DNA of 64,000 nucleotides, from positions 3,410,001 through 3,474,000 of the forward strand of contig NZ_VFNL01000001.1 of the NCBI RefSeq assembly GCF_006715565.1. The letters run 5' to 3'. Shown one piece after another: positions 1 through 64,000 of this stretch. This stretch comes from Microbacterium sp. SLBN-154. GTDB taxonomy: Bacteria > Actinomycetota > Actinomycetes > Actinomycetales > Microbacteriaceae. A program made the translations under genes and the position numbers. Under the pieces are notes generated by a model that was given only the letters and a program-made list of their open reading frames with translations, was not told where the DNA came from and searched no databases. Every line of letters begins with the position of its first letter. The first letter of the stretch is position 1.

Positions 1-361
1 TCCCGTCGCCGTGCATCCAGAACTGCACGCCGTCGTAGGCCGACCAGTCGAGCGCCGGCATGTCTGCGGCGCGCTCGAATCCGACACCGCCGAACGCGCC
101 GGCGGCGGTCACGTCGAAGCCGTAGCTGAGTACGTGGGTGTTCGGCCCGGAATCGGGGTACGACCCCGTGCCGGCGTCGGCGATGGTCTGCACCCCCGCT
201 CCGGCCGATCCCCACTGGATGTGGTCGGAGGTTCCGGATTCGAAGTCGCGGAAGGTCTCGGTGGACTCCGCCGCATGGGCGGCGGGGGAGACACCGGTGA
301 GGAGAAGGGCCACGGCGGCGGCCGTGGCACTCGCACGAAGAAGGGGGGCATGGCGAGGCAA
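1..361 (-). CDS. Secreted carbohydrate-binding protein, N-terminal part (runs off window)
   Basis: The reading frame is open from 361 to the window edge. About 120 residues are visible. I chose a TTG start at 361-359 because AAGGA lies about 8 nt upstream and an in-frame stop sits just before it. The first ~32 residues form a Sec signal peptide (basic start, A/V/L core, ending SPAAHA-A). After this comes a beta-rich segment with FESG and, at the edge, DWSAYDGVQFWMHGDG. That segment resembles the start of CBM11/CIA30-type carbohydrate-binding domains found on secreted glycoside hydrolases. The catalytic part, if any, lies outside the window. It is divergent from the gene at 552. The export call is firm; the CBM assignment is by motif only. 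Confidence 0.65.
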   Translation of the reverse strand, partial: MPRHAPLLRASATAAAVALLLTGVSPAAHAAESTETFRDFESGTSDHIQWGSAGAGVQTIADAGTGSYPDSGPNTHVLSYGFDVTAAGAFGGVGFERAADMPALDWSAYDGVQFWMHGDG

Positions 362-551
362 CGTGACGTCCTTGTCGATCGGAAACGGCGGCGTTCAGCC
401 GGGCGAGCACGCGGATTGTGGGGGGGAGGCGCTTTCTCGGCACGAGCACCGTAGGCAGAACGGTTGCGCCTCGTCAACCCGAGATCGTCGTCAGCCTTCC
501 GTCGCCCCCGGCGCGGAGCCCTGGAGTGTGGAGCACCTTAGGCTCGAGAAC

Positions 552-2132
552 GTGGCGAAGACCGATCGCGCGAGAACCCGGGACGGATGGCTCGCCGCGG
601 CGGCCGGCGCCGTTGCGGCGCTTCTCGGTGCGGGCCTGGGTGAACTCTCCGCAGCGCTGATCGCGCCGTCATCCAGTCCCTTCGCCGCCATCGGCGGTGC
701 GCTCATCGACGCCGCTCCCCCCTGGGCGAAAGACACCGCGATCGCGTGGTTCGGCACGGCCGACAAGATCGCCCTGCTCACCGGGATCGCCATCGTGCTG
801 CTCGTCGTCGCCGCAGTCGCCGGTCTTCTCGAGCGACGCCGCCGGCCGGTCGGGGTGGCGATCGCCGTCGCCCTCGGCGTCGTCGGCGCCGCTGTGGCGC
901 TCACCCGCGCCGACGCCGGCCCGCTGTCATGGCTTCCCTCGCTCATCGCCGGCGCCACGATGGCCGTGACGCTGCGGACGCTGGTGCGGATGCTGCCCGC
1001 GCGGCCGATCGCCCGATCAGACGCGCCGCCCCCGGATGCTCCGCTCGACAACCCTGCGCAGATGGACCGCCGGCGTTTTCTCGCCTGGACGGGAGGCGCC
1101 GCCGCGATCGGACTCGTCGCCGTGCTCGGCGCGACGCTGGTGAGCGGCGGCAGCCGTGCGGTCGCGGCGATCCGCGCGGCGCTTCGGCTGCCGCAACCGG
1201 CTGTCGCGGCATCCCCTGTTCCCGCCGGCGCCGAACTGAACATCTCGGGGCTCGCGGACGTGATCACCCCGAACGAGTCGTTCTACCGCATCGACACCGC
1301 ACTGGTCGTCCCCCAGGTCGATCCGGCCGACTGGTCGCTTCGCATCCACGGACTCGTTCAGAACGAGGTCACCCTCACCTGGGACGAGCTCGTCGCGCTT
1401 CCCCTCGAAGAGGGGTACGCCACGATGTCGTGCGTGTCGAACGAGGTCGGCGGAACCCTCATCGGCAACGCGCTGTGGCTCGGGTATCCGATCCGCGAAC
1501 TGCTCTCCCGGGCCCGCCCGACGGCGGACGCCGACATGGTGCTCTCACGGTCGATCGACGGGTTCACGGCGTCGACGCCGCTGGAGGCGCTCACCGATCC
1601 CGGACGATGGTCGATCCTCGCCGTCGGCATGAACGGCGAGCCCCTGCCCCTCGAGCACGGGTTCCCGGTGCGGATGGTCGTACCGGGCCTGTACGGCTAC
1701 GTCTCGGCGACGAAGTGGGTCGTCGACCTCGAGGTCACCCGGTTCGACCGGGCGACCGCATACTGGACCGACCGCGGGTGGTCCGAGCGCGGTCCGGTCA
1801 AGCTGCAATCGCGCATCGACGTGCCGCGTCCCGGTCAGGGGTTGAGCGCGGGCGACACCGTCATCGCGGGTGTCGCCTGGCAGCCGCACGTCGGCGTCTC
1901 GCGTGTGGAGGTGCAGGTCGACGACGGGCCCTGGGAGGAGGCGACCCTCGCCACGGCCATCTCGGATGACACGTGGGTGCAGTGGAGTCTGCCGTGGCGG
2001 GCCACCGCGGGGCGTCATGTGCTGCGCTGCCGCGCCACGAACGTGCTCGGTGAGACGCAGACGTCGGAGGTCGCCGGTGTCGTACCCGATGGCGCGACGG
2101 GATGGCACGAATTCCCCGTCGACGTCTTCTGA
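552..2132 (+). CDS. Membrane-anchored molybdopterin-dependent oxidoreductase (sulfite oxidase family)
   Basis: The 526-aa product starts at GTG 552; an alternative GTG at 528 adds eight residues. Residues ~10-165 hold about four hydrophobic segments. A twin-arginine-like motif, DRRRFLAWTGG, follows at ~172, then another hydrophobic stretch. From ~230 a sulfite-oxidase-type Mo-cofactor domain begins (YRIDTALVVP, WSLRIHGLV). The conserved molybdenum-ligand cysteine is in TMSCVSNEVGG, Cys294. The last ~110 residues match the Mo-co dimerisation domain (SRIDVPRPG, GVAWQPHVGVSRVEVQVD). The enzyme domain is therefore outside the membrane. Family members oxidise sulfite, reduce sulfoxides or act on unknown substrates; the substrate here is unknown. 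No haem domain is visible, so electrons must pass to another carrier. Confidence 0.88.
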   Translation: MAKTDRARTRDGWLAAAAGAVAALLGAGLGELSAALIAPSSSPFAAIGGALIDAAPPWAKDTAIAWFGTADKIALLTGIAIVLLVVAAVAGLLERRRRPVGVAIAVALGVVGAAVALTRADAGPLSWLPSLIAGATMAVTLRTLVRMLPARPIARSDAPPPDAPLDNPAQMDRRRFLAWTGGAAAIGLVAVLGATLVSGGSRAVAAIRAALRLPQPAVAASPVPAGAELNISGLADVITPNESFYRIDTALVVPQVDPADWSLRIHGLVQNEVTLTWDELVALPLEEGYATMSCVSNEVGGTLIGNALWLGYPIRELLSRARPTADADMVLSRSIDGFTASTPLEALTDPGRWSILAVGMNGEPLPLEHGFPVRMVVPGLYGYVSATKWVVDLEVTRFDRATAYWTDRGWSERGPVKLQSRIDVPRPGQGLSAGDTVIAGVAWQPHVGVSRVEVQVDDGPWEEATLATAISDDTWVQWSLPWRATAGRHVLRCRATNVLGETQTSEVAGVVPDGATGWHEFPVDVF

Positions 2133-2196
2133 GCCGGGTGCGTGCAGCGCGAACGCGCACGTTAGGGAGAAAGCGCGGCACGCGGCGCGCTATGAC

Positions 2197-2234
2197 TGTA
2201 CGCATTGCGGTCTTCTAGACGCATTGCGTACACT
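2197..2234 (+). promoter_or_regulatory. Promoter with palindromic operator upstream of the IlvD/FAD pair
   Basis: Two 13-bp arms, TGTACGCATTGCG (2197-2209) and CGCATTGCGTACA (2220-2232), form an inverted repeat matching at 12 of 13 positions, with a 10-bp spacer. Each arm contains the near-palindrome CGCATTGCG. A sigma70-like promoter fits on top of it: TTGCGG (2205-2210), 18-bp spacer, TACACT (2229-2234). The overlap of both promoter boxes with the arms suggests repression by a dimeric regulator. The IclR protein at 5365-6207 is the obvious candidate, but this is inference. Confidence 0.6.
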
Positions 2235-2288
2235 TGCGTGGGCGGGCAGGGTCTGATCGAAAGTCGCCCGCGGGAGATGAGGTCGTCG

Positions 2289-4052
2289 ATGCCCGAGCTG
2301 AGAAGCAATCTGCCGCCCACGTCCGCGCTCGGAATAGCCCGCCGCGCTCAATGGCGGTCGCTCGGGATCGCGGCGGCGGACCTCGCCAAGCCAAAAGTGG
2401 CGATCGTAAACACGTCGTCCGACCTGGCGGCGTGTTACGCGCATCTCGACGACATCGTCCCGGTCCTCAAAACCGAACTGCGCGAACACGGGCTTCTTCC
2501 GTTCGAGATACGCACAGTCGCCCCCTCGGACTTCGTCACGAGCGCAGGACGCGCCGGCCGCTACATCCTCCCGAGCCGCGACCTGATCGTCGACGACATC
2601 GAAGCGGCTGTGGAGGGCGCGAAGCTCGACGCAATGATCTGTCTGAGCTCGTGCGACAAGACGACCCCTGCGCATCTGATGGCTGCGGGCCGCTTGAACA
2701 TACCGACCGTCATCATCCCCTGCGGGTACCAGCATTCCGGTCTCGCCGAAGGCCGCGAGGCCGACGTGGAAGAGGTGTTCCTTCTCGCTGCCCAGGCGGC
2801 CGTCACCGGCGCACCGACCGACCATCTCGCCGACCTCGCCGACGACGCGATCCTCGGACCGGGCGTATGCGCGGGTCTGGCGACGGCGAACTCGATGCAC
2901 ATGGTCGCCGAGGCGCTCGGCATGGCGATGCCGGGGTCCGCGCCTGTTCGCGCGAACAGTGAGCGGATGTGGGTGGGCGTCCGCGCGTCTGCAGCCGCGC
3001 TCTCCGACCTGATCGCTCGCGACGTGCGGCCCCGCGACATCATCACCCCCGGAGCGATCACAAATGCGGTGAGGACCATGCTCGCTGTCGGCGGCTCGAT
3101 GAACACCATCAAGCACCTGCAGGCGATCGCCATCGAGTCCGGGCTGGACGTCGACGTGTGGGAGCTGTTCCGGACGCTCGGGCGGCAGACGCCCCTGCTG
3201 GCGGCGGTGCGACCGAACGGCCCGTGGCTCGTGGAGCAGTTCGAGGATGCCGGAGGCGGGGCGACCGTCCTGCGTGAGTTGCGTCCGCTTCTCGCGGGCG
3301 ACGAGATGACGATCGCGGGGACGACCGTCGCCGAGAACGCGAACCGCGCTCCGGCGGCGGACGGCACGGTCATCCGGTCCATCGCTGATCCGTTCGGCAC
3401 GGACCCGGCGATCTCCGTCCTGCGGGGATCCCTCGCGCCTGGCGGCGCCGTGGCCAAACGACCGGTGCCCGATCCCGGACCGCACCGGTTCCGAGGTCCG
3501 GCACGCGTGTTCGGCAATCGCGATGAGGCGATCGCCGCGATCGCCGACGGCCGACTCCGTCGGGGCGACGTCGCGGTCATCCGCGGCATCGGCGTCGCCG
3601 GCGCGCCCGGAATGGGGCTGACGTCCGCGTTCATCTTCGCCCTCCACGCGCGCGGTCTGGCCGAGCACGTCGCGCTCGTGACCGACGGGCAGTTCAGCGG
3701 CCTCGTCAACCAGGGCATCTCCATCGGTGAGGTTTCGCCCGAGGCGGCCGCCGACGGACCGCTGGGCCGCGTGCAAGACGGCGACATCATCGACATCGAC
3801 CTCGCAGACGGGCGTGTCGACTTGCTCGTGCCCGCCGAGGAGCTCGCAGCGAGGGAACCGTACCGGGCTCCGGTCGAGCGCGACACCGGCGGCGGAATGC
3901 TCGATCACTACGAGCAGCTCGTGCAGCCACTCAACTGCGGCGCGGTGCTCTGCGCACGGCCGAACGCCGACCTGTGCGCACGACGGGATACCGCCCGCGG
4001 CGCAACCGGGCCCGAAGCCGCTCTGCATCGCACGACGAAGGAGATCGCATGA
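2289..4052 (+). CDS. IlvD/Edd family dehydratase (sugar-acid or hydroxy-acid dehydratase)
   Basis: The product is 587 aa from ATG 2289, which has a GATGAGG Shine-Dalgarno match 6 nt upstream; ATG 2277 is less well placed. The three cysteines that bind the iron-sulfur cluster in dihydroxy-acid dehydratases are present: Cys49 (AACYAH), Cys122 (SSCDKTTPA) and Cys194 (GVCAGLATANSM). The C-terminal swivel-domain motif TDGQFSG is also present. The family dehydrates 2,3-dihydroxy acids to 2-oxo acids. The sequence has no isoleucine/valine biosynthetic neighbours. It sits in a catabolic island and overlaps the next gene by 4 bp, so a sugar-acid or other hydroxy-acid substrate is more likely than a role in biosynthesis. 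The last ~40 residues are poorly conserved-looking and Arg/Ala-rich. Confidence 0.88.
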   Translation: MPELRSNLPPTSALGIARRAQWRSLGIAAADLAKPKVAIVNTSSDLAACYAHLDDIVPVLKTELREHGLLPFEIRTVAPSDFVTSAGRAGRYILPSRDLIVDDIEAAVEGAKLDAMICLSSCDKTTPAHLMAAGRLNIPTVIIPCGYQHSGLAEGREADVEEVFLLAAQAAVTGAPTDHLADLADDAILGPGVCAGLATANSMHMVAEALGMAMPGSAPVRANSERMWVGVRASAAALSDLIARDVRPRDIITPGAITNAVRTMLAVGGSMNTIKHLQAIAIESGLDVDVWELFRTLGRQTPLLAAVRPNGPWLVEQFEDAGGGATVLRELRPLLAGDEMTIAGTTVAENANRAPAADGTVIRSIADPFGTDPAISVLRGSLAPGGAVAKRPVPDPGPHRFRGPARVFGNRDEAIAAIADGRLRRGDVAVIRGIGVAGAPGMGLTSAFIFALHARGLAEHVALVTDGQFSGLVNQGISIGEVSPEAAADGPLGRVQDGDIIDIDLADGRVDLLVPAEELAAREPYRAPVERDTGGGMLDHYEQLVQPLNCGAVLCARPNADLCARRDTARGATGPEAALHRTTKEIA

Positions 4053-5419
4053 ACACCACCAGCATCCGAATCCCGGCCGTCGATGTGCCGGTCATCGGCG
4101 AGTACGACGTCGTGGTCGTCGGGGGCGGACCCGCCGGACTGTTCGCCGCGGCCTCGGCCGGTCGCGCAGGCCGGTCGACGCTTCTCATTGAACGGTACGG
4201 CTTCCTCGGGGGCGCAGGAACGATGGGCGGCCTCAGCACCTTCTGCGGACTGCACGCCCGGGTATACGGCGATGACATGCGGGTGATTCGCGGACTGACC
4301 GACGAGTTGCTCGATCGTCTCGAGGTGCTCGACGGGCTCAATCCTCCTCACCTGAGCGTCGACAACCGCATCATGGCGCAGGCCTTCGACATCTCGGCGT
4401 ACAAGATCGCCGCCGATGAGCTGATGGGCGCCTCCGGCGTTGACCTGCTCTTCCATGCCACGGCTGTGGGGACGGTGATGGACGGCAACCGGATCGATGC
4501 GATCATCATCGAGTCGAAGTCCGGCCGCCAAGCGGTCCGCGGGCGCATGTTCATCGACGGATCGGGTGACGCCGATCTCGCGGTGTGGGCCGGCGCTCCC
4601 GTGGAGCGGTCCGAGCATCTGCTCTACCCCTCGCTGATGTTCCGGATCAACGGCGTCGACCCGGTCGCAGCGGGGCCCGCGTGGAAGACGATCCGACGAG
4701 TCATGGAAGAGGCTGAGGAGGCGGGCACGCACCGGTTCCCACGTAAGAAGCCGATCGTCAGACCGCAGCGTCACCCGATCGAGTGGCGTTCCAACCTCAC
4801 GCAGCTCAGCAATGACGACGGAAGCGCGGTCGACGGCACCGACGTGAGGCAGCTGACCCACGGGGAACTGCAGGGACGGCAACAGGTCAAGCACACGTTC
4901 GCATTCATCCGTGAGCGCACACCAGGGTTCGAAGAGTCTTACGTCGTCGACATCGCCCCGCAGATCGGGATCCGCGAAACGAGGCGGATCGTCGGTTCCT
5001 ACAGTCTGACGGAGGAAGACATCCTCGGCTGCGCGGATTTCGACGACACGATCGGCGTGAACGGGTGGCCGGTCGAGGCGCACGTCGCAGGCGACGTCGA
5101 GTTCCGGTTCGCCGACAGTGCGAGCCGGGGCTTCAACCAGATGCCGTACCGCATGCTGGTGCCGCAGGGCGTACCGAACCTCCTGGTCGCCGGCAGATGC
5201 GCATCGATGTCTCAGCGTGGCCAATCCTCCGGACGGGTCACGGGTCCGTGCTTCGTCATGGGGCAGGCAGCAGGCACTGCCGCCGATCTGGCGCTCGCCT
5301 CGGACACTGACGTCGCCAGCGTGGATGTCGGCCTTCTGCAGCAGCGGCTCGTCGCCGCCGGTGCCTACCTGGGCACGGAGTTGCCGTCTGCGTCGATGGT
5401 CGTTCCGACGCCAGCTTGA
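4049..5419 (+). CDS. FAD-dependent oxidoreductase (FAD_oxidored family)
   Basis: The product is 456 aa. ATG 4049 overlaps the stop of the dehydratase gene by 4 bp (ATGA), so the two are translationally coupled. A Rossmann dinucleotide-binding motif, VVVGGGPAGLFAA, lies near residue 25, followed by the acidic strand end LLIERYGFLGGAGTMGG. A middle GSGDADLA and a C-terminal NLLVAGRCASMS/GPCFVMGQAAGTAA pattern complete the FAD site of this family. The substrate is unknown. Coupling to an IlvD-type dehydratase suggests it oxidises the precursor or product of that step. The 3' end overlaps the convergent IclR gene by 55 bp. Confidence 0.85.
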   Translation: MNTTSIRIPAVDVPVIGEYDVVVVGGGPAGLFAAASAGRAGRSTLLIERYGFLGGAGTMGGLSTFCGLHARVYGDDMRVIRGLTDELLDRLEVLDGLNPPHLSVDNRIMAQAFDISAYKIAADELMGASGVDLLFHATAVGTVMDGNRIDAIIIESKSGRQAVRGRMFIDGSGDADLAVWAGAPVERSEHLLYPSLMFRINGVDPVAAGPAWKTIRRVMEEAEEAGTHRFPRKKPIVRPQRHPIEWRSNLTQLSNDDGSAVDGTDVRQLTHGELQGRQQVKHTFAFIRERTPGFEESYVVDIAPQIGIRETRRIVGSYSLTEEDILGCADFDDTIGVNGWPVEAHVAGDVEFRFADSASRGFNQMPYRMLVPQGVPNLLVAGRCASMSQRGQSSGRVTGPCFVMGQAAGTAADLALASDTDVASVDVGLLQQRLVAAGAYLGTELPSASMVVPTPA

Positions 5420-6207
5420 CCGGAACGGAAGAGGTGGGGGTTCGCGGCGCGGTGGCGTGCGGCGATCTCTGCCGCGGCCTCGCGCAACACCGGCACGATC
5501 TCGGCAGTGAGGGAGTCGGCATCCGATCTCACCGTCGTCGAAGACACAGTGAGCGCCGCCACAACGCTGCCGTCTACGACCACCGGCACTGCCGCGGCGA
5601 TCATGCCGGGATGGAGCTCCTCGAGTGACAGGTCGTACCCGCGGCGGCGAACATCCTCGAGATGCGTCCGCAGGGGTGCGGCTTCGACGATCGTCCGGGG
5701 CGTGAAGCGCTCGCGACGCTGGTCATCGAGGTAACGCTCCCTCGACACCGGGTCCAGGCTCGCGAGCAGGACTCGGCCCACAGCCGTGGCGTGAGCAGGG
5801 AGCCGCATACCGACGCGCACCGCGTCCGGCAGCGGGCGCCTCTCTTCCACACGCGCGACGTGGATGACGTCGTAGCCGTCGAGCACCCCCAGGCTGCACG
5901 TCTCACCCGTCCGGGCCACGACGTCAGACATGACGGGGTGGGCGATCTCCGGCAGCGACGATGATGCGAAGTACCCGGCGCCCAGTTCCAGAATGCGTGC
6001 GGTCAGACTCCACCTGCCGTTCTGCACCCGGACGTAACCGAGGTGCTCGAAGGTGAGCAGGATGCGTCGGACCACCGGGCGAGGCAGTCCGACCCGATCG
6101 GCCACGCCGCTCACACTGAGCGCAGCGTCATCGCCGCCGAAGGCCCTCAACACCGCAACCGCACGCTCGACGCTCTGGATACGGTCGCGTGATCGTTCTT
6201 CGGCCAA
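5365..6207 (-). CDS. IclR-family transcriptional regulator (first of two)
   Basis: The 280-aa protein has an N-terminal winged helix-turn-helix (SVERAVAVLRAF, LSVSGVADRVGLPRPVVRRILLTFEHLGYV) and an IclR effector domain (SLGVLDGYDVIHVARVE, LPAHATAVGRVLLASL, GYDLSLEELHPGMIAAAVPV). This arrangement matches PcaR-type members that bind aromatic or small organic acids. It is encoded 78 bp downstream of the ABC permease on the same strand and overlaps the convergent oxidoreductase gene by 55 bp. Likely targets are the palindromes at 2197-2232 and 9269-9285. That link is by position only. The C-terminal ~20 residues after HLFRSG look like an added tail. Confidence 0.92.
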   Translation of the reverse strand: MAEERSRDRIQSVERAVAVLRAFGGDDAALSVSGVADRVGLPRPVVRRILLTFEHLGYVRVQNGRWSLTARILELGAGYFASSSLPEIAHPVMSDVVARTGETCSLGVLDGYDVIHVARVEERRPLPDAVRVGMRLPAHATAVGRVLLASLDPVSRERYLDDQRRERFTPRTIVEAAPLRTHLEDVRRRGYDLSLEELHPGMIAAAVPVVVDGSVVAALTVSSTTVRSDADSLTAEIVPVLREAAAEIAARHRAANPHLFRSGQAGVGTTIDADGNSVPR

Positions 6208-6285
6208 CGTTCTCCCACTCGCGTCGTCTCGCGCTCGCGCGCCCCGCTCTCATCCTAAAGACCGGGGCGCGCGGAGCTCGAGGAG

Positions 6286-7179
6286 TCACGTCTCAGAGCG
6301 CAGTCCGTACACCGACTCGTGCCAGGGGATGAAGAACCTCTTGGCCTCATTGACGATGAGGTAGAGCACGAGTCCGATCAGCGCCAACAGCAGGATCAAG
6401 GCGAACGTCCTCGCGGCATCCAGCGAATTCATCGCTCTCACCACCATCGCACCGAGTCCCTCGCTGCCTCCCAGGTACTCGCCCACGATGGCTCCGGTCG
6501 TGGCCAGCACGATGCCGACCTCCATCCCGGCGAAGAGGTAGGGCTGCAGGCTCCGCAGCTCGAGCTGGGTGAACGTCTGGGCGCGCGAAGCGTTCAGGCT
6601 GCTCATCACCTCGCGCTGACCCTGCTCGACGGACCGAACGCCCAGGAGCACATTCAGCATGACGGGGAAGAAGGCCAGAAGCGCAGCGAGCACGATCTTC
6701 GAGGTCATCCCGAACCCGAACCAGATGACGAAGAGCGGGATGAACGCCACTTTCGGCGCGACCTGGGAGATGACGATCAGAGGACGGATGCTCAGTTCGA
6801 GCCAGGGAAGCTTTCCGAGCACCACTCCGACGACGACGCCGAGGATGACCGCCACGGCGAATCCAATGAGGATCTCGCTCACGGTGATGCCGAGCTCGGC
6901 CCAGGTCGCAGGATCGGTGACGAGAACCACGAAGGCCTGCCCGACCGCGGCCGGCGGAGGGAAGACGAACGGGTTCACGTCGCCGAGCGTGACGTAAAGC
7001 TGCCAGGCCACGATGATCAGGATCACCAGCGACGGGGTGACGATCCACGGGAGGATCTTCAGCATCCGCCCCTGCGGCTGCCGGCGCTGCACCGCGACGG
7101 GAGTCGTCGGCGCATCATCGACCGTCGTGCGGGCGCCGGGGGCGCTGGTCGGCTCATGTGTCCGGGTCGTCTGGGACAT
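6286..7179 (-). CDS. ABC transporter permease, NitT/TauT (SsuC/ThiX-like) type
   Basis: The 297-aa integral membrane protein begins with ~45 polar residues. Six hydrophobic helices follow. The EAA-type loop (GVRSVEQGQREVMSSLNASRAQTF) is the contact site for the ATPase. The binding-protein-dependent transport domain occupies ~100-285. Only one base separates its start from the stop of the ATPase gene. Together with the ATPase at 7181 and the lipoprotein at 8091 it forms a complete importer. This class imports sulfonates, nitrate, thiamine precursors or aromatic acids; the island context suggests an organic acid or amide. Confidence 0.92.
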   Translation of the reverse strand: MSQTTRTHEPTSAPGARTTVDDAPTTPVAVQRRQPQGRMLKILPWIVTPSLVILIIVAWQLYVTLGDVNPFVFPPPAAVGQAFVVLVTDPATWAELGITVSEILIGFAVAVILGVVVGVVLGKLPWLELSIRPLIVISQVAPKVAFIPLFVIWFGFGMTSKIVLAALLAFFPVMLNVLLGVRSVEQGQREVMSSLNASRAQTFTQLELRSLQPYLFAGMEVGIVLATTGAIVGEYLGGSEGLGAMVVRAMNSLDAARTFALILLLALIGLVLYLIVNEAKRFFIPWHESVYGLRSET

Positions 7180-7180
7180 C

Positions 7181-8011
7181 TCAGTGCTCCTCGTCGAGGT
7201 CCTGGCGCAGCGCGCGGACGATGTCGTTGAATTCGGGGGTGGTCTGGAGATCGATCGTGCGGGGCTTGGGCGTGTCGACGGGGAGGATCTGGCGGATCCG
7301 ACCCGGCCGCGGCGTCATGTGGACCACCCGGTCCGCGAGGAAGACCGCCTCGGGGATGTCGTGCGTGACGAAGACCACCGTCGAGTTCGTCTCCAGCACG
7401 ATGCGCTGCAACTCGAGATTCATCCGCTCCCGGGTCAGCGCATCGAGAGCGCCGAACGGCTCGTCCATGAGCAGGAGGTCGGGGCGGGTGCTCAGTGCGC
7501 GGGCGATGGCGGCTCGTTGACGCATCCCGCCGGAGAGCTCGCGGGGATAGGACTTCTCGAACCCCGAGAGCCCGACGAGCGCGGCCAGCTCCTGCGCCCG
7601 TTCGCGTCGCTCCCGTTTACCCACTCCGCGGAGCTTCAGGGGAAGGGCGATGTTGTCCAGGACCGAGAACCAGGGGAAGAGGTTGCTCTCCTGGAAGACG
7701 AAGCCGAGCTTCGTGATCGCCGTCGGATCGACGCGGCTGCCCTTCCACAGCGGCTTGCCGTCGACCTCGATCGTTCCGGCGCTGGGGGCGAGAAGGCCGC
7801 CGATCATGCGCAGGAGGGTCGTCTTGCCGCAACCGGAACGACCGATGAGGGCGACGAATTCGCCCCGCTGGATATCGAGGTCGATTCCCGATACCGCGTG
7901 CGTGACGCCCGACTTGGTGTGGAAGTCGCGGCCGATGCCCTGGATCTTGAGCCTGGGCCTGTCGACCTCGGTGGTGGGGGGAAGAACGGATGCGACGGTC
8001 TCGCTGGCCAT
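7181..8011 (-). CDS. ABC transporter ATPase, NitT/TauT (SsuB/TauB-like) type
   Basis: The 276-aa ATPase starts at ATG 8011. Walker A (GRSGCGKTT) is at ~57-65, the Q-loop in VFQESNLFPWFSVLDNIALP, the signature LSGGMRQRAAIARAL, Walker B LLLMDEPFGALD and the switch histidine in VFVTHDIPEA. All are intact. It powers the permease at 6286. The gene lies 79 bp below the binding-protein stop, and a strong hairpin fills that gap (8052-8084). Confidence 0.95.
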   Translation of the reverse strand: MASETVASVLPPTTEVDRPRLKIQGIGRDFHTKSGVTHAVSGIDLDIQRGEFVALIGRSGCGKTTLLRMIGGLLAPSAGTIEVDGKPLWKGSRVDPTAITKLGFVFQESNLFPWFSVLDNIALPLKLRGVGKRERRERAQELAALVGLSGFEKSYPRELSGGMRQRAAIARALSTRPDLLLMDEPFGALDALTRERMNLELQRIVLETNSTVVFVTHDIPEAVFLADRVVHMTPRPGRIRQILPVDTPKPRTIDLQTTPEFNDIVRALRQDLDEEH

Positions 8012-8051
8012 CGTCGGCCTCCTGTGTCGTCGTGATGATCGGGGGATGCGC

Positions 8052-8084
8052 GGTGACCCCGCCCGGGAAGCGGGCGGGGTCACC
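8052..8084 (-). promoter_or_regulatory. Perfect intercistronic hairpin between binding protein and ATPase genes
   Basis: GGTGACCCCGCCCG (8052-8065) and CGGGCGGGGTCACC (8071-8084) are perfect 14-bp complements around a 5-base loop. No T-run follows on the minus strand, so it is not a classical terminator. Placed after the binding-protein gene, it probably stabilises that mRNA end or partly attenuates read-through, giving more binding protein than membrane components. Confidence 0.7.
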
Positions 8085-8090
8085 GTCGTT

Positions 8091-9188
8091 TCAGTCGCCG
8101 GGCACGTAGTCGTTGGTGATCCACTCCTGCGGGTCCTTGCCGCCCTGCAGGAGTCCGGCATCGACGTAGGTGTCGTACGTCGTCTGCCAGGCATCCACGT
8201 CGTTCTCCAGCAGGCGGACGTCGGCGGCCTCGTTGACCCACGTCTCGGTGGTGTAGATCTTCAGGGCCTCGACGGCGACCTGGTCGTCCTCCAGCGCCGG
8301 GAACGACCAATCGCCGCTCTCACGCAGCGTCTGCAGCACGTTCTCGAAGTCGTTGGGTGCGTCGTCGATGACGTCCTGGACGGCTTCGTCGATCGCGGCG
8401 AGGAACGCCTCGAGGTCTTCGACGAGCTCGGGATCCTCGAGATTGTCGGCGGTGGTGATCCAGGTCTGGATGTCGGGAGCGTCGGTCAGGCCCGCGGGAT
8501 CGACGACCGCATCGTCATTCTGCTGCGCGATCGCGAGCGAGGTGTCCAGGCTCACGATGTACCCGTCGAGCTGCCCCTGACGGACCACCTCCATGGTGGC
8601 GCCCGTCACCGGCACGGCCTGTCGGGTCACCGAGTCCAGCGGGACGCCGTCCGCGCCGAGCGCCAGATCGAGCATCTTCTCGCTCGTCCCGCCGAGCGAG
8701 CCCATCCCGATCGTGGCACCCTCCATGTCCGACGTGGAGGTGATGGAGTTGTCTTCGGTGGAGGCCACCCGCAGGTTCGACTTGTAGGCCATCGTCCCGA
8801 TCGAGCGGAGCTCCTGCCCCTGCTCCATGGCGGGGAAGACATCCACCGTGCTGGCGCGGGTGATCGGGGTCGCCCCACCCAGGAGCGCCTGGATGGCAGC
8901 GGCCGTGCCCTGTACCGGCTGCAGCTGGACGTCGAGGCCGTGCTTTTCGAAGTACCCGCCCGAGTACGCGAACATCTCCGGCGTGAAGCTGAAGGACTCC
9001 AGCGGGAGGAAGGTCACGACGAGCATCTTCGTGAGTTCCGTCTCCTGCTCGTCGCCGTCGGACGCCGCGGGGGCTCCCCCCGTGGAACAGGCCGTCAGCG
9101 CCAGCGCGCCTGCAGCCAGGAGCGCGGTGGCGACGCGGGCGTTGATCCGCCTGCGGGACGTGGCCGGGGGACGCACTGCTTTGCTCAT
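8091..9188 (-). CDS. NMT1/THI5-like ABC substrate-binding lipoprotein
   Basis: The product is 365 aa from ATG 9188, with AGGAG just upstream. The N-terminus is a lipoprotein signal: basic start (SRRRINAR), hydrophobic core and lipobox LTAC with Cys34. Mature residues follow the NMT1/SsuA pattern (AYSGGYFEKHGLDVQLQPVQG, ALLGGATPITRA, IGMGSLGGTSEKML, VRQGQLDGYI). It captures the unknown solute outside the membrane for the permease at 6286. An inverted repeat overlaps its likely -10 box at 9269-9287, so expression can be regulated independently of the genes upstream. Confidence 0.92.
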   Translation of the reverse strand: MSKAVRPPATSRRRINARVATALLAAGALALTACSTGGAPAASDGDEQETELTKMLVVTFLPLESFSFTPEMFAYSGGYFEKHGLDVQLQPVQGTAAAIQALLGGATPITRASTVDVFPAMEQGQELRSIGTMAYKSNLRVASTEDNSITSTSDMEGATIGMGSLGGTSEKMLDLALGADGVPLDSVTRQAVPVTGATMEVVRQGQLDGYIVSLDTSLAIAQQNDDAVVDPAGLTDAPDIQTWITTADNLEDPELVEDLEAFLAAIDEAVQDVIDDAPNDFENVLQTLRESGDWSFPALEDDQVAVEALKIYTTETWVNEAADVRLLENDVDAWQTTYDTYVDAGLLQGGKDPQEWITNDYVPGD

Positions 9189-9268
9189 TTCTGACTCCTG
9201 TGTCGGGATGATCCGCCCACGCCATTGCGGGCGGCAGTGACGAGTCTGCAGAGCGCTTTCGCGTCGTC

Positions 9269-9287
9269 CAATGACCTTTTCATTGTA
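9269..9287 (-). promoter_or_regulatory. Promoter/operator of the transporter operon
   Basis: CAATGA (9269-9274) and TCATTG (9280-9285) form an inverted repeat with a 5-bp spacer. On the minus strand a -10-like TACAAT (9287-9282) overlaps one arm, with the start codon of the lipoprotein gene ~95 bp further on. The -35 region is weak. The position fits a repressor site near the transcription start. It does not match the operator at 2197-2232. Confidence 0.45.
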
Positions 9288-9303
9288 TGGAATGCCGTGT
9301 GGA

Positions 9304-9726
9304 TCACGTCGAGGACGAAGCGGATTGGAGGATCGTGACGACACCGCTCTCGCCGTCGACGCGCACGAGGTCACCGGTGCGGATGGTCTCCAGGGGGCGG
9401 GGAAGCGCCTGCACCACCGTGGGCACGCGCGTGACGATCGCACCCAGCACCGCCTTGGTGGTGAGCACGTCGAAGACCATCGCGGCCGGCGCCGTTCCCA
9501 TCAGCCGGGTGCTCTGGAAGAAGCCCGACCAGCCCGATGAGCCTTTGGCGCCCGGGAACACCAGCACTTGGCCGGTGAAGCACACTCCGAAGAGCTCGTG
9601 CCGCGGCTCGATGACCGTTCCCGTGGCGACGTCGATACCACCGAAGCCAGAGATCGGTTCGCGGGTGACCAGCGCGGGCGCCTCGACGACGCCGGGCACG
9701 ATCCCGCGCCCGCGGAGCTCGATCAC
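9304..9726 (-). CDS. Aconitase X small (swivel) subunit, DUF126 family
   Basis: The product is 140 aa. GTG 9726 overlaps the stop of the large subunit by 4 bp (GTGA). Motifs of the DUF126/AcnX swivel domain are visible: GRGIVPGVVEAPALV near the start, then SGFGGIDVATGTVIEP, LVFPGAKGSSGWSGFFQ and DLVRVDGESGVV. The domain closes over the catalytic domain of the large subunit, and Ser in PGAKGSS is at the position of the substrate-binding serine. Known AcnX enzymes are cis-3-hydroxy-L-proline dehydratase and archaeal phosphomevalonate dehydratase. The substrate here is not evident. Confidence 0.9.
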   Translation of the reverse strand: MIELRGRGIVPGVVEAPALVTREPISGFGGIDVATGTVIEPRHELFGVCFTGQVLVFPGAKGSSGWSGFFQSTRLMGTAPAAMVFDVLTTKAVLGAIVTRVPTVVQALPRPLETIRTGDLVRVDGESGVVTILQSASSST

Positions 9727-11003
9727 CGCAGCCCGCCTCCCCAGCGCCCGGTGAGCGCGGCGTCCACGCACTCTTCCAGCGTTCCGAACCAGGCCTCGAT
9801 CCCGAGGATCGCCGGCAGGTAGTGCGCCTGCTTCGCGGAGTCGGTCGCGAAGACGCGCGTCCCGGGCGGAGCCGCCCGCGACATCGCCGGGCAGGAGTCG
9901 GTCAGAACGCGGCCCCCGGCGGCCGTGATCGTGCGGGTGTATCCGTTGTGGAAGGCGACGGATGACAGCGCACGCGGCATCATGACCCACAGCTCGGTGT
10001 CGGCGTGCAGGCGGCGACCCTCCAGCAGAGCGGCGAGCTGAGCGACCTGATCCAAGGAGGCGTGCGGGCACCCCAGGAGCACGAAGTCGACGTCGCGGCT
10101 CGTTCCGCGGCTGTTGAGCGCGTCGTAGACCGCGGCCCGTTCGCGGGCGCCGTAGGAGACCGGTTCGGCGATGCGGGCTCCGCCGAAGGCGGCCTCGAGA
10201 GTCGGCGCCTCCGGAGTGATGCCCGGCAGGTGGTAGAGCTCCACGCCTCCGGAGGTGGCGGTCGCGGCGCCGAAGTGCTTCAGGTCGGCGAGGTCCGGCT
10301 GGCCCAGCTTCCCCACGACCGCAGGCCGCGCCTCCTGCACCAGTTCTCCCACGAAGTAGCCGAGCATCCCCCATTCCTGGAAGCCGTCCACGGTGACGTC
10401 GGCACGGACGAGATGGGTGGCGTGCCGGTTCTCCGGGAGGTGATTGCCCCAGTAGGGGATCTTGCCGGTGAGGGCAGCCGCACCGGTCGACGACGCGCCC
10501 TCGCAGTTCGTGCGCGCCCCGAGGACCGAGTTGCAGTACACCACCGCCGAGGACTCCATCCACGCGCAGTGCTCTCCGCGAACGGGCAGGTTGCCGACCT
10601 GGTAGGGGGTGCAGGTGGCGAGGATGTTGACGCCGCGGTCACTGAAGTACGACTCGGCGTCGTCCTGCAGGCGGATGGCGGAGTCGGCATAGTGCGTGAG
10701 CCCCGAGGCATCCCCGGCGAATCCGTGCTGGAGCTGACAGGTCGGCACCTTCATGCGCGGAATCTCGATGTCTCGATCGCAGTCGAGGTTGATCACCGCG
10801 TAGGCCTTCGCCCACCCGCCCTCCTCGACGAGCTTCGCCTTCGCCGGGGACGGCTGGGTCATCGTGCCCGCGACGTTGCGGGTCTCCACGAGCCGCTCGG
10901 CGCCGAGCGCGTCGCCGTAGCGAACGAGCAGGTCCATCGCTGCGGCGACGGCCTCGCCTTCGGCGCCGTCGCGCATCCGCTTCTCATCGTCGGTGAGACG
11001 CAT
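9723..11003 (-). CDS. Aconitase X catalytic (large) subunit, DUF521 family
   Basis: The 426-aa protein starts MRLTDDEKRMRDG, which is typical of AcnX large subunits. It carries the cysteine-containing motifs that hold the metal or iron-sulfur centre: ATCTPYQVGN, ARTNCEGASS and LTDSCPAMSR. It pairs with the small subunit at 9304. The family catalyses dehydration of hydroxylated small acids. Separate subunits put it in the two-polypeptide class of AcnX. It follows a small CxxC gene (9 bp gap, 11004-11012). The association with a UGSC-family gene suggests a dehydration step in a specialised pathway. Confidence 0.92.
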   Translation of the reverse strand: MRLTDDEKRMRDGAEGEAVAAAMDLLVRYGDALGAERLVETRNVAGTMTQPSPAKAKLVEEGGWAKAYAVINLDCDRDIEIPRMKVPTCQLQHGFAGDASGLTHYADSAIRLQDDAESYFSDRGVNILATCTPYQVGNLPVRGEHCAWMESSAVVYCNSVLGARTNCEGASSTGAAALTGKIPYWGNHLPENRHATHLVRADVTVDGFQEWGMLGYFVGELVQEARPAVVGKLGQPDLADLKHFGAATATSGGVELYHLPGITPEAPTLEAAFGGARIAEPVSYGARERAAVYDALNSRGTSRDVDFVLLGCPHASLDQVAQLAALLEGRRLHADTELWVMMPRALSSVAFHNGYTRTITAAGGRVLTDSCPAMSRAAPPGTRVFATDSAKQAHYLPAILGIEAWFGTLEECVDAALTGRWGGGLR

Positions 11004-11011
11004 GGGCTCGC

Positions 11012-11269
11012 CTAGTGCGCGGCCTCTGCGGGCAGGATGACGTGGTCGAGCGCGTAGGGGGTGGGCTCCAGCGCCTTGGCCATGATCGCCTCCATGACGT
11101 TGACCGGCACGAGGCAGTCGGCGCAGGCGCCTTCGGTCGCATCGATCCGCACCACGATCCGCTGCGGGTCCGACGGCTCCCAGCTGAGGACGTAGCCGTC
11201 GGCGGCCATCATGTCGGTGAACTGCTGCAGCGCCTCATCGACCGTCTGGGGCTTCGTGGCTTCGGTCAT
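11012..11269 (-). CDS. Small CxxC protein, NifU C-terminal-like
   Basis: The product is 85 aa from ATG 11269, which overlaps the upstream stop by 4 bp. It has an acidic N-terminal helix (VDEALQQFTDMMAADG), a beta-hairpin (YVLSWEPSDPQRIVVRIDATEG) and the motif ACADCLVPVNVMEAIMAKAL. This resembles the NifU C-terminal scaffold (CxxC followed by a helix). It could deliver an iron-sulfur cluster to, or act as a third subunit of, the neighbouring AcnX. I cannot name a family with certainty. Confidence 0.75.
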   Translation of the reverse strand: MTEATKPQTVDEALQQFTDMMAADGYVLSWEPSDPQRIVVRIDATEGACADCLVPVNVMEAIMAKALEPTPYALDHVILPAEAAH

Positions 11270-12381
11270 GCTGTCGCTCCGATCTTCTGATGCGAGTACG
11301 GGTGCACCCGAGGCGGGTTGAGCGTGAAGATCTCGACGACGGCCGACACCCCCGCGTTGTCGGCCCCGGCGACCATGATCTGGATCGAGGTGGGATTGCT
11401 CAGCGCTCGGACCACATCGGGCTCCTCCGTCTGGCTGGCGGAGTCGGGCATGGAGTCGGGATGCGTCGCCGCGAGACGCCAGCGCGTCTTGTGCGACAGG
11501 GCGTCCTTGCCGACCGCGACGAGGTCTTCGCGCTTGCGGACCGCGTTCTCGTACACGAACGACCGCAGATCGTCCTTGCTCCAGCCGGCCGATGCGAACA
11601 CGTCCGCGTGCTCGGGCGTGAGCACCAGCAGCGCACTGGTGTACTCGTGGATCAACGCTCCGGTGCGCACGATCGTGTCCGTGAGATCTCGCGCGAGCTG
11701 TTCGGGCGACTGCGTGTGCCGCGCCTCGATGTGGATGACCGAGCGGATCACGAACGCCGTCACGACGTCGTCGGAGGCCTCGAATCCATGCTCGGTGTGG
11801 AGGGCCGGCCACGGGCTCTGCTCCTCGTTCTCGGCGATGCACGCCGAGTACTTCGCCGGTGTGCCCTGTGTCGCCTGGTCGAGTTTGTGCGGGTGCAGTC
11901 CGAAGACGTTGATGCAGCCCAGGCGGATCGCACGTCCGATGGTGGCGTTCGCACGGAAGCCGGAGCCGAAGATGTTGCCGGTGCTGTTGAGCGCGATCCG
12001 CTCACGCACGGGACCGTTGACCACGAGAAGCGGCGCGGTGCCGGTCGTGGACTGCCAGATCCCCCGTGCCGGGTGCGGCTCTTTCGCGATGGCCTCCCAC
12101 GCGGCCACCACGACGGGGAAGTATTCGCTGCGGCAGCCCGCCATCGCCGCGTTGATCGCCGCGAGTCGCACCGTCAGATGACGGTTCAGATGGGTGATGG
12201 AGAAGAGCACCTCGTCGGGGTCGCGCGCAACGGTGGCGAGGAACTCCGCCAGCAGCGTCCCGGTCACGGGAACGACGGGGAGGCCGTCGGTCCACTCCTT
12301 GTCGAAGTAGTGCTCGACGATCTCTCGCAGCGCGTCGGCCTCCGCGATCGTGGTGTCATCCATGGTCGTCGGCGAACTCAT
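11266..12381 (-). CDS. Uncharacterised 371-aa protein of the UGSC/AcnX operon
   Basis: I do not recognise this family. ATG 12381 overlaps the UGSC gene stop by 4 bp, and its own stop overlaps the CxxC gene by 4 bp. The protein is soluble, without signal peptide or membrane segment. Features include EWTDGLPVVPVTG near residue 32, a glycine-rich NSTGNIFGSGFRANATIGRAIR, VFGLHPHKLDQATQG and three histidines in HLNRH and HTEHG. The C-terminal half has helical segments and a motif IMVAGADNAG. Strict coupling to the UGSC protein and AcnX suggests a shared pathway or complex. Confidence 0.75.
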   Translation of the reverse strand: MSSPTTMDDTTIAEADALREIVEHYFDKEWTDGLPVVPVTGTLLAEFLATVARDPDEVLFSITHLNRHLTVRLAAINAAMAGCRSEYFPVVVAAWEAIAKEPHPARGIWQSTTGTAPLLVVNGPVRERIALNSTGNIFGSGFRANATIGRAIRLGCINVFGLHPHKLDQATQGTPAKYSACIAENEEQSPWPALHTEHGFEASDDVVTAFVIRSVIHIEARHTQSPEQLARDLTDTIVRTGALIHEYTSALLVLTPEHADVFASAGWSKDDLRSFVYENAVRKREDLVAVGKDALSHKTRWRLAATHPDSMPDSASQTEEPDVVRALSNPTSIQIMVAGADNAGVSAVVEIFTLNPPRVHPYSHQKIGATA

Positions 12382-12923
12382 CGTCCCTCCTCCACTCCGA
12401 GGATCCTCAGCACCTCGGGCATCGCGGTCATCGCGCGCTCGCGGACCTCTTCGGCTGTCAGACTCGCCATCGGGTGCTTCACCGCGTAGAAGTCGAACCC
12501 CGGGAAACCCTGGACCGACGCCATCGCCTGACCCGACATCAGGAACGAGTCGGAGGTGATGCTGACGGTCGGCACCCCCGCGCGCTCGAACATGATCCCG
12601 TCTGCGACCGTGGCCGCGCTGCACGATCCGCAGTCTCCGACGGCGGTGATGACGACGTCGCACTCGCGGACGATCTCCTCGAGCAGCGTCTGCTTCACGG
12701 GCGTTCCGAAGTAGTCCTTGGTGTACAGCCTTGCTTCGCCGGCGCCGTACTGGTCCTGCAGCTGCGCGGCGATCGTCTCGAGCAGCAGGGTGGAGTTGGG
12801 CTTGGTGTTGTCGAGGAGCCCGATCGTGAGCCCCTTGAGGCTGACCGGGCGCGGCGAGAGCGTGGTGTCGGCTGCGCCCGCCTCCATCCCGGTCGGGTCC
12901 AACAGCGCTTCCAGCTGTGCCAT
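12378..12923 (-). CDS. UGSC-family protein, cysteine form
   Basis: The 181-aa protein starts at ATG 12923 with GGGAG upstream. It has a Rossmann-like first strand (LKGLTIGLLDNTKPNS) and then CDVVITAVGDCGSCSAATVADGIMFE. The Cys98-Gly-Ser-Cys101 motif corresponds to the U-G-S-C motif that names the UGSC (seleno)protein family. Here the first position is an ordinary TGC codon (12632-12630), so no selenocysteine insertion is needed. Family function is unknown; a redox or C-S/C-Se chemistry role has been suggested by the motif. It is the first gene of the minus-strand train and divergent from the gene at 13085. Confidence 0.85.
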   Translation of the reverse strand: MAQLEALLDPTGMEAGAADTTLSPRPVSLKGLTIGLLDNTKPNSTLLLETIAAQLQDQYGAGEARLYTKDYFGTPVKQTLLEEIVRECDVVITAVGDCGSCSAATVADGIMFERAGVPTVSITSDSFLMSGQAMASVQGFPGFDFYAVKHPMASLTAEEVRERAMTAMPEVLRILGVEEGR

Positions 12924-13084
12924 CGCGATCTCCCTCGGTGCGTCTCGGTCGGAACGTCGACAGGATGGCACGGCGGCCGCATCGGACTGCACCCTCGTTT
13001 TCGCTGTGCGGAAGAGTGCGTGCCCCGTGCGGGGCGGCCTGGCCAGGATGGGGCGACGACCTGAAGCCGACCCGAGGAGGACCC
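12924..13084. promoter_or_regulatory. Divergent control region of the two catabolic operons
   Basis: This 161-bp gap separates the minus-strand UGSC-AcnX operon from the plus-strand dehydrogenase operon, so it must hold both promoters. The clearest symmetry is GCCCCG-TG-CGGGGC at 13022-13035. I find no convincing -10/-35 pair on either strand and no copy of the 2197-2232 operator. GAGGAGG just before GTG 13085 is a strong ribosome binding site. Confidence 0.45.
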
Positions 13085-14233
13085 GTGCCCACTCCCCCTC
13101 CCGCGACGATGCGGGCGGCGATCCTGGCGGAGGACCGACTGGAGGTGCGCGAGATCGCCACCCCTGTTCCCGGACCGGACGAGGCCCTCCTCCGCGTGAG
13201 CGCCTGCGGCGTCTGTCACACCGACCTGCACGTCATGAAAGGCGAGGTGCACTTTCCGCGGCCGGCGGTGCTCGGTCACGAGGTGAGCGGATCGATCGTG
13301 GCCATCGGTGCCGGCACCGCCGATACGCGCACGCTGCGGGTGGGCGACCGCGTCGCGGCCGGGTTCATCATGCCGTGCGGCACGTGCGCGCAGTGCGCGC
13401 GCGACCGCGACGACCTCTGCACCGAGTTCTTCCGGCGCAACAGGCTCGAGGGAACGCTGTACGACGGCAGGAGCCGGCTGGCGATGCCCGACGGCTCGTT
13501 CCTGGCGATGTACTCGATGGGAGGCCTCGCCGAGTACGCCGTCGTCCCCCTGACCGCCCTCACGAGCCTCGACGACGACCTCGACCTCGACACCGCCTGC
13601 ATCCTGGGCTGCTCCGGGCTCACCTCCTACGGGGCTGTCTTCCGGGCCGGCGCAGTCGCACCGGGGATGTCCGTGGCCATCGTCGGTGTCGGCGGCATCG
13701 GGACGAGCCTGATCCCGATGGCCCGCGCGGCCGGCGCCGAGAGGATCGTGGCGATCGACATCGCGCAGGAGAAGCTCGCGCGAGCGAAAGACCTCGGCGC
13801 GACCGCTGTGGTGGATGCCGCTCGGGAAGATCCCGTCGCGCGCGTCCGCGAACTCACGGGCGGGGTGGACGTCGCGTTCGAGGCACTCGGACGGCCCGCG
13901 ACATTCGCCCAGGCGGTGGGGATGCTCGCCGACGGCGGGCGGATGGTGGCGATCGGCATCGCGGCGGGGGCCGCAGCCGCCGAGATCGAGATCACCCCGC
14001 TCGTGCGCCGGGGACAGCAGATCATCGGGTCGTTCGGCGCGCGGACACGCACCGATCTGCCGCAGGTCGCCGCGCTCGCCGCATCCGGTTCTTTCGATCC
14101 CGCAGATCTCGTCTCTCGCCGATACACGCTCGACGAGGCGGACGAGGCCTACCGGGCGCTCTCCCGTGGCGAGATCACGGGACGCGCCATCATCACCATG
14201 AGCGCCGCGCGCGCAGCAGAGGAGCAGCAATGA
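13085..14233 (+). CDS. Zinc-dependent alcohol dehydrogenase (MDR family)
   Basis: The 382-aa protein starts at GTG 13085, supported by AGGAGG 4 nt upstream. The N-terminal half has the catalytic-zinc motif CGVCHTDLHVMKGE with GHEVSG, and a four-cysteine structural zinc site CGTCAQCARDRDDLC. The C-terminal half has the NAD-binding motif GVGGIGT followed by VAIDIAQEKL. It likely oxidises a hydroxyl compound to an aldehyde or ketone. It is the first gene of a six-gene operon in which each gene overlaps the next by 1-4 bp. Confidence 0.92.
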   Translation: MPTPPPATMRAAILAEDRLEVREIATPVPGPDEALLRVSACGVCHTDLHVMKGEVHFPRPAVLGHEVSGSIVAIGAGTADTRTLRVGDRVAAGFIMPCGTCAQCARDRDDLCTEFFRRNRLEGTLYDGRSRLAMPDGSFLAMYSMGGLAEYAVVPLTALTSLDDDLDLDTACILGCSGLTSYGAVFRAGAVAPGMSVAIVGVGGIGTSLIPMARAAGAERIVAIDIAQEKLARAKDLGATAVVDAAREDPVARVRELTGGVDVAFEALGRPATFAQAVGMLADGGRMVAIGIAAGAAAAEIEITPLVRRGQQIIGSFGARTRTDLPQVAALAASGSFDPADLVSRRYTLDEADEAYRALSRGEITGRAIITMSAARAAEEQQ

Positions 14234-14682
14234 CGACGGCCTTGACCCTGGAGGATCTCCCCGACGCGATCGGAAGACGGCTCGGCCCGTCGTCGTGGCA
14301 CCCCATCACGCAGGACGACATCGACGTCTACGCCGATCTCACCGGCGATGACAATCCCATCCATGTGGATGCCGAAGCCGCGGCCGCGTCACCCTACGGC
14401 GGGCGCATCGCCCACGGCATGCTCACGTTGAGTATGGTCGTGCGACCGCTCCGGGAGATCTACCGTGTGAGCGGGGCGGGGATGGGGATCGTGTACGGCT
14501 ACAACCGCATCCGGTTCCCCCAGGCTGTCCGCGCCGGCGCCCGTATCAGGGTGGCCGGCGAGGTCGCCGACGTGACGGAGGTCGCCGGCGGGTATCAGGC
14601 CACGCTCTCGCTCACGTTCGAGGTGGAGGATGCGACCAAACCGGCGGTCGTGGCGGAGCTCGTCCTGAGGCACTACCGATGA
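14230..14682 (+). CDS. MaoC-like (R)-specific enoyl-CoA hydratase
   Basis: The 150-aa hot-dog-fold protein has the hydratase-2 motif TGDDNPIHVDAEAA with the Asp/His catalytic pair, and GGRIAHGMLTLSM further on. Its start overlaps the upstream gene by 4 bp and its stop overlaps the next. It would hydrate an enoyl-CoA to a 3-hydroxyacyl-CoA for the adjacent SDR, after the acyl-CoA dehydrogenase encoded at 18096. Confidence 0.9.
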   Translation: MTTALTLEDLPDAIGRRLGPSSWHPITQDDIDVYADLTGDDNPIHVDAEAAAASPYGGRIAHGMLTLSMVVRPLREIYRVSGAGMGIVYGYNRIRFPQAVRAGARIRVAGEVADVTEVAGGYQATLSLTFEVEDATKPAVVAELVLRHYR

Positions 14683-15596
14683 GCGGGGTGCAGCTGACCG
14701 ACAGGGTCGCGATCGTCACGGGTGCCGGCCGCAGCCTCGGGCGCGCCTATGCGCGGGCGCTGGCCGAGGCCGGTGCGGCGGTCGTCGTCAACGACGTCGA
14801 CGAAGCGGCCGCGGCCGAGGTCGTCGAGGAGATCGTCACGGCGGGAGGCCGTGCGGTCGCATCCGTCGGTGCGGTCGGTCCGACGCGGACCGCGGACGCG
14901 CTCGTGACATCCGCTCGCGAGAACTTCGGGCGTCTGGACGTCCTCGTCGCGAACGCGGGGGTCCTGCGCGATCGGGTGCTGTGGAAGATGGATGACGCGG
15001 ACTTCGACCTCGTCGTCGACACGCACCTTCGCGGATCCTTCACGTGCGGACGGGCCGCGGCGTCGTTCATGAGGGAACAGGGCGAGGGGGGCAGGATCAT
15101 CCTCATCGGTTCACCCGCGGGCCAGTTCGGCAGCTTCGGCCAGACGAACTACGCCGCGGTGAAAGCCGGGCTCGTCGCGATGGCGCGCACCTGGTCGCTG
15201 GAGCTCGCCCGCGCCGAGATCACCGCGAACGCCGTCATCCCGACAGCACTGTCGCCGATGACCGCCACGATCCCCGCCTACGCACAGGTCTACCAGGACT
15301 ACCTGGCCGGCATTCCGATACCCGAACGGTTCCGCCGCGACAACGCGCTCGGGACTCCCGACGACGTCGCACCGCTAATCGTGTGGCTCGCATCAGAGGC
15401 GTCGCAGGGCGTGACCGGGCAGGCGATCGGCATCGGCGGCGACAAGCTCACCCTGTACGCGCACCCGGCCGCGCTCGACGCGGCGTACGCTGCCGGCGGG
15501 TGGGATGCCGCGGGGATCGACGAGGTGTGGCGCGCCCGGTTCGCTCCCCTCGCGCAACGCAGCGGCCCCCCGGTCAGAGAGCAGCCGGCATCGTGA
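14679..15596 (+). CDS. Short-chain dehydrogenase/reductase
   Basis: The 305-aa protein has the SDR cofactor motif TGAGRSLGRAYA at ~14, VNDVDEA (an acidic residue favouring NAD), NAG at ~91 and the catalytic Ser/YxxxK in GSPAGQFGSFGQTNYAAVKAG. It resembles multifunctional-enzyme-type 3-hydroxyacyl-CoA dehydrogenases, which act after a MaoC hydratase. The gene start overlaps maoC by 4 bp and its stop overlaps the CoA-ligase start (GTGA). Confidence 0.9.
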   Translation: MSGVQLTDRVAIVTGAGRSLGRAYARALAEAGAAVVVNDVDEAAAAEVVEEIVTAGGRAVASVGAVGPTRTADALVTSARENFGRLDVLVANAGVLRDRVLWKMDDADFDLVVDTHLRGSFTCGRAAASFMREQGEGGRIILIGSPAGQFGSFGQTNYAAVKAGLVAMARTWSLELARAEITANAVIPTALSPMTATIPAYAQVYQDYLAGIPIPERFRRDNALGTPDDVAPLIVWLASEASQGVTGQAIGIGGDKLTLYAHPAALDAAYAAGGWDAAGIDEVWRARFAPLAQRSGPPVREQPAS

Positions 15597-17215
15597 TCGC
15601 GGTGCACTACAGCGATCTCTGGCAGGGAATCGCGCGTGCCGATCCGGAGCGACCGGCGATCATCACCTCGGACGGGGAGATGTCGTACGCGCGCTTCGCC
15701 GCCGAGGCCGGTGCTCTCGCTCGCCACCTGCAGGAGCGCGGACTGGTGGTCGGCGACGCGGCGGCGATGCTGCTGTACAACCGTGCCGAGTACCTGACGT
15801 TCCTGTGGGCGTGCCTGTCCATCGGCGTCGCGCCGGTGGCCATCAACTACCGCTACCGCGCCGGCGAAGTGCGCACCCTGCTGCAGGACTGCGACGCACG
15901 CGTGCTGCTCGCGCCGACCTCACTGGCGCACGTGGTGCGAGAGGCGAACGCGGGCCTGGATCACCCCGTGGCGGTGATCTCGGTCGACGACGGCGGTCCG
16001 GCGATCGACGGCGCGGCCTCGTGGACCGAGATCGTCCACGAGGGCGGGGCGATGCCCGAGCGTGCGCCGAGCGGCGCCGACATGCGCCTGTACACCGGCG
16101 GGACCACGGGGGCACCGAAGGCGGTGGTGTGGGACGTCGACACCCTGCTCCACGCCCGCCGGCAGTCGACGTGGGGCATCGTGGGACTCGAGCCGCCCGC
16201 GGATCTGGCGCAGGCGGTGCGCATCGCGGTCGACCCGGCGACCCCGCGCGTGGTGACTCTGCCGCTGCCGCCGCTGCTGCACGGCACGGCCCAGTCGACG
16301 ACCATGGGCACGCTCGCCCTCGGCGGTACGGTCGTGCTGCAGAGCGGGGCGAGCCTCGACGTGGCCGAGGCACTGCGGCTGGCCCGGGCGCACCGGGTGA
16401 CGCGGATCATCGTGGCGGGGGATGCCGTTGCGCTGCCCTTCGTGGAGGCGATCGAGCGCAGCGGCCGGCGTCTGGCCGACCTCAGGTCGGTCCTCAGCTC
16501 GGGCATGCGATTCAGCGACGACGTGAAACGCCGACTGCATGCGCAGGGCGACGTCATGATCGTCGACCTCCTCGCCTCCAGCGAGGGGGGCCCTTTCGCA
16601 TTCGGCGTCACCCATCGCGCCGAAGACCTGCCGGCCCGGTTCGTGACCACGCCCGAGACGGTGCTGCTGGATCCGGACCTCAACGAAGTGGCGCCCGTCG
16701 CCGGCGCCCTCGGCATCCTGGCCTTCCGCGGCGTGCTCCCGTCGGGGTACTACGGCGACCCCGAGAAGACGGCGCGCTCGTTCCCCGTCATCAACGGCCG
16801 GCGATACGTGATGCCCGGCGACTGGGCGCGTTCCCGAGGCGACGGATCGATCGAGCTGCTCGGCAGACTGAGCGCGGTCGTGAACACCGGCGGCGAGAAG
16901 GTGTTCCCGGCCGAGGTCGAGGACGTGCTGCTGGCGCATCCGAGCGTCGATGACGCGATCGTCTTCGGGCTTCCCGACGCGCGCTTCGGCGAGTCGGTGT
17001 GCGCGATGATCGCGCCGGTGCCCGGTGAGACGATCGACACCGCTGCGCTCGTGGTGCACCTCGACGCGCACCTGGCCGGTTTCAAGAAGCCACGCCACTT
17101 CTTCGTCCGCGACAGCCTCGGCCGGTCGGCGACCGGCAAGATCGAGCTCGCCCGGGTGAAGGAGGATGCCGCCCGCGAGCTGGCGGGGCGGGCAGCGAAG
17201 GAGGTCGTCCGTTGA
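15593..17215 (+). CDS. Acyl-CoA synthetase (AMP-dependent)
   Basis: The 540-aa protein starts at GTG 15593, overlapping the SDR stop. ANL-family motifs are in order: the P-loop-like YTGGTTGAPKAVVW, A5-like LLASSEGGP, the hinge region PGDWARSRGDGSIELLGR, and NTGGEKVFPAEVEDVL. The catalytic lysine near the C-terminus is in GRSATGKIELARV. It activates a carboxylic acid to its CoA thioester, the entry step of the operon. The overall pattern is close to FadD3/cyclohexanecarboxylate-type ligases, but the acid is unknown. Confidence 0.92.
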   Translation: MIAVHYSDLWQGIARADPERPAIITSDGEMSYARFAAEAGALARHLQERGLVVGDAAAMLLYNRAEYLTFLWACLSIGVAPVAINYRYRAGEVRTLLQDCDARVLLAPTSLAHVVREANAGLDHPVAVISVDDGGPAIDGAASWTEIVHEGGAMPERAPSGADMRLYTGGTTGAPKAVVWDVDTLLHARRQSTWGIVGLEPPADLAQAVRIAVDPATPRVVTLPLPPLLHGTAQSTTMGTLALGGTVVLQSGASLDVAEALRLARAHRVTRIIVAGDAVALPFVEAIERSGRRLADLRSVLSSGMRFSDDVKRRLHAQGDVMIVDLLASSEGGPFAFGVTHRAEDLPARFVTTPETVLLDPDLNEVAPVAGALGILAFRGVLPSGYYGDPEKTARSFPVINGRRYVMPGDWARSRGDGSIELLGRLSAVVNTGGEKVFPAEVEDVLLAHPSVDDAIVFGLPDARFGESVCAMIAPVPGETIDTAALVVHLDAHLAGFKKPRHFFVRDSLGRSATGKIELARVKEDAARELAGRAAKEVVR

Positions 17216-18096
17216 GCACCGGACCGGGAATCGACATCGCCGCCGTCACGGCGATCGATGTCCACGTGCACGTGCAGATCGACGACAGCGGTCGCACCGC
17301 TTCGCCGCGGGCACTGACCGAGGCGATGGCGGCGTACTTCGGCAGCAGCGAGAAGCCCCGTACGGTCGATCAGACGGCGACGTACTACCGCGAACGGGGA
17401 ATGGCCGCGGTCGTGTTCACCGTCGACGCGACGACGAACCTCGGTCACGCACCCAACAGCATCGACGACCTCGCTGCCGGAGCGCGGCGCAACGCGGATG
17501 TGCTGATCGCCTTCGGCAGCGTCGATCCGCTGCAGGGCCCGGCTGCCGTCGACGAGGCGCGACGCCAGGTGCACGAACTGGGGGTCCGCGGGTTCAAGTT
17601 CCACCCGTCGGTGCAGGCCTTCGATCCCTCGGCGGAGGAGTTCACCCCCCTGTGGGCGGCGATCGAGGAGATGCAGGTGCCGATCATCGTCCACACCGGC
17701 CAGACCGGGGCGGGAGCGGGAACGCCGGGCGGGTGGGGGTTTCGGCTGTCCCTGTCGAACCCGATGCTGCTGGACGACGTCGCCGCCCGGCATCCGCATC
17801 TGCAGATCATTATGGCTCACCCCAGCGTCCCCTGGCAGGACGAGGCGCTCTCGATCGCCACGCACAAGGCGAACACGTGGATCGACCTGTCGGGGTGGTC
17901 ACCGAAGTACTTCTCCCCCGCCCTGGTCCGAGCGGCACGGACCTACTTGAAGCACAAGATGCTGTTCGGCTCGGACCTGCCCGCGCTGACCCCCGACCGG
18001 TGGCTGAAGGACTTCGCGCTGCTGGAGTACCCGGAGGACGTGCAGCGGATGATCCTCAAGGACAACGCCGTCCGCTTGCTCGGGCTGGAGCAGTGA
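17212..18096 (+). CDS. Amidohydrolase-2 family (ACMSD-like) hydrolase/decarboxylase
   Basis: The 294-aa protein starts at TTG 17212, overlapping the ligase stop. Metal-site motifs are complete: IDVHVHV (His18, His20), FKFHPS, VHTGQ, MAHPSVPW and FGSDLPA. This is the amidohydrolase-2 pattern, whose members are mostly non-oxidative decarboxylases or C-C/amide hydrolases acting on ring-derived acids. Its position between a CoA ligase and an acyl-CoA dehydrogenase suggests it trims a ring-cleavage or carboxylated intermediate. Confidence 0.88.
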   Translation: MSTGPGIDIAAVTAIDVHVHVQIDDSGRTASPRALTEAMAAYFGSSEKPRTVDQTATYYRERGMAAVVFTVDATTNLGHAPNSIDDLAAGARRNADVLIAFGSVDPLQGPAAVDEARRQVHELGVRGFKFHPSVQAFDPSAEEFTPLWAAIEEMQVPIIVHTGQTGAGAGTPGGWGFRLSLSNPMLLDDVAARHPHLQIIMAHPSVPWQDEALSIATHKANTWIDLSGWSPKYFSPALVRAARTYLKHKMLFGSDLPALTPDRWLKDFALLEYPEDVQRMILKDNAVRLLGLEQ

Positions 18097-19268
18097 TGGC
18101 AGCCCCGACCGACCTCTTCGGCTACACCGGTCTCCTCACCGAGGCCGAATCGGGGAAGCTTCGGGACTTGCGCTCCTTGCTCGAGGAGCGTGCCCGGCCT
18201 CACCTGGCGCAATGGTGGGAGGACGGTGTCTGCCCGGCGCATCTGCGTGAGGAGCTCGCTGCGCTACGACTCGAGGACGATCCGGCCCTGCTCGACGACG
18301 GGGACCTGCCGCGCGCCCTGTATCTCGGATTCCGGCATTTCGAACTGGCCCGCTTCGATATGTCCATCGGAACGCTGTACGGAGGTCAGGTCGCGATGTT
18401 CCGTACCCTGATCCGGAAGGGCGGGTCGGACGAGCAGGTCGCCCGCTGGGATGCACGTATCCCCTCGTTCGCGTTCACGGGCTGCTTCGCGCTCACCGAG
18501 CCCGACCATGGCTCGGACGTCGCAGGGAGCCTGACCACGACAGCCGTCCGCGACCGCGACGAGTGGCGGATCACCGGCCGCAAGCGCTGGATCGGCAACG
18601 CTGCGCTCTCGGACGTCTTGGTCGTCGTCGCGCGCGACATCGCCGACGGCAGCGCGAAGGCGTTCGTCGTCCCGCGCGATGCCGCGGGAGTCTCGCTCGA
18701 AGATATCCGAGGCAAGATCGCGCTGCGCATGGTGCGCAACGCCGACATCAGGCTGGACGACGTCCGCGTCGCCGAGTCGGATCGGCTCGGCCGCATCGAC
18801 TCGTTCCGCGATATCGCCGCGATCCTGGCCGATCTGCGCTATGTCGCGGGGTGGAACGCCGCTGGTCTCCAAGCCGGCGCCTACGAGGCCGCTCTGCGGT
18901 ACACGACCTCGCGCGAGCAGTTCGGACGCCCGATCGCGGGCTTCCAGCTGGTGCAGGAGAAGCTCGCCCGCATGTTGGGGAACGCCACCGCGACGCTCGC
19001 GATGGCGGTGCGGCTCACCACCCTGCGCGACGCGGGCACCGCAGCCGAACTGCACTCCGCGCTCACCAAAACCTGGGCGGCTGACCGCGCACGTGAGACC
19101 GTCGCGCTGGCCCGCGAGATATGCGGGGCGGAGGGGATCCGGGTGGACTCGGATGTGGCGCGCTACTTCGCGGACGCGGAGGCGCTGTACACGTTCGAGG
19201 GCACCCACGAAATCAACTCGCTGATCGTCGGCAGGGCTATCACGGGACTGAGCGCCTTCACTCGCTGA
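18096..19268 (+). CDS. Acyl-CoA dehydrogenase
   Basis: The 390-aa protein starts at ATG 18096, sharing one base with the upstream stop; GTG 18093 is an alternative. It has the FAD/substrate motif CFALTEPDHGSDVAG, GRKRWIGNAALSD, TSREQFGRPIAGFQLVQEKLARM and the C-terminal TFEGTHEINSLIVGRAITG. The last segment is glutaryl-CoA dehydrogenase-like. It introduces the double bond for the MaoC hydratase. It would need ETF as acceptor; etfBA lies at 39838-41599. It ends 6 bp from the convergent IclR gene. Confidence 0.92.
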   Translation: MAAPTDLFGYTGLLTEAESGKLRDLRSLLEERARPHLAQWWEDGVCPAHLREELAALRLEDDPALLDDGDLPRALYLGFRHFELARFDMSIGTLYGGQVAMFRTLIRKGGSDEQVARWDARIPSFAFTGCFALTEPDHGSDVAGSLTTTAVRDRDEWRITGRKRWIGNAALSDVLVVVARDIADGSAKAFVVPRDAAGVSLEDIRGKIALRMVRNADIRLDDVRVAESDRLGRIDSFRDIAAILADLRYVAGWNAAGLQAGAYEAALRYTTSREQFGRPIAGFQLVQEKLARMLGNATATLAMAVRLTTLRDAGTAAELHSALTKTWAADRARETVALAREICGAEGIRVDSDVARYFADAEALYTFEGTHEINSLIVGRAITGLSAFTR

Positions 19269-19274
19269 CGCGGC

Positions 19275-20069
19275 TCAGCCTTCAGCTCGTCCGAATCCGG
19301 CACTGTCGAGTGCACGCGAGATGGATGCCGCGGTGAGCCGCACCAGATGGATCATGTTCTTGCCGTCGACGTCCTGCTCGGTCAGCGCGAGCGAGACGGC
19401 GGCGACCACGGTCTTGTCTGCGCCCCGGACCGGAGCGGCCACACCGACGTGGACGTCGTCGACCTGACGGTCGCTGACCGCGTAGCCGGTGTGACGGATG
19501 TCATCCAGTAAGCGGTCCAGGACAAGGGGGTCGGTGAAGGTGCGCGGCGTGAAAGCCTCGAGTTCGCCGGCGAGCACTTGCGTGCGCACCTCGTCGGGAG
19601 CGTTCGCGAGCAGGACCAACCCGATCGCGGTGGCATGCAGCGGGTATCGCTTCCCGACCTGTGGGCGCCGCACCTGCCGTCGCGGGCTCTGGAATCGCTC
19701 GATGGAAACCAGCTCCAACCCTTCGCGGATGGCGAGGTGCGAGGCGTAGCCTGTCGTCTCGTACAGATCCTGCATGTACGGACGGGCCAGCCGCTGCAAC
19801 CCGACCGACCTCGGGGCGAGCGAGGCGACCTCCCACAGCCGCAACCCGATGTTGTAATTCCCGTCGGTGTCGCGCTCGAGCGCTCCCCATTCGGTGAGGC
19901 GCCCCACGATGCGGTGACAGGTCGCGATCGGCAGCTCGCTGCGGCGACTGATGTCCGAGAGCGACTGCCGGACGCGGCCGCCCTGGAAGGTGCCGAGAAT
20001 CGCGAATGCGCGGTCGATCAGCGAACGCGATCCGTCTCCAATCGGCTCCTTCGGCGATTCCTGCGTCAT
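19275..20069 (-). CDS. IclR-family transcriptional regulator (second)
   Basis: The 264-aa protein has a winged helix (SLIDRAFAILGTFQGG, LSDISRRSELPIATCHRIVGRLTEWGALE) and an IclR effector domain (YPLHATAIGLVLLANAP, GYAVSDRQVDDVHVGVAAPV). It starts 5 bp after the ornithine aminotransferase stop on the same strand, so it may be cotranscribed with the DDAH-rocD genes. It also faces the catabolic operon end-on, so its targets are ambiguous. Confidence 0.92.
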   Translation of the reverse strand: MTQESPKEPIGDGSRSLIDRAFAILGTFQGGRVRQSLSDISRRSELPIATCHRIVGRLTEWGALERDTDGNYNIGLRLWEVASLAPRSVGLQRLARPYMQDLYETTGYASHLAIREGLELVSIERFQSPRRQVRRPQVGKRYPLHATAIGLVLLANAPDEVRTQVLAGELEAFTPRTFTDPLVLDRLLDDIRHTGYAVSDRQVDDVHVGVAAPVRGADKTVVAAVSLALTEQDVDGKNMIHLVRLTAASISRALDSAGFGRAEG

Positions 20070-20074
20070 GCGGC

Positions 20075-21301
20075 TCAGCCCGCGAGGACGAGCTTCAGCT
20101 GCTCGACGGCCCAGTCCAGCTCGGTCGCGCGGATGACCAGAGGCGGCGCGATCCGGAGGGTCTGCCCCTGGGTGTCCTTGGCCAGGACGCCGCGCGCGAG
20201 GAGGCGCTCGGCGACCTCGCGGCCGGTGCCCACGGCGGGGTCGATGTCGATCCCGGCCCAGAGCCCCGCGATGCGCACCTGCGTGACGCCGTGCCCGACG
20301 AGTTCGGCGAGCCCCGCCTCGAGGTGCTCGCCCAGGGCGGCGGCGCGTTTCTGGAACTCGCCGGTCTGCAGCATCTCGACCACCCGCGTTCCGACCGCGG
20401 CGGCCAGCGGATTGCCGCCGAAGGTCGACCCGTGCTCGCCCGGACGGATGACGCCCAGGACGTCTCGGTCGGCGACGACGGCCGACACCGGCACGATGCC
20501 GCCCCCGAGCGCCTTGCCGAGCAGGTAGACGTCGGGCACCACTTCTTCGCGGTCGCAGGCGAAGGTCGTTCCCACGCGTCCGAGCCCCGACTGGATCTCA
20601 TCGGCGATGAACAGCACGCCGCGCCGGGTGCAGATCTCCCGCACCGCGCGGAGGTACCCCTCGGGCGGGATGATGACCCCCGCCTCGCCCTGGATCGGCT
20701 CGATGAGCACCGCCGCGGTGTTCTCGTCGATCGCGGCCTCGATCGCTGCGGCGTCGCCGTAGGGCACGTGCACGAACCCGCCGCCGTACGGGCCGAAGTC
20801 GTCGTGCGAGACCGGGTCGTCGCTGAAGCCGACGATCGTCGTGGTGCGGCCGTGGAAGTTCCCGTGGGCGACCACGATCGTCGCCGCATCCGCAGCGACG
20901 CCCTTCACACGGTAACCCCATGCTCGCGCGACCTTGATGCCCGTCTCCACCGCTTCGGCGCCGGTGTTCATCGGCAGCACGAGGTCTTTGCCGCAGAGTT
21001 CGGCGAGCGCAGCGGCGAACTCGCCCAACCGGTCGCTGTGGTACGCGCGACTGGTGAGGGTCACGCGGGCGAGCTGCTCCTGGGCGGCAGCGACGATGGC
21101 GGGGTGACCGTGTCCGAAGTTCAGCGCGGAGTACGCCGACAGCAGGTCGAGGTAGCGCTTGCCCTCGACATCGGTGACCCACGCGCCTTCCGCGCGCGAG
21201 ACCACCACGGGCAACGGGTGGTAGTTGTGGGCGAGATGCTGCTCCTCGGCGTCGATCACCCGCAGGGTCGCGGTGTCGGTCGGGAGTTCGGAGATGCTCA
21301 C
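20075..21301 (-). CDS. rocD: Ornithine aminotransferase
   Basis: The 408-aa class-III PLP aminotransferase starts at GTG 21301, which overlaps the upstream stop by 4 bp. PLP-site motifs are NTGAEAVETGIKVARAWGY, NFHGRT, EPIQGEAGVIIPP and ADEIQSGLGR, with the Schiff-base lysine in LGKALGGGIVPVSAV. Gly/Tyr features (YSALNFGHGHP) and length match ornithine-oxo-acid transaminase. It converts ornithine to glutamate semialdehyde, which PutA (24748) oxidises to glutamate. Confidence 0.95.
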   Translation of the reverse strand: MSISELPTDTATLRVIDAEEQHLAHNYHPLPVVVSRAEGAWVTDVEGKRYLDLLSAYSALNFGHGHPAIVAAAQEQLARVTLTSRAYHSDRLGEFAAALAELCGKDLVLPMNTGAEAVETGIKVARAWGYRVKGVAADAATIVVAHGNFHGRTTTIVGFSDDPVSHDDFGPYGGGFVHVPYGDAAAIEAAIDENTAAVLIEPIQGEAGVIIPPEGYLRAVREICTRRGVLFIADEIQSGLGRVGTTFACDREEVVPDVYLLGKALGGGIVPVSAVVADRDVLGVIRPGEHGSTFGGNPLAAAVGTRVVEMLQTGEFQKRAAALGEHLEAGLAELVGHGVTQVRIAGLWAGIDIDPAVGTGREVAERLLARGVLAKDTQGQTLRIAPPLVIRATELDWAVEQLKLVLAG

Positions 21302-22203
21302 GACCCCTCCGTCCCGCGGCGGAGCTCGAGGGTGCAGCACTTGATACCGCCACCGCCGAGGAGGAGCTCGGACAGATCGATCATGATCGGGTTGTACCCG
21401 CGCTCGCGCAGCTGTGCCTCGAAGCCGGTCGCCCGCGGCGAGATGATGACGTTGTAGCCGTCACTGGCCGAGTTCAGCCCGAACACCGCCCCGTCGTCAT
21501 CCGACACCCGGATGGCGTCGGGGTAGCGCTCGGCGAGGATCGCCTGGCCGCGCTCGTCGAACGCGTGCTCGAGGTAGGCGATGTTCGCCCGCTCGACCCC
21601 GCCCGGGCCCTCCACCGGGTCGAGGACCGCGATCGCGGTGTCGAGGTGGTAGAACCGCGGGTCGATGAGGTTCAGCGAGACGACCTCCTTGCCGAAGACC
21701 TCCCCCACCTCGCGGTGACTGTCACCGGTCGAGCGGAAGCCGGTGCCGGCGAGGATGGTCTCGCCCACGAGCAGGAAGTCGCCCTCGCCCTCGTTGACCT
21801 CGCGGGGCACGACGACGTCGTACCCGTTGTCACGGAACCACTCCATGAACGCCGGCCCCTCGGGCACCCGCTCGTCGAAGCGGAACTTCGCGCCGTAGGC
21901 GATCCCGTCGATGAGGAACCCACCGTTGGCGGTGTAGACCATGTCCGGCAGACCGTCGATGGGGTCGATCAGCTCCACCTCGTGGCCGAGCTCGAGGTAG
22001 GCGTCGTAGAGGGCCTGCCACTGCCGGACGGCCTTGGCGGTGTCGGTGGGGTTCGCCGGCTCCATCCAGGGATTGATGGTGTAGCTGACGGTGAAGAACT
22101 CGGGCCGGCACATGAGGTACCGGCGGTGCTGGGCGATGCGCCCCGTGGAGCTCGCGGTTGCGGCGGTGGCCTCGACGGTCGGCGCGGTGTTCTGAGTGGA
22201 CAT
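21298..22203 (-). CDS. DDAH-fold guanidino hydrolase (annotated dimethylargininase or arginine dihydrolase)
   Basis: The 301-aa protein starts at ATG 22203 with AAGGAG upstream. The amidinotransferase/DDAH fold is indicated by MCRPEFFTVSYTINPWM, DMVYTANGG (87-95), EGEGDFLL, the catalytic His in RFYHLDTA, and the C-terminal Cys289/Cys290 in GGIKCCTLEL. Proteins of this family hydrolyse methylarginine or arginine. Coupling to rocD argues for a product that feeds ornithine; the cyanobacterial arginine dihydrolase (ArgZ/AgrE) shares this fold. The first ~22 residues are a low-complexity tail. Confidence 0.85.
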   Translation of the reverse strand: MSTQNTAPTVEATAATASSTGRIAQHRRYLMCRPEFFTVSYTINPWMEPANPTDTAKAVRQWQALYDAYLELGHEVELIDPIDGLPDMVYTANGGFLIDGIAYGAKFRFDERVPEGPAFMEWFRDNGYDVVVPREVNEGEGDFLLVGETILAGTGFRSTGDSHREVGEVFGKEVVSLNLIDPRFYHLDTAIAVLDPVEGPGGVERANIAYLEHAFDERGQAILAERYPDAIRVSDDDGAVFGLNSASDGYNVIISPRATGFEAQLRERGYNPIMIDLSELLLGGGGIKCCTLELRRGTEGS

Positions 22204-22328
22204 CGGTCTCCTTGCGAAGGTGCGGCGGACGCTGTCCAGAGGCCCGGCGGGGCTTCGAAGCCGTCGACCCGGGCACGCCGGGACCATTGTGCCACGGCCC
22301 CCTTCCATGCACCTGTGACGCCGCGCTC

Positions 22329-23321
22329 TCAGTCGGCGACGACCACGACCTTGCCCACCGTGTGCCCGGCGTCGACATGGGCGATCGCTGCTCCGGCGTC
22401 GCTCAAGGGGAAGGTCTTCTCGATGACGGGACGGATGACGCCGGCCGCCGTCATCCGCACGAGCTCAGCCGTCACCGGGGTCTTCGTCACGGCCGTGACC
22501 GAACGGAACCGCCGCGCACGGCGGCTGAGGAAGAGCGAGCGGATGATCCGAGGGAACGGTCCCCAGACGGGATGGCCGTCGCCCCCGACGAGGGCGACGG
22601 TACCGCCGTCGCGGAGACGGTCGCGGAGCGCCTCGAGCGGGAGTTCGCCGGCGATGTCGACGACGGCGTCGAAGGCTGCGGCGGGAAGGGAGGCGATGTC
22701 GTGGGTGCGGTAATCGAGGGCGCGCAGGGCCCCGAGATCTCGGAGGGTCTGCTCGGCCCGCGCACCGCAGGTCGCCCACACCTCCGCGCCGCGCGCGACG
22801 GCGAGCGCGGCGGTGAGGGTGCCGACTCCGCCCCCGGCTCCGACGAGCAGCACGGTCGACCCCGCCCCGACCCGACAGGTGTCGAGGATCGTCGACGCGG
22901 TGTTGCCCGCGATCGGCAGCGTCGCGGCGACGACCGGGTCGAGGCCCGCCGGCAGCGCGGTGAGTCGCTCTGCCTTCACCGTGACGAACTCCGCCAGCGT
23001 CTCGTCGCCGGCCCCCACGACGAGATCGCCGACGGCGAGCCCGTCGACGTCGGCGCCGAGTGCGACGACCGTGCCCGCGACATCCATCCCACGGCCCCGC
23101 GTGCGCGGGCGTCGCAGCCCGAAGAAGAGCCGGACCACGCGCGGCTCGCCGCGCATCAGGTGGATGTCACCGGAGTTGAGCGATGCGGCAGCGACCCGAA
23201 GCAGCACCTCCCTGCGACCGGGGGTGGGGACAGGGATCGTTTCGGCGTGCACGACGGCTGCGGGCCCGTAGGAGTGCTGGCGCCAGGCCGTCATGGTCTG
23301 CGGGATCGTGTGGGTGGTCAT
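22329..23321 (-). CDS. NADP-dependent quinone-oxidoreductase-like MDR protein
   Basis: The 330-aa zinc-independent MDR protein has an N-terminal GroES-like domain (AASLNSGDIHLMRGE, GMDVAGTVVALG) and a cofactor-binding VLLVGAGGGVGTLTAALAVARG. It lacks the zinc-cysteine cluster. It probably reduces quinones or alkenals. It starts 1 nt after the XRE-regulator stop, so it belongs to the three-gene unit starting at 23981. Confidence 0.88.
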   Translation of the reverse strand: MTTHTIPQTMTAWRQHSYGPAAVVHAETIPVPTPGRREVLLRVAAASLNSGDIHLMRGEPRVVRLFFGLRRPRTRGRGMDVAGTVVALGADVDGLAVGDLVVGAGDETLAEFVTVKAERLTALPAGLDPVVAATLPIAGNTASTILDTCRVGAGSTVLLVGAGGGVGTLTAALAVARGAEVWATCGARAEQTLRDLGALRALDYRTHDIASLPAAAFDAVVDIAGELPLEALRDRLRDGGTVALVGGDGHPVWGPFPRIIRSLFLSRRARRFRSVTAVTKTPVTAELVRMTAAGVIRPVIEKTFPLSDAGAAIAHVDAGHTVGKVVVVAD

Positions 23322-23322
23322 G

Positions 23323-23547
23323 TCATTCCTCCGGCGTGTCGGGGTAGTGGAAGAGGTCGTCGAGGCGCGCGTCGAAGACGCGGGCGAGCTGGAACGCGAG
23401 CTCGAGCGTCGGGGAGTACCGGCCCTGCTCGATGGCGATGAGGGTCTGGCGCGTGACGCCCACGCGGCGGGCGACCTCGGCCTGTGTCATCCCCGCGGCC
23501 TCGCGGACGGCGCGGATGGTGTTGGTGACCTTGGTAGGACGGACCAT
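23323..23547 (-). CDS. Small XRE-type helix-turn-helix regulator
   Basis: The 74-aa protein consists of one HTH domain (NTIRAVREAAGMTQAEVARRVGVTRQTLIAIEQGRYSPTLELAFQLARVF) ending DDLFHYPD. This is the typical Cro/CI-type regulator found with a small membrane protein. Its ATG overlaps the membrane protein stop by one base. It likely autoregulates through the long palindrome at 23992-24058. Confidence 0.92.
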   Translation of the reverse strand: MVRPTKVTNTIRAVREAAGMTQAEVARRVGVTRQTLIAIEQGRYSPTLELAFQLARVFDARLDDLFHYPDTPEE

Positions 23548-23981
23548 CACGGCAGGCCCGTCCGGTAGGCGCTGAGTCTCGCCATGCCCCCGAGAGCCGC
23601 GGAGAGGAAGAACCCGAGGAACAGGGCGTTGCCGATCCAGAACCAGGGCGCTTCGATCATCGCGAGGATCAGGGCGACGATGCCGCCGATCGCGAGGAAG
23701 CTCTGGCCGATCCGTTCGCCGAACCGCTCGATCTCGCGATCGCGCTGGTCGGCGGTGTGCTCGAGCTCGGGGTCGCGCATCCGTGCGAGCATGCCCCACA
23801 CGATGCTGAGGACGATCGACAGCACGATGGCACCGGCGATCGTCCAGACCATCGGCCATACCCAGGCGATGTCGCCGACCGGCGTCGTGAACAGCTGCGG
23901 GACGATGAGTGCGAGATAGACCACCAGGCCGATGACGCTCGCGATGAGCTGAGCCCAGATCGTTCTCTCCATGTACGCCAT
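23547..23981 (-). CDS. Small four-helix membrane protein, partner of XRE regulator
   Basis: The 144-aa product starts at ATG 23981 with GGAGG upstream. Hydrophobic segments are at ~10-30, ~40-62, ~92-108 and ~112-130, and a charged cytoplasmic loop (RMRDPELEHTADQRDREIERFGERIG) lies between the second and third. Length and context match membrane partners of HTH regulators in Actinobacteria and Firmicutes. Function is unknown. Confidence 0.88.
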   Translation of the reverse strand: MAYMERTIWAQLIASVIGLVVYLALIVPQLFTTPVGDIAWVWPMVWTIAGAIVLSIVLSIVWGMLARMRDPELEHTADQRDREIERFGERIGQSFLAIGGIVALILAMIEAPWFWIGNALFLGFFLSAALGGMARLSAYRTGLP

Positions 23982-23991
23982 CGCGTCCTCC

Positions 23992-24058
23992 GATGTCAAA
24001 GATTCTTGACACTCACCGTACGGCGGCAGGGCGCGCGGTGTCAAGAATCTTTTACATC
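23992..24058 (-). promoter_or_regulatory. Long palindromic promoter/operator of the membrane-protein/XRE/MDR unit
   Basis: Two 21-bp arms (23992-24012 and 24038-24058) are inverted copies with one mismatch and a 25-bp spacer. Each arm includes TTGACA. On the minus strand TTGACA in the outer arm is followed 18 bp later by TACGGT, a usable -10. The inner arm then sits just before the ribosome binding site. This is the layout expected for autorepression by the XRE protein at 23323. Confidence 0.7.
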
Positions 24059-24082
24059 CCGCGACCTGGGGGGCGCCGACCT

Positions 24083-24164
24083 GCACAACTCCTCATGGAC
24101 GGCGTCGGACCCCCGCATAGACGGGGTTTCCGACCCGTCCGGCGCGGAATCTGAGGAGTTGTGC
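24083..24164. repeat. Hairpin repeat, TCCTCA module (family A)
   Basis: Perfect 13-bp inverted arms GCACAACTCCTCA (24083-24095) and TGAGGAGTTGTGC (24152-24164) enclose 56 bp. A related module with AACTCCTC/GAGGAGTT arms lies at 57522-57594. No gene is visible inside. Confidence 0.7.
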
Positions 24165-24171
24165 CGATGCC

Positions 24172-24263
24172 GCTGTCCTCAACTCCTGCAGAATCGACGT
24201 GGAGGCCGTCGGTCGGCGCTTGCAGGCCCCGCCGACGCCCGATCTGCAGGAGTTCAGGACAGC
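24172..24263. repeat. Hairpin repeat, CTGCAG module (family A)
   Basis: Inverted 21-bp arms at 24172-24192 and 24243-24263 match at 20 of 21 positions, with core AACTCCTGCAGA / TCTGCAGGAGTT, around a 50-bp spacer. A second copy of this module lies at 57422-57507. It may also serve as the terminator for the GNAT/PutA unit that ends at 24275. Confidence 0.7.
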
Positions 24264-24274
24264 GCGGCCCTCGC

Positions 24275-24748
24275 TCAGATATGAGCCGCGGCCGCCAGGT
24301 CTTTCACCAGCAGCACGTCGGTCTCGGTGGCGGTGCGCCGCGCGCCGCGCTCGTCGACGTACTCATACGTCGTCGTGGTCTCCTGCCCGGTCTGGCTGTA
24401 GCCGAGCCGCTCGTAGAGGGCACGCGCCCGAGGGTTGTCGACACCGACGCCGACGGTCAGTCGCCCGGTAGGGGCGGCGAGCCGTTCCGCCGCCGCCATC
24501 AGCGCGGTTCCGACCCCCTGGCCGCGCGCCTGCTCGTCGACGTGGAGGTTCTTCACCTCCCACGGATCGCTCCGCAGATCCAGCTGCGCCGAGCCGACCG
24601 GCACCCCGTCGCTCCACGCCACCAGCAGAACGGACTCGCCGCGCTGCTGCAGCTCCCACATCGCGCGGGCGAAGCCCTGCCCCGGAGGTTCTCGCGCCTC
24701 GATGCTCTCGATGTCCGGCGCCTCGAGGCGACGAACCTCGAGGGCCAT
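24275..24748 (-). CDS. GNAT N-acetyltransferase
   Basis: The 157-aa protein starts at ATG 24748, sharing one base with the putA stop. It has the acetyl-CoA-binding motif A (NLHVDEQARGQGVGTALMAAAERLA) and motif B (VGVDNPRARALYERLGYSQTG). Substrate is unknown. Cotranslation with putA suggests it is carried along in that transcript rather than acting in proline use. Confidence 0.9.
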   Translation of the reverse strand: MALEVRRLEAPDIESIEAREPPGQGFARAMWELQQRGESVLLVAWSDGVPVGSAQLDLRSDPWEVKNLHVDEQARGQGVGTALMAAAERLAAPTGRLTVGVGVDNPRARALYERLGYSQTGQETTTTYEYVDERGARRTATETDVLLVKDLAAAAHI

Positions 24749-27700
24749 CAGATGACCTCGGCCGACCAGGGATCGGGGTTGCCGAAGCGATGCGCGGTGA
24801 TGGTGACCGACTGCTCGCGCAGGAACGGCAACAGCTCGATCCGGCCCGCCGTCGTGACCTCGCCGGCGTAGACCGCGACGTCGGGGTCGCCCGAGAGGGC
24901 GTCGGCGAGCGCCGCGTGCACCGCCCTGACCGAGGACGGCGGCCCGACGAGCCGCACGCGCGCCTGGCGTGCCTCGACCATGCGGGCCTCGAACTCCTCG
25001 TCGCTCTCGACGAACACCGACACCTGCTCCTCGCCGAGCACGCGGCGGACCCCCGCCGGCATCCCGACCGGCGCGCTGACGGTGACCTCCGACCCGGCGC
25101 GAAGCGCCGCGACGATCACGCGCAGGAGCGCCTGCCACGGGGCGTCCCCGGTCGCCCGGACGGCGACACCGACGGGCCGGTAGCGGAAGAGGTTCCGCTC
25201 CACGCCCAGCTGCGACACGTCCTTCACCCGACCGAACTCGCGGTCCCACGAGATCGCGTCCGACAGCGCCCCGCGGCGGAGCCACTCGAAGGCCTGGTAG
25301 TCGAGCGTCGGCTGCGCCGCCTCGATGAGCGTCGTGATGCGCGAGTCGAGCCCGCGCAGGTGCAGCGTCGCCGAGGGCGGTGAACCGGTCGAAGGCCGCC
25401 ACGTTCCGAGCCCGATGAGGTAGTTCGGGCCTCCGGCCTTGGCGCCGGCCCCCACCGATGAGCGCTTCCACCCGCCGAACGGCTGCCGTTGCACGATGGC
25501 GCCGGTGATGCCGCGGTTGACGTAGAGGTTGCCGGCCTCGACTCGGTCGAGCCAGACCGCCAGGTCGTCGGGGTTCTGGGTGTACAGGCCCGCAGTCAGG
25601 CCGTAGTCGACGGCGTTCTGCAGCTCGATCGCCTCGGCGAGCGAGCGGGCCTGCATGACGCCGAGTACGGGCCCGAAGAACTCCTCGCGATGGAACCGCG
25701 AACCGGGCTTGACGCCGGTGCGGATGCCCGGCCGCCACAGGCGCCCCTCGTACTCCGCCGACCCGTCGAGCGCGCGCGGCTCGACGAGCCACTTCTCCCC
25801 CTCATCGAGGGTGGTCAGAGCCCAGTCGAGCTTGCCCCGCGGCGCCTCGATGACGGGGCCGACCTCGGCGAGCGGGTCGGTGGGCGGTGCGACGCGCAGC
25901 GACGTCGTGGCGTCGACCAGCTGCCGCACGAACCGCTCCGAGCGGGCCACCGGCCCGACGAGGATCACCAGCGACGCTGCCGAGCACTTCTGGCCCGCAT
26001 GGCCGAAAGCGCTCTTGACCACATCGGATGCTGCGAGGTCGAGGTCTGCCGACGGCATGACGATCATCGCGTTCTTGCCGCTGGTCTCGGCCAGGAGCGG
26101 CAGGTCGGGCCGCCAGGAGCGGAAGAGGGCGGCGGTGTCCCACGAGCCGGTGAGGATGACGCGATCCACGCCCTCGTGCGCGATGAGGCGCTGGCCGAGT
26201 TCCCCCTCTTCGATGTCGACGAGGGAGAGGACATCGCGGGGCACCCCCGCCTCCCACAGCGCCTCGGCGACCACGGCAGCGCAGCGTCGCGCCTGCGGCG
26301 CGGGCTTGAAGACCACGCCCGATCCTGCGGCGAGCGCGGCGAGCACCCCGCCGGCGGGGATGGCGACGGGGAAGTTCCACGGCGGGGTGACCAGGGTGAG
26401 TCGCGCCGGCACGAACACCGCACCGCTGACCCGATCGAGCTCGCGAGCGGTGGCGGCGTAGTAGTGGGCGAAATCGATCGCTTCGCTGACCTCGACGTCG
26501 GCCTCGGCGAAGACCTTCCCGGTCTCCGACGCGGCAACCTCGATGAGTTCCGCGCGGCGCGCTTCCAGTGCCCGGCCGGCCGCGGCGAGCACCTCGGCGC
26601 GATCAGCGGCGGGCCGCGCGCCCCAGGCCTCTGCCGCGGACCGCACCCGGTCGATCACGGCATCGACCTCGGCGGCGTCCTCGAGCCGGGCCGCGGCGAT
26701 CGTACCGACCCCCGCCTGCGACCCCGAGACGCGGCCGAGGATCTCGCGCGCCCACCCACGGTTGGCGGGGAGCGCGGGATCGGAGTCCGGCGCGTTGGCG
26801 AACCCGGGTGCGCCGAGCGCGGCGGGGCCCGACTCGCGTGCCGCGTACACCGCGGTCTCGACGATCTCCTGGCCGCCGAAGAGGATCCCGCCGACCTCGG
26901 GCGCGATCGGGACGGTCTCTCCGGGATCGACCGAGACCGAGCGGGCGATCCCGAGCACTTCGCGGGTCAGCCCGTCATCATCGGCCTCCGGCATCGGCCG
27001 CAGCAGAGCGCCTCGAGCGGCATCCATCGCCCTGTCGGCGACCTGTCCGGCACCGGTGCGATCCTGCATCCGGTTCGGACCCGACGGCAGCTCGGGGTCG
27101 GCCGCCCGCGCGACCGAGGCGAGGAAACGATCGCGCTCGCGCTCGAACAGGGCGGTGTCATCGGCGAGATCGAACGCCGCGGAGAGGAAGTTCTCGCTGG
27201 AGGCGTTCTCCTCGAGCCGTCGGACGAGGTAGCTGATGGCGACGTCGAATTCGTCGGGGGCGACGACCGGCACGTACAGCAGCACAGGTCCGACCTCGCG
27301 CGAGACCGCCTGCACCTGACCCTGCGCCATGCCGAGGAGCATCTCGAACTCGACCCGGTCGCGCACCCCGCGGTCGCCGGCGAGCAGCCACGCGTAGGCG
27401 ATGTCGAAGAGGTTGTGCCCGGCGACGCCCACCCGCACGGCGACGGCGTTCTCCGCGCGCAGCGCCTCGTCGAGGCAGCGCAGGTAGTTGGCGTCGCTGT
27501 CGAGCTTCGAGCCGTAGGTCGCCAGCTCCCAGCCGTGCATGACCGCGTCGACCCTCTCCATGGCGAGGTTCGCGCCCTTCACCAGGCGCACCTTGATGCC
27601 CGCGCCTCCCCCGCGCACCCGCGCCCGAGCCCACGCCGTGAGTTCCTGCAGCGCCGGAAGCGCATCGGGGAGGTAGGCCTGCAGCACGATCCCCGCGTCG

Positions 27701-28461
27701 AGGCCGGCGAGACGAGGGTCTTCGAGGATGCGGGTGAAGACGGCGATGGTGAGGTCGAGGTCGCGGTACTCCTCCATGTCGAGGTTGATGAAGGTGCCAT
27801 CCGACGCCGCCGACAGGTACAGAGGCATGAGCCGGTCGACGACCTTGTCGACGACCTCGTCGAAGGCCCACATGGAGATGTGGCTCGCGATCGCCGACAC
27901 CTTCACCGAGACGTAGTCGACGTCGGGCCGGCGGATGAGGTCGTGGATCCCGTCGAGTCGGCGCAGTGCCTCGTCCTCGCCGAGAACGGCCTCACCCAGC
28001 AGGTTCAGATTGAGCCGCGCGCCGGCCGCGCGCAACTCGGCGATGGCGGGCCCGAGCTTCTTCGGCCGCGCGTCGACGATGAGGTGGCGCACCATCTCGC
28101 GAAGCGCCCGACGTGCGAGAGGCACGACCGGCGTCGGCAGCACCGGAGCGACCGCTCCGCCGACCTGCACGGCGCCGCGCAGGTACCAGGGAAGGAAATC
28201 CGGCACGAGCGGGGCGACCCGGTGGAGCTGGGATGCCGCTGCGCCGAGGCTCTCCGGACGCATCACGCCGTCGACGAACCCGATCGTGAACGGCAGACCG
28301 TTCGGGTCTTTCAGAACACCGGCGAGGCGGGCGGCGGAGGGGTCGACATCGACCTGGGCGCTCTCGGTGATCCACCGCTGCGCCAGTTGCACGGCGCTCT
28401 CGGCGAGATCGTCGCCGGATGCCGCCAGGTCGATATCGCCCCCAAAAGGGTTGGTCACCAT
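24748..28461 (-). CDS. putA: Bifunctional proline dehydrogenase / glutamate-semialdehyde dehydrogenase
   Basis: The 1237-aa protein has a proline dehydrogenase barrel at ~80-450 (VSVKVSAIASHISMW, NLDMEEYRDLDLTI, IKVRLVKGANLAMERV, GVAGHNLFDIAY). An aldehyde dehydrogenase domain follows at ~600-1010 (TLVTPPWNFPVAIPAGG, LLAETSGKNAMIV, catalytic Cys826 in GHAGQKCSAASL, FFGPVLGV). About 230 further residues resemble a degenerate aldehyde-dehydrogenase-like domain. The ribbon-helix-helix DNA-binding domain of enterobacterial PutA is absent. It channels proline through glutamate semialdehyde to glutamate, and also handles the semialdehyde made by RocD (20075). Confidence 0.95.
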   Translation of the reverse strand: MVTNPFGGDIDLAASGDDLAESAVQLAQRWITESAQVDVDPSAARLAGVLKDPNGLPFTIGFVDGVMRPESLGAAASQLHRVAPLVPDFLPWYLRGAVQVGGAVAPVLPTPVVPLARRALREMVRHLIVDARPKKLGPAIAELRAAGARLNLNLLGEAVLGEDEALRRLDGIHDLIRRPDVDYVSVKVSAIASHISMWAFDEVVDKVVDRLMPLYLSAASDGTFINLDMEEYRDLDLTIAVFTRILEDPRLAGLDAGIVLQAYLPDALPALQELTAWARARVRGGGAGIKVRLVKGANLAMERVDAVMHGWELATYGSKLDSDANYLRCLDEALRAENAVAVRVGVAGHNLFDIAYAWLLAGDRGVRDRVEFEMLLGMAQGQVQAVSREVGPVLLYVPVVAPDEFDVAISYLVRRLEENASSENFLSAAFDLADDTALFERERDRFLASVARAADPELPSGPNRMQDRTGAGQVADRAMDAARGALLRPMPEADDDGLTREVLGIARSVSVDPGETVPIAPEVGGILFGGQEIVETAVYAARESGPAALGAPGFANAPDSDPALPANRGWAREILGRVSGSQAGVGTIAAARLEDAAEVDAVIDRVRSAAEAWGARPAADRAEVLAAAGRALEARRAELIEVAASETGKVFAEADVEVSEAIDFAHYYAATARELDRVSGAVFVPARLTLVTPPWNFPVAIPAGGVLAALAAGSGVVFKPAPQARRCAAVVAEALWEAGVPRDVLSLVDIEEGELGQRLIAHEGVDRVILTGSWDTAALFRSWRPDLPLLAETSGKNAMIVMPSADLDLAASDVVKSAFGHAGQKCSAASLVILVGPVARSERFVRQLVDATTSLRVAPPTDPLAEVGPVIEAPRGKLDWALTTLDEGEKWLVEPRALDGSAEYEGRLWRPGIRTGVKPGSRFHREEFFGPVLGVMQARSLAEAIELQNAVDYGLTAGLYTQNPDDLAVWLDRVEAGNLYVNRGITGAIVQRQPFGGWKRSSVGAGAKAGGPNYLIGLGTWRPSTGSPPSATLHLRGLDSRITTLIEAAQPTLDYQAFEWLRRGALSDAISWDREFGRVKDVSQLGVERNLFRYRPVGVAVRATGDAPWQALLRVIVAALRAGSEVTVSAPVGMPAGVRRVLGEEQVSVFVESDEEFEARMVEARQARVRLVGPPSSVRAVHAALADALSGDPDVAVYAGEVTTAGRIELLPFLREQSVTITAHRFGNPDPWSAEVI

Positions 28462-28482
28462 GGCATCCAGACTAGAACGCGA

Positions 28483-29037
28483 TCACGCCCCTGTTGCGCC
28501 GGGATCGCGACGGTCGGTGCGCGTGTCGGTCCGATCCGTCCGGTCACCGTCTCCCGTGTCGATGAGCGGGCCATCGTGCCCGTCGTACCGGCGGTCGGCC
28601 GCCGGCGCCGGCTGGTCTCCCGCGCGGTCGGCGGGCGCCGCCCGTTCCCGGTCGCTCACCAGGGGATCGATCTCATCGGCCTTGGCCAGGCTCTCCTCGT
28701 ATTCGGCTCGTCTCTCGGCAGCATCCGCCTCGTGCTCGGCGATGTCACCCTGTCGCCGGCGCGCTTCGACCTCCGCTCGGGCGGCATCGGCTTTCGCGCG
28801 CTCGGCGTCGGCAGCCGCAGCGGCGACATCGGCGCGTGCCCGCGCTGCCTCGGCCTCGCGTTCCTGAGCCGCGATCTCGGACTCGCGAGCCTTCTCGCGG
28901 ATCTCCTCGGCTTTGCGATGCTGCGCCTCGCGATGTGCGGTGGAGCGCCGGCGAGCGACCAGCCCGATGACGATCCCCGCGATGACGAGAACGGCGACGA
29001 CGGCGACGACGACCCAGATGAGAGTAGTGGTGTCCAC
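28483..29037 (-). CDS. Single-pass membrane protein with long charged coiled coil
   Basis: The 184-aa product has a GTG start at 29037, chosen because the transmembrane helix (LIWVVVAVVAVLVIAGIVIGLVA) begins there. Residues ~28-115 are an Ala/Glu/Arg-rich coiled coil (REKARESEIAAQEREAEAARARADVAAA pattern in short heptads). The C-terminal third is disordered and rich in Asp/Arg. Similar proteins are common in Microbacteriaceae and have no assigned function. Confidence 0.75.
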   Translation of the reverse strand: MDTTTLIWVVVAVVAVLVIAGIVIGLVARRRSTAHREAQHRKAEEIREKARESEIAAQEREAEAARARADVAAAAADAERAKADAARAEVEARRRQGDIAEHEADAAERRAEYEESLAKADEIDPLVSDRERAAPADRAGDQPAPAADRRYDGHDGPLIDTGDGDRTDRTDTRTDRRDPGATGA

Positions 29038-29111
29038 ACTCCCACCGAACCGCGTGCAAGGGCTGCGGGGAAGGCGCTTGTGCACCGGGCGGCCCTGCGG
29101 TAGGAGGAATT

Positions 29112-29186
29112 ATGCCTACCATGGACGCTGCGCGGATTGTGGCGTCGCTTCGGGCGGACTCTTCTCGCAAGGGAAGGCACAGGTGA
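29112..29186 (+). CDS. 24-codon upstream ORF coupled to the phytochrome gene
   Basis: ATG 29112 has a consensus AGGAGG four bases upstream (29102-29107), the strongest ribosome site in this region. The ORF encodes 24 residues (MPTMDAARIVASLRADSSRK then GRHR) and its TGA overlaps the GTG start of the phytochrome gene by 4 bp. The peptide is basic and has no recognised domain. It could be a translational-coupling leader or a regulatory peptide. Confidence 0.55.
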   Translation: MPTMDAARIVASLRADSSRKGRHR

Positions 29187-31129
29187 ACACCACCCCATTC
29201 ACCCCGACGGACAGCGCGTGGGGTCCGGACGAGCATCAGCGGCTCCTCGAATGTTCGACTGAGCCGCTCGCCACCCCCGGTCGCATCCAGTCGTTCGGCA
29301 CCCTGCTCGCGGTCGACGCGCAGACCGACACGGTCATGGTCGCCAGCGAGGATGCTGCCGACGTCCTCGGGCTCACGATCAATGAGATCGGCGACGACCG
29401 GCTCCGCGACGCCTACGCGCACGGCGTCGCGCTCGACCCGATCCGGGTGCGCTTCAACGACGCCGAGCACGACGCGATCGTGCACCGAGGCAGCGACCCC
29501 GTCATCATCGAGCTCGAGCCGACCGTCCCCGACCTGGAGTACGTGCGCACCGGGGTCGTCACCGCGATCCAGCGCCTCGCAGGGATCGTCGACGCCACCG
29601 AGCTGCGCCGGCGGGCCGCCGCCGAGATCAAGGCCATCACGGGCTTCGACCGGGTGATGTGCTACGACTTCTTCGACGACGGCCACGGCGAGATCGTCGC
29701 GGACGAGCGCGAACCCGATATGGAGTCGTACCTGGGTCTCCACTTCCCCGCATCCGACATCCCCCCGCAGGCGCGCGCCCTCTACCTGCAGAAGCGATCG
29801 CGGGCGATCGTCGACACCCACGACGACGGCAAGGCGCTGGTCACCCTCCTCCCGGAGCTGGGCCCCCTCGACCTGACGACCACCGAGCTGCGGGCCGTAT
29901 CACCGCACCACCTGCAGTTCATGCGCAACATGGGCCAGGCAGCCACGGTCTCGTTCGCGCTCGTCGCCGATGACCGACTCGTCGGCATGTTCACGTGCGC
30001 GCATCGCACTGTGCGGCGGGTGCCGGTGCTTCTCCGTCGTTCGCTCGAGGTGCTGGCGAGCCAGGTCACGATGCAGCTCACCGCGGCCCGCCAGATCGAC
30101 GAGCTTCGTCGACAGCTCTCGGCCCGAGAGCGCCGGTCTGCGGTCGTCGCACCGCTCTACGGCGCACTCGACGTGCACGCGGCGCTTCTGGACGGGCCGA
30201 AGACCGTGCTCGACGCGGTGCCGGCCGACGGCGCCTACCTGCGCCTGGGCGGCGTGGCCCGCACGATCGGCGACGTGCCCGAACCCGAGCTGCTCGGCGC
30301 GGTCGTCGATGACCTCGGTACCGCACCCTTCAGCTCGGAGGCGCTGCCGATCGAGCGTCCCGAGCTCGCGGTCGAGATCCCCGGTGTCGCCGGGATCCTC
30401 AGCGTCTCGCTCGGGGAGCCCAACGACTGCCTCGTATTCGTGCGCGGCGAGGTGACGCGCGAGGTGAACTGGCTGGGAGATCAGACCGCCGGAAATCGCG
30501 ACCACCCGCTGTCGCCGCGGCGGTCGTTCTCGGCGTGGAAGGAGAGCGTCACGGGGCGGAGCCTCCCGTGGGGCGACCTGGTGAAGGACGCCGAGGACCT
30601 GGCCCTCGACATCCGCGCGGCCATGGAACGACGAAACGAAGCGGAACTCGCCGAGCTGGCATTCCACGACCCCCTCACGGGACTTCACAACCGACGATTC
30701 CTCGACGACCGGCTCGAGGAGCTCCTGCGCGAGACGGAGCACGGCGTCGCCATGATCTTCGTCGATCTCGACGACTTCAAAGCCGTCAACGACACCCATG
30801 GGCACGAGGTCGGCGACGCGGTGCTCGTGGCCGTGAGCAAGCGCCTGACCCACAGCGCCCGATCCGAGGACGTCATCGTTCGTTTCGGTGGCGACGAGTT
30901 CATCCTCATCTGCCGTGAGGTGGACGAGGCCGACGCGCACACGATCGCCGAGCGCGCGCTCCTCGCCCTCGCTGAGCCGGTCGTGGTCGAGGATCTGTCG
31001 ATCCGGATGACGGCGTCGGCGGGGGTTGTCGCGGCAGCCCAGCGGCCGACCTCGTCAGAGCTGCTGGAAGCCGCCGACGCGGCGATGTACCGCGCCAAGC
31101 GCGCCGGACGCGGTCGCGTCTCGCGCTGA
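29183..31129 (+). CDS. Bacteriophytochrome-diguanylate cyclase
   Basis: The 648-aa red/far-red photoreceptor has domains PAS (~15-115), GAF (~130-295), PHY (~305-485) and GGDEF (~490-648). The biliverdin-attaching cysteine is Cys24 in LLECSTEPLATPGRIQ. The GAF motif PASDIPP (Asp192) and the PHY tongue motif PRRSF (from Pro445) are present. The cyclase has an intact GGDEF (569-573) and an RxxD inhibitory site (RSED, 560-563). It should make c-di-GMP under light control. GTG 29183 overlaps the 24-codon ORF stop. No haem oxygenase gene is nearby, so biliverdin must come from elsewhere. Confidence 0.93.
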   Translation: MNTTPFTPTDSAWGPDEHQRLLECSTEPLATPGRIQSFGTLLAVDAQTDTVMVASEDAADVLGLTINEIGDDRLRDAYAHGVALDPIRVRFNDAEHDAIVHRGSDPVIIELEPTVPDLEYVRTGVVTAIQRLAGIVDATELRRRAAAEIKAITGFDRVMCYDFFDDGHGEIVADEREPDMESYLGLHFPASDIPPQARALYLQKRSRAIVDTHDDGKALVTLLPELGPLDLTTTELRAVSPHHLQFMRNMGQAATVSFALVADDRLVGMFTCAHRTVRRVPVLLRRSLEVLASQVTMQLTAARQIDELRRQLSARERRSAVVAPLYGALDVHAALLDGPKTVLDAVPADGAYLRLGGVARTIGDVPEPELLGAVVDDLGTAPFSSEALPIERPELAVEIPGVAGILSVSLGEPNDCLVFVRGEVTREVNWLGDQTAGNRDHPLSPRRSFSAWKESVTGRSLPWGDLVKDAEDLALDIRAAMERRNEAELAELAFHDPLTGLHNRRFLDDRLEELLRETEHGVAMIFVDLDDFKAVNDTHGHEVGDAVLVAVSKRLTHSARSEDVIVRFGGDEFILICREVDEADAHTIAERALLALAEPVVVEDLSIRMTASAGVVAAAQRPTSSELLEAADAAMYRAKRAGRGRVSR

Positions 31130-31156
31130 TCCGGCTTTACTGCGCCGGCGACGAGC

Positions 31157-31450
31157 TCAGGCGCCGGGTTCGGGCAGGAGCCGCAGGCCACCGGGTGAAT
31201 TCGCCGAGTCGACGAGGTCCTGCAGCCAGGCCTTGTTGATCTCGGGCATGGGCCCGTCGTACTCGAAGCGCAGCGTGCTCGCGGGCGAGATCCACAGCGC
31301 CTGACGGCGGTTGGTGTTGTCGTCGATCACGGCCAGCGACGTGCTCTCACGTCGACGGAGCTTGGCCACGATCACGAGTTCGAGGTGCGCGAGCGTGCGG
31401 TCATCGATCGGAACGGCGACCGAAGGCGCGCCATAGTGCAAGGTACCCAT
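31157..31450 (-). CDS. DUF7882-like small protein
   Basis: The 97-aa soluble protein starts MGTLHYG and ends SANSPGGLRLLPEPGA. It is a paralogue of the product at 32681-32980: both share MGTL(H/T)Y, LDDR/IDDR-x-LAHL, KLRR and SANSPGGL. This family is common and multi-copy in Microbacteriaceae, with unknown function. It is divergent from 31499, with 48 bp between starts. Confidence 0.85.
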   Translation of the reverse strand: MGTLHYGAPSVAVPIDDRTLAHLELVIVAKLRRRESTSLAVIDDNTNRRQALWISPASTLRFEYDGPMPEINKAWLQDLVDSANSPGGLRLLPEPGA

Positions 31451-31498
31451 CGTTGTCGATCCTACGTTCGTCGCGACGCGTTCCCGTACTCTGGTGGG

Positions 31499-31768
31499 AT
31501 GGCCATCGTGAACCGACTCACTGTCGACGGGCGTGACTATTTCCTTCCCGACCCGGTCACCGAACTCAAGGGCAAGATCCTCGACGCGATCAAGGCCGGG
31601 GGCGGCTATGTCAACATCCCGCCCCTGCGCGGCGGCCCGGGCATCGACATCCTCTTCTCCCCCGGCATGCCCGTCACCTGGACGCAGATCGACGTCCCGT
31701 CCGAGCAGGCCCACGGCAACGCTCACGACGACACCGACATGGTGATCGACGACTACAGCGGGATCTGA
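31499..31768 (+). CDS. Small hypothetical protein
   Basis: The 89-aa protein starts at ATG 31499 (MAIVNRLTVDGRDYFLPD) and ends in an acidic tail (NAHDDTDMVIDDYSGI). No signal peptide or membrane helix is visible. A GGPGIDILFSPGMPVTW segment looks like a beta-strand core. I do not recognise the family. It sits between a DUF7882-like gene and the EAL gene. Confidence 0.75.
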   Translation: MAIVNRLTVDGRDYFLPDPVTELKGKILDAIKAGGGYVNIPPLRGGPGIDILFSPGMPVTWTQIDVPSEQAHGNAHDDTDMVIDDYSGI

Positions 31769-31775
31769 GTCCAGG

Positions 31776-32546
31776 TCAGGCCGACAGCAGGGCGGTCAGC
31801 TCCGAGGCGGGCATGGGCCTACCGAGGAGGAATCCCTGGCCCCGGTCGCACCCGCGGCGACGCGCGCGTTCGAGGTCGTCCTGAGTCTCGATCCCCTCGG
31901 CGACGACGGACCATCCGTTCCGCCGCGCCTGCTCGACCGCGGCCGCGACCGCTTGGTCCGCCTCGGCGTCGGTCCGCTGCGTCAGGGACCGGTCGATCTT
32001 CACCTCGGTCAGCGGCAGCGCGTCGAGCATGGGGGTCGTGGTGTCGCCGGCGCCGAGATCGTCGATCGACAGGCCGAGGCCGGCTGCCCGGGCGCGCTCG
32101 AGCACCGCGAGCACGCGCGGCAGCAACTGCGGTGCGGGTGACTCGGTGATCTCGATCGTGAGACTGCCCGGCGACAGGCCGAGCTCGGCTGCGCGCTGGG
32201 CGACGGTGTCGACCCAGGCGGCCGAGAACTCCGATGGCGACGCGTTCACCGACAGGCCCAGATCGTGACCGGCACGCTGCCACGCGGCAACCTGCCTGCC
32301 GGCGCGGGTGAGGACGGCGGCGCCGAGGTCGGCGATGATGCCGTGGGTCTCGGCGAGAGGGATGAAATGCACGGGCGAGATCGTGCCGAATCGAGGATGA
32401 TGCCAGCGGCAGAGGGCTTCCACCGCGACGGGACGATCCGGCTCACTGGACCCGTCGAGGTCGAAGATCGGCTGGAACTCTATCGAGAGTCCGCCGGCAG
32501 GCACGGCCGCGCGCAACTCGGTGGCGAGGGTTGCACAGGGGTCCAT
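31776..32546 (-). CDS. Standalone EAL-domain c-di-GMP phosphodiesterase
   Basis: The product is 256 aa from ATG 32546; an upstream GTG at 32621 would add 25 residues but runs across the plus-strand promoter. Catalytic EAL residues are present: EFQPIFD, VEALCRW (E-A-L), SVNASPSEF, EITES, SIDDLGAG, VKIDRS and VVAEGIET. It should hydrolyse c-di-GMP and so oppose the phytochrome cyclase 650 bp away. The second Asp of the usual DDFG loop is retained (DDLG). Confidence 0.9.
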   Translation of the reverse strand: MDPCATLATELRAAVPAGGLSIEFQPIFDLDGSSEPDRPVAVEALCRWHHPRFGTISPVHFIPLAETHGIIADLGAAVLTRAGRQVAAWQRAGHDLGLSVNASPSEFSAAWVDTVAQRAAELGLSPGSLTIEITESPAPQLLPRVLAVLERARAAGLGLSIDDLGAGDTTTPMLDALPLTEVKIDRSLTQRTDAEADQAVAAAVEQARRNGWSVVAEGIETQDDLERARRRGCDRGQGFLLGRPMPASELTALLSA

Positions 32547-32585
32547 GTCTCTCAGGGTCACAAGTATGCCCATTTCGAGCAACAC

Positions 32586-32614
32586 CAGACAAACGGGCGT
32601 GAGGTACCTATAAT
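32586..32614 (+). promoter_or_regulatory. Sigma70-type promoter for the DUF7882-like gene at 32681
   Basis: CAGACA (32586-32591), a 17-bp spacer and a perfect TATAAT (32609-32614) point rightward. The predicted transcript has a leader of ~60 nt. The promoter lies inside any 5'-extended form of the EAL gene. Confidence 0.6.
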
Positions 32615-32680
32615 GCGACACCCCGTCCGGATCCGGCCGTCCTGATCGCTGCGGCCCCGCGGCAGATTACGCTGGTCACG

Positions 32681-32980
32681 ATGGGAACTCTGACCTACGA
32701 CTCCAAACTGACCGTCGCGCTGGACGACCGCGTCCTGGCGCACCTGCAGGCCGTGGTGTGGTCGAAGCTCCGCCGTGGCGAGCAGTTCTCCTTCACCTGG
32801 ACCGACCCCACCCGAAACGGCATGGGCCGCACCTCGGTGTGGCTCAGCCCGAACATCCCCGTGGCGTTCGAGTACTTCGGCAGTCGCACGCCCAAGCTCA
32901 ACCCCGCGTGGCTGGACGCGCTGTCCAAGTCGGCGAACTCGCCGGGCGGGCTGATGATCGTTCCCGAGCCGGAAGAGTAG
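32681..32980 (+). CDS. DUF7882-like small protein (paralogue)
   Basis: The 99-aa product begins MGTLTYDSKLTVALDDRVLAHL and contains KLRRGEQFSFTW and SANSPGGLMIVPEPEE. It is a divergent copy of the gene at 31157. The two paralogues flank the EAL gene. Function is unknown. Confidence 0.85.
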   Translation: MGTLTYDSKLTVALDDRVLAHLQAVVWSKLRRGEQFSFTWTDPTRNGMGRTSVWLSPNIPVAFEYFGSRTPKLNPAWLDALSKSANSPGGLMIVPEPEE

Positions 32981-32986
32981 ACCGGC

Positions 32987-33547
32987 TCAGCTCCAGTCGC
33001 TGGGGGCCGGCAGACGGGTCGACGGCAGAGCGGATGCCGCGGCCCAGTCGTGAACCCAGGGCTCGACGTCCGGCATCCCTTCGGGGCGGCCGACCGCGGC
33101 GAACAGCTCCTCGTGAGGAAGGGTGCCGCCCGAGCGCTTCAGCATCCGGATGCGGATGATGGCCCTTGCGTAGATCTCACCGCGTACCAGCGCCCGGTGC
33201 TCGAGGTACAGGGCGCGGTCGTCGTGTCCGAGCATCCGGGTCTGGAGCTCGAAGCGCTGCCAGAGCTCCAGCGACTTGCGGAAGGTGATGGTCTCGCTCG
33301 AGACCACCCCGTACCACCCGTGCCTGCGCATCGCATCGACCATCCCGGTGCGCACCAGGAGGTCCCAGCGTCCGAGGTCGAACAGAGACAGGTAGCGCCC
33401 GTTGTTCATGTGCCGCAGCACGTCGATGTCGGTCGGCAGGGTGGTCAGCCGGATGCGCCCGACGTCCTGGAAGGTCAACCACCCCTCGCGGCGGAGGCGC
33501 AGGCGCGCGAGGAGGTGGACGAGCAGGGTGCGCCAGAGGACGTTCAC
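32987..33547 (-). CDS. Acyl-CoA thioesterase (4HBT hot-dog fold)
   Basis: The 186-aa protein starts at GTG 33547. The hot-dog motif is DIDVLRHMNNGRYLSLFDLGRWDLL, as in FadM/4-hydroxybenzoyl-CoA thioesterase relatives, followed by GVVSSETITFRKSLELWQRFE and GEIYARAIIRIRML. An amphipathic N-terminal helix (LWRTLLVHLLARLRLRR) may touch the membrane. It hydrolyses an acyl-CoA of unknown chain. Confidence 0.85.
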   Translation of the reverse strand: MNVLWRTLLVHLLARLRLRREGWLTFQDVGRIRLTTLPTDIDVLRHMNNGRYLSLFDLGRWDLLVRTGMVDAMRRHGWYGVVSSETITFRKSLELWQRFELQTRMLGHDDRALYLEHRALVRGEIYARAIIRIRMLKRSGGTLPHEELFAAVGRPEGMPDVEPWVHDWAAASALPSTRLPAPSDWS

Positions 33548-33665
33548 GGTCTCGGATCGTAGCCAGGAACGATGATTCCGCCGATTCGGTTGTGCGGGAT
33601 CGACAGTTTTCCCGTGGCTTCCCGCTCGATTTCGCGACGTCGGAACCCGCGCGTAGAGTCTGGCC

Positions 33666-34172
33666 ATGGACGCTGAACTGCGAACGGATGTCGTGGTGCG
33701 GCCGGTGCGAGACGTCGATGCCGTCGCTCTCGGCCAGGTGCACGCCACGTGCTGGCATGAGACGTACGACCAGGTGATCAGCAAGGCGGCGCTGGAGAAG
33801 ATCTCCCCCCGCCGGCTGGCCGAACTGTGGACCCATTGGGCGGTCCAGGGCCCCGAGTTCAAGATGAGCGCCGCCCTGGTCGACGGCGAGATCGTCGGGT
33901 TCGTCGGCTCGGGACCGGCCCGCGACAAGGATGCGCCCCGCAACCGCGAGCTGTACTTCATCTACCTTCTCGATGCGTATCACGGGAAGGGGATCGGACA
34001 GAAGCTCTTCGACGCCGCGGTCGAGAACGGCGAGCCCCTCTACCTCTGGGTGGCCGAAGACAATCCCCGCGCGCACCGCTTCTACGAGCGCAACGGCTTC
34101 AGCCTCGACGGCGCCTCGCACACCGAGCCCTTCCTCGGCGAGACGCTCACCGAGGTCCGGTTCGTCCGCTGA
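33666..34172 (+). CDS. GNAT N-acetyltransferase
   Basis: The 168-aa protein has the GNAT core: VGFVGSGPARDKDAPRNRELYFIYLLDAYHGKGIGQKLFDAAV for motif A, then LWVAEDNPRAHRFYERNGFSLDG. It is encoded 7 nt before cofE, so both may be one transcript. Substrate is unknown. Confidence 0.9.
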   Translation: MDAELRTDVVVRPVRDVDAVALGQVHATCWHETYDQVISKAALEKISPRRLAELWTHWAVQGPEFKMSAALVDGEIVGFVGSGPARDKDAPRNRELYFIYLLDAYHGKGIGQKLFDAAVENGEPLYLWVAEDNPRAHRFYERNGFSLDGASHTEPFLGETLTEVRFVR

Positions 34173-34179
34173 ACCCGCC

Positions 34180-35013
34180 GTGCTGAGCGTCTGGGCGCTG
34201 GAGGGCATCCCCGAGATCACCACCGGTGACGATCTCGTCTCGATCATCGGCACCGCGGCCGCCGACACCCTGCAGGATGGCGACATCGTCGTCGTCACCT
34301 CGAAGGTCGTGTCCAAGGCCGAAGGGCGCTTCGTCCAGGCGGACGATCGCGAGGACGCCATCACCGCGGAGTCGGTGCGTGTCGTCGCGCGGCGCGAAGG
34401 TCCGAGCGGACACGTCACCCGCATCGTCGAGAATCGCCTCGGCATCATCGCCGCCGCTGCCGGAGTGGACGCGTCCAACACCCCCGAGGGGACGGTGCTG
34501 CTGCTGCCCGAAGACCCCGACCGGTCCGCCCGCACGCTCGCGGAGGGCTTGCGTTCACGTCTTGGCGTGCGCGTGGGCGTGCTCATCTCCGACACGCTCG
34601 GACGCGCATGGCGCGAAGGTCAGACCGATCACGCCATCGGCGCCGGCGGAGTGACCGTCTTCGAAGACCTCAGAGGGACGACGGATGCCGAGGGGCGGCC
34701 GCTCGCGGTGACGATGCCGTGCGTCGCCGATGAAATGTGCGCCGCGGCTGATCTGGTGAAGGGGAAGGTCGGACGCCGGCCCGTCGCCGTCGTCCGCGGC
34801 CGCGGCGACCTGGTGGGAGATCTCGATCTCCCGGGTGCCCGGTCGATCGTGCGCCCATGGGAGCGCGACATGTTCCGCCTCGGCGCCGACGAAGCCTACG
34901 CCGAGGGGTTCGCCGCCGGCCGTGCCGGTGGTGAACCCCTCGGCGTACCCGGTGACCCCGGGGTCGACGGTGCCGAGGCGGATGACCCTCAGCCGGCGCG
35001 CAGCTCCACCTGA
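34180..35013 (+). CDS. cofE: Coenzyme F420-0:L-glutamate ligase, standalone CofE type
   Basis: The 277-aa protein starts at GTG 34180. CofE motifs are present: GDIVVVTSKVVSKAEGR, IVENRLGIIAAAAGVDASN, LISDTLGRAWREGQTDHAIG, MPCVADEMCAAADLVKGK and PVAVVRGRG. It adds glutamate to F420-0 in the cytoplasm. It lacks the C-terminal nitroreductase-like domain of mycobacterial FbiB. The extra ~30 C-terminal residues are disordered. No other F420 gene is nearby. Its 3' end overlaps the convergent gene by 25 bp. Confidence 0.92.
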   Translation: MLSVWALEGIPEITTGDDLVSIIGTAAADTLQDGDIVVVTSKVVSKAEGRFVQADDREDAITAESVRVVARREGPSGHVTRIVENRLGIIAAAAGVDASNTPEGTVLLLPEDPDRSARTLAEGLRSRLGVRVGVLISDTLGRAWREGQTDHAIGAGGVTVFEDLRGTTDAEGRPLAVTMPCVADEMCAAADLVKGKVGRRPVAVVRGRGDLVGDLDLPGARSIVRPWERDMFRLGADEAYAEGFAAGRAGGEPLGVPGDPGVDGAEADDPQPARSST

Positions 35014-35876
35014 CCCGCGGTGACGCTGACCTCGACGGTGCTGCGGGCGCCCGGGGTCGAGCCGAGGCCGTTGTCGAAGTCGCCTGCGGAGACCTCAGAG
35101 GTGACGTCGTACTCGCCTTCGGGCACGGTCGCCGTGACCCGTCCCGCGCTGACGTCGAACGTCATCTCGCCCGGCTGCGTCCCGGTGAGGACGAGGTCCA
35201 TGTCGCCCGCGCTGACCGTGACGTCGGCTTCGGCGACATCCGACAGCTCGAGGTCGGCCTGACCAGCCGACACCGTCGCGTCGACGGAACGGGCGGAGCC
35301 GGTGATGTCGATGCTGCCTGCGCCGAGGTCGAGGACGAGCTCTCCGAAGTCCCCGTCGACGACCCGGAGGTCGCCCGCGTTCGTGGTCAGGTCGGCGTCG
35401 ACCCCCTCGAGGGTGTCGGGAAGGGTGAGCACCGCCTCTGACCGGTCACCGAACATCCATCCGCCCCACCATCGGTCGGGCGAGGACACCCGAATCGTGT
35501 CCTCGACGCGCTCGAGGCGCCACTGATCGGCGCCCCACCCACGGGTCACCTCGAGGGTGGCCTCATCGACGTCGGCGAACTCGATCCTGAGGCTCCCGGC
35601 TCCCACCTCGGTCTCCACCTCGGTCGCTCCGGCGGCGTCGACGGTGCTGTCGGTGGCGCTGCTCCCGCCGCCATCGCCGGTGACGGCGGCCGAGGCTGTG
35701 GCCACTGCGGCGGAGCCGAGGGTGCCGAGGATGACCAGGGCGCCGAAGGCGCCGATGAGGGTGGCGACCACGCGAGGCGCGGCGGAACGGGGTGCGTCCG
35801 GTTGCGTCGGACGCTCGGGTGCGGTCGGCGGAGTGGGCTGTGCCGGCTCGGAGGCCGGAGGAGGGACGGTGCTCAT
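34989..35876 (-). CDS. DUF4097-like membrane-anchored beta-solenoid protein
   Basis: The 295-aa protein has a proline-rich cytoplasmic tail (~1-33), one transmembrane helix (~35-65) and then repeating beta-helix strands: AGDLRVVDGDFGELVLDLGAGSI, DATVSAGQADLELSD, DVTVSAGDMDLVL, DVSAGRVTATVP. This matches adhesin-like DUF4097. It is cotranslated (4-bp overlap) with the LuxR-type regulator and histidine kinase upstream, so it probably belongs to their envelope-stress sensing. Confidence 0.87.
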   Translation of the reverse strand: MSTVPPPASEPAQPTPPTAPERPTQPDAPRSAAPRVVATLIGAFGALVILGTLGSAAVATASAAVTGDGGGSSATDSTVDAAGATEVETEVGAGSLRIEFADVDEATLEVTRGWGADQWRLERVEDTIRVSSPDRWWGGWMFGDRSEAVLTLPDTLEGVDADLTTNAGDLRVVDGDFGELVLDLGAGSIDITGSARSVDATVSAGQADLELSDVAEADVTVSAGDMDLVLTGTQPGEMTFDVSAGRVTATVPEGEYDVTSEVSAGDFDNGLGSTPGARSTVEVSVTAGQVELRAG

Positions 35877-36580
35877 CGGTTCGATCCTGTCTGGGAGGGT
35901 CCGCTCTGCGGACGGGGTGCGGGGGCGGCGGGGCCGCCGTGTTCGAGGTGGGCGAGGGCGGCGAGCACCCGGCGGTTGCCGGAGTCGTCGGGTTCGAGGT
36001 CGAGCTTCTGGAAGACCGCGGTGATGTGCTTCTCGACGCTCCCCTCACTGACGTGGAGCGTGCGGGCGATGGCCTGGTTCGATCGCCCTTCGGCGATGAG
36101 GGCCAGCACGGTGGATTCCCGGTCGGTGAGCCGCTGCATCCGCTCGTCCCGGCGGCGCCGGGCCAGCAGCTGCGCGACCACCTCGGGGTCGAGGACGGTG
36201 GCGCCCTCGCCGATCCGGCCGACCGCGTCGAGGAACTCCCCGACGTCGGCCACGCGGTCCTTCAGCAGATATCCGAGGGCCCCGCCGCTCGCGGCGATGA
36301 GGTCGGCGGCGTAGCGCTCCTCGACGTACTGCGAGAGCACGAGGACCGGCAGCTGCGGCAGTCGCGCCCGCAGCGAGAGGGCCGCGCGGATGCCCTCGTC
36401 CGACCAGGTCGGCGGGAGCCGGACGTCGAGGATGCAGAGGTCGGGGACGACCCGGTCGACCGTGTCGTCGAGGTGCTCGGCGTCGGGAAGGGCGGCGACC
36501 ACCTCGTGGCCGGCGTCGGCGAGAAGCCGGCTGAGGCCCTCGCGCAGCAGCGCGGAATCTTCGCAGATCAGGATGCGCAC
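35873..36580 (-). CDS. NarL/LuxR-type response regulator
   Basis: The 235-aa protein starts at GTG 36580. The receiver domain has ICEDSALLREGL, the phospho-acceptor Asp in LCILDVRLPP and the Lys in LLKDRVADV. The C-terminal LuxR helix-turn-helix is LTDRESTVLALIAEGRSNQAIARTLHVSEGSVEKHI. It overlaps the kinase gene by 13 bp and the DUF4097-like gene by 4 bp. Confidence 0.93.
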   Translation of the reverse strand: MRILICEDSALLREGLSRLLADAGHEVVAALPDAEHLDDTVDRVVPDLCILDVRLPPTWSDEGIRAALSLRARLPQLPVLVLSQYVEERYAADLIAASGGALGYLLKDRVADVGEFLDAVGRIGEGATVLDPEVVAQLLARRRRDERMQRLTDRESTVLALIAEGRSNQAIARTLHVSEGSVEKHITAVFQKLDLEPDDSGNRRVLAALAHLEHGGPAAPAPRPQSGPSQTGSNR

Positions 36581-37899
36581 GGGATGTTCACCTCCACCGA
36601 GGTGGGCCCGCCGATCGGGCTGTCGAGCCGAGCGGTGCCACCCGCGGCCAGCACCCGGTTGATGATGCCGTCGATGCCGCCGCCGGCGATCACCTGGGCA
36701 CCGCCGACGCCGTTGTCCTCGACCCGCGCCCACAGGGTGCGGGATCCGGCCTGCGGCTCGTCTCGGAGCCGGACGACCACGCGGCACTCCGATGCGCGGG
36801 CGTGCTTGGCGGCGTTGGTGAGAGCCTCGGCGATGGCGAAGTAGGCCGCCGCCTCGGTGTCTCGCGAGCAGCGCCCGTCCATCCGCACATCCATCTGCAC
36901 CGGCACCACCGATCGCGCCGCGAGGGCCGAGAGGGCGGCGTCCAGACCCCGGTCGTCGAGGACCGACGTGTGGATGCCGCGGGCGAGCTGCCGGAGCTCG
37001 GTGATGGCGGCCTTCGTGGAGGTGTGCGCCTCGGCGATGAGCTCTTTGGCGGCTGCCGGATCGGTGTCGAGCTTCTGCTGAGCCAGGCCCAGCGTCATCC
37101 CGACCGAGACCAGCCGCGGCTGGACGCCGTCGTGGAGATCGCGCTCGATGCGGGTGCGCTCGACGTCGGCGGCGCGGACCGCCCCGACCCGCTGCGCGTT
37201 GGACGTCCGCGCCTCCTCGGCCAGCTGTGCTTCGCGGGAGGGCACCATGATCGCCCGGGCGAGCACGCCGTGCAGGATCGCGAGGCCGACGATGCCGGCC
37301 GCGGCCAGGACGACGACGAGGATGCCGGCGACGACCGCCCAGCCGCTCGCGACGACGAGGCCCGTTCCGAAGAGCCGGAGGACGCCGTCGTCGGCGAAGA
37401 GGGGGCTGAAGGTGAAGACGATGCCGCTCGAGATCGCCTGGAAGAGGAAGAGGGTGATCCCGCCGAGGAGGGTGGCCACGGCGAGGTTCGCGATGGCCCG
37501 CCACATGCCGGGGTCGATCGCCTGCTGGCCCAGGGAGCGGATCCAGCCGCCGAAGCCGGGCCTGCCGCTGCGGCGCAGCCGTCTCGGGGTGAGACCGAAG
37601 TGGTAGAGCCCGTCGATGCGGGCGGTTTCGAGCCAGCCGAGCGCGAACAGCACGTAGACGAGGCCCACGAGGAAGATCAGCCCGATGCCGATGACGAGGA
37701 GGAAGCCCAGACCGAGGCCGAGGAGCGAGAAGAGGAATCCGAAGAGCGCGGAGCCGATGACGCCGAGCGCCGCGAGGTGGGCGATGGCGAAGGCGATGCG
37801 CGAGGGCGAGGCGATCTGCGATTTCACCTTCGCGGGGCGCGCCGGCGCGGGGCTGGGTGCCTCACGCGGCGCGGCGGGGGTGAGAGGTGCTGTGGTCAT
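36568..37899 (-). CDS. Sensor histidine kinase (HisKA_3 family, DesK/LiaS-like)
   Basis: The 443-aa kinase starts at ATG 37899. An N-terminal sensor part has about four membrane helices in two pairs (~35-85 and ~130-205). The dimerisation/phospho-acceptor motif is ERTRIERDLHDGVQPRLV. The ATPase domain has the N-box AIAEALTNAAKHA and VEDNGVGG. It phosphorylates the regulator at 35873. The sensor has no extracellular domain, as in envelope-stress kinases that detect membrane state. Confidence 0.92.
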   Translation of the reverse strand: MTTAPLTPAAPREAPSPAPARPAKVKSQIASPSRIAFAIAHLAALGVIGSALFGFLFSLLGLGLGFLLVIGIGLIFLVGLVYVLFALGWLETARIDGLYHFGLTPRRLRRSGRPGFGGWIRSLGQQAIDPGMWRAIANLAVATLLGGITLFLFQAISSGIVFTFSPLFADDGVLRLFGTGLVVASGWAVVAGILVVVLAAAGIVGLAILHGVLARAIMVPSREAQLAEEARTSNAQRVGAVRAADVERTRIERDLHDGVQPRLVSVGMTLGLAQQKLDTDPAAAKELIAEAHTSTKAAITELRQLARGIHTSVLDDRGLDAALSALAARSVVPVQMDVRMDGRCSRDTEAAAYFAIAEALTNAAKHARASECRVVVRLRDEPQAGSRTLWARVEDNGVGGAQVIAGGGIDGIINRVLAAGGTARLDSPIGGPTSVEVNIPCAS

Positions 37900-37956
37900 G
37901 ACACCCACGGTAGAACTGCGGCCCGTTCGGCGCGCCCGAGGCATCCGGACTCTTCG

Positions 37957-37974
37957 CCGGGGGTTATCCCCCGG
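37957..37974 (-). terminator. Short GC hairpin downstream of the cytochrome b gene
   Basis: CCGGGGG (37957-37963), loop TTAT and CCCCCGG (37968-37974) form a tight hairpin 19-36 bp past the stop of the gene at 37993. No T-run follows. It may act as a terminator or a 3'-end protector. Confidence 0.4.
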
Positions 37975-37992
37975 TGCGGTGATCCCGCCCGC

Positions 37993-39834
37993 TCACCGGC
38001 TCTTCACGGTGCCGAACAGGCGGGCGATCGGCGCGACGACGAGGGGTCTGGCGGCGACCCACCCCGCGACGATGATGCCGAGCGACAGGGTGAAGATGAG
38101 GAGCCCCGCCCAGTTGTCGGCGTAGGCGTTCGGGTCGACCGACCCCTGGGCGGCGTACATGTGGTTGAGGTTGCGGAGAGCCCCGGTGGCGAAGACGAGC
38201 GTCACGTGGAAGACGATGAAGGCCACGAAGTAGAGCATCACGGGGAAGTGCACCTTGCGCGCCCATTCCACCGGGTAGAGCCGGTTCAGGCGCTCGGCGT
38301 TCTTCGGCCAGAAGCCGCTCATGCGCACTCCGGTGATGATCGCCAGCGGCGCTGCGATGAACACCGTGGCGAAGTACGCCAGCTGCTGCAGCGAGTTGTA
38401 GTTGACCCAGCCGTTCTCGGTCGGCCAATCGAGGGAGAGGTACTGCAGGCCCGCGCTGACGGCGTTGGGGATGACCTCCCAGCTCGTCGGCACGATGCGC
38501 ACCCATTGACCGGTGGTGGAGAGCAGGACGACGTAGATGATGCCGTTGGCCAACCACAGCACGTCGAGCGCCTGATGCAGCCACAGGTTGAGGCTGATCT
38601 TGCGGCGCTTGTTGCCCTTCGGGCTCCAGAACACCGTCGGCCGCTTCTCGGTGCGCACCTGGAGGCCGGTGCGGATGATCAGCACCATCAGGAAGACGTT
38701 GAAGAAGTGCTGCCACCCGAGCCAGGCGGGGATCCCGACCGGTGCCCACTCGGGAAGGTGGTACTCACCCGGGAACTGCTCGACGAATCCCTGCAGGGGC
38801 GGGACGCTCAGGAGGAACCGCACCATCACGACGACGAGCCCCGCTGCGACCAGGAGCGTGAAGCCGCCGACGGCGGCGACCCCCGCCCACTGGACCGGGG
38901 TGTACGGACCGATGCGGCGGGGCTCGGCAGGCGGGGCAGGGCGAACGGATGCCGCGGCACCGGGGAAGACGGTCGGCGTGAACGGCAGCGGGGCGCGGGG
39001 GCCCGCGGGCACCGTCGCAATGACACCTCGTTCGTCTCCTGCGGATTGTCCTTCGCCTTCTGCGGGCCTCCCGCCTCCTGCGGGCCCCCCGCCTCCCTCC
39101 CGCGGAAATTCGCGAGCCGTCGATTTCTGCTGCACGGGTAGCGCCGGAGTCGCAGATTCTTCCGGGTCGGCGACGACGGCGGCCGGACGCGTCGGCGCAT
39201 CGGCCGGCGGCGCTGCGGCAGCACGAGGGCGTGGCGTGAATTCAGCCGGCGGCCACGGGTCGCCGCCCGCGACCCGAGGGAGCCCGCGTCGGACCCTCAC
39301 TTCCCCGCGAGCCGTCGATTCCTGCGGGTCGGATGCCGCGGGGGCGACGTTTTCTGACGGGTCGGCGGGTGTTTCGCGGGTCACCGCTCGCTCCGCGGCC
39401 GGGGCCGCAGCCGCAGCCGCGGGCGCGGGCTCGGGCGTGGCCGTGGCCGTGGCGGGGGCCGGGGGCGCGGCGGGCGCCTCGTCGGTCTGCGCCCGTGGGC
39501 CCTCTTCCGGCGTGGCCGCAGCCGGTGGCCACGGCTCACCGCCGGCGACCCGAGGCAGACCCTGACGCATCCTTCTCGGCTCGCGACCCGTCGATTTCTG
39601 CGGGTCGGATGCCGCGGGAGCGACCTTTTCTGACGGGTCGGCGGGCGTTTCGACCCGCTGCGGTCGCGGCTCAGTCGGCGGCGCCTCGGCGGTCGGCCGC
39701 GCCTCGACGACCGGCGGCGCCTCGACAACCGGCCGCGCCTCGACAACCGGCGGCGCCTCACCGGCCGGAGGCCAGGGGTCGCCGCCGGCGACCCGGGGCA
39801 GGCCACGGCGCATGGTCCGCGCGAACGTCGCCAT
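37993..39834 (-). CDS. Cytochrome b561-type membrane protein with repetitive cytoplasmic tail
   Basis: The 613-aa protein has two parts. Residues 1-~300 are a disordered Ala/Pro/Glu-rich tail containing three copies of GLPRVAGG(D/E)PWPP (about residues 11, 93 and 187). Residues ~320-613 are a di-haem cytochrome b domain with five helices; histidines are in [26 protein letters not shown] and [21 protein letters not shown]. It resembles membrane anchor subunits of formate dehydrogenase or hydrogenase. It is 3 bp from etfA on the same strand, so it may pass electrons between ETF and the quinone pool. No catalytic partner is adjacent. Confidence 0.85.
39111..39170. repeat. Family B repeat inside coding sequence (degenerate copy)
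   Basis: CGCGAGCCGTCGATTTCTGC begins the element and a degenerate TTCCGGGTCGG-type end closes it. On the minus strand it encodes [19 protein letters not shown] in the tail of the cytochrome b protein. Confidence 0.5.
39306..39366. repeat. Family B repeat inside coding sequence
   Basis: The element runs from CGCGAGCCGTCGATTCCTGC to TTTTCTGACGGGTCG, with inverted ends GAGCCGTC/GACGGGTC. On the minus strand it encodes [19 protein letters not shown]. It matches the copy at 39580 and the intergenic copy at 48883. Confidence 0.65.
39580..39640. repeat. Family B repeat inside coding sequence
   Basis: The element runs from CTCGCGACCCGTCGATTTCT to TTTTCTGACGGGTCG. It encodes [19 protein letters not shown] on the minus strand, in the same frame as the copy at 39306. 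Each is followed by a [12 protein letters not shown] motif. Confidence 0.65.
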
Positions 39835-39837
39835 CCG

Positions 39838-40815
39838 TTACGCCTTCTTCTTCGCCTCGAGCGCCTCGATCAGCTGCGGCACGACGGTGAAGAGGTCACC
39901 GACGACACCGAAGTCGGCGATCCCGAAGATCGGCGCGTCGCCGTCCCTGTTGATCGCGACGATCGTCTTGGCCGTCTGCATGCCCGCCTTGTGCTGGATC
40001 GCTCCTGAGATGCCGAGAGCGACATATAGCTGCGGCGACACCGAGACACCGGTCTGCCCGACCTGATACGACTGCGGAACATAGCCGGCGTCGACGGCGG
40101 CCCGAGACGCCCCCACGGCGGCGCCGAGCACGTCGGCCAGCTGCTCGACGAGCGCGAACTTCTCGGCCGACCCGAGTCCCCGGCCGCCCGAGACGACCTT
40201 CGTCGCTCCCCGCAGCTCCGGCCGGCTCGACGTGGCGACGGCCTCCTCGACGGAGAGGACGGATGCCGCGCGCCGGCCCGACCCGGACACGGTCAGCGTT
40301 TCCACGACCGGCGCCGTCACCGCCTCGGCGCGCGCTTCGACGGCGCCCTGCCGAACGGTGATGACCGGCGCACCCCAGGTGACCGCCGCATCGACGTTGT
40401 AGGCCGCGCCGAAGACCGAGTGATGCGCGACGACGCCCTCGGCGTCGCGGGAGACGCCGACCGCGTCGGCGCAGAGACCCGAGCGGGAGCGCGCGGCGAA
40501 CCGTCCGGCCACCTCGCGGCCTTCGACCGAGTGCGAGATCAGCACGGCATCGGGCCGCACCTCGGCCACGGCGGCGTCGAGCGCATCGACGACCGGAACC
40601 GAGAGCCCCTCTCCGGGCGCCGCGACGAGGACCGTGCCGGCGCCGAGCGCTGCCGCCGCCGCGGCGACCGCAGCGCCGTCGTCCGTCACCACGAGTGCCA
40701 CCGGTGTCCCCACCGACGCAGCCGCCCCGACGAGCCCCGCTGCGCTCTTGGCGAGCTCACCCGAGGGCATCACGTCCAGAAGGACCAGGATCGCGTCATC
40801 CGCGTATTCAGCCAT
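39838..40815 (-). CDS. etfA: Electron transfer flavoprotein alpha subunit
   Basis: The 325-aa protein starts at ATG 40815. The C-terminal FAD domain is clear: [56 protein letters not shown] and [25 protein letters not shown]. It follows etfB by 7 bp. ETF takes electrons from the acyl-CoA dehydrogenases at 18096 and 43912. Confidence 0.97.
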
Positions 40816-40822
40816 CACGCCC

Positions 40823-41599
40823 TCACACCAGCCGGTTCTCAGCGAGGAAGTCCGCGAGCTTCTGCCCGGCATCGCCCTCGTCGACGATCTTCACGCCCGC
40901 CTCGCGCGGTGGCCGCTCGGCCAGCGAGATGACGATCGAGCGGGCCGCCTCGGGGTCGGCGGCATCGAGGCCGAGGTCGGCGAGACTGAGCGTCTCGAAC
41001 GGCTTCTTCTTCGCGGCCATGATGCCCTTGAAGTTGGGGAAACGCGCGTCGGGGAGCGCCTCGGTGATCGAGACCACCGCCGGGAGCTCTGCCCGCACCC
41101 TCATCGAGCCGGCATCGCTCAGCCGGACTCCCTCGACGGCGCCGTCGGAGATCTCGACCGACGTCAGATTCGTCGCGCTCGGCACATCCAGGATCTCGGC
41201 CACCATCGCCGGGATCATCCCGCCCGAGCCGTCGGTGGAGAGGTTGCCCGCGATCACGAGATCGAAACCGATCCGCTGCAGCGTCGCCGCGAGCACCTCA
41301 GCCGTCAGTCCCATGTCGGCGCCGAGAAGGTCGCCGTCGACCACCTGCACCGCTGACGCCGCCCCCATCGCCAGGCCTTTGCGCACCGTCGCCGTCGACG
41401 CTTCCGACGCCATCGACAGCACGACGACCTCAGTGCCCTCATGCGCGTCGGCGTACGAAAGGCCCACCTCGAGGGCGCGTTCGCAGATCTCGTCCAGCAC
41501 TCGATCGCTGGCGTCGCGTTCGGCGAGCCCGGTCTCCAGGCTCAGTTTCCGATCGCCCCACGTGTCGGGTACCTCTTTGATCAGCACCACGATCTTCAT
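40823..41599 (-). CDS. etfB: Electron transfer flavoprotein beta subunit
   Basis: The 258-aa protein begins [14 protein letters not shown] and contains the AMP-binding/beta-subunit signature region [23 protein letters not shown] and [37 protein letters not shown] precedes its start on the other strand. It is divergent from the MarR-family gene at 41702. Confidence 0.97.
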
Positions 41600-41701
41600 G
41601 GAGCCTCCTTGTCCGTCTGATCGAGTCTATTGCCGCGGGTGCCGCCGGCAGCCGGGCCCCGGGCCGGGATCCCGGTACCGTGGGAGCGGGAAGGAGCCGC
41701 C

Positions 41702-42232
41702 GTGGCCCGACGTCTGCCGGTCGATCCGATCGCCGAAGCGAAACGCCAGTGGCTCGCGCACGGCTGGACTGATGCCGCTGCGGGCATGACCGCCGTCACG
41801 TCGATCATGCGCGCCCAGCAGCTGATGCTCGCACGGGTGGATGCGACCCTCCGCCCCTTCCGTCTGACCTTCGCCCGGTACGAGCTGTTGACCCTCTTGA
41901 GCTTCAGCCGGGCCGGGCGCATGCCCATGGCGTCAGCATCCGCACGTCTGCAGGTGCATCCCACGAGCGTGACCAACACGGTCGACCGGCTGCAGGCCGA
42001 CGGGTACGTCCGTCGCGAGCCGCACCCCGTCGATGGCCGGGCCACCCTCGTCGTCCTCACCGATGCCGGGCGCGATCTGGCCGAGCGCGCGACGGCAGCC
42101 CTCAACGCCCAAGTGTTCTCGGAGCCTGGTCTCAGCGCCGACGACACCGACGAGCTCGTGTCGATCATCGCCCGCATGCGCCGCGCGGCCGGTGATTTCG
42201 ACGACCCGCGCCCGACCCCCGAGCCGCTGTAG
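41702..42232 (+). CDS. MarR-family transcriptional regulator
   Basis: The 176-aa protein starts at GTG 41702, with AAGGAG upstream. The winged helix has FARYELLTLLSFSRAGRMPMASASARLQVHPTSVTNTVDRLQADGYVRREPHPVDGRATLVVLT. It lies between etfBA (divergent) and the enoyl-CoA hydratase gene (convergent, 1-bp gap). It may control either fatty-acid or branched-chain degradation genes. Confidence 0.92.
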   Translation: MARRLPVDPIAEAKRQWLAHGWTDAAAGMTAVTSIMRAQQLMLARVDATLRPFRLTFARYELLTLLSFSRAGRMPMASASARLQVHPTSVTNTVDRLQADGYVRREPHPVDGRATLVVLTDAGRDLAERATAALNAQVFSEPGLSADDTDELVSIIARMRRAAGDFDDPRPTPEPL

Positions 42233-42233
42233 C

Positions 42234-43010
42234 TCACCGGTTCTGAAACTCCGCCGGACGCTTCTCGCGAAACGCGCGCATGCCCTCTTTCTGGTCGGCG
42301 GTGTCGAACAGCGCAGCGAACGCCTGCCGCTCGAAACGCAGGCCCTCGGCGAGCGAGGTCTCCTGCGCGGCATCCAGTGCCGCCTTCGCCGCGTAGAGCG
42401 ACGGCAACGACTTCGCGGCGATCGACTCGGCGAGCGCGGTCGTCTCGTCGAGGAGATCGGATGCCGGGACAACACGTGACACCAGCCCCGCGCGCTCCGC
42501 CTCGTCGGCGGTCATGTTCCGCCCCGACAGGATGAGCTCTGCGGCCTTGTAGGGCCCGACGGCGCGGACGAGGCGCTGCGTCGCGCCCATGCCGGGGATC
42601 ACACCGAGGTTCACCTCGGGTTGGCCGAACACGGCGGTGTCGGCGGCGAGGATGATGTCGCACATCATCGCCAGCTCGCATCCGCCGCCGAGCGCGTAGC
42701 CCGAGACGGCCGCGATCACCGGGGTGCGCAGCGCTGCGAATCGCGCCCAGCCGCCGAAGTGATCGGTCATGAGCATCTCCAGGCCCGACTTCTCCTCCAT
42801 CTCCTTGATGTCGGCACCGGCGGCGAAGGCCCGTTCCGAGCCGGTGACGACGATCGCACCGATGCGGTCATCGGCGTCCCACCGGGTCGTCACGTCGACG
42901 ATCTCGCGCATCACCGTCGTGTTCAGGGCATTCAGCGCCTTCGGCCGGTTCAGCGTGATCCACCCGACCCGTCCACGCGTCTCGGCCAGGATCGTCTCGT
43001 ACTCGGTCAT
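42234..43010 (-). CDS. Enoyl-CoA hydratase
   Basis: The 258-aa crotonase has ALNALN, the oxyanion-hole FAAGADIKEM and SGYALGGGCELAMMCDIILA, and the two catalytic glutamates in FGQPEVNLGVIPGMGATQRL. It hydrates methacrylyl-CoA or short enoyl-CoAs. It overlaps the mmsB-like gene by 4 bp, forming a three-gene operon with 43007 and 43912. Confidence 0.95.
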   Translation of the reverse strand: MTEYETILAETRGRVGWITLNRPKALNALNTTVMREIVDVTTRWDADDRIGAIVVTGSERAFAAGADIKEMEEKSGLEMLMTDHFGGWARFAALRTPVIAAVSGYALGGGCELAMMCDIILAADTAVFGQPEVNLGVIPGMGATQRLVRAVGPYKAAELILSGRNMTADEAERAGLVSRVVPASDLLDETTALAESIAAKSLPSLYAAKAALDAAQETSLAEGLRFERQAFAALFDTADQKEGMRAFREKRPAEFQNR

Positions 43011-43915
43011 CCTCGTCCTCCAGGGGCGTCGCTTCCGGATCGGATCATCGTGATGATCCCGGAGAAATCCTGCCCGGCCCCCGCGCCGTCCGCGAATGCG
43101 CGGTACAGGTCGCGGGCGAGTAGACCGACGCGGGCGTCGACACCCGTCTGGGCGATCGCGTCGGCGGCTAGTCCGAGGTCTTTGGCCATCAGGGCTCCGG
43201 CGAAGCCCGGCTGGTAGTCGCGGTTCGCCGGGCTCGTCGGCACCGGTCCCGGCACGGGGCAGTTCGTGGTGAGCGCCCAGCACTGACCCGACGCGTTCGA
43301 CGCGACGTCGAACAGGGCCTGGTGGCTGAGCCCCAGCCGCTCTCCGAGCACGAAGGCCTCGGCGACCACGATCTGCGAGGCGGCGAGGATCATGTTGTTG
43401 CAGACCTTCGCCGCCTGCCCGAGACCCGCGCCGCCGCAGTGCACCACTCGGCGGCCCATGGCCGACAGCAGCGGCTCGGCGGCAGCGAAGTCATCCTCAT
43501 TCCCCCCGACCATGAAGGCCAGGGTGGCGTTCTCGGCGCCGACGACACCACCCGAGACCGGCGCGTCGAGCGCTCGGTGACCGGCCGCCTCGGCGAGTCC
43601 GTGCGCGATGCGGGCATCCTCGACCGAGATGGTGGAGCAGTCGATGAAGAGCGTGTCGGCGGGCGCCGCGGCGAGGAGTCCGCCCTCGTAAGCGTCGATG
43701 ACCTGACGACCGGTCTGGAACATGGTGAGGACGACGGATGCCTCGGCGACCGCCTCGTGAGGTGCGTCGACGACCGGCAGGCCTGCCGTCGCCGCGCTCT
43801 CGCGCGCCGCCGTCGAGACATCGAATCCGATGACCTCGTGTCCGGCAGCGGCGAGGTTCTGCGCCATCGGCGCGCCCATGTGGCCGAGTCCGAGGAAGGC
43901 TGTGCGCACCGTCAT
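43007..43915 (-). CDS. mmsB: 3-hydroxyisobutyrate dehydrogenase
   Basis: The 302-aa protein has the NAD motif FLGLGHMGAPMAQNLAAAGHEVIGFD, the substrate signature IDCSTIS and DAPVSGGVVGAENATLAFMVGG, and the catalytic lysine in GAGLGQAAKVCNNMIL. C-terminal FAGALMAKDLGLA agrees with 3-hydroxyisobutyrate dehydrogenases of valine degradation. Both ends overlap neighbouring genes by 4 bp. Confidence 0.93.
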   Translation of the reverse strand: MTVRTAFLGLGHMGAPMAQNLAAAGHEVIGFDVSTAARESAATAGLPVVDAPHEAVAEASVVLTMFQTGRQVIDAYEGGLLAAAPADTLFIDCSTISVEDARIAHGLAEAAGHRALDAPVSGGVVGAENATLAFMVGGNEDDFAAAEPLLSAMGRRVVHCGGAGLGQAAKVCNNMILAASQIVVAEAFVLGERLGLSHQALFDVASNASGQCWALTTNCPVPGPVPTSPANRDYQPGFAGALMAKDLGLAADAIAQTGVDARVGLLARDLYRAFADGAGAGQDFSGIITMIRSGSDAPGGRG

Positions 43916-45102
43916 CCCCCCAGCAGTTCGCGGCCGATGATGACGCGCATGATCTCGTTGGTCCCCTCGAGGATCTGGTGCACGCGCAGGTCGCGCACCA
44001 CCTTCTCGATGCCGTAGTCGTGCAGGTAGCCGTAGCCGCCGTGCAGTTGGAGCGCGTCGTTGGCGACGCGGAATCCCACGTCGGTGGCGAATCGCTTGGC
44101 CATCGCGCACTGCATGGCGACATCGGGGGCGTGCCCGTCGAGCGCCAGCGCGGCATCCCGCACCATCGCGCGCGCGGCGCGCAGCTCGGTCGCCATGTCG
44201 GCGAGCGCGAAGACCACGGCCTGCTTCTCGGCGAGCGGTTCGCCGAACGTGAACCGCTCGTGGACGTAGCGGATCGCACGGTCGAGCGCCCACTGCGCAC
44301 CGCCGAGCGAGCACGCGGCGATGTTGATCCGGCCGCCGTTCAGCGCCGTCATCGCGATGCGGAAGCCGCGACCCTCCTCACCCAGGATGTTCGCGGCGGG
44401 AACGCGCACCTCGTCGAGGATGACCTGACGGGTCGGCTGGGCGTTCCAGCCCATCTTCTTCTCGTTCGCCCCGAACGACAGCCCCGGGGTGTCGCCGGGA
44501 ACGAGAAACGCGGTGATCCCCTTGGCACCCGGCTCGCCCGTGCGCGCCATCACGACGTACACCGATGCCTCGCCGCCGCCGGAGATGAACTGCTTCACGC
44601 CGGTGAGGACGTAGTCATCGCCCTGACGGACGGCACTGGTCGTGAGGGCTGCGGCATCGGAGCCGGCGCCCGGTTCGGTGAGGCAGTAGCCGCCGAAGTC
44701 GGTCATGGCCGTCAACCGCGGGAGCCACTGCTCACGCTGGGCGTCGGTGCCGAAGGTGTCGATCATCCACGCGACCATGTTGTGGATCGTGATGTACGCG
44801 GCGATCGAGGGGTCTGCGTGAGCGAGCTCCTCGACGATCGCCACGGCGTCCACGCGCGCGAGGGCGGTGCCCCCGACATCCTCCGCGACGTACAGTCCGC
44901 CCAGGCCCAGCTCGCCGGCACGGGAGAGGACGTCACGCGGGAAGGTCTTCTTCTCGTCCCACTCCAGCGCATAGGGGGCGATCTCGGTGGCGGCGAAATC
45001 GCGCACCGCCTCGAGGATGGCGGCGCGATCCTCCTCGGTCATGGCGACCGGCTGCGACCGCGATGGCGTTTCGCTTGCGTGGGGGGTGATCGTCTGCGAC
45101 AT
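43912..45102 (-). CDS. Acyl-CoA dehydrogenase, probably isobutyryl-CoA dehydrogenase
   Basis: The 396-aa protein has YCLTEPGAGSDAAALTTSA, GVKQFISGGGEASVYVVMARTG, RFTFGEPLAEKQAVVFALADM, LHGGYGYLHDYGIEKVVRDLRVHQILEGTNEIMRVIIGR. The gene order with enoyl-CoA hydratase and 3-hydroxyisobutyrate dehydrogenase indicates valine/isobutyrate degradation. 3-hydroxyisobutyryl-CoA hydrolase is not in this operon. An operator-like palindrome sits in its promoter. Confidence 0.93.
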   Translation of the reverse strand: MSQTITPHASETPSRSQPVAMTEEDRAAILEAVRDFAATEIAPYALEWDEKKTFPRDVLSRAGELGLGGLYVAEDVGGTALARVDAVAIVEELAHADPSIAAYITIHNMVAWMIDTFGTDAQREQWLPRLTAMTDFGGYCLTEPGAGSDAAALTTSAVRQGDDYVLTGVKQFISGGGEASVYVVMARTGEPGAKGITAFLVPGDTPGLSFGANEKKMGWNAQPTRQVILDEVRVPAANILGEEGRGFRIAMTALNGGRINIAACSLGGAQWALDRAIRYVHERFTFGEPLAEKQAVVFALADMATELRAARAMVRDAALALDGHAPDVAMQCAMAKRFATDVGFRVANDALQLHGGYGYLHDYGIEKVVRDLRVHQILEGTNEIMRVIIGRELLGG

Positions 45103-45140
45103 CCGTCCGCTCCTTCCGTGCCGTCCTTGGCACGTTGCTC

Positions 45141-45164
45141 ATTTTAGATGGACATCCATGCATT
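45141..45164 (-). promoter_or_regulatory. Promoter with palindromic operator of the valine-degradation operon
   Basis: Minus-strand TAAAAT (45146-45141) is a good -10, ~39 bp above the start codon. Immediately upstream is the palindrome ATGGA-CA-TCCAT (45148-45159), placed between -10 and the expected -35. Such a site suits a TetR- or MarR-type repressor. The -35 is weak. Confidence 0.5.
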
Positions 45165-45274
45165 TACGAGGTCTACTGAGTATCAGTTCGTTTCCGGCTG
45201 GTTCACCCATTTGAAACGTGCCGTGGCTAGACACGGAGAGCGTGCGCCCCGGCACGCCCGACCTGAGGACATTC

Positions 45275-48200
45275 ATGCCTTCATCTCATCGACGCGCCGC
45301 GGCCGGCTTGACCGCGGCGGCCGTCGCCTGTTCCCTGGCGCTCGCGCCGGGCGCGGCGTTCGGCGCCATCGTCACCGATCCGATCACCACCTCCGCCGAC
45401 GACGCAGCGCTGTCGCTGACGCCGCTCGGTTCGTTCGAAACCGGCGTCTTCGACGAGGGGGCCGCCGAGATCGTCGCCGCCTACGGCGACCGCCTCTTCG
45501 TGGTCAACGCGCAGGCGGCGACCGTGTCGGTGCTCGACTACTCCGACCCGACGAACATCGTGAAGGAGTTCGACATCAGCGGGGCGGGCGTGGCGAACTC
45601 CGTCGCCGTCCGCGACGACGGGCTCGGTGTCATCGCCCTCGAAGCGCCGGTGAAGACCGACCCGGGCTCGCTGCTGTTCTTCGACGCGAACGCCGCCGGG
45701 TCGACCATCCTCGGCTCGGTGACCGTCGGGGCACTCCCCGACATGGTGACCATCTCGGCCGACGGGCAGTACGCCGTCGCCGCCAACGAGGGAGAGCCCT
45801 CCGACGACTTCACGATCGACCCCGAGGGCTCGATCAGCGTCGTGACGCTGCCCGCCGGCGTGACCGCGCCGGGGCAGGGCGCTGTCGCCACCGCCGACTT
45901 CCGCGACTTCGAGGCGGGCGGATCGCTGCCCCTCCCCGAGGGTGTGCGCGTGTTCGGGCCGAACCCCGCCGGCGACCTCCCGGTGAGCCGCAACCTCGAG
46001 CCCGAGTACATCACCGTCGACGGCGCCACCGCCTATGTGACCCTGCAGGAGGCGAACTCGCTCGCCGTCGTCGACCTCGCGTCGGCGACCGTGTCGGCGA
46101 TCGTGCCGCTCGGCACGAAGGACCATGGTGCGACCGGTGCAGGGCTCGATGCCAGCGACCGCGACGGCGCCGCCGAAGGTCCGGCCATCAACATCGACAC
46201 CTACCCGGGCCTGAACGGCATGTACATGCCCGACGCCATCGACGCCTACACCACCGGTGGCGCGACCTACCTCGTCACGGCGAACGAAGGTGACGTCCGG
46301 GAGTGGGGCGAGTACATCGACGAGTCCCGCGTGGGCAACCTCGCCACCGACGGCTACGGCCCGGTGTGCGCCGACAGCCCGCTCGCCTCGCTCACGGGCG
46401 CAGCCGACCTCGGTCGCCTCGCCGTGTCGAAGGAAGACGGCTTCAACGCCGACGAGGGCTGCTACGAGGAGCTGTACTCCTACGGTGCCCGGTCGTTCTC
46501 GATCTGGAACACCTCCGGTGAACTCGTGTGGGACTCGGGCGATGCGTTCGAGCGCCTGACCGCCGAACTGCTTCCGGCCAACTTCAACTCCGATCACGGC
46601 GCGTCGGAGTTCGACACGCGCAGCGACGCCAAGGGGCCCGAGCCCGAGAGCGTCACGGTCGGCGAGGTCGACGGGGTGCCCTACGCCTTCGTCGGGCTCG
46701 AGCGCGTGGGCGGCATCATGGTCTTCGACCTCTCAAGCCCCGCGGATGCCTCGTTCGTGACGTACTTCAACAACCGCGACTTCGCGGTGTCGGGCGAGGA
46801 CACGACGGATGCAGCCGGTCTGGCCGCTGCCGGCGACCTCGGCCCCGAGGGCATCGCGTTCGTCGCCGCGGAGGACTCCCCCACCGGCGCTCCGCTCCTC
46901 GCGGTCGGCAACGAGGTCTCGGGATCGACCACCGTCTACTCGGTGGACTCGACCCTCGACACCACGACCGACGTGCAGGTGCTGACGATCAACGACTTCC
47001 ACGGTCGCATCGAGCCGAACTTCGGCAACGGCGAGGCGGGCGCCGCGGTGATCGCGGGTGCGGTGTCGCAGTTCGAGTCGGAGAACCCCAACACGCTGTT
47101 CGTCTCGTCGGGCGACATGATCGGCGCGTCGACGTTCACGTCGTTCATCCAGCAGGACAACCCCACGATCGACGCCCTCGTCGAGGCGGGACTCGACCTG
47201 GGAGCCGTGGGCAACCACGAGTTCGACGCCGGCTTCGCCGACCTCGTCGAGCGCGTCATCCCTCGCTACGGCCAGGGCGACGAGGTCGCCGGGGCTCCCT
47301 ACGCGCTGGGCGCGAACGTGTACCTCGCGGGCACCGATGAGCCCGCGCTGCAGGAGTACGTGGTCGAAGACGTCGACGGCGTGCGGGTGGCCTTCATCGG
47401 CACCGTGACCGCCGACACCGCGACCCTCGTGAGCCCTGCGGGCATCACCGAGATCGAATTCGGCGATCAGCTCGAGGCTGCCAACCGTGTCGCGGCCGAG
47501 ATCACGTCGGCCGACGCCGCGGATGTCGTTGTGCTCCTCACCCACGACGGAGCGCCCACCGAGGACTGCGCGACCATCGCGCAGGGCGACAGCGACTACG
47601 CCGCGCTCGTGAACGGCGCGTCGGCGGAGATCGACGCGATCGTCTCGGGTCACACCCACCAGCCGTACGCCTGCGAGGTGCCGGTGAACGGTGTCGCCGG
47701 AACGGAGCGCCCGGTCATCCAGGCGAACCAGTACGGCACCATGCTCGGCAAGCTCGACATCTCCGTGGACACCGCCACCGGCGAGCTCGTCTCGATCGGT
47801 GGGTCGCTGGTGCCCCTGGTCGGCGAGGATGACGCGCCGCTGTTCGCCGCCGACCCCGAGGTCGAGGCGATCGTCGCCGACGCCGTCGAGGTCGCCGACG
47901 AGCTCGGCAGCGTCGAGGTCGGGTCGATCACGGGCGACATCGTCCGCGGCGGCACCCCTCCGGGTGACGACAGGGGGGTCGAGTCGTCGCTCGGCAACCT
48001 CGTGGCCGACATGTACCTGTGGGCGACCTCGAACGAGTCGTACGCGGGCACGCCTGCGCAGATCGCGCTGATGAACCCGGGCGGTCTTCGCGCCGACCTG
48101 CTGTTCGGCGAGGACGGCACGGTCACCTACCGCGACGTCGCCAACGTGCAGCCGTTCGCGAACACCCTCGTCACGCTCACCCTCACGGGTGCACAGCTCG

Positions 48201-48772
48201 AGCAGGTACTCGAGGAGCAGTGGCAGCCCGAAAGCTCGTCTCGGCCGAAGCTGCACCTGGGTGTGTCGGAGGGCTTCTCCTACGTCTACGACCCGAACGC
48301 CGCTGCCGGCTCGCGCATCCTCTCGATGACGCTGAACGGCGAGGCGATCGGCGCCGATGACGAGATGACCATCGTGACCAACTCGTTCCTCGCGGCCGGT
48401 GGAGACAACTTCTTCACCCTGGCCGAGGGCACGAACGTGGCCGACTCCGGTCAGGTCGACCTCGCGGCATCCGTGGCGTACTTCGAGGAGTTCGAGGTCG
48501 TCGAGCCGGCGCCGCTCGGCCGAGCGGTCGTGGGCGAGACCCCGGCGCCCGGCGATGGGGACGGCGGATCGACCCCCGGCGCCGGTAACGGTTCGGGCTC
48601 GGGCAGCGGTTCGGGCTCGGACAGCGGTCGGGGTACGGGTTCGACGGCCGGTCAGCTCGGTGTCACCGGCGCGGAGCTGCCGCTCGGCGCCGCCCTGGGC
48701 GCGGCGCTGCTGCTGGTCGCGGGAGGCGTGCTGTTCGCCCTCCGTCGCCGTACCACCCCTGCCGGCGAGTAA
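45275..48772 (+). CDS. Surface 5'-nucleotidase/metallophosphatase with N-terminal beta-propeller (choice-of-anchor I family)
   Basis: The 1165-aa protein starts at ATG 45275 with GAGGA upstream. It has a signal peptide (~1-32, cleaved near AFGA-IV), then a seven-strand-repeat propeller-like region (~40-560) typical of choice-of-anchor-I proteins. The metallophosphatase domain has INDFHGRIEP (Asn573), SSGDMIGAS, GNHEFDAGF (Asn647), LTHDGAP and SGHTHQPY. A 5'-nucleotidase C-terminal domain follows (~860-1070; NPGGLRADL). A Gly/Ser linker, LGVTGAELP (1128-1132), a hydrophobic helix and RRR complete a sorting-type anchor. It likely salvages extracellular nucleotides or phosphate. Confidence 0.93.
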   Translation: MPSSHRRAAAGLTAAAVACSLALAPGAAFGAIVTDPITTSADDAALSLTPLGSFETGVFDEGAAEIVAAYGDRLFVVNAQAATVSVLDYSDPTNIVKEFDISGAGVANSVAVRDDGLGVIALEAPVKTDPGSLLFFDANAAGSTILGSVTVGALPDMVTISADGQYAVAANEGEPSDDFTIDPEGSISVVTLPAGVTAPGQGAVATADFRDFEAGGSLPLPEGVRVFGPNPAGDLPVSRNLEPEYITVDGATAYVTLQEANSLAVVDLASATVSAIVPLGTKDHGATGAGLDASDRDGAAEGPAINIDTYPGLNGMYMPDAIDAYTTGGATYLVTANEGDVREWGEYIDESRVGNLATDGYGPVCADSPLASLTGAADLGRLAVSKEDGFNADEGCYEELYSYGARSFSIWNTSGELVWDSGDAFERLTAELLPANFNSDHGASEFDTRSDAKGPEPESVTVGEVDGVPYAFVGLERVGGIMVFDLSSPADASFVTYFNNRDFAVSGEDTTDAAGLAAAGDLGPEGIAFVAAEDSPTGAPLLAVGNEVSGSTTVYSVDSTLDTTTDVQVLTINDFHGRIEPNFGNGEAGAAVIAGAVSQFESENPNTLFVSSGDMIGASTFTSFIQQDNPTIDALVEAGLDLGAVGNHEFDAGFADLVERVIPRYGQGDEVAGAPYALGANVYLAGTDEPALQEYVVEDVDGVRVAFIGTVTADTATLVSPAGITEIEFGDQLEAANRVAAEITSADAADVVVLLTHDGAPTEDCATIAQGDSDYAALVNGASAEIDAIVSGHTHQPYACEVPVNGVAGTERPVIQANQYGTMLGKLDISVDTATGELVSIGGSLVPLVGEDDAPLFAADPEVEAIVADAVEVADELGSVEVGSITGDIVRGGTPPGDDRGVESSLGNLVADMYLWATSNESYAGTPAQIALMNPGGLRADLLFGEDGTVTYRDVANVQPFANTLVTLTLTGAQLEQVLEEQWQPESSSRPKLHLGVSEGFSYVYDPNAAAGSRILSMTLNGEAIGADDEMTIVTNSFLAAGGDNFFTLAEGTNVADSGQVDLAASVAYFEEFEVVEPAPLGRAVVGETPAPGDGDGGSTPGAGNGSGSGSGSGSDSGRGTGSTAGQLGVTGAELPLGAALGAALLLVAGGVLFALRRRTTPAGE

Positions 48773-48781
48773 CCCACACAA

Positions 48782-48822
48782 CGCAGAGGGCCCTCGGACC
48801 ACGGTCCGGGGGCCCTCCTGCG
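48782..48822 (+). terminator. Strong hairpin after the nucleotidase gene
   Basis: CGCAGAGGGCCCTCGGACC and GGTCCGGGGGCCCTCCTGCG pair over ~19 bp with one bulge and one mismatch around a 2-base loop. It starts 10 bp after the stop codon. No T-run follows, as is common in high-GC Actinobacteria. Confidence 0.7.
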
Positions 48823-48882
48823 TCTCCCACTGCCGGCCGCCGGCCTCCGTCCTTCTGCGCTCCGCTCGACGACCAGATCCGC

Positions 48883-48941
48883 CGCGAGCCGTCACGATCT
48901 GCGGGTGCGGCGCCCTCCGAGCCGCACTTCTTGACGGGTCA
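48883..48941. repeat. Family B intergenic repeat, copy 1
   Basis: The element begins GCGAGCCGTCACGATCTGCG and ends CTTCTTGACGGGTCAC. Its ends GAGCCGTC/GACGGGTC are near-perfect inverted repeats. It is the intergenic copy closest in sequence to the coding copies at 39306 and 39580. Confidence 0.6.
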
Positions 48942-49234
48942 CGAAGACCGAAAGACCTCGACGGTCGCGCCGCGACGACGCGACCCGAGGATCACCGCCA
49001 GGACGCCGAGCCCCACCGTCCCCGCGAGGAACGCGACCGGTCGCCGGGCGACGACGCTGTCGGCTCGCGTCATCCCGACGGCCAGAAGAAGAGCGGATGC
49101 CGCGAACGCGACGTTCTGCACGATCGCCAGAACGCCCGAACCCGCAAGGCCCACAGAATCCGCACCGAGGAGCCCGAGAGCCCCGCTCAGGATAGGCCGA
49201 TGCCACCGATGATCCACGTCGTGCCGCGCCGCAT
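48939..49234 (-). pseudogene. Small membrane protein gene with apparent frameshift
   Basis: One frame starts at ATG 49234 (MRRGTTWIIGGIGLS) and hits TGA near 49190. The next frame continues as ILSGALGLLGADSVGL, with hydrophobic segments and a basic end (GSRRRG) to the stop at 48939. Joined by one inserted base near 49192, the two give a smooth ~98-aa membrane protein with three hydrophobic segments. A separate ATG at 49217 would give a 92-aa protein with an unusual start. A deletion or a sequencing error are both possible. Confidence 0.45.
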
Positions 49235-49292
49235 GCGAGCAGGCTATCCCCGACTACCGGGCGACGCGCGGCCCGTTCTCCCCGTCCCCCTT

Positions 49293-49360
49293 CCCGCGAG
49301 CCGTCACAAACGGCGGTCGCGACGCGCGACGGGCCGCACTTTTCGACGGGTCGCGGCGGG
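49293..49360. repeat. Family B intergenic repeat, copy 2
   Basis: The 68-bp unit begins CCCGCGAGCCGTCACAAACG and ends TTTTCGACGGGTCGCGGCGGG-like. It is repeated 94 bp further on at 49387 with few differences. The 49235-49560 region holds only these repeats and no gene that I can support. Confidence 0.7.
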
Positions 49361-49386
49361 AGCGGGCCGCGCGAACCACGCCGGTT

Positions 49387-49454
49387 CCCGCGAGCCGTCA
49401 GAAACGGCGGGCGTGACCCGCGACGAGCCGCACTTTTCGACGGGTCGCGGCGGG
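49387..49454. repeat. Family B intergenic repeat, copy 3
   Basis: The 68-bp unit begins CCCGCGAGCCGTCAGAAACG and ends with the same TTTTCGACGGGTCGCGG block as copy 2. The inverted ends could fold into a hairpin. Confidence 0.7.
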
Positions 49455-49560
49455 AGCGAGCCGTGACGGGCCGCGCGGGCGGCGAAGGTCATCCTCGCGA
49501 GGGACGGGGATACACCCCGGGGCCGATGCCGTCGCGGCATCCGATTCCTAGCGTCGAGGT

Positions 49561-49695
49561 ATGAGTAAATCGACGGCCTTCCTGCTCTCCATCGGTGGCA
49601 CGGTCCTCGTCATCGGACTGCTGCTGGCCACCCTTGCCACCGTGGCCGCGGCGGCGCTGCTGATCTTCGGCGGCCCGGTGCTCGACGGCTTCTGA
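49561..49695 (+). CDS. 44-aa single-helix membrane peptide
   Basis: ATG 49561 has CGAGG just upstream. The peptide starts MSKSTAFLLSIGG, continues as one long hydrophobic helix rich in Leu/Ala/Val, and ends FGGPVLDGF. It is too short for domain recognition. A small membrane peptide is plausible. Codon use (third-position G/C) matches real genes. Confidence 0.55.
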   Translation: MSKSTAFLLSIGGTVLVIGLLLATLATVAAAALLIFGGPVLDGF

Positions 49696-49720
49696 CGCGG
49701 GGCGGCGCTAGCCTGGCGTC

Positions 49721-50098
49721 GTGCGCGAGTCGGCCGTCCCCATCCTGCTCAGCCGCGATCTGCGGCGAACCCTGCGGTTCTACGAGGCGCTCGGCTTCGA
49801 AGATCGCGGATCACGGCCCCCCGAGGAGTGGCACTACCTGATCCTCGCGCGCGGCGACATCGCGCTTCACTTCTCGGAAGACCCCGAGCTCGACCCGCTG
49901 ACCACGGCGAGCATGTGCTACCTCTACGTCGACGACGCCGAATCGCTGTACGAGCAGTGGCGAGCGCATGTCGTTCCCGACGCGGCGACCGGCCACCGCA
50001 TCACGCCGCCCGCCACCACCGAGTACGGCCTGGTCGAGTTCGCGCTCGTCGACCCCGACGGCAATCTGGTTCGGGTCGGTTCGCCGCTTCCGGCGTAA
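49721..50098 (+). CDS. VOC-family (glyoxalase/bleomycin-resistance-like) protein
   Basis: The 125-aa protein starts at GTG 49721. It has the two beta-alpha-beta-beta-beta modules of the family: VPILLSRDLRRTLRFYEALGFE, then CYLYVDDAESLYEQWRAHV and FALVDPDGNLVRVGSPL. It resembles bleomycin-binding or glyoxalase-I proteins. Ligand is unknown. It is convergent with the amylopullulanase gene, and a hairpin lies between them. Confidence 0.9.
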   Translation: MRESAVPILLSRDLRRTLRFYEALGFEDRGSRPPEEWHYLILARGDIALHFSEDPELDPLTTASMCYLYVDDAESLYEQWRAHVVPDAATGHRITPPATTEYGLVEFALVDPDGNLVRVGSPLPA

Positions 50099-50102
50099 GC
50101 CG

Positions 50103-50154
50103 ATGTCGGGGTCGCGCAGGACATCTCGGGTGAGACCCTGCGCCACCCCGACGT
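50103..50154. terminator. Bidirectional hairpin between convergent genes
   Basis: Arms of 18 bp (50103-50120 and 50137-50154) pair at 16 positions around a 16-base loop, with cores GTCGGGGT and CGCAGG. It lies between the stop of the VOC gene (50098) and the stop of the gene at 50174, so it can end both transcripts. Confidence 0.65.
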
Positions 50155-50173
50155 GGTCCGCTGTGACGGGCGG

Positions 50174-53100
50174 TCAGCCGCGCCGCACCGCCGCCCGACG
50201 AAGGATCACCATCAGCGCCCCTCCGAGAAGGAGGAGCACCGCCGCGATGGCGAGGCCGAACGGCAGCTCCGAACCGGTCACCCCCAGCACACCCGGGGCG
50301 GCCGAGTCTCCGCCGGTCGACGCGCCGTCGTCATCCGACCCGCCACCGGACCCTGCACCAGGCTGCTCGCCCGATCCGTCACCGGGGCCCTCACCGGATC
50401 CGTCGCCGGGGCCCTCACCCGGCTCCTCACCGGACCCGCCGTCGGCCTGGTCCTCGACCAGCACCGCCACGGAGCGCGCCGGCACGGTCAGGGCACCGGT
50501 CGCGGCATCCCACGTCGTGGACTTGACGACCTCGTCGGTGCCGTCCGCCAGCGTCGGCGCGAGGGCGAACGCGCGCCCCTCGAGCTCGGGCAGCGTCTGC
50601 GAGACCGCGTCGGGCGAGACGTTGAAGACGACCAGCGCACCGCTGAGCTCAGGGTCGACATCCTCACCGAGGAGGTCGTCGACGAGCATCACGAGCAGGC
50701 CCGCGGGGGCCTCCGGTCCGCTGCCGGGGAACGACACCTTCTCCTGGATCAGCGCGGCCGATCCGAGGCGGAGCAGGTCGACATCCTCGCGTGTGCGCAG
50801 CAGATCCAGAGCGGATGCCTCGGCGGCGGCGATGTCGGCCGCAGCGGGCTTCAGGGCCGGATCCGCCAGCAGCGGGCTCATGATCGCCCACTTGTCCTCG
50901 TTGTCCGCCGCACGCGGCAGACCCGAGCCGAAGGTCGACTCCTGCCCCGTCCAGTCGATGCGGTTGAACCAGTCACCGGAGTTGTAGCTGTTGCGGTCCA
51001 GCGACTTCGAGCGCAGCAGCTCGGTGCCGGCGTGCCAGAACGACGGCGTCTGGGCGAACGCGGTGGTCGCCAGCGACAGGGTGTTCATGCGCACCCGGTC
51101 GGCCATCGCGGTGTCAGCCGGGAGCTTCAGCACCGACAGGTCGTACAGCGTCTCATTATCGTGCGCGTCGACGTAGGTGATGATCTCGTCGGGCTGCTCG
51201 GCGTAGCCGGCGGGCGATCCGCGGTAATCCAGCTCGTCGCCGGCCTTCACCGCGCCGGTGTGATCGGTGAGCGTGAAGTCGCGGAGGTTGCCGGCGAGCC
51301 CGAGCTTCACCAGGTCGGTCTGCAGACCGAGGTCGGCCAGCGCCTCCTCGGGTGTGCCGTTGATGGGCGCACCGTTGGGGTCGGTGCCCAGCCCGGTGCC
51401 GAAGCCCTGCTGCTGCACCGTCTCACCGGCCACGGGGCTGCCGCCGTGGACGGCGTCGCGCAGCCGGTCGCTGAAGGTGCCGATGCCGGTGCCGCCGAGC
51501 TGCCCCTGCGTGGCCTGCTCGAACAGGGCGTTGTTCGCCACCTCGCCGAAGTTCCAGCCCTCGCCGTAGAGGTAGATCGCCGAACCGTCGACGCCGTCCT
51601 CCTCGAGGGTCAGCTCGTCGAGCGCAGCGCGCACCGCGAGCATGTTCGCCTTGGAGTGGTGGCCCATGAGGTCGAAGCGGAACCCGTCGACCTTGTACTC
51701 CTTGGCCCAGAGCACGACCGAGTCGACCATCAGCTTCTCGGCGAGCTCGTGCTCGGTCGCGACGTTCTGGCAGCAGGTCGACGTCTCAACGGCGCCGGCC
51801 AGATTCAGACGGTGGTAGTAGCCCGGCACCACCTTGTCGAGCACCGACTTCTCCCCCTGACCCGACTGGGCGGTGTGGTTGAAGACCTGGTCGAGCACGA
51901 CCTGCAGGCCCATGCCGTGGAGTGCCCCGACCATCTCGCGGAACTCGTGCACCCGCGCTCCGCCCTCGGCGTCGACCGCGTACGAACCTTCCGGCGTGGA
52001 GAAGTGGTACGGGTCGTAGCCCCAGTTGAACCCGTCGGCGTCGGCGATCGCCTCGATGCAGGCCTGCTGCGCGGTGTCGGCGGGGCCGTACGAGGCCAGG
52101 TCGCAGTCGGGCTGCGCCTGCATGGCGCGGTCTTCCTCGATCGTGGCGATGTCGAAGGTCGGGAGCAGGTGCACGGTGTTGATGCCGGCGTCGGCGAGCT
52201 CGCGCAGCTGCGCGGTGCCCGCGCTGTCGCGCGTGAAGGCCCGGTACGTACCGCGCTCCTCCTCGGGGACCGTGGTGTCGCCGATCGAGAAGTCGCGTAC
52301 ATGCAGCTCGTAGATCGCGCGGTCGACCGGCCGGTCGATGACCGGCGCCGGGGTCTCCTCCCACGCCTCGGGGCGCCAGTCGTCGTCCGCGAGGTCGACG
52401 GCGACGGATGCGGTCGAGTTGAGCGTCAGGGCGACCGCGTAGGGGTCGGTGACCTGGTTGGTCTCGATCGCTCCGGTCGACGGGGCGTAGACGACGACCT
52501 CCCAGAGGTACTCGACGCCCGCGAGCGCGCTGCCGTCCTCGACGGTCCAGACTCCGGATGCCGCGTCCCACTCGGCCTCGTGACGCTCGGCGTCGGCCGG
52601 GTCACCGCCGGCCTCCCACGTCAGCAGCGTCGCGGACTGCGCCGTCGGCGCCCACAGGCGGAACGTCGGCACGTCACCGTCGAAGGTCACGCCGAGGTCG
52701 AGATCGGCGACCGCACCGGCGTAGAGGTCGTCGAGCACACCGGGGATCTGCACGCCGGTGAAGGCGGTGACCGCGCCGTCGGCGCCCCGCTGCGACACCA
52801 TCAGCTGACCCTGCAGCAGCGCCGCAGCGTCGGCATCCGATACGTCGAGTGCGACGAAGTCGGCCAGGGCCGGGAATGCCGCCCGCTGAGCCTCGGTCAG
52901 TCCGCCGTCGATCACAGTCAGATCGAAGGCGTCGCCGCCGACGATCTCGTCGTCCTCGAGGGCGAGGGATGCCGCGGGCGAGGCGTGCAGCTGCCAGGTC
53001 GCGTCAGCGGCATCCGCCCCGAGGTCCCTCGGCCAGGCGAGGGTGTTCTCGTCGATCCAGTGCGCACGGAGCTCACCGGTACCCGCGAGCGGCGGGTTCG

Positions 53101-56100
53101 TCACCTCGATCTCGAGCAGGTGGGTGTCGAGGGTGTAGCGGAACACCACCAGCTCGCCGTCGGCTGCGCTGAAGCTGTAGTTGCCGCCGCCGGGGGTACC
53201 GCCGACGCCGTAGTTCTCATCCCAGCTCAGGCCGTGGGCGACCTTCGCCTCATACGCCCCGGCGGGGATCTGGTCGGTGGTGAACTCGTAGACTCCGTCG
53301 CGGTCTCCGTCGGCCATGAGGGTCGCGAGGCAGTCCGGCGCCCAGTCGCCGGCGCAGCCGAGCTCGTCCTGCATCGAACCGGGGATGGTCACGATGGGGC
53401 CCTCGGCCGTGGACTGGGCGATGTTCGAACGCGGGTCGAAGTAGAACGTGATCGGGCCGCCGCTGTGGGTGATGGCGATGTTGGTCCCGTTGAGCACGCC
53501 GTCGCCCCCGTAGTTGACGTCCCACGATCCGTTGATGGCGACCTTGTACTCGTAGTCACCGGCAGGGAGGTCGAAGGTGCCGCTCCAGATGCCGTCGGCG
53601 CCGAGGGTGAGCTTCGCCGCCTCGCAGCCGGGGGCCCAGTCGCCCGCGCATCCCATCTCGGAATTCAGGCTGCCCGGCACCGTCACCATGTCGATCGGCG
53701 ACTCCGGCGCTTCGGGCACCTCGAGTGTCACGCCGTTGCCCACCGAGGCGTAGGTCGACGCCGCGGAACGCTGCCCTGCCGCATCGACGCTGACCGCGCG
53801 GTACTCCACCAGGGTGCCGGTCTCGAGGCCGCGGATGTCGTGGAAGACGCGCGGGTCGGTGTCCTCGGCCGTGCCGAGGGCCGTCCAGTCCTCGGAGCCG
53901 ACGACGCGCCAGGCGAAGCTCGTCTCCTGCCACGTCGCGTCCGCGACATCCGCTCCGATCGCCACCTGACCCGAGAGCGCCGCGCCCGGCGCCGGGGCCG
54001 ACACCGAGAGCTCGTGCGCCGCCTCGGGGGCGGTGACGGTCGTGTCGGCGCGGTAGACGACCGCCGACAGAGCGGGCACGGTGACCGAGGTCACCGAGGC
54101 GGCATCGGTGGCGAGGCCCTGGTCGGCGCCGTAAATCGGGGCGAACGAGGCATCTGCGGTCAGGGTCGTCACCTCGACCGTCTTGTCGGCCGCGGTGTTG
54201 TTCAGGGCCACGAGGTACTCGGTCTTCTCGTCGCGGTCGACGCGTGAGAAGGCGTAGACACCCGCGCCGTTGTCGGCGTAGCGCTCGATCTGCGCACCGG
54301 TCGCCAGCGCCGGGTGGTCTGCGCGCAGCTGCGACAGGGCGGCGATGTGGGTGTAGACGGGGGCGGCGGTGTCGAAGCGGTCGACGGAGCCCGCGGTCTC
54401 ACCGGTGAGGAGCGTCTGCTCCTGATACTCGGCGACCTGGCTGGCGAAGAGGCTCTGCCGGGCGCTCTTATCGTTTCCGGGGTCAGCGCCGGCGAAGCCC
54501 TGCTCGTCGCCGTAGTAGACCACAGGCTGGCCGCGGCCGAAGAACATCAGCTCGTGAGCGAGGAGGTCGCGCGCCAGCGCGTCATCCGTGTTCTTCAGGA
54601 AGTATCCGACCCGGCCCATGTCGTGGTTGCCGAGGAAGGTCGGCAGCGCCGTCGCCGAGCTGTCAGGCGTGGTGTACCGGTCGTCGCCGGCATACAGGCT
54701 CTGCAGACCCTTGGCGCTGTTGCCTGCCGCGAAGCTGATCGCCGACGACTGGAAGGCGAAGTCGAGCACGCTGTTCATGTCGGTGTCGCGGACGTAGGGC
54801 GAGAGCTTCACCGGATCGGCGTCGTAGACCTCGCCGAACATGAAGAAGTCGGGCTTGCCCTGGGCGTGGGCGTAGTCGAGCACCTCGGTCGACCAGGTCT
54901 CCCAGAACTCGAAGTTCACGTGCTTGGCGGTATCGATGCGGAACCCGTCGATGCCGAGGTCGATCCAGTCCTGGTACACCTGCACGAAGCCGTTGACCAC
55001 GGTGGGGTGCTCGGTCATCAGGTCGTCGAGACCCGAGAAGTCGCCGTAGGTGACCGACTCCCCAGACCAGGTCGAGTCGCCGCGGTTGTGGTACAGCGTC
55101 GGGTCGTTCAGCCACTCGGGGGTCTTGGCGTTCTGATCGGCTTCGGCGATGACCGGGGTGTAGGGGAAGGATGTCGCGGGGTCGAGCTCGGGGAAGGTGT
55201 CGCCGCCGGCGTAGTCATCGGGGGTGAAGGCGTTGCCGGCCGCATCGAGGTAGGGCGAGGTCGCCTGGTCGATGTAGGAGTACTGGCCCTCCGCGTAGGA
55301 GATGACGTCGGCCGTGTGGTTGGTGATGATGTCGAAGTAGACCTTGATGCCGCGGTCGTGGGCTTCGGCGATGAGGGCCTCGAGCTCTTCGTTGGTACCG
55401 AGGTGCGGGTCGATGCGGGTGAAGTCGGTGACCCAGTAGCCGTGGTACCCGGCGCTGGCGTTCTCACCCTCGCCCTGCACCGGGCGGTTGGCGAAGCTCG
55501 GGGTCAGCCAGATCGCACTCGTGCCGAGACCTTCGATGTAGTCGAGGTTCGCACGCAGACCGGCGATGTCGCCGCCGTGGAAGAAGCCCTTGTCGGTCGG
55601 GTCGAACCCGGTCGCGAGGCGGTCGCCCTCGAATCCGCCGGTGTCGTTCGACGGGTCGCCGTTGGCGAACCGGTCGGTCATGACGAAGTAGAACTGCTCG
55701 TCGCTGCCGGGCTGACGCACCGGCGATGCGACGAGCGCGTCATCGGCGTCCTCGTAGTCGCCGCGGAGGCTGAGCGCTTCCAGACCCACTCGGTCGAGGG
55801 AGTCGTCGAAGGTGAAACGCAGGGTGGTGGGTCCGGCGACGGTGAGCGGGATGTTGTCGGCGCCACCGTCGAGGCCGTAGGCCTCGTCCCATGCGTCGTT
55901 GAGCGCGACCTTGTACTCGTATGTGCCGGCGGGCACCTCGAACTCGGCCGAGTACACGCCCTCGGTGTCGGTCAGGGCGAGCTCGGTGGCCGCGCAGTCG
56001 GGCTGCCAGTCATCGGAGCAGCCGAGCTCGGACTGCAGAGATCCGACGAGGGCGACGGTGCGCGCGTCGTCGGGCGGGGTCGCCGCGGTGGCCGCGGGCG

Positions 56101-56188
56101 CGAGCGCGACGCTCCCGGTGAGGACGAGCGTGGCGCCGGTGAAGACGGCCAGAACGCGGCGGATACGGGAGGAGGTCGGCTTCGACAC
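50174..56188 (-). CDS. Surface alpha-amylase/pullulanase fusion (amylopullulanase)
   Basis: The 2004-aa protein starts at GTG 56188 with AGGAG 4 nt upstream. It has a signal peptide (~1-36). Order: X25-type domain (~40-140), alpha-amylase GH13 (~170-650; nucleophile Asp419 in DGFRIDTAK, GEVYD, GNHDMG), two more X25 domains (~840-1060; each with LGCAGDWAP), pullulanase N-terminal domains (~1070-1300), pullulanase GH13 (~1310-1850; nucleophile Asp1506 in DGFRFDLMGHH, YGEGWNFGE, VDAHDNET). A Gly/Asp/Ser/Glu-rich linker, LGVTGSELP (1968-1972), a hydrophobic helix and RR end the protein. It should cut both alpha-1,4 and alpha-1,6 links of starch or glycogen at the cell surface. Confidence 0.95.
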   Translation of the reverse strand: MSKPTSSRIRRVLAVFTGATLVLTGSVALAPAATAATPPDDARTVALVGSLQSELGCSDDWQPDCAATELALTDTEGVYSAEFEVPAGTYEYKVALNDAWDEAYGLDGGADNIPLTVAGPTTLRFTFDDSLDRVGLEALSLRGDYEDADDALVASPVRQPGSDEQFYFVMTDRFANGDPSNDTGGFEGDRLATGFDPTDKGFFHGGDIAGLRANLDYIEGLGTSAIWLTPSFANRPVQGEGENASAGYHGYWVTDFTRIDPHLGTNEELEALIAEAHDRGIKVYFDIITNHTADVISYAEGQYSYIDQATSPYLDAAGNAFTPDDYAGGDTFPELDPATSFPYTPVIAEADQNAKTPEWLNDPTLYHNRGDSTWSGESVTYGDFSGLDDLMTEHPTVVNGFVQVYQDWIDLGIDGFRIDTAKHVNFEFWETWSTEVLDYAHAQGKPDFFMFGEVYDADPVKLSPYVRDTDMNSVLDFAFQSSAISFAAGNSAKGLQSLYAGDDRYTTPDSSATALPTFLGNHDMGRVGYFLKNTDDALARDLLAHELMFFGRGQPVVYYGDEQGFAGADPGNDKSARQSLFASQVAEYQEQTLLTGETAGSVDRFDTAAPVYTHIAALSQLRADHPALATGAQIERYADNGAGVYAFSRVDRDEKTEYLVALNNTAADKTVEVTTLTADASFAPIYGADQGLATDAASVTSVTVPALSAVVYRADTTVTAPEAAHELSVSAPAPGAALSGQVAIGADVADATWQETSFAWRVVGSEDWTALGTAEDTDPRVFHDIRGLETGTLVEYRAVSVDAAGQRSAASTYASVGNGVTLEVPEAPESPIDMVTVPGSLNSEMGCAGDWAPGCEAAKLTLGADGIWSGTFDLPAGDYEYKVAINGSWDVNYGGDGVLNGTNIAITHSGGPITFYFDPRSNIAQSTAEGPIVTIPGSMQDELGCAGDWAPDCLATLMADGDRDGVYEFTTDQIPAGAYEAKVAHGLSWDENYGVGGTPGGGNYSFSAADGELVVFRYTLDTHLLEIEVTNPPLAGTGELRAHWIDENTLAWPRDLGADAADATWQLHASPAASLALEDDEIVGGDAFDLTVIDGGLTEAQRAAFPALADFVALDVSDADAAALLQGQLMVSQRGADGAVTAFTGVQIPGVLDDLYAGAVADLDLGVTFDGDVPTFRLWAPTAQSATLLTWEAGGDPADAERHEAEWDAASGVWTVEDGSALAGVEYLWEVVVYAPSTGAIETNQVTDPYAVALTLNSTASVAVDLADDDWRPEAWEETPAPVIDRPVDRAIYELHVRDFSIGDTTVPEEERGTYRAFTRDSAGTAQLRELADAGINTVHLLPTFDIATIEEDRAMQAQPDCDLASYGPADTAQQACIEAIADADGFNWGYDPYHFSTPEGSYAVDAEGGARVHEFREMVGALHGMGLQVVLDQVFNHTAQSGQGEKSVLDKVVPGYYHRLNLAGAVETSTCCQNVATEHELAEKLMVDSVVLWAKEYKVDGFRFDLMGHHSKANMLAVRAALDELTLEEDGVDGSAIYLYGEGWNFGEVANNALFEQATQGQLGGTGIGTFSDRLRDAVHGGSPVAGETVQQQGFGTGLGTDPNGAPINGTPEEALADLGLQTDLVKLGLAGNLRDFTLTDHTGAVKAGDELDYRGSPAGYAEQPDEIITYVDAHDNETLYDLSVLKLPADTAMADRVRMNTLSLATTAFAQTPSFWHAGTELLRSKSLDRNSYNSGDWFNRIDWTGQESTFGSGLPRAADNEDKWAIMSPLLADPALKPAAADIAAAEASALDLLRTREDVDLLRLGSAALIQEKVSFPGSGPEAPAGLLVMLVDDLLGEDVDPELSGALVVFNVSPDAVSQTLPELEGRAFALAPTLADGTDEVVKSTTWDAATGALTVPARSVAVLVEDQADGGSGEEPGEGPGDGSGEGPGDGSGEQPGAGSGGGSDDDGASTGGDSAAPGVLGVTGSELPFGLAIAAVLLLLGGALMVILRRAAVRRG

Positions 56189-56249
56189 GGGGCTCCTGGA
56201 GGGGCGGCACGGCGACGTGCGGATGGGGGACTCCGGGCGACCGTACCTG

Positions 56250-56279
56250 GGAAAGCGTTCTGTTTGCAAGCGCTTACAT
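56250..56279 (-). promoter_or_regulatory. LacI-type operator sites of the amylopullulanase gene
   Basis: TTGCAAGCGCTTACA contains the palindromic core AAGCGCTT (56268-56275), the classic LacI/GalR-family half-sites, and a weaker copy GAAAGCGTTC lies just inside at 56251-56260. They sit ~62-90 bp above the start codon, so a MalR/CcpA-like repressor probably controls the gene by sugar supply. No LacI-type regulator gene is in the window. Confidence 0.6.
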
Positions 56280-56451
56280 CATGAGAATCCCTTAACGTTA
56301 GGGCTTTGCGCGGGTGTGCATCGGTTTGTTGCCCCATCCCCGCAATCGCTTGCAGTCGAGCGGGAGGCGGGTCTGCGGTGGGCGCGTCCCGAAACCTCTC
56401 CCCCGCTCTCCCCTGGCCGACAGGTGAATGGATACGATGTGCCGGGCTGGG

Positions 56452-56463
56452 GAAAGCGCTTCA
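56452..56463 (+). promoter_or_regulatory. LacI-type operator before the Pr6Pr gene
   Basis: GAAAGCGCTTCA contains AAGCGCTT (56454-56461), 16 bp before ATG 56478. The core is the same as that at 56268, so the divergent pair may share a regulator. Confidence 0.5.
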
Positions 56464-56477
56464 GGATCGGGGAAAAC

Positions 56478-57185
56478 ATGACGACGACGGTGACGGAGCA
56501 GACACAGGACGTCCGCGTGCGGGTCGCGCGGGGGTGGTACGGCGCGATCGCGGTGGTCGTCGCCATCGCCCTGGTGATTCAGATCGTCTTGATCCTCACC
56601 GGTGGACAGGACGCGAATTCGGGGTCGAATGCGACCGGACCCATCGGCACACGTCTGGTCAGGCTGTTCAGCTTCTTCACCATCCAGAGCAACCTGTTCG
56701 TGCTCGCGACGTCGATCGCGCTGATGCTGAACGTACACCGCGACGGGAAGGTGTGGCGGGTGCTCCGGATGGATGCCCTGCTCGGCATCATCATCACCGG
56801 TCTCGTCTACGAGACCGTCCTCGCCCGCCTCGTCGACCCGCAGGGCTGGGCGCTGGTCGCCACGATCGGCTTTCACTACATCGCGCCGTGGGCGACGCTC
56901 ATCGGCTGGCTCATCTTCGGGCCGCGACCCCGGATCTCATGGATGACGACGCTCCTCGTCTTCATCTGGCCGGTGCTGTGGCTGGTGTACACCTTCATCC
57001 ATGGCGCGGTCACCGGGTGGTACCCGTATCCGTTCCTCGACGTCACCGAGATCGGCTTGACCGCATCGATCCTCAACTCCCTCGTCGTGCTCGCGATCGG
57101 CATCGTGCTGGCGATCATCCTCACCGTGATCGACCACCGCCTCCCGTCGCTGGTGCGCGGGCGGGCGGAAGATGTTCGGGAATGA
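56478..57185 (+). CDS. Pr6Pr-family integral membrane protein
   Basis: The 235-aa protein starts at ATG 56478. Six hydrophobic helices are evident (~20-45, ~65-88, ~100-120, ~128-148, ~160-180, ~200-222). Motifs are FSFFTIQSNLFV, FHYIAPWATLIGWLIFGPR and TFIHGAVTGWYPYPFLDV. This matches the Pr6Pr (FAR-17a/AIG1-like) group of conserved actinobacterial membrane proteins, function unknown. The gene shares a control region with the amylopullulanase gene. Confidence 0.87.
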   Translation: MTTTVTEQTQDVRVRVARGWYGAIAVVVAIALVIQIVLILTGGQDANSGSNATGPIGTRLVRLFSFFTIQSNLFVLATSIALMLNVHRDGKVWRVLRMDALLGIIITGLVYETVLARLVDPQGWALVATIGFHYIAPWATLIGWLIFGPRPRISWMTTLLVFIWPVLWLVYTFIHGAVTGWYPYPFLDVTEIGLTASILNSLVVLAIGIVLAIILTVIDHRLPSLVRGRAEDVRE

Positions 57186-57396
57186 GTCGCGCGTCCTGAG
57201 AGTCCGGGGCGAGACCTTCGAGTGGCGTCTGCGCGACGGCGCGAATCAGTTCGCGTGGCTCAGCGGCCCGAACACGGGGTACGGCTTCGCCATCGGCCGA
57301 ACCGACGGCGCTGCGCTCGCCGACGCCGAGGCGCGCGATCACATCGCGGCGTTCCTGGCCGAGATCGACCCCGCCACGGGGTACCTGCGGGACTGA
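57172..57396 (+). CDS. Small conserved hypothetical protein
   Basis: The 74-aa protein starts at ATG 57172, overlapping the membrane-protein gene by 14 bp. It reads VRGETFEWRLRDGANQFAWLSGPNTGYGFAIG then an acidic helix (ADAEARDHIAAFLAEIDPATG). Beta-strand then helix, soluble. I do not recognise the family. Confidence 0.75.
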   Translation: MFGNESRVLRVRGETFEWRLRDGANQFAWLSGPNTGYGFAIGRTDGAALADAEARDHIAAFLAEIDPATGYLRD

Positions 57397-57421
57397 GCCG
57401 CCCCCACGCGCGACGCGCGGC

Positions 57422-57507
57422 GTCCCGAACTCCTGCAGTTCACGCGACGTCGGGCCGTAAAGTCCCGAATCCCCGCGCTCCGCGCCGAATCTGCAGGAGT
57501 CAGGGAC
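57422..57507. repeat. Hairpin repeat, CTGCAG module (family A), second locus
   Basis: GTCCCGAACTCCTGCAG (57422-57438) and CTGCAGGAGTCAGGGAC (57491-57507) pair at 15 of 17 positions. The core AACTCCTGCAG is that of the copy at 24172. No gene is visible in 57397-57684 apart from these repeats. Confidence 0.65.
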
Positions 57508-57521
57508 AGCGGCGTCGGCGT

Positions 57522-57594
57522 AACTCCTCAGATTTCGCGTTCGACCGCCGGGAAGTGCCCTCTGGGCCAGCGACCTGCGCGGTGGAGAGGAGTT
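57522..57594. repeat. Hairpin repeat, TCCTCA module (family A), second locus
   Basis: AACTCCTC (57522-57529) and GAGGAGTT (57587-57594) are perfect 8-bp inverted arms, continued by CAG/GTGCAG. The module follows the CTGCAG module, the reverse of the order at 24083-24263. Confidence 0.6.
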
Positions 57595-57684
57595 GTGCAG
57601 GCGGCCCGCCGGGCGACGGACTCGCCGTCCACCGCCTGGACCCGAAACCTGGCCCTGCAGAAGCCTGGAGGCTAGGGGCGCACC

Positions 57685-57786
57685 ATGACGCAGCAGTCGA
57701 CGGTCGAGCCGGCCGCCACCGCGCCGCCAAGCCGTCCGGTCAGCCGCGGAATCGTCTTCGCCGTCGGCGTCCTGCTGATCCCCTGA
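57685..57786 (+). pseudogene. Remnant of a membrane-protein gene (first 33 codons)
   Basis: ATG 57685 opens a 33-aa frame: a polar TQQSTVEPAATAPPSRPVS start, then RGIVFAVGVLLIP and a stop. It looks like the N-terminus of a larger transporter cut short inside its first helix. Its end lies inside the convergent NUDIX gene, so the rest may have been lost in a rearrangement. A repeat cluster sits just upstream. Confidence 0.4.
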
Positions 57787-58225
57787 CGTCGGCGAGCACC
57801 CGGTCGATCCAGCCGCGACGGTCGAGGGAAGAGATGTCGTGTCGCTCGAACCATCCGATCTCGATCAGCTCGACGCCGTCCGGCGTCGGCGGCGTCCGCA
57901 GCACGCACTCGTAGGCGGTCGTCACGTACCCCACCCGGTCGCCGTTCGGGTACGTGACCATGAGCGGCTCACCGCCGTACACGCCGACGATGCCCGTCAC
58001 GTCGATCTCGGCGTCGAGCTCTTCGCGCACCTCCCTCATGACAGCCTCGAGAGGTTCCTCCCCTGGTTCGACGGCTCCGCCGACCAGGCTCCAGGTTCGT
58101 GAGTGGGCGTGCCGGGCCAGCAGCATCCGTTCGCCGTCTCGGATGACGGCGGTGACGCCCGGAAGGAGCAGAAGATCGTGACCGATCCGGGAGCGGAGGG
58201 ACTGGATGTAATCGGATGCCGGCAC
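57740..58225 (-). CDS. NUDIX hydrolase
   Basis: The 161-aa protein starts at GTG 58225. The NUDIX box is GGAVEPGEEPLEAVMREVREELD, with the G-x5-E-x7-RE-x2-EE pattern intact. Strands LLLLPGVTAVIRDGERMLLARH precede it. It hydrolyses a nucleoside-diphosphate-linked compound; the substrate is unknown. The C-terminus is arginine-rich (GRRRRRRFRG) and overlaps the remnant at 57685, so that tail may be recent. Confidence 0.9.
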   Translation of the reverse strand: MPASDYIQSLRSRIGHDLLLLPGVTAVIRDGERMLLARHAHSRTWSLVGGAVEPGEEPLEAVMREVREELDAEIDVTGIVGVYGGEPLMVTYPNGDRVGYVTTAYECVLRTPPTPDGVELIEIGWFERHDISSLDRRGWIDRVLADVRGSAGRRRRRRFRG

Positions 58226-58282
58226 CGGACCATGCTTGCAGGCGGCGCGGCCCGCTCCGATCGGTGAGCGAGCGCGCCTCGC

Positions 58283-58840
58283 TCAACGACCGAACCGGTC
58301 GACAGCATCGATGAATGCCGCGAGTCGCGCTTCGCGCGCACCGCCGATCTCAACGATGCGAGCCCGCGGACCGACGAGATCTTCGTCGTCGACAAGGTCG
58401 AGAAGGATGTCGTTCATCATCTCGCGGAGCTCAGCGTCTTCTCCGTCCTCGTCTGGGGCCGGTCCGTCGACGTCATCGGCAGCGAGAGGGAGGACGACGA
58501 CGAGGTCGACGTGTCGCATCGCCTCAGCGGTGATCGCTCTCGCGCGGTCGAGCAGATCGGGGTCGATGCCGGCGACATCCATGCGATCGAGCGCCCACAG
58601 GTAGGCGAGGAAGTCGAGCGGTCCGCGCTCGGCGATCAGGTCCGCAGCCTCCGGGTGCCGCAGACGATCCGCCGCGATGCGCAGCTGCGCCGCGAACGCC
58701 GCCGGATGCGGACCGTCCCAGCGCTCGTCGATGAGCTCGAAGGGGTCGGGAAGGACGACGAATTGCGGATGCCGGAGCGCGAAGTCGGAGATGAGCGTGC
58801 TCTTGCCGGTGGCGTGCGTCCCCGACACGACGATGCGCAT
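58283..58840 (-). CDS. P-loop ATPase (AAA_28-like)
   Basis: The 185-aa protein has a Walker A motif GTHATGKST at ~7 and an ERGPLDFLAYLWALD segment as in AAA_28/nucleoside-kinase-like proteins. A DLVVVLPL strand could supply the Walker B position. It may be a small-molecule kinase. It has no operon partner. Its last bases (GGTCGTTGA on the minus strand) lie in a dispersed repeat. Confidence 0.8.
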   Translation of the reverse strand: MRIVVSGTHATGKSTLISDFALRHPQFVVLPDPFELIDERWDGPHPAAFAAQLRIAADRLRHPEAADLIAERGPLDFLAYLWALDRMDVAGIDPDLLDRARAITAEAMRHVDLVVVLPLAADDVDGPAPDEDGEDAELREMMNDILLDLVDDEDLVGPRARIVEIGGAREARLAAFIDAVDRFGR

Positions 58841-58878
58841 GCGGGAACCCTAGCGGGGCGCAGCGCGCGATGCGCGGC

Positions 58879-60051
58879 TCAGCCGATCCGCTCGACGATC
58901 GTCGCGTTCGCCATGCCGCCGCCCTCGCACATCGTCTGCAGCCCGTAGCGACCGCCGGTCGCCTCGAGATACGCCAGCATCGTGCCGAGCAGCCGCGTGC
59001 CCGACGCCCCGACCGCGTGCCCAAGGGCGATCGCTCCGCCCCACGGGTTCAGCTTGGCCGGATCGGCGCCGATCTCGGCCAGCCAGGCGAGCGGCACCGA
59101 GGCGAACGCCTCATTCACCTCGTACGCGTCCAGGTCGTCGATCGACAGGCCACTCCGCTCGAGGATCCGCCGCGTCGCCGGGATCGGCCCGGTCAACATC
59201 ATGAGCGGATCGTCCCCGACCACCGCGAAGGAGTGGAACCGCGCCCGCGGTGTGAGCCCGAGCGCGAGCGCCCGCTCCTCGCTCATGATCAGCACCGCCG
59301 ACGCCGCATCGGTCAACGGCGACGAGTTGCCCGCCGTGATGCGCCACTGGAGCTCTGGGAAGCGCTGCACAAGCTCATCGGTGCGGAAAGCCGGCGCGAG
59401 CCCCGCGAGCTTCTCCGGCGTCGTCCCGACCCGCACCGTCTCATCCGTCGCAGATTCGACACCCTCGACCGGGATCACCTGCGAGGCGAAGCGATCATCG
59501 CTCCACGCCGCGGCAGCGCGTCGGTGGGACTCGGCGGCGAACGCATCCAGTTCTTCGCGTCCCAGGTTCCAGCGTTCGGCGATCAACTCCGCCGACACTC
59601 CCTGGTTCACGAGGCCTTCGGGATACCGGGCTCGCAGGCCGGATGACACAGACCCGCCCTGACGCGAAGAGCCGAGCGGCACCCGGCTCATCGACTCCAC
59701 TCCGCCGGCGATCACGATGTCGTACGCACCGGCGATCACGCCCTGCGCGGCGAAGTGCGCCGCCTGCTGGCTCGACCCGCACTGGCGGTCGATCGTCGTC
59801 GCCGGAACCGACTCGTCGAATCCCGCCGCGAGCACCGCCTGCCGCGCGATGTTCATCGCCTGGTCGCCGATCTGGCTCACGCATCCGAGGATCACATCGT
59901 CGACCTGGGCCGACTCCAGCCCGTTCCGCTCGAGCAGGCCCCGCAGCATCCCGGCGGCGAGATCCACCGGATGCACCCCGGAGAGCGCGCCACCCGGCTT
60001 CCCGCGCCCTGCGACGGTGCGGACGACATCGACGATGACCGCCCGCCTCAC
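58879..60051 (-). CDS. Acetyl-CoA acetyltransferase (thiolase)
   Basis: The 390-aa thiolase starts at GTG 60051, overlapping the thioesterase stop by 4 bp. The acylated Cys91 is in TIDRQCGSSQQAAHF. The catalytic His is in GGAIALGHAVGASG and the second Cys in CEGGGMANATI. It is the last gene of the prp operon and would handle 3-ketoacyl-CoA, possibly for propionyl-CoA supply. Confidence 0.95.
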   Translation of the reverse strand: MRRAVIVDVVRTVAGRGKPGGALSGVHPVDLAAGMLRGLLERNGLESAQVDDVILGCVSQIGDQAMNIARQAVLAAGFDESVPATTIDRQCGSSQQAAHFAAQGVIAGAYDIVIAGGVESMSRVPLGSSRQGGSVSSGLRARYPEGLVNQGVSAELIAERWNLGREELDAFAAESHRRAAAAWSDDRFASQVIPVEGVESATDETVRVGTTPEKLAGLAPAFRTDELVQRFPELQWRITAGNSSPLTDAASAVLIMSEERALALGLTPRARFHSFAVVGDDPLMMLTGPIPATRRILERSGLSIDDLDAYEVNEAFASVPLAWLAEIGADPAKLNPWGGAIALGHAVGASGTRLLGTMLAYLEATGGRYGLQTMCEGGGMANATIVERIG

Positions 60052-60509
60052 AGCGCCAGCCTCCGATCGGGGGCGGCGTACGAGCTCCGCTGCTCGATCA
60101 CCGCGAGAGTGCACCGCGAGATGCACACCAACCTGTCCGCGTCGTCCACGATCCGGATCTCCCACACGTGCGCCCGCCGGCCCAGGTGCACCGGCGACGC
60201 GGTGGCGGTGACCCACCCCGACGAGACCGGACGCACATGATTGGCGTTGATCTCCTGCCCCACGACGTGGAACTTCTCACGGTCGACGGCGAGATACCCG
60301 GCCCACGACGCCAGCGTCTCGGCGACGGCGACCGACGCCCCGCCGTGCAGGACGCCCGCCGGCTGCACCGTGCGGTGATCCACCGGCATGCGCCCGACCA
60401 GCGCGTCATCCCGCACCTCGACGATCTCGATGCCGAGATTCTCGATCATCGTGCCGGCCGCCATCGCTCCGAGGTCGACCGCGGCCACATCGCCGAACCA
60501 GATACTCAC
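60048..60509 (-). CDS. PaaI-type hot-dog thioesterase
   Basis: The 153-aa protein starts at GTG 60509. The motif QPAGVLHGGASVAVAETLASWAGY is typical of PaaI/ComA2 thioesterases, and VGQEINANHVRPVSSGWVTATASPVHLGRRAHVWEIRI follows. Both ends overlap neighbours by 4 bp. It may release CoA from stalled acyl-CoA in the propionate pathway. Confidence 0.9.
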   Translation of the reverse strand: MSIWFGDVAAVDLGAMAAGTMIENLGIEIVEVRDDALVGRMPVDHRTVQPAGVLHGGASVAVAETLASWAGYLAVDREKFHVVGQEINANHVRPVSSGWVTATASPVHLGRRAHVWEIRIVDDADRLVCISRCTLAVIEQRSSYAAPDRRLAL

Positions 60510-61696
60510 CCGGCCGACTCCTCCGGACGGTCGGCGACGGCCAGAACGGCCTCGTCGGGCACGTACCCCTCGACGTGCCGCTCGTCGGGGCCGTTGTACT
60601 CCGACAGCGGACGGATCAGCGCGTTCGCGCCCAGCTGCTCGATGACGTGGGCGGTCCACCCCACGATCCGCGCCGCGACGAACAGGGGCGTGAAGGTGAG
60701 GGTGTCGAAACCCATCAGGTTGTACGCCGGGCCCGACGGGTAGTCGAGGTTCGGGTAGATCCCCTTGCGCGAGACGAACTCCGACTCGAGCGTCTCGTAG
60801 AGCTCGGCGACATCGGGCCGGTCGTAGTGCGCGACGAGGGTGTCGAGCGCCGCCTTCATGGTCGGCACCCGAGAGTCGCCGCGCTTGTACACGCGGTGGC
60901 CGAAGCCCATGATCTTGCGCTTCTCGGCGAGCGCCGCGTCGAGCCACGGCACGACGTTCCCGGCCGAGCCGATCTCGTCGAAGATGTGCAGCACGGCCTC
61001 GTTCGCACCGCCGTGGAGGGGGCCCTTCAGGGCGCCGACCGCACCGACGACCGCCGAGTACAGGTCGCTGAGCGTCGAGGCGATGACCCGGGCAGTGAAG
61101 GTCGAGGCGTTGAAGGAGTGCTCGGCGTAGAGGATCATCGACCGGTTGAACGCGTCGACGACGACCGGATCGGCTTCCTCGCCGAAGGTCATCCAGAGAA
61201 AGTTCGCCGCGTAGTCGAGGTCATCTCGGGGCGCGACGGGCTGCTGACCCCGGCGGCGACGCTGACCGTAGGCGACGATGGCCGGAAGGACGGAGAACAG
61301 GCGGATGCTGCGCGCGAGGTTCTCCTCTGCACTCCCGCTCGCGTCGAGAACCGAGCCGGTACCGGCGAGATCCCGCGCGCCGATGAGGCTGAGAGCGGTC
61401 CGCACCTCGTCCATCGGGTGCGCATCGAGGGGAACCAGGTCGATCGCGGCCCGCACGTCGGCGGGAAGTGCGCGATACGAGCGCTCGGTCGCGCGAAGCT
61501 TCGCCAGCTCGACCTCGCTGGGCAGCTCTCCGTTCCACAGCAGGAAGGCCACCGCCTCGAACGGCTGGGTCGCGGCGAGCTCCTGCACCGGGTATCCGCG
61601 GTACAGCAGCGAGTTCGTCTCGGGGTTGACCTTCGAGACCGCCGTGTAGTCCACGACGACGCCGGCGAGGCCCTTCTTGATGTCGGGTTCGGTCAT
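60506..61696 (-). CDS. prpC: 2-methylcitrate synthase
   Basis: The 396-aa citrate-synthase-family protein starts at ATG 61696, with AAGGAG upstream. Catalytic histidines lie in GPLHGGANEAVL and GFGHRVYKRGDSRVPTM, and the Asp in the FVSRKGIYPNLDYPSGPAY region. The short form (~396 aa) and linkage to prpB/prpD indicate condensation of propionyl-CoA with oxaloacetate. Confidence 0.95.
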   Translation of the reverse strand: MTEPDIKKGLAGVVVDYTAVSKVNPETNSLLYRGYPVQELAATQPFEAVAFLLWNGELPSEVELAKLRATERSYRALPADVRAAIDLVPLDAHPMDEVRTALSLIGARDLAGTGSVLDASGSAEENLARSIRLFSVLPAIVAYGQRRRRGQQPVAPRDDLDYAANFLWMTFGEEADPVVVDAFNRSMILYAEHSFNASTFTARVIASTLSDLYSAVVGAVGALKGPLHGGANEAVLHIFDEIGSAGNVVPWLDAALAEKRKIMGFGHRVYKRGDSRVPTMKAALDTLVAHYDRPDVAELYETLESEFVSRKGIYPNLDYPSGPAYNLMGFDTLTFTPLFVAARIVGWTAHVIEQLGANALIRPLSEYNGPDERHVEGYVPDEAVLAVADRPEESAG

Positions 61697-61725
61697 GCGG
61701 TGCTCCTTTGCTGGCGTTTCGTCTC

Positions 61726-61775
61726 GCTTCGCTCGCTCAACGACCGGGGTGGTGCTTCGCTCGCTCAACGACCGG
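61726..61775. repeat. Tandem pair of GCTTCGCTCGCTCAACGACCGG repeats (family C)
   Basis: Two copies of a 22-bp unit, at 61726-61747 and 61754-61775, occur 28 bp apart. The second supplies the final codons and stop of prpB. A 15-bp part (CTCGCTCAACGACCG) recurs at 58278-58292, where it supplies the stop of the ATPase gene. Confidence 0.7.
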
Positions 61776-62673
61776 TGGTGTCGATCTGGAAGTTGAAGAC
61801 GTCCTGATCGAAGTGGGTGTAGTGCTCGTAGTCGATGAGGTCGTACAGGTCGGCGCGGTGCTGCATCTCGCCGAGCTTGGAGGTGAGGTGGCCCTCGTCG
61901 ACGAGCGTATCGAGGGCGCGCGACGCCGCCCCCATCGCGATCCGCAGCAGCGACACGGGCCAGATGACGATGTTGACACCGACATCCCGCAGCTGCGCCA
62001 CCGAGAAGAGGTCGCTCTTGCCGAACTCGGTCATGTTCGCCAGGATCGGCACGTCGATCGCACGCCTCACCGCCTCGAACTCCGACAGGTCGCGCATGGC
62101 CTCGGGGAAGATCGCGTCGGCTCCTGCGTCGACCAGGGCGCGGGCGCGGTCGATGGCGGCATCCAGGCCGTCGACGGCACGGATGTCGGTACGCGCCATG
62201 ATGAGGAAGTTCGCGTCGCGCCGCGCGTCCACCGCCGCGCGGATGCGCTGGATCGCGGTGTCCTCATCGACGACCGACTTGCCGTCGAGGTGACCGCACC
62301 GCTTCGGGTTGACCTGATCCTCGATGTGGGCTCCGGCGATCCCTGCGTCTTCGAGGGTCTGAATGGTGCGGGCAACGTTCATCGGCTCGCCGAACCCGGT
62401 GTCGGCGTCGATGAGCGCAGGCAGGTCGGTCATCCGCGCGATCTGCTGACCGCGACCGGCCACCTCGGGGAGGGTCGTGAGCCCGATGTCCGGAAGCCCC
62501 AGGTCGGCCGAGAGCACCGCCCCCGAGATGTAGACGCCCTCGAAACCCTTCCGCTCGATGAGGCGCGCCGACAGCGGGTTGAAGGCGCCGGGGAAGCGCA
62601 GGAGCTCGCCCGAGCGCAGCCGCTCGCGGAACGCGCGCCGCTTCTCGTGCGCGGGAACGGTGGAGTAGAGCAT
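61765..62673 (-). CDS. prpB: Methylisocitrate lyase
   Basis: The 302-aa protein has the lyase motif NPKRCGHLDGK with the catalytic Cys, preceded by DADTGFGEPMNVARTI and followed by IMARTDIRA and NIVIWPVSLLR. It cleaves 2-methylisocitrate to pyruvate and succinate. It overlaps prpD by one base and is separated from prpC by a repeat pair. Confidence 0.96.
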   Translation of the reverse strand: MLYSTVPAHEKRRAFRERLRSGELLRFPGAFNPLSARLIERKGFEGVYISGAVLSADLGLPDIGLTTLPEVAGRGQQIARMTDLPALIDADTGFGEPMNVARTIQTLEDAGIAGAHIEDQVNPKRCGHLDGKSVVDEDTAIQRIRAAVDARRDANFLIMARTDIRAVDGLDAAIDRARALVDAGADAIFPEAMRDLSEFEAVRRAIDVPILANMTEFGKSDLFSVAQLRDVGVNIVIWPVSLLRIAMGAASRALDTLVDEGHLTSKLGEMQHRADLYDLIDYEHYTHFDQDVFNFQIDTTGR

Positions 62674-64000
62674 CAGAAGAGGCCCTTGGGCGCCGGCGCG
62701 GTGGCGAGCACCCCGGGCTTGGCCACGATCGAGAGCTGCCGCACCTCGTCGGCGGTGAGCTCAGGGAGGCGCTCGGCGAGCTCGAGGAAGCGCTCGATCT
62801 CCTCCGGCGCGAGCACGGGCTCGGCGAGCAGCCGGAACTTGCGCACGTAGTCGTCCCGCGCGAAGGGCCGCGCCCCGAGCGGGTGCGCGTCGGCGACGGC
62901 GATCTCGTCTTCGATCACGGTGCCGTCGGTGAGCGTGATCACCACGCGACCACCGAAGGCCTTCTCGTTCGGGTCGTCGGAGTGGTACCGGCGAGTCCAC
63001 TCCGCGTCCTCGGCCGTGGTGATCTTCTGCCACAGCTCGACCGTGTCGGCCCGCCCCGCCCGCTCAGGCGTGTACGAGTCGACGTGGTGCCACCCGCCAT
63101 CCTGGAGGGCGACGGCGAAGATGTACGGGATCGAGTGGTCGAGCGTCTCGCGCGACGCGGTGGGATCGTACTTCTGCGGGTCGTTCGCACCCGAGCCGAT
63201 CACGTAGTGGGTGTGGTGCGAGGTGTGCAGCACGATCGAGGCCACGTTCGCGGGGTCGGTCGCCTCCGGGTGCTCGCCGTGGAGCTTGCGCGCCAGGTCG
63301 ATCCAGGCCTGCGCCTGGTACTCGGCCGAATGCTCCTTGGTGTACGAATCCAGAATGGCGCGCTTCGGCTCGCCCGCGGCGGGCAGCGGCACGTCATACG
63401 AGGCGTCCGGGCCGTCGAGCATCCACGCGATCACGCCGTCCTCACCCTCGTAGATCGGCGAGGGCGAAGTCTCGCCGCGCATCGCACGGTCGACGGCCTC
63501 GACCGCCATCTTCCCGGCGAACGCGGGCGCGTGGGCCTTCCAGGTGGAGATCTCGCCCTTGCGCGACTGCCGAGTGGCGGTGGTGGTGTGCAGAGCCTGA
63601 CCGACAGCCTGGTAGATCGTCTCGACGGGAAGGTCGAGCAGCGTGCCGATCCCGGCGGCCGCCGACGGGCCGAGGTGGGCGACGTGGTCGATCTTGTGCT
63701 TGTGCAGGCAGATCGCCCGCACCAGGTCGATCTGGATCTCGTATCCCGTGGCGATGCCGCGCAGCAACGCCCGCCCGTCGGCGCCGACGTGCTGGGCCAC
63801 GGCGAGGATCGGCGGGATGTTGTCGCCCGGGTGCGAGTAGTCGGCGGCGAGGAAGGTGTCGTGGTAATCGAGCTCCCGCACGGCCACGCCGTTCGCCCAC
63901 GCCGCCCACTCGGGGCTCGTGCGACGCTCGAGCGCGCACCCGAAGATCGTCGCGCCGTCGCCACCCACCGACACGGCGTGATCGAGCGCCTGCTGGCGTG
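62673..64000 (-). CDS. prpD: 2-methylcitrate dehydratase, 5' end outside window
   Basis: The visible C-terminal ~442 residues remain open to 64000 ([20 protein letters not shown] at the edge). MmgE/PrpD motifs are [66 protein letters not shown] and [17 protein letters not shown]. It dehydrates 2-methylcitrate. The true start lies beyond the window, since no in-frame start near 63974 is preceded by a stop. Confidence 0.95.

Follow-up and report, generated by a model that had tools for sequence, protein, structure and literature searches.

Why are the two subunits of an aconitase X (AcnX) encoded together with a UGSC-family protein and two unnamed proteins in one tightly coupled operon, and what might the five proteins accomplish jointly? 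The question is raised by a 64,000-nucleotide stretch of DNA from Microbacterium sp. SLBN-154, referred to here as the window. The operon points to a new way of degrading small organic acids, in which its members appear to have unequal parts.

Layout of the operon and its surroundings

The five genes were confirmed, all on the minus strand, at 9304-12923 of the window (Table 1), as a preliminary description of this DNA had placed them; gene calls, 25 of them between 528 and 24748, came from a custom codon-usage script and not from a standard gene finder. The 4-bp overlaps given in that description are found at the UGSC/U371, U371/CxxC and AcnX large/AcnX small junctions, whereas its "9-bp step" between the CxxC and AcnX large genes is a gap of 8 bases (11004-11011). 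Because the identical order, with nothing intervening, recurs in Agromyces and at 11 of the 26 other genus loci whose U371 shares 64% identity or more, the grouping is not due to chance. The concern that adjacency might be restricted to one strain or genus was looked at, and the group extends beyond the genus. The proposal of one pathway or complex is supported to the extent that the genes form a functional unit, kept through rearrangements and partly across phyla. Equal standing of the five is not supported: UGSC-U371(-CxxC) is the core and AcnX a frequent but dispensable companion, and the operon falls into these two parts.

The surrounding catabolic island is conserved within the genus. Its FAD-dependent oxidoreductase has counterparts of 65-72% identity at loci L128, L130, L131 and L133; in the first three, UGSC-U371-CxxC is followed by this oxidoreductase and IlvD, with no AcnX in the stretch examined. 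Against PDB, the FAD oxidoreductase matched only by its FAD motif and the amidohydrolase matched one uncharacterised protein sequence.

Table 1. Genes of the operon and the neighbouring island, in window coordinates
Feature	Position	Strand	Length	Remarks
IlvD/EDD-family dehydratase	2397..4052	+		island
FAD-dependent oxidoreductase (PF12831)	4049..5419	+		kind found with UGSC-U371
IclR-type regulator	5365..6114	-		island
ABC permease	6286..7179	-		island
ABC ATPase	7181..8011	-		island
NMT1/SsuA-like ABC substrate-binding protein	8091..9188	-		island
AcnX small (swivel) subunit	9726-9304	-	140 aa	PF01989; S63 equivalent to general base (by alignment)
AcnX large subunit (AcnX Type II)	11003-9723	-	426 aa	PF04412; aligned with 7CNR and 7CNP
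CxxC protein	11269-11012	-	85 aa	NifU-like
U371	12381-11266	-	371 aa	UGSC partner; family-less
UGSC-family protein	12923-12378	-	181 aa	PF24696; Cys form D97-CGSC, C98 and C101
Zn-type alcohol dehydrogenase	13109..14233	+		divergent from UGSC
MaoC-like hydratase	14230..14682	+		
SDR oxidoreductase	14679..15596	+		
AMP-forming acyl-CoA ligase	15593..17215	+		
Amidohydrolase (PF04909)	17212..18096	+		
Acyl-CoA dehydrogenase	18096..19268	+		
Second IclR-type regulator	19275..20069	-		

UGSC and its partner U371

The first protein belongs to the UGSC family, with scores above the curated cut-offs (227.6 bits against Pfam PF24696, cut-off 25; 157.8 bits against NF041046, cut-off 125) and the CGSC motif at residues 98-101. 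The codon at the position of C98 is TGA in 60, TGC in 16 and TAG in 1 of 77 matches in genome contig loci, and TGA in 21 of 23 at the loci of the phylum sample. Copies from the genus all have Cys at this codon (38 of 38 matches, one of them from another genus); no selenium machinery is therefore needed for their study, and UGSC function becomes testable by ordinary genetics and enzymology. A UGSC profile built from 47 of 77 non-window places was compared by hhalign with six GrdB-type rows and matched at 95.3% (E 2.2e-8), Sec aligned on Sec, against 1.6%, 0.1% and 0.7% for the controls; 11 PrdB-like rows gave 9.9% (the GrdB and PrdB alignments used 17 of 20 loci, with L212, L216 and L220 left out). 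No match to PF07355 (GRDB) appeared at E up to 1, and the NCBIfam models gly_red_sel_B (E 0.072) and PrdB (E 0.094) stayed far short of their cut-offs. The best E of a PDB sequence search with the profile was 0.052. The AlphaFold model has a mean pLDDT of 93.1, and the 50 matches listed in a fold search were all generic flavodoxin-like ones, with TM of at most 0.48 on the query. We infer that UGSC is a stand-alone Cys form of the GrdB-type selenol domain.

Its relation to U371 is a close one. UGSC lies no farther than 1.5 kb from U371 in 75 of 80 genome contig loci from many phyla and in 23 of the 29 loci that other genomes of the phylum sample contributed; within the genus set it is that close to 23 of 26 orthologs and 14 of 15 paralogs. 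Natural UGSC-U371 fusions occur at L064, L124 and L195. The two are thus an almost obligate pair, sometimes a single chain. U371 gave zero matches in a Pfam search, a best E of 0.34 in a PDB sequence search with its profile and, despite a confident model, nothing at E<=0.001 in a PDB fold search, where a fumarate hydratase came closest (5.4e-3, TM 0.22). It was tried as a relative of GrdE/PrdA and rejected (0.1% against 8 PF09338 rows, out of 11), and likewise as a relative of GrdB/PrdB. The lack of similarity to GrdE/PrdA, the PrdB-like score and the generic fold matches speak against a GrdB-like view of the pair. In an alignment covering 71 of 86 non-window places (L156 has an internal stop; the rest were left out by length or choice), D32, C83, N145, R150, E184 and H258 are invariant. 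Paralogs are numerous, with 66 copies in 12 genomes picked for having U371.

The constancy of C83, in all 72 aligned rows, suits a different account, in which UGSC-U371 would be a thiol enzyme of a different kind, either a peroxidase or a disulphide oxidoreductase, or else a lyase or isomerase without redox chemistry that works through that residue. C83 is kept even in fusions from Sporomusa and Vibrio, the two cases of a UGSC domain near AcnX outside Actinomycetota, where UGSC reads DMGTS, with Met for Cys/Sec and Ser for the second Cys; the redox centre is therefore not needed there, and the loss of the catalytic Cys/Sec in these domains also counts against the GrdB-like view. The GOS survey (PMC2398784) moreover gave UGSC a thioredoxin-like fold. 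That fold was rejected here, since by our own reading the strand-helix order of the predicted model does not look thioredoxin-like. The Sec-on-Sec profile match to GrdB and neighbours that are catabolic, not of the stress-response kind, weigh against the account too; we hold it to be unlikely, if still a serious contender.

AcnX and the CxxC protein as companions

U371 is present in 31 of 247 genomes of the genus. AcnX occurs in 25 of these 31 and in 4 of the 216 others, and the CxxC protein in 30 and 1, respectively; these counts and their Fisher tests ignore kinship, and absences are those of loose first screens, after which at most 8, 7 and 22 candidates per genome were scored. The AcnX-U371 link is looser than that between UGSC and U371: AcnX lies within 10 kb in 2 of the 80 U371 loci, many of which are on short contigs. 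Close AcnX relatives at L062, L063, L066 and L242 have no U371 nearby, and none was found in the genomes of L066 and L242, an observation that runs against a joint role. It is also conceivable, but rather improbable, that the genes travel together only by way of one horizontally spread island and share a history instead of a reaction. The patchy presence of U371, the conservation of whole blocks and the neglect of kinship in the tests fit this explanation; it is harder to reconcile with AcnX genes that have moved relative to U371 yet stay within 10 kb (L090, L091, L093, L096, L099, L101), with the closeness of AcnX to U371 (adjoining it or a few kb away) in Agromyces, Geodermatophilus, Vibrio and Sporomusa, and with the domain fusions.

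The 17 members of the CxxC family share an invariant A48-C49-x-D51-C52-x-x-P55. Three of them match Pfam NifU (PF01106; best E 3.1e-5), and the window protein, which has no Pfam match at cut-off, resembles the NifU-like PDB entry 2z51 (E 0.0079 for the whole chain, 0.14 for the best stretch); as a putatively NifU-like protein, it could conceivably have an Fe-S role. Of seven loci taken for a NifU alignment meant for profile comparison, one yielded a usable stretch. The preliminary description suggested that it could load a metal or iron-sulphur centre into AcnX, with UGSC and U371, on that reading, as bystanders or further helpers. Its NifU likeness, the retained Fe-S cysteines of AcnX and a window genome with no Pfam NifU match would agree with this, but the protein tracks U371, not AcnX. 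At 12 of the 80 loci it is at most 0.5 kb away from U371, and only one of these has AcnX within 10 kb; it is fused to UGSC on an Arthrobacter plasmid (L120, found by profile after a plasmid search with the CxxC protein had returned none); at L082 and L089, where AcnX adjoins U371, the CxxC gene is missing; and none of the four genus genomes with AcnX but without U371 gave a CxxC match (three of these AcnX matches are distant or weak). The loader idea was accordingly rejected and strikes us as improbable.

In AcnX, both domains of an aconitase X are present (PF04412, 373.9 bits; swivel PF01989, 76.2 bits). Judging by alignment, it keeps a complete dehydratase site, with large-subunit C131, C312 and C371 on the Fe-S cysteines of TkAcnX and E150, S151, K391 and Y395 (large) and S63 (small) retained. 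The ring and nitrogen contacts are changed (At Asp203 to A45, Ile206 to T49, Thr72 to G65(S), Trp35 to F28(S)), and because these landmarks are absent the substrate is probably not cis-3-hydroxyproline, which favours the preliminary suggestion of a new one; the accompanying remark that proline racemase and imino-acid reductase are missing holds for the 24 proteins scanned in 528-24748. At the phosphate-loop residues of Type IIb (Tk Gly48, Val49, Ser50, Asn53, Asn79) HMMER opens a gap; when we line up the loop by eye on the shared VAG motif, V49, S50 and N53 are not conserved, and mevalonate phosphate may well not be the substrate either. That the enzyme is a cis-3-hydroxy-L-proline dehydratase after all, an activity ascribed to Types I and IIa (PMC8184944; PMC5144071), is very improbable and was rejected, since the score with the NCBIfam model for this activity is 225.2 bits, far under its cut-off of 700 (the model has both domains in one chain), all four landmarks differ, the two hydroxyproline clusters inspected have epimerase or racemase genes whereas the scanned part of the window has none, and a tree, weak at its deep fork, sets the operon AcnX apart from two LhpI rows.

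A possible pathway and its relation to known systems

We tentatively picture a catabolic island that degrades a small carboxylate taken up from outside, with the operon as its enzymatic core, which combines a GrdB-like thiol/selenol reductase, in its Cys form, with a dehydratase. U371 would hold the substrate by its invariant residues, and C98 of UGSC, which sits where a strand passes into a helix and is Sec in most relatives, would attack or reduce it; C101 may help to resolve the bond, and the thiol could be restored by thioredoxin and thioredoxin reductase or by the NifU-like CxxC protein. If the thiol chemistry is as proposed, the pair would therefore take away or reduce a substituent adjacent to the carboxylate, as glycine and proline reductases do with another partner protein. 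Bacteria of this genus are not known to be strict anaerobes. Before or after this step, AcnX would dehydrate a 3-hydroxy-carboxylate, using a [4Fe-4S] cluster on its three cysteines and S63 as base, with E150, K391 and Y395 taking part. IlvD and the FAD oxidoreductase may act in the same branch, and the ligase, MaoC, SDR and acyl-CoA dehydrogenase could finish the degradation by a beta-oxidation-like route.

A bolder generalisation, which we offer as doubtful but possible, is that UGSC-U371 forms an unrecognised selenoenzyme class of soil and marine bacteria and haloarchaea, a GrdB-type selenol domain with a substrate subunit of new fold, whose many paralogs would each reductively cleave a different carbon-heteroatom bond; the window would then hold a Cys version tied, for one such substrate, to the AcnX dehydratase and a NifU-like helper. 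UGSC gains a third component, a probable relationship with glycine reductase and, in U371, a near-obligate partner of unknown fold; the operon gives the uncharacterised AcnX Type II subclasses a pathway context.

Among known systems, the SAO (Sec-assisted organometallic) system was rejected: the ABC permease and ATPase score with SaoP (116.1, 295 needed) and SaoA (220.8, 360 needed) below the cut-offs, a generic ABC similarity. The CxxC protein has its CxxC placed as in the NifU C-terminal domain, after a DG...V.V..I region, but its own motif is ACxDCxxP. Type II AcnX comprises IIa (cis-3-hydroxyproline), IIb (mevalonate 5-phosphate) and the uncharacterised IIc-IIf (PMC8184944); the operon enzyme shares the two subunits, the cysteines and the Glu, Lys, Tyr and Ser, lacks the IIa landmarks, has no recognisable IIb ones, and thus probably belongs among IIc-IIf. 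GrdB resembles UGSC in a Sec/Cys at the point where a beta strand gives way to a helix, in U-G-[ST]-[SC] (UGSC and six GrdB rows) and in an 'E.AGIP'-like stretch after that motif, although Ser replaces the second Cys in 5 of the 6 GrdB rows. As further likeness to GrdB/PrdB, thioredoxin reductase genes adjoin some UGSC pairs (trxB in three annotated plasmids, trxA as well in one), whereas U371 differs from the GrdE/PrdA partners of glycine and D-proline reductase. The UGSC selenoprotein family itself is already contained in the GOS survey, which assigns it no function and reports its fusion to a domain 'Unknown_1' (PMC2398784); in the operon it takes the Cys form and is accompanied by the CxxC protein and AcnX.

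The operon and its recurrence in Microbacterium

Gene calls on the window bear out the five-gene operon of the preliminary description and place it on the minus strand. Overlaps of 4 bp join UGSC to its 371-aa partner (U371), U371 to the 85-aa NifU-like protein (CxxC), and the large to the small (swivel) subunit of aconitase X (AcnX-L, AcnX-S), and 8 bases separate CxxC from AcnX-L. No Pfam family was found for U371, and none at the cut-off for CxxC. The genes of the surrounding island recur jointly across many loci of the genus, the set being incomplete in some. The two genes listed beside the island have matches in 7 (aminotransferase) and 2 (DDAH/arginine-deiminase-like) of the 46 loci compared.

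Features of the operon and its surroundings in the window
Feature	Position	Strand	Content or family
Operon	12923-9304	minus	UGSC, U371, CxxC, AcnX-L, AcnX-S
UGSC		minus	Pfam PF24696
AcnX catalytic		minus	Pfam PF04412
AcnX swivel		minus	Pfam PF01989
Island	2397-20069		IlvD, FAD oxidoreductase, IclR, ABC permease, ATPase, NMT1-type binding protein, five operon genes, alcohol dehydrogenase, MaoC, SDR, AMP ligase, amidohydrolase, acyl-CoA dehydrogenase, second IclR
Beside island	20075-22203		class III aminotransferase, then weak DDAH/arginine-deiminase-like gene

Among the matches listed, U371 and, by profile search, the CxxC family each occur in 31 of the 247 genus genomes drawn, and AcnX in 29, its matches in G508, G588 and G531 being distant or weak. 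Counted on the same matches, CxxC is found in 30/31 genomes with U371 versus 1/216 others (Fisher p 2.6e-36), and AcnX in 25/31 versus 4/216 (p 1.3e-24), both tests ignoring kinship. Stretches were fetched for most U371 copies, and a threshold of at least 64% identity defined 26 orthologous loci, window excluded; the copy G575:C4 falls slightly under this threshold and outside the set. UGSC lies within 1.5 kb of U371 in 23 of the 26 loci and CxxC within 0.5 kb in 17; AcnX is no more than 10 kb away in 20 and no more than 1 kb away in 14. One stretch (L080) stops at a contig edge, and UGSC was not found beside U371 in the adjacent stretches of L101 and L116. The exact five-gene order is present in 11/26 (L079, L081, L083-L088, L094, L095, L097); both AcnX subunits of L095 match in two pieces. 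Six further loci (L090, L091, L093, L096, L099, L101) have AcnX relocated, still within 10 kb of U371. Among the 15 fetched loci whose U371 copy is below 64% identity, UGSC adjoins U371 in 14, CxxC lies within 0.5 kb in one, and AcnX was found within 10 kb in none. Two U371 matches (G566:C1:3229946-3231061 and G556:C1:2809773-2810852) contain an internal stop and, like the split AcnX copies of L095, look damaged.

Spread beyond the genus and the two modules

The coupling that the preliminary description took to suggest one pathway or complex carries over to other genomes in part. A U371 profile scan of genome contigs gave at least 589 matching stretches, at least 584 of them U371 relatives, and the best 80 of these, from Actinomycetota, Chloroflexi, Pseudomonadota, Candidatus Rokuibacteriota, Binatia, Poribacteria, haloarchaea and others, were taken as the beyond-genus set. 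UGSC lies within 1.5 kb of U371 in 75/80 of these loci and the window's gene order is found again in Agromyces (L127). AcnX lies within 10 kb in 2/80, many of the stretches extending less than 10 kb to one side. AcnX near U371 was seen in L127 and, at about 3 kb, in Geodermatophilus (L133); CxxC is within 0.5 kb in 12/80. In the phylum draw, U371 was matched, weakly in some cases, in 31 of 396 genomes, and UGSC falls within the stretch at 23 of 29 non-window loci. U371 occurs in 24 plasmid records; two of the nine examined (Sporomusa termitida, Vibrio europaeus) have AcnX in the vicinity of a fused UGSC-U371 gene. Twelve genomes chosen via their U371 loci (G833-G844) hold 66 copies, at most 13 per genome. 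In a Bacillota bin (L134:8488-11020), CxxC is followed by two tandem U371 genes, and UGSC was not found there.

The window brings together an AcnX module and a UGSC-U371-CxxC module. Close AcnX relatives lacking a nearby U371 occur in L062, L063, L066, L241 and L242, all with a different FAD oxidoreductase (27-30%); AcnX is accompanied by an IlvD 49-51% identical in four of them, and IlvD was not found in L241. U371 was not found in the genomes of L066 and L242, and in that of L241 (G728) UGSC-U371 lies about 18 kb from AcnX. In L128, L130 and L131, UGSC-U371-CxxC are accompanied by IlvD (54-55%) and by an FAD oxidoreductase sharing 68-72% identity with that of the window, and AcnX is absent from the stretches examined.

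A 45-row AcnX tree groups the genus sequences with Agromyces, G369, G652 and G728 rows (100/99), followed by Paroceanicella, Burkholderia and Geodermatophilus (100/99); the rows from Sporomusa and Vibrio have long branches and no firm position. The label "near U371" changes four times on this tree, at least three times by firm branches. The neighbourhood may have formed repeatedly, but a single gain with two losses would also account for three changes. Alignment of window AcnX with TkAcnX and AtAcnX and their published sites (PMC8184944) assigns Fe-S ligation to C131, C312 and C371, and catalysis or carboxylate binding to E150, S151, K391, Y395 and S63 of the small subunit. The hydroxyproline-specific Asp203, Thr72 and Trp35 are replaced by A45, G65 and F28; over the TkAcnX phosphate loop the alignment is not firm. 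The same source describes Type II subclasses IIc-IIf as uncharacterised.

U371, CxxC and electron supply

The predicted single-chain model of U371 is of high confidence (pLDDT 93.0, pTM 0.92), with no PDB match to its fold at E ≤ 0.001 and, among 72 members, no Pfam match better than E 0.012. Invariant across the 72 rows are D32, G33, P35, P38, A81, G82, C83, G123, R143, N145, R150, L154, E184, H258 and G339. The 17 CxxC members share AC-x-DC-x-x-P; Pfam NifU matches three of them (best E 3.1e-5), and the best PDB match is NifU-like protein 2 (E 0.0079 over the whole chain, 0.14 over its best stretch), followed by NifU-like protein 1 (0.2). UGSC and CxxC are fused in Arthrobacter L120, with CxxC C-terminal. 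A trxB gene adjoins UGSC/U371 in Roseovarius, Variovorax and, together with trxA, Arthrobacter; L114, L120, L121, L126, L128, L158 and L199 contribute members to a TrxB-like cluster, and such a gene lies within 5 kb of U371 in five loci from L119 on, a trxB-type gene not being seen near most U371 loci. Close to UGSC-U371, Natrinema (L119:5892-6359) and Arthrobacter (L120:6728-7516) have genes annotated as phosphosulfolactate synthase, which may point to a sulfonate-type substrate.

No homology was found between U371 and GrdE/PrdA (PF09338), the partners of the selenocysteine (Sec) subunits GrdB and PrdB of glycine and D-proline reductase. In the Sporomusa and Vibrio fusions near AcnX (L064:5130-6854, L124:7401-9086), DMGTS replaces [UC]GSC and C83 of U371 is kept. 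Both observations speak against a GrdB-like reading of UGSC; the redox mechanism of UGSC-U371 is thus one that we infer, and C83 may be a more basic catalytic residue than the Cys/Sec of UGSC.

UGSC and GrdB-type selenoproteins

UGSC may be the Cys form of a GrdB-type selenol domain, which is the favoured though uncertain reading. The codon at C98, the first Cys of its CGSC motif, is TGA in 60, TGC in 16 and TAG in one of 77 matches from the best-80 contig loci; TGA in 21, TGC in one and TGT in one of 23 matches from the phylum draw; and TGC in all 38 genus-set matches, of which L117 comes from another genus. The TAG codon belongs to Geodermatophilus ruber (L133:9504-10037), and UAG is used as a Sec codon in Geodermatophilus. 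Genes clustering with the annotated selA/selB pair of Paracoccus L122 occur in five further loci.

The single-chain AlphaFold model of UGSC (pLDDT 93.1, pTM 0.86) folds as an alpha/beta domain and places C98 at the junction of strand 90-96 and helix 99-114, and Foldseek returned generic flavodoxin-like and other alpha/beta matches. A thioredoxin-like fold was supposed, and a UGSC/Unknown_1 fusion reported, in the GOS survey (PMC2398784), and a 2026 review places UGSC among Trx-like fold proteins of largely uncharacterised function. No paper was common to the 15 listed for UGSC and the 9 listed for aconitase X; most subscription papers lay outside the search, and prior publication is possible.

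Short PrdB-like GRDB proteins whose genes carry a TGA in frame abound in the genomes concerned (L214-L219, L221, L225-L229), with up to seven GRDB matches per genome, and a PF09338 match is absent from 8 of these 12 genomes. The equivalent Sec place is TGA in all 18 extended GRDB proteins (of 20 loci). In a single pairwise comparison, UGSC matched a profile of six GrdB-type sequences at 95.3% (E 2.2e-8) with the Sec/Cys columns aligned; against a PrdB-like profile (11 sequences) it reached 9.9% (E 0.0032), Sec on Sec, and the PrdB-like and GrdB profiles matched each other at 99.7%. Control comparisons gave 1.6% and 0.1%, and U371 versus GrdB 0.7%. GrdB differs from UGSC in the second motif Cys (C101 in the window), which is Ser in five of the six GrdB rows.
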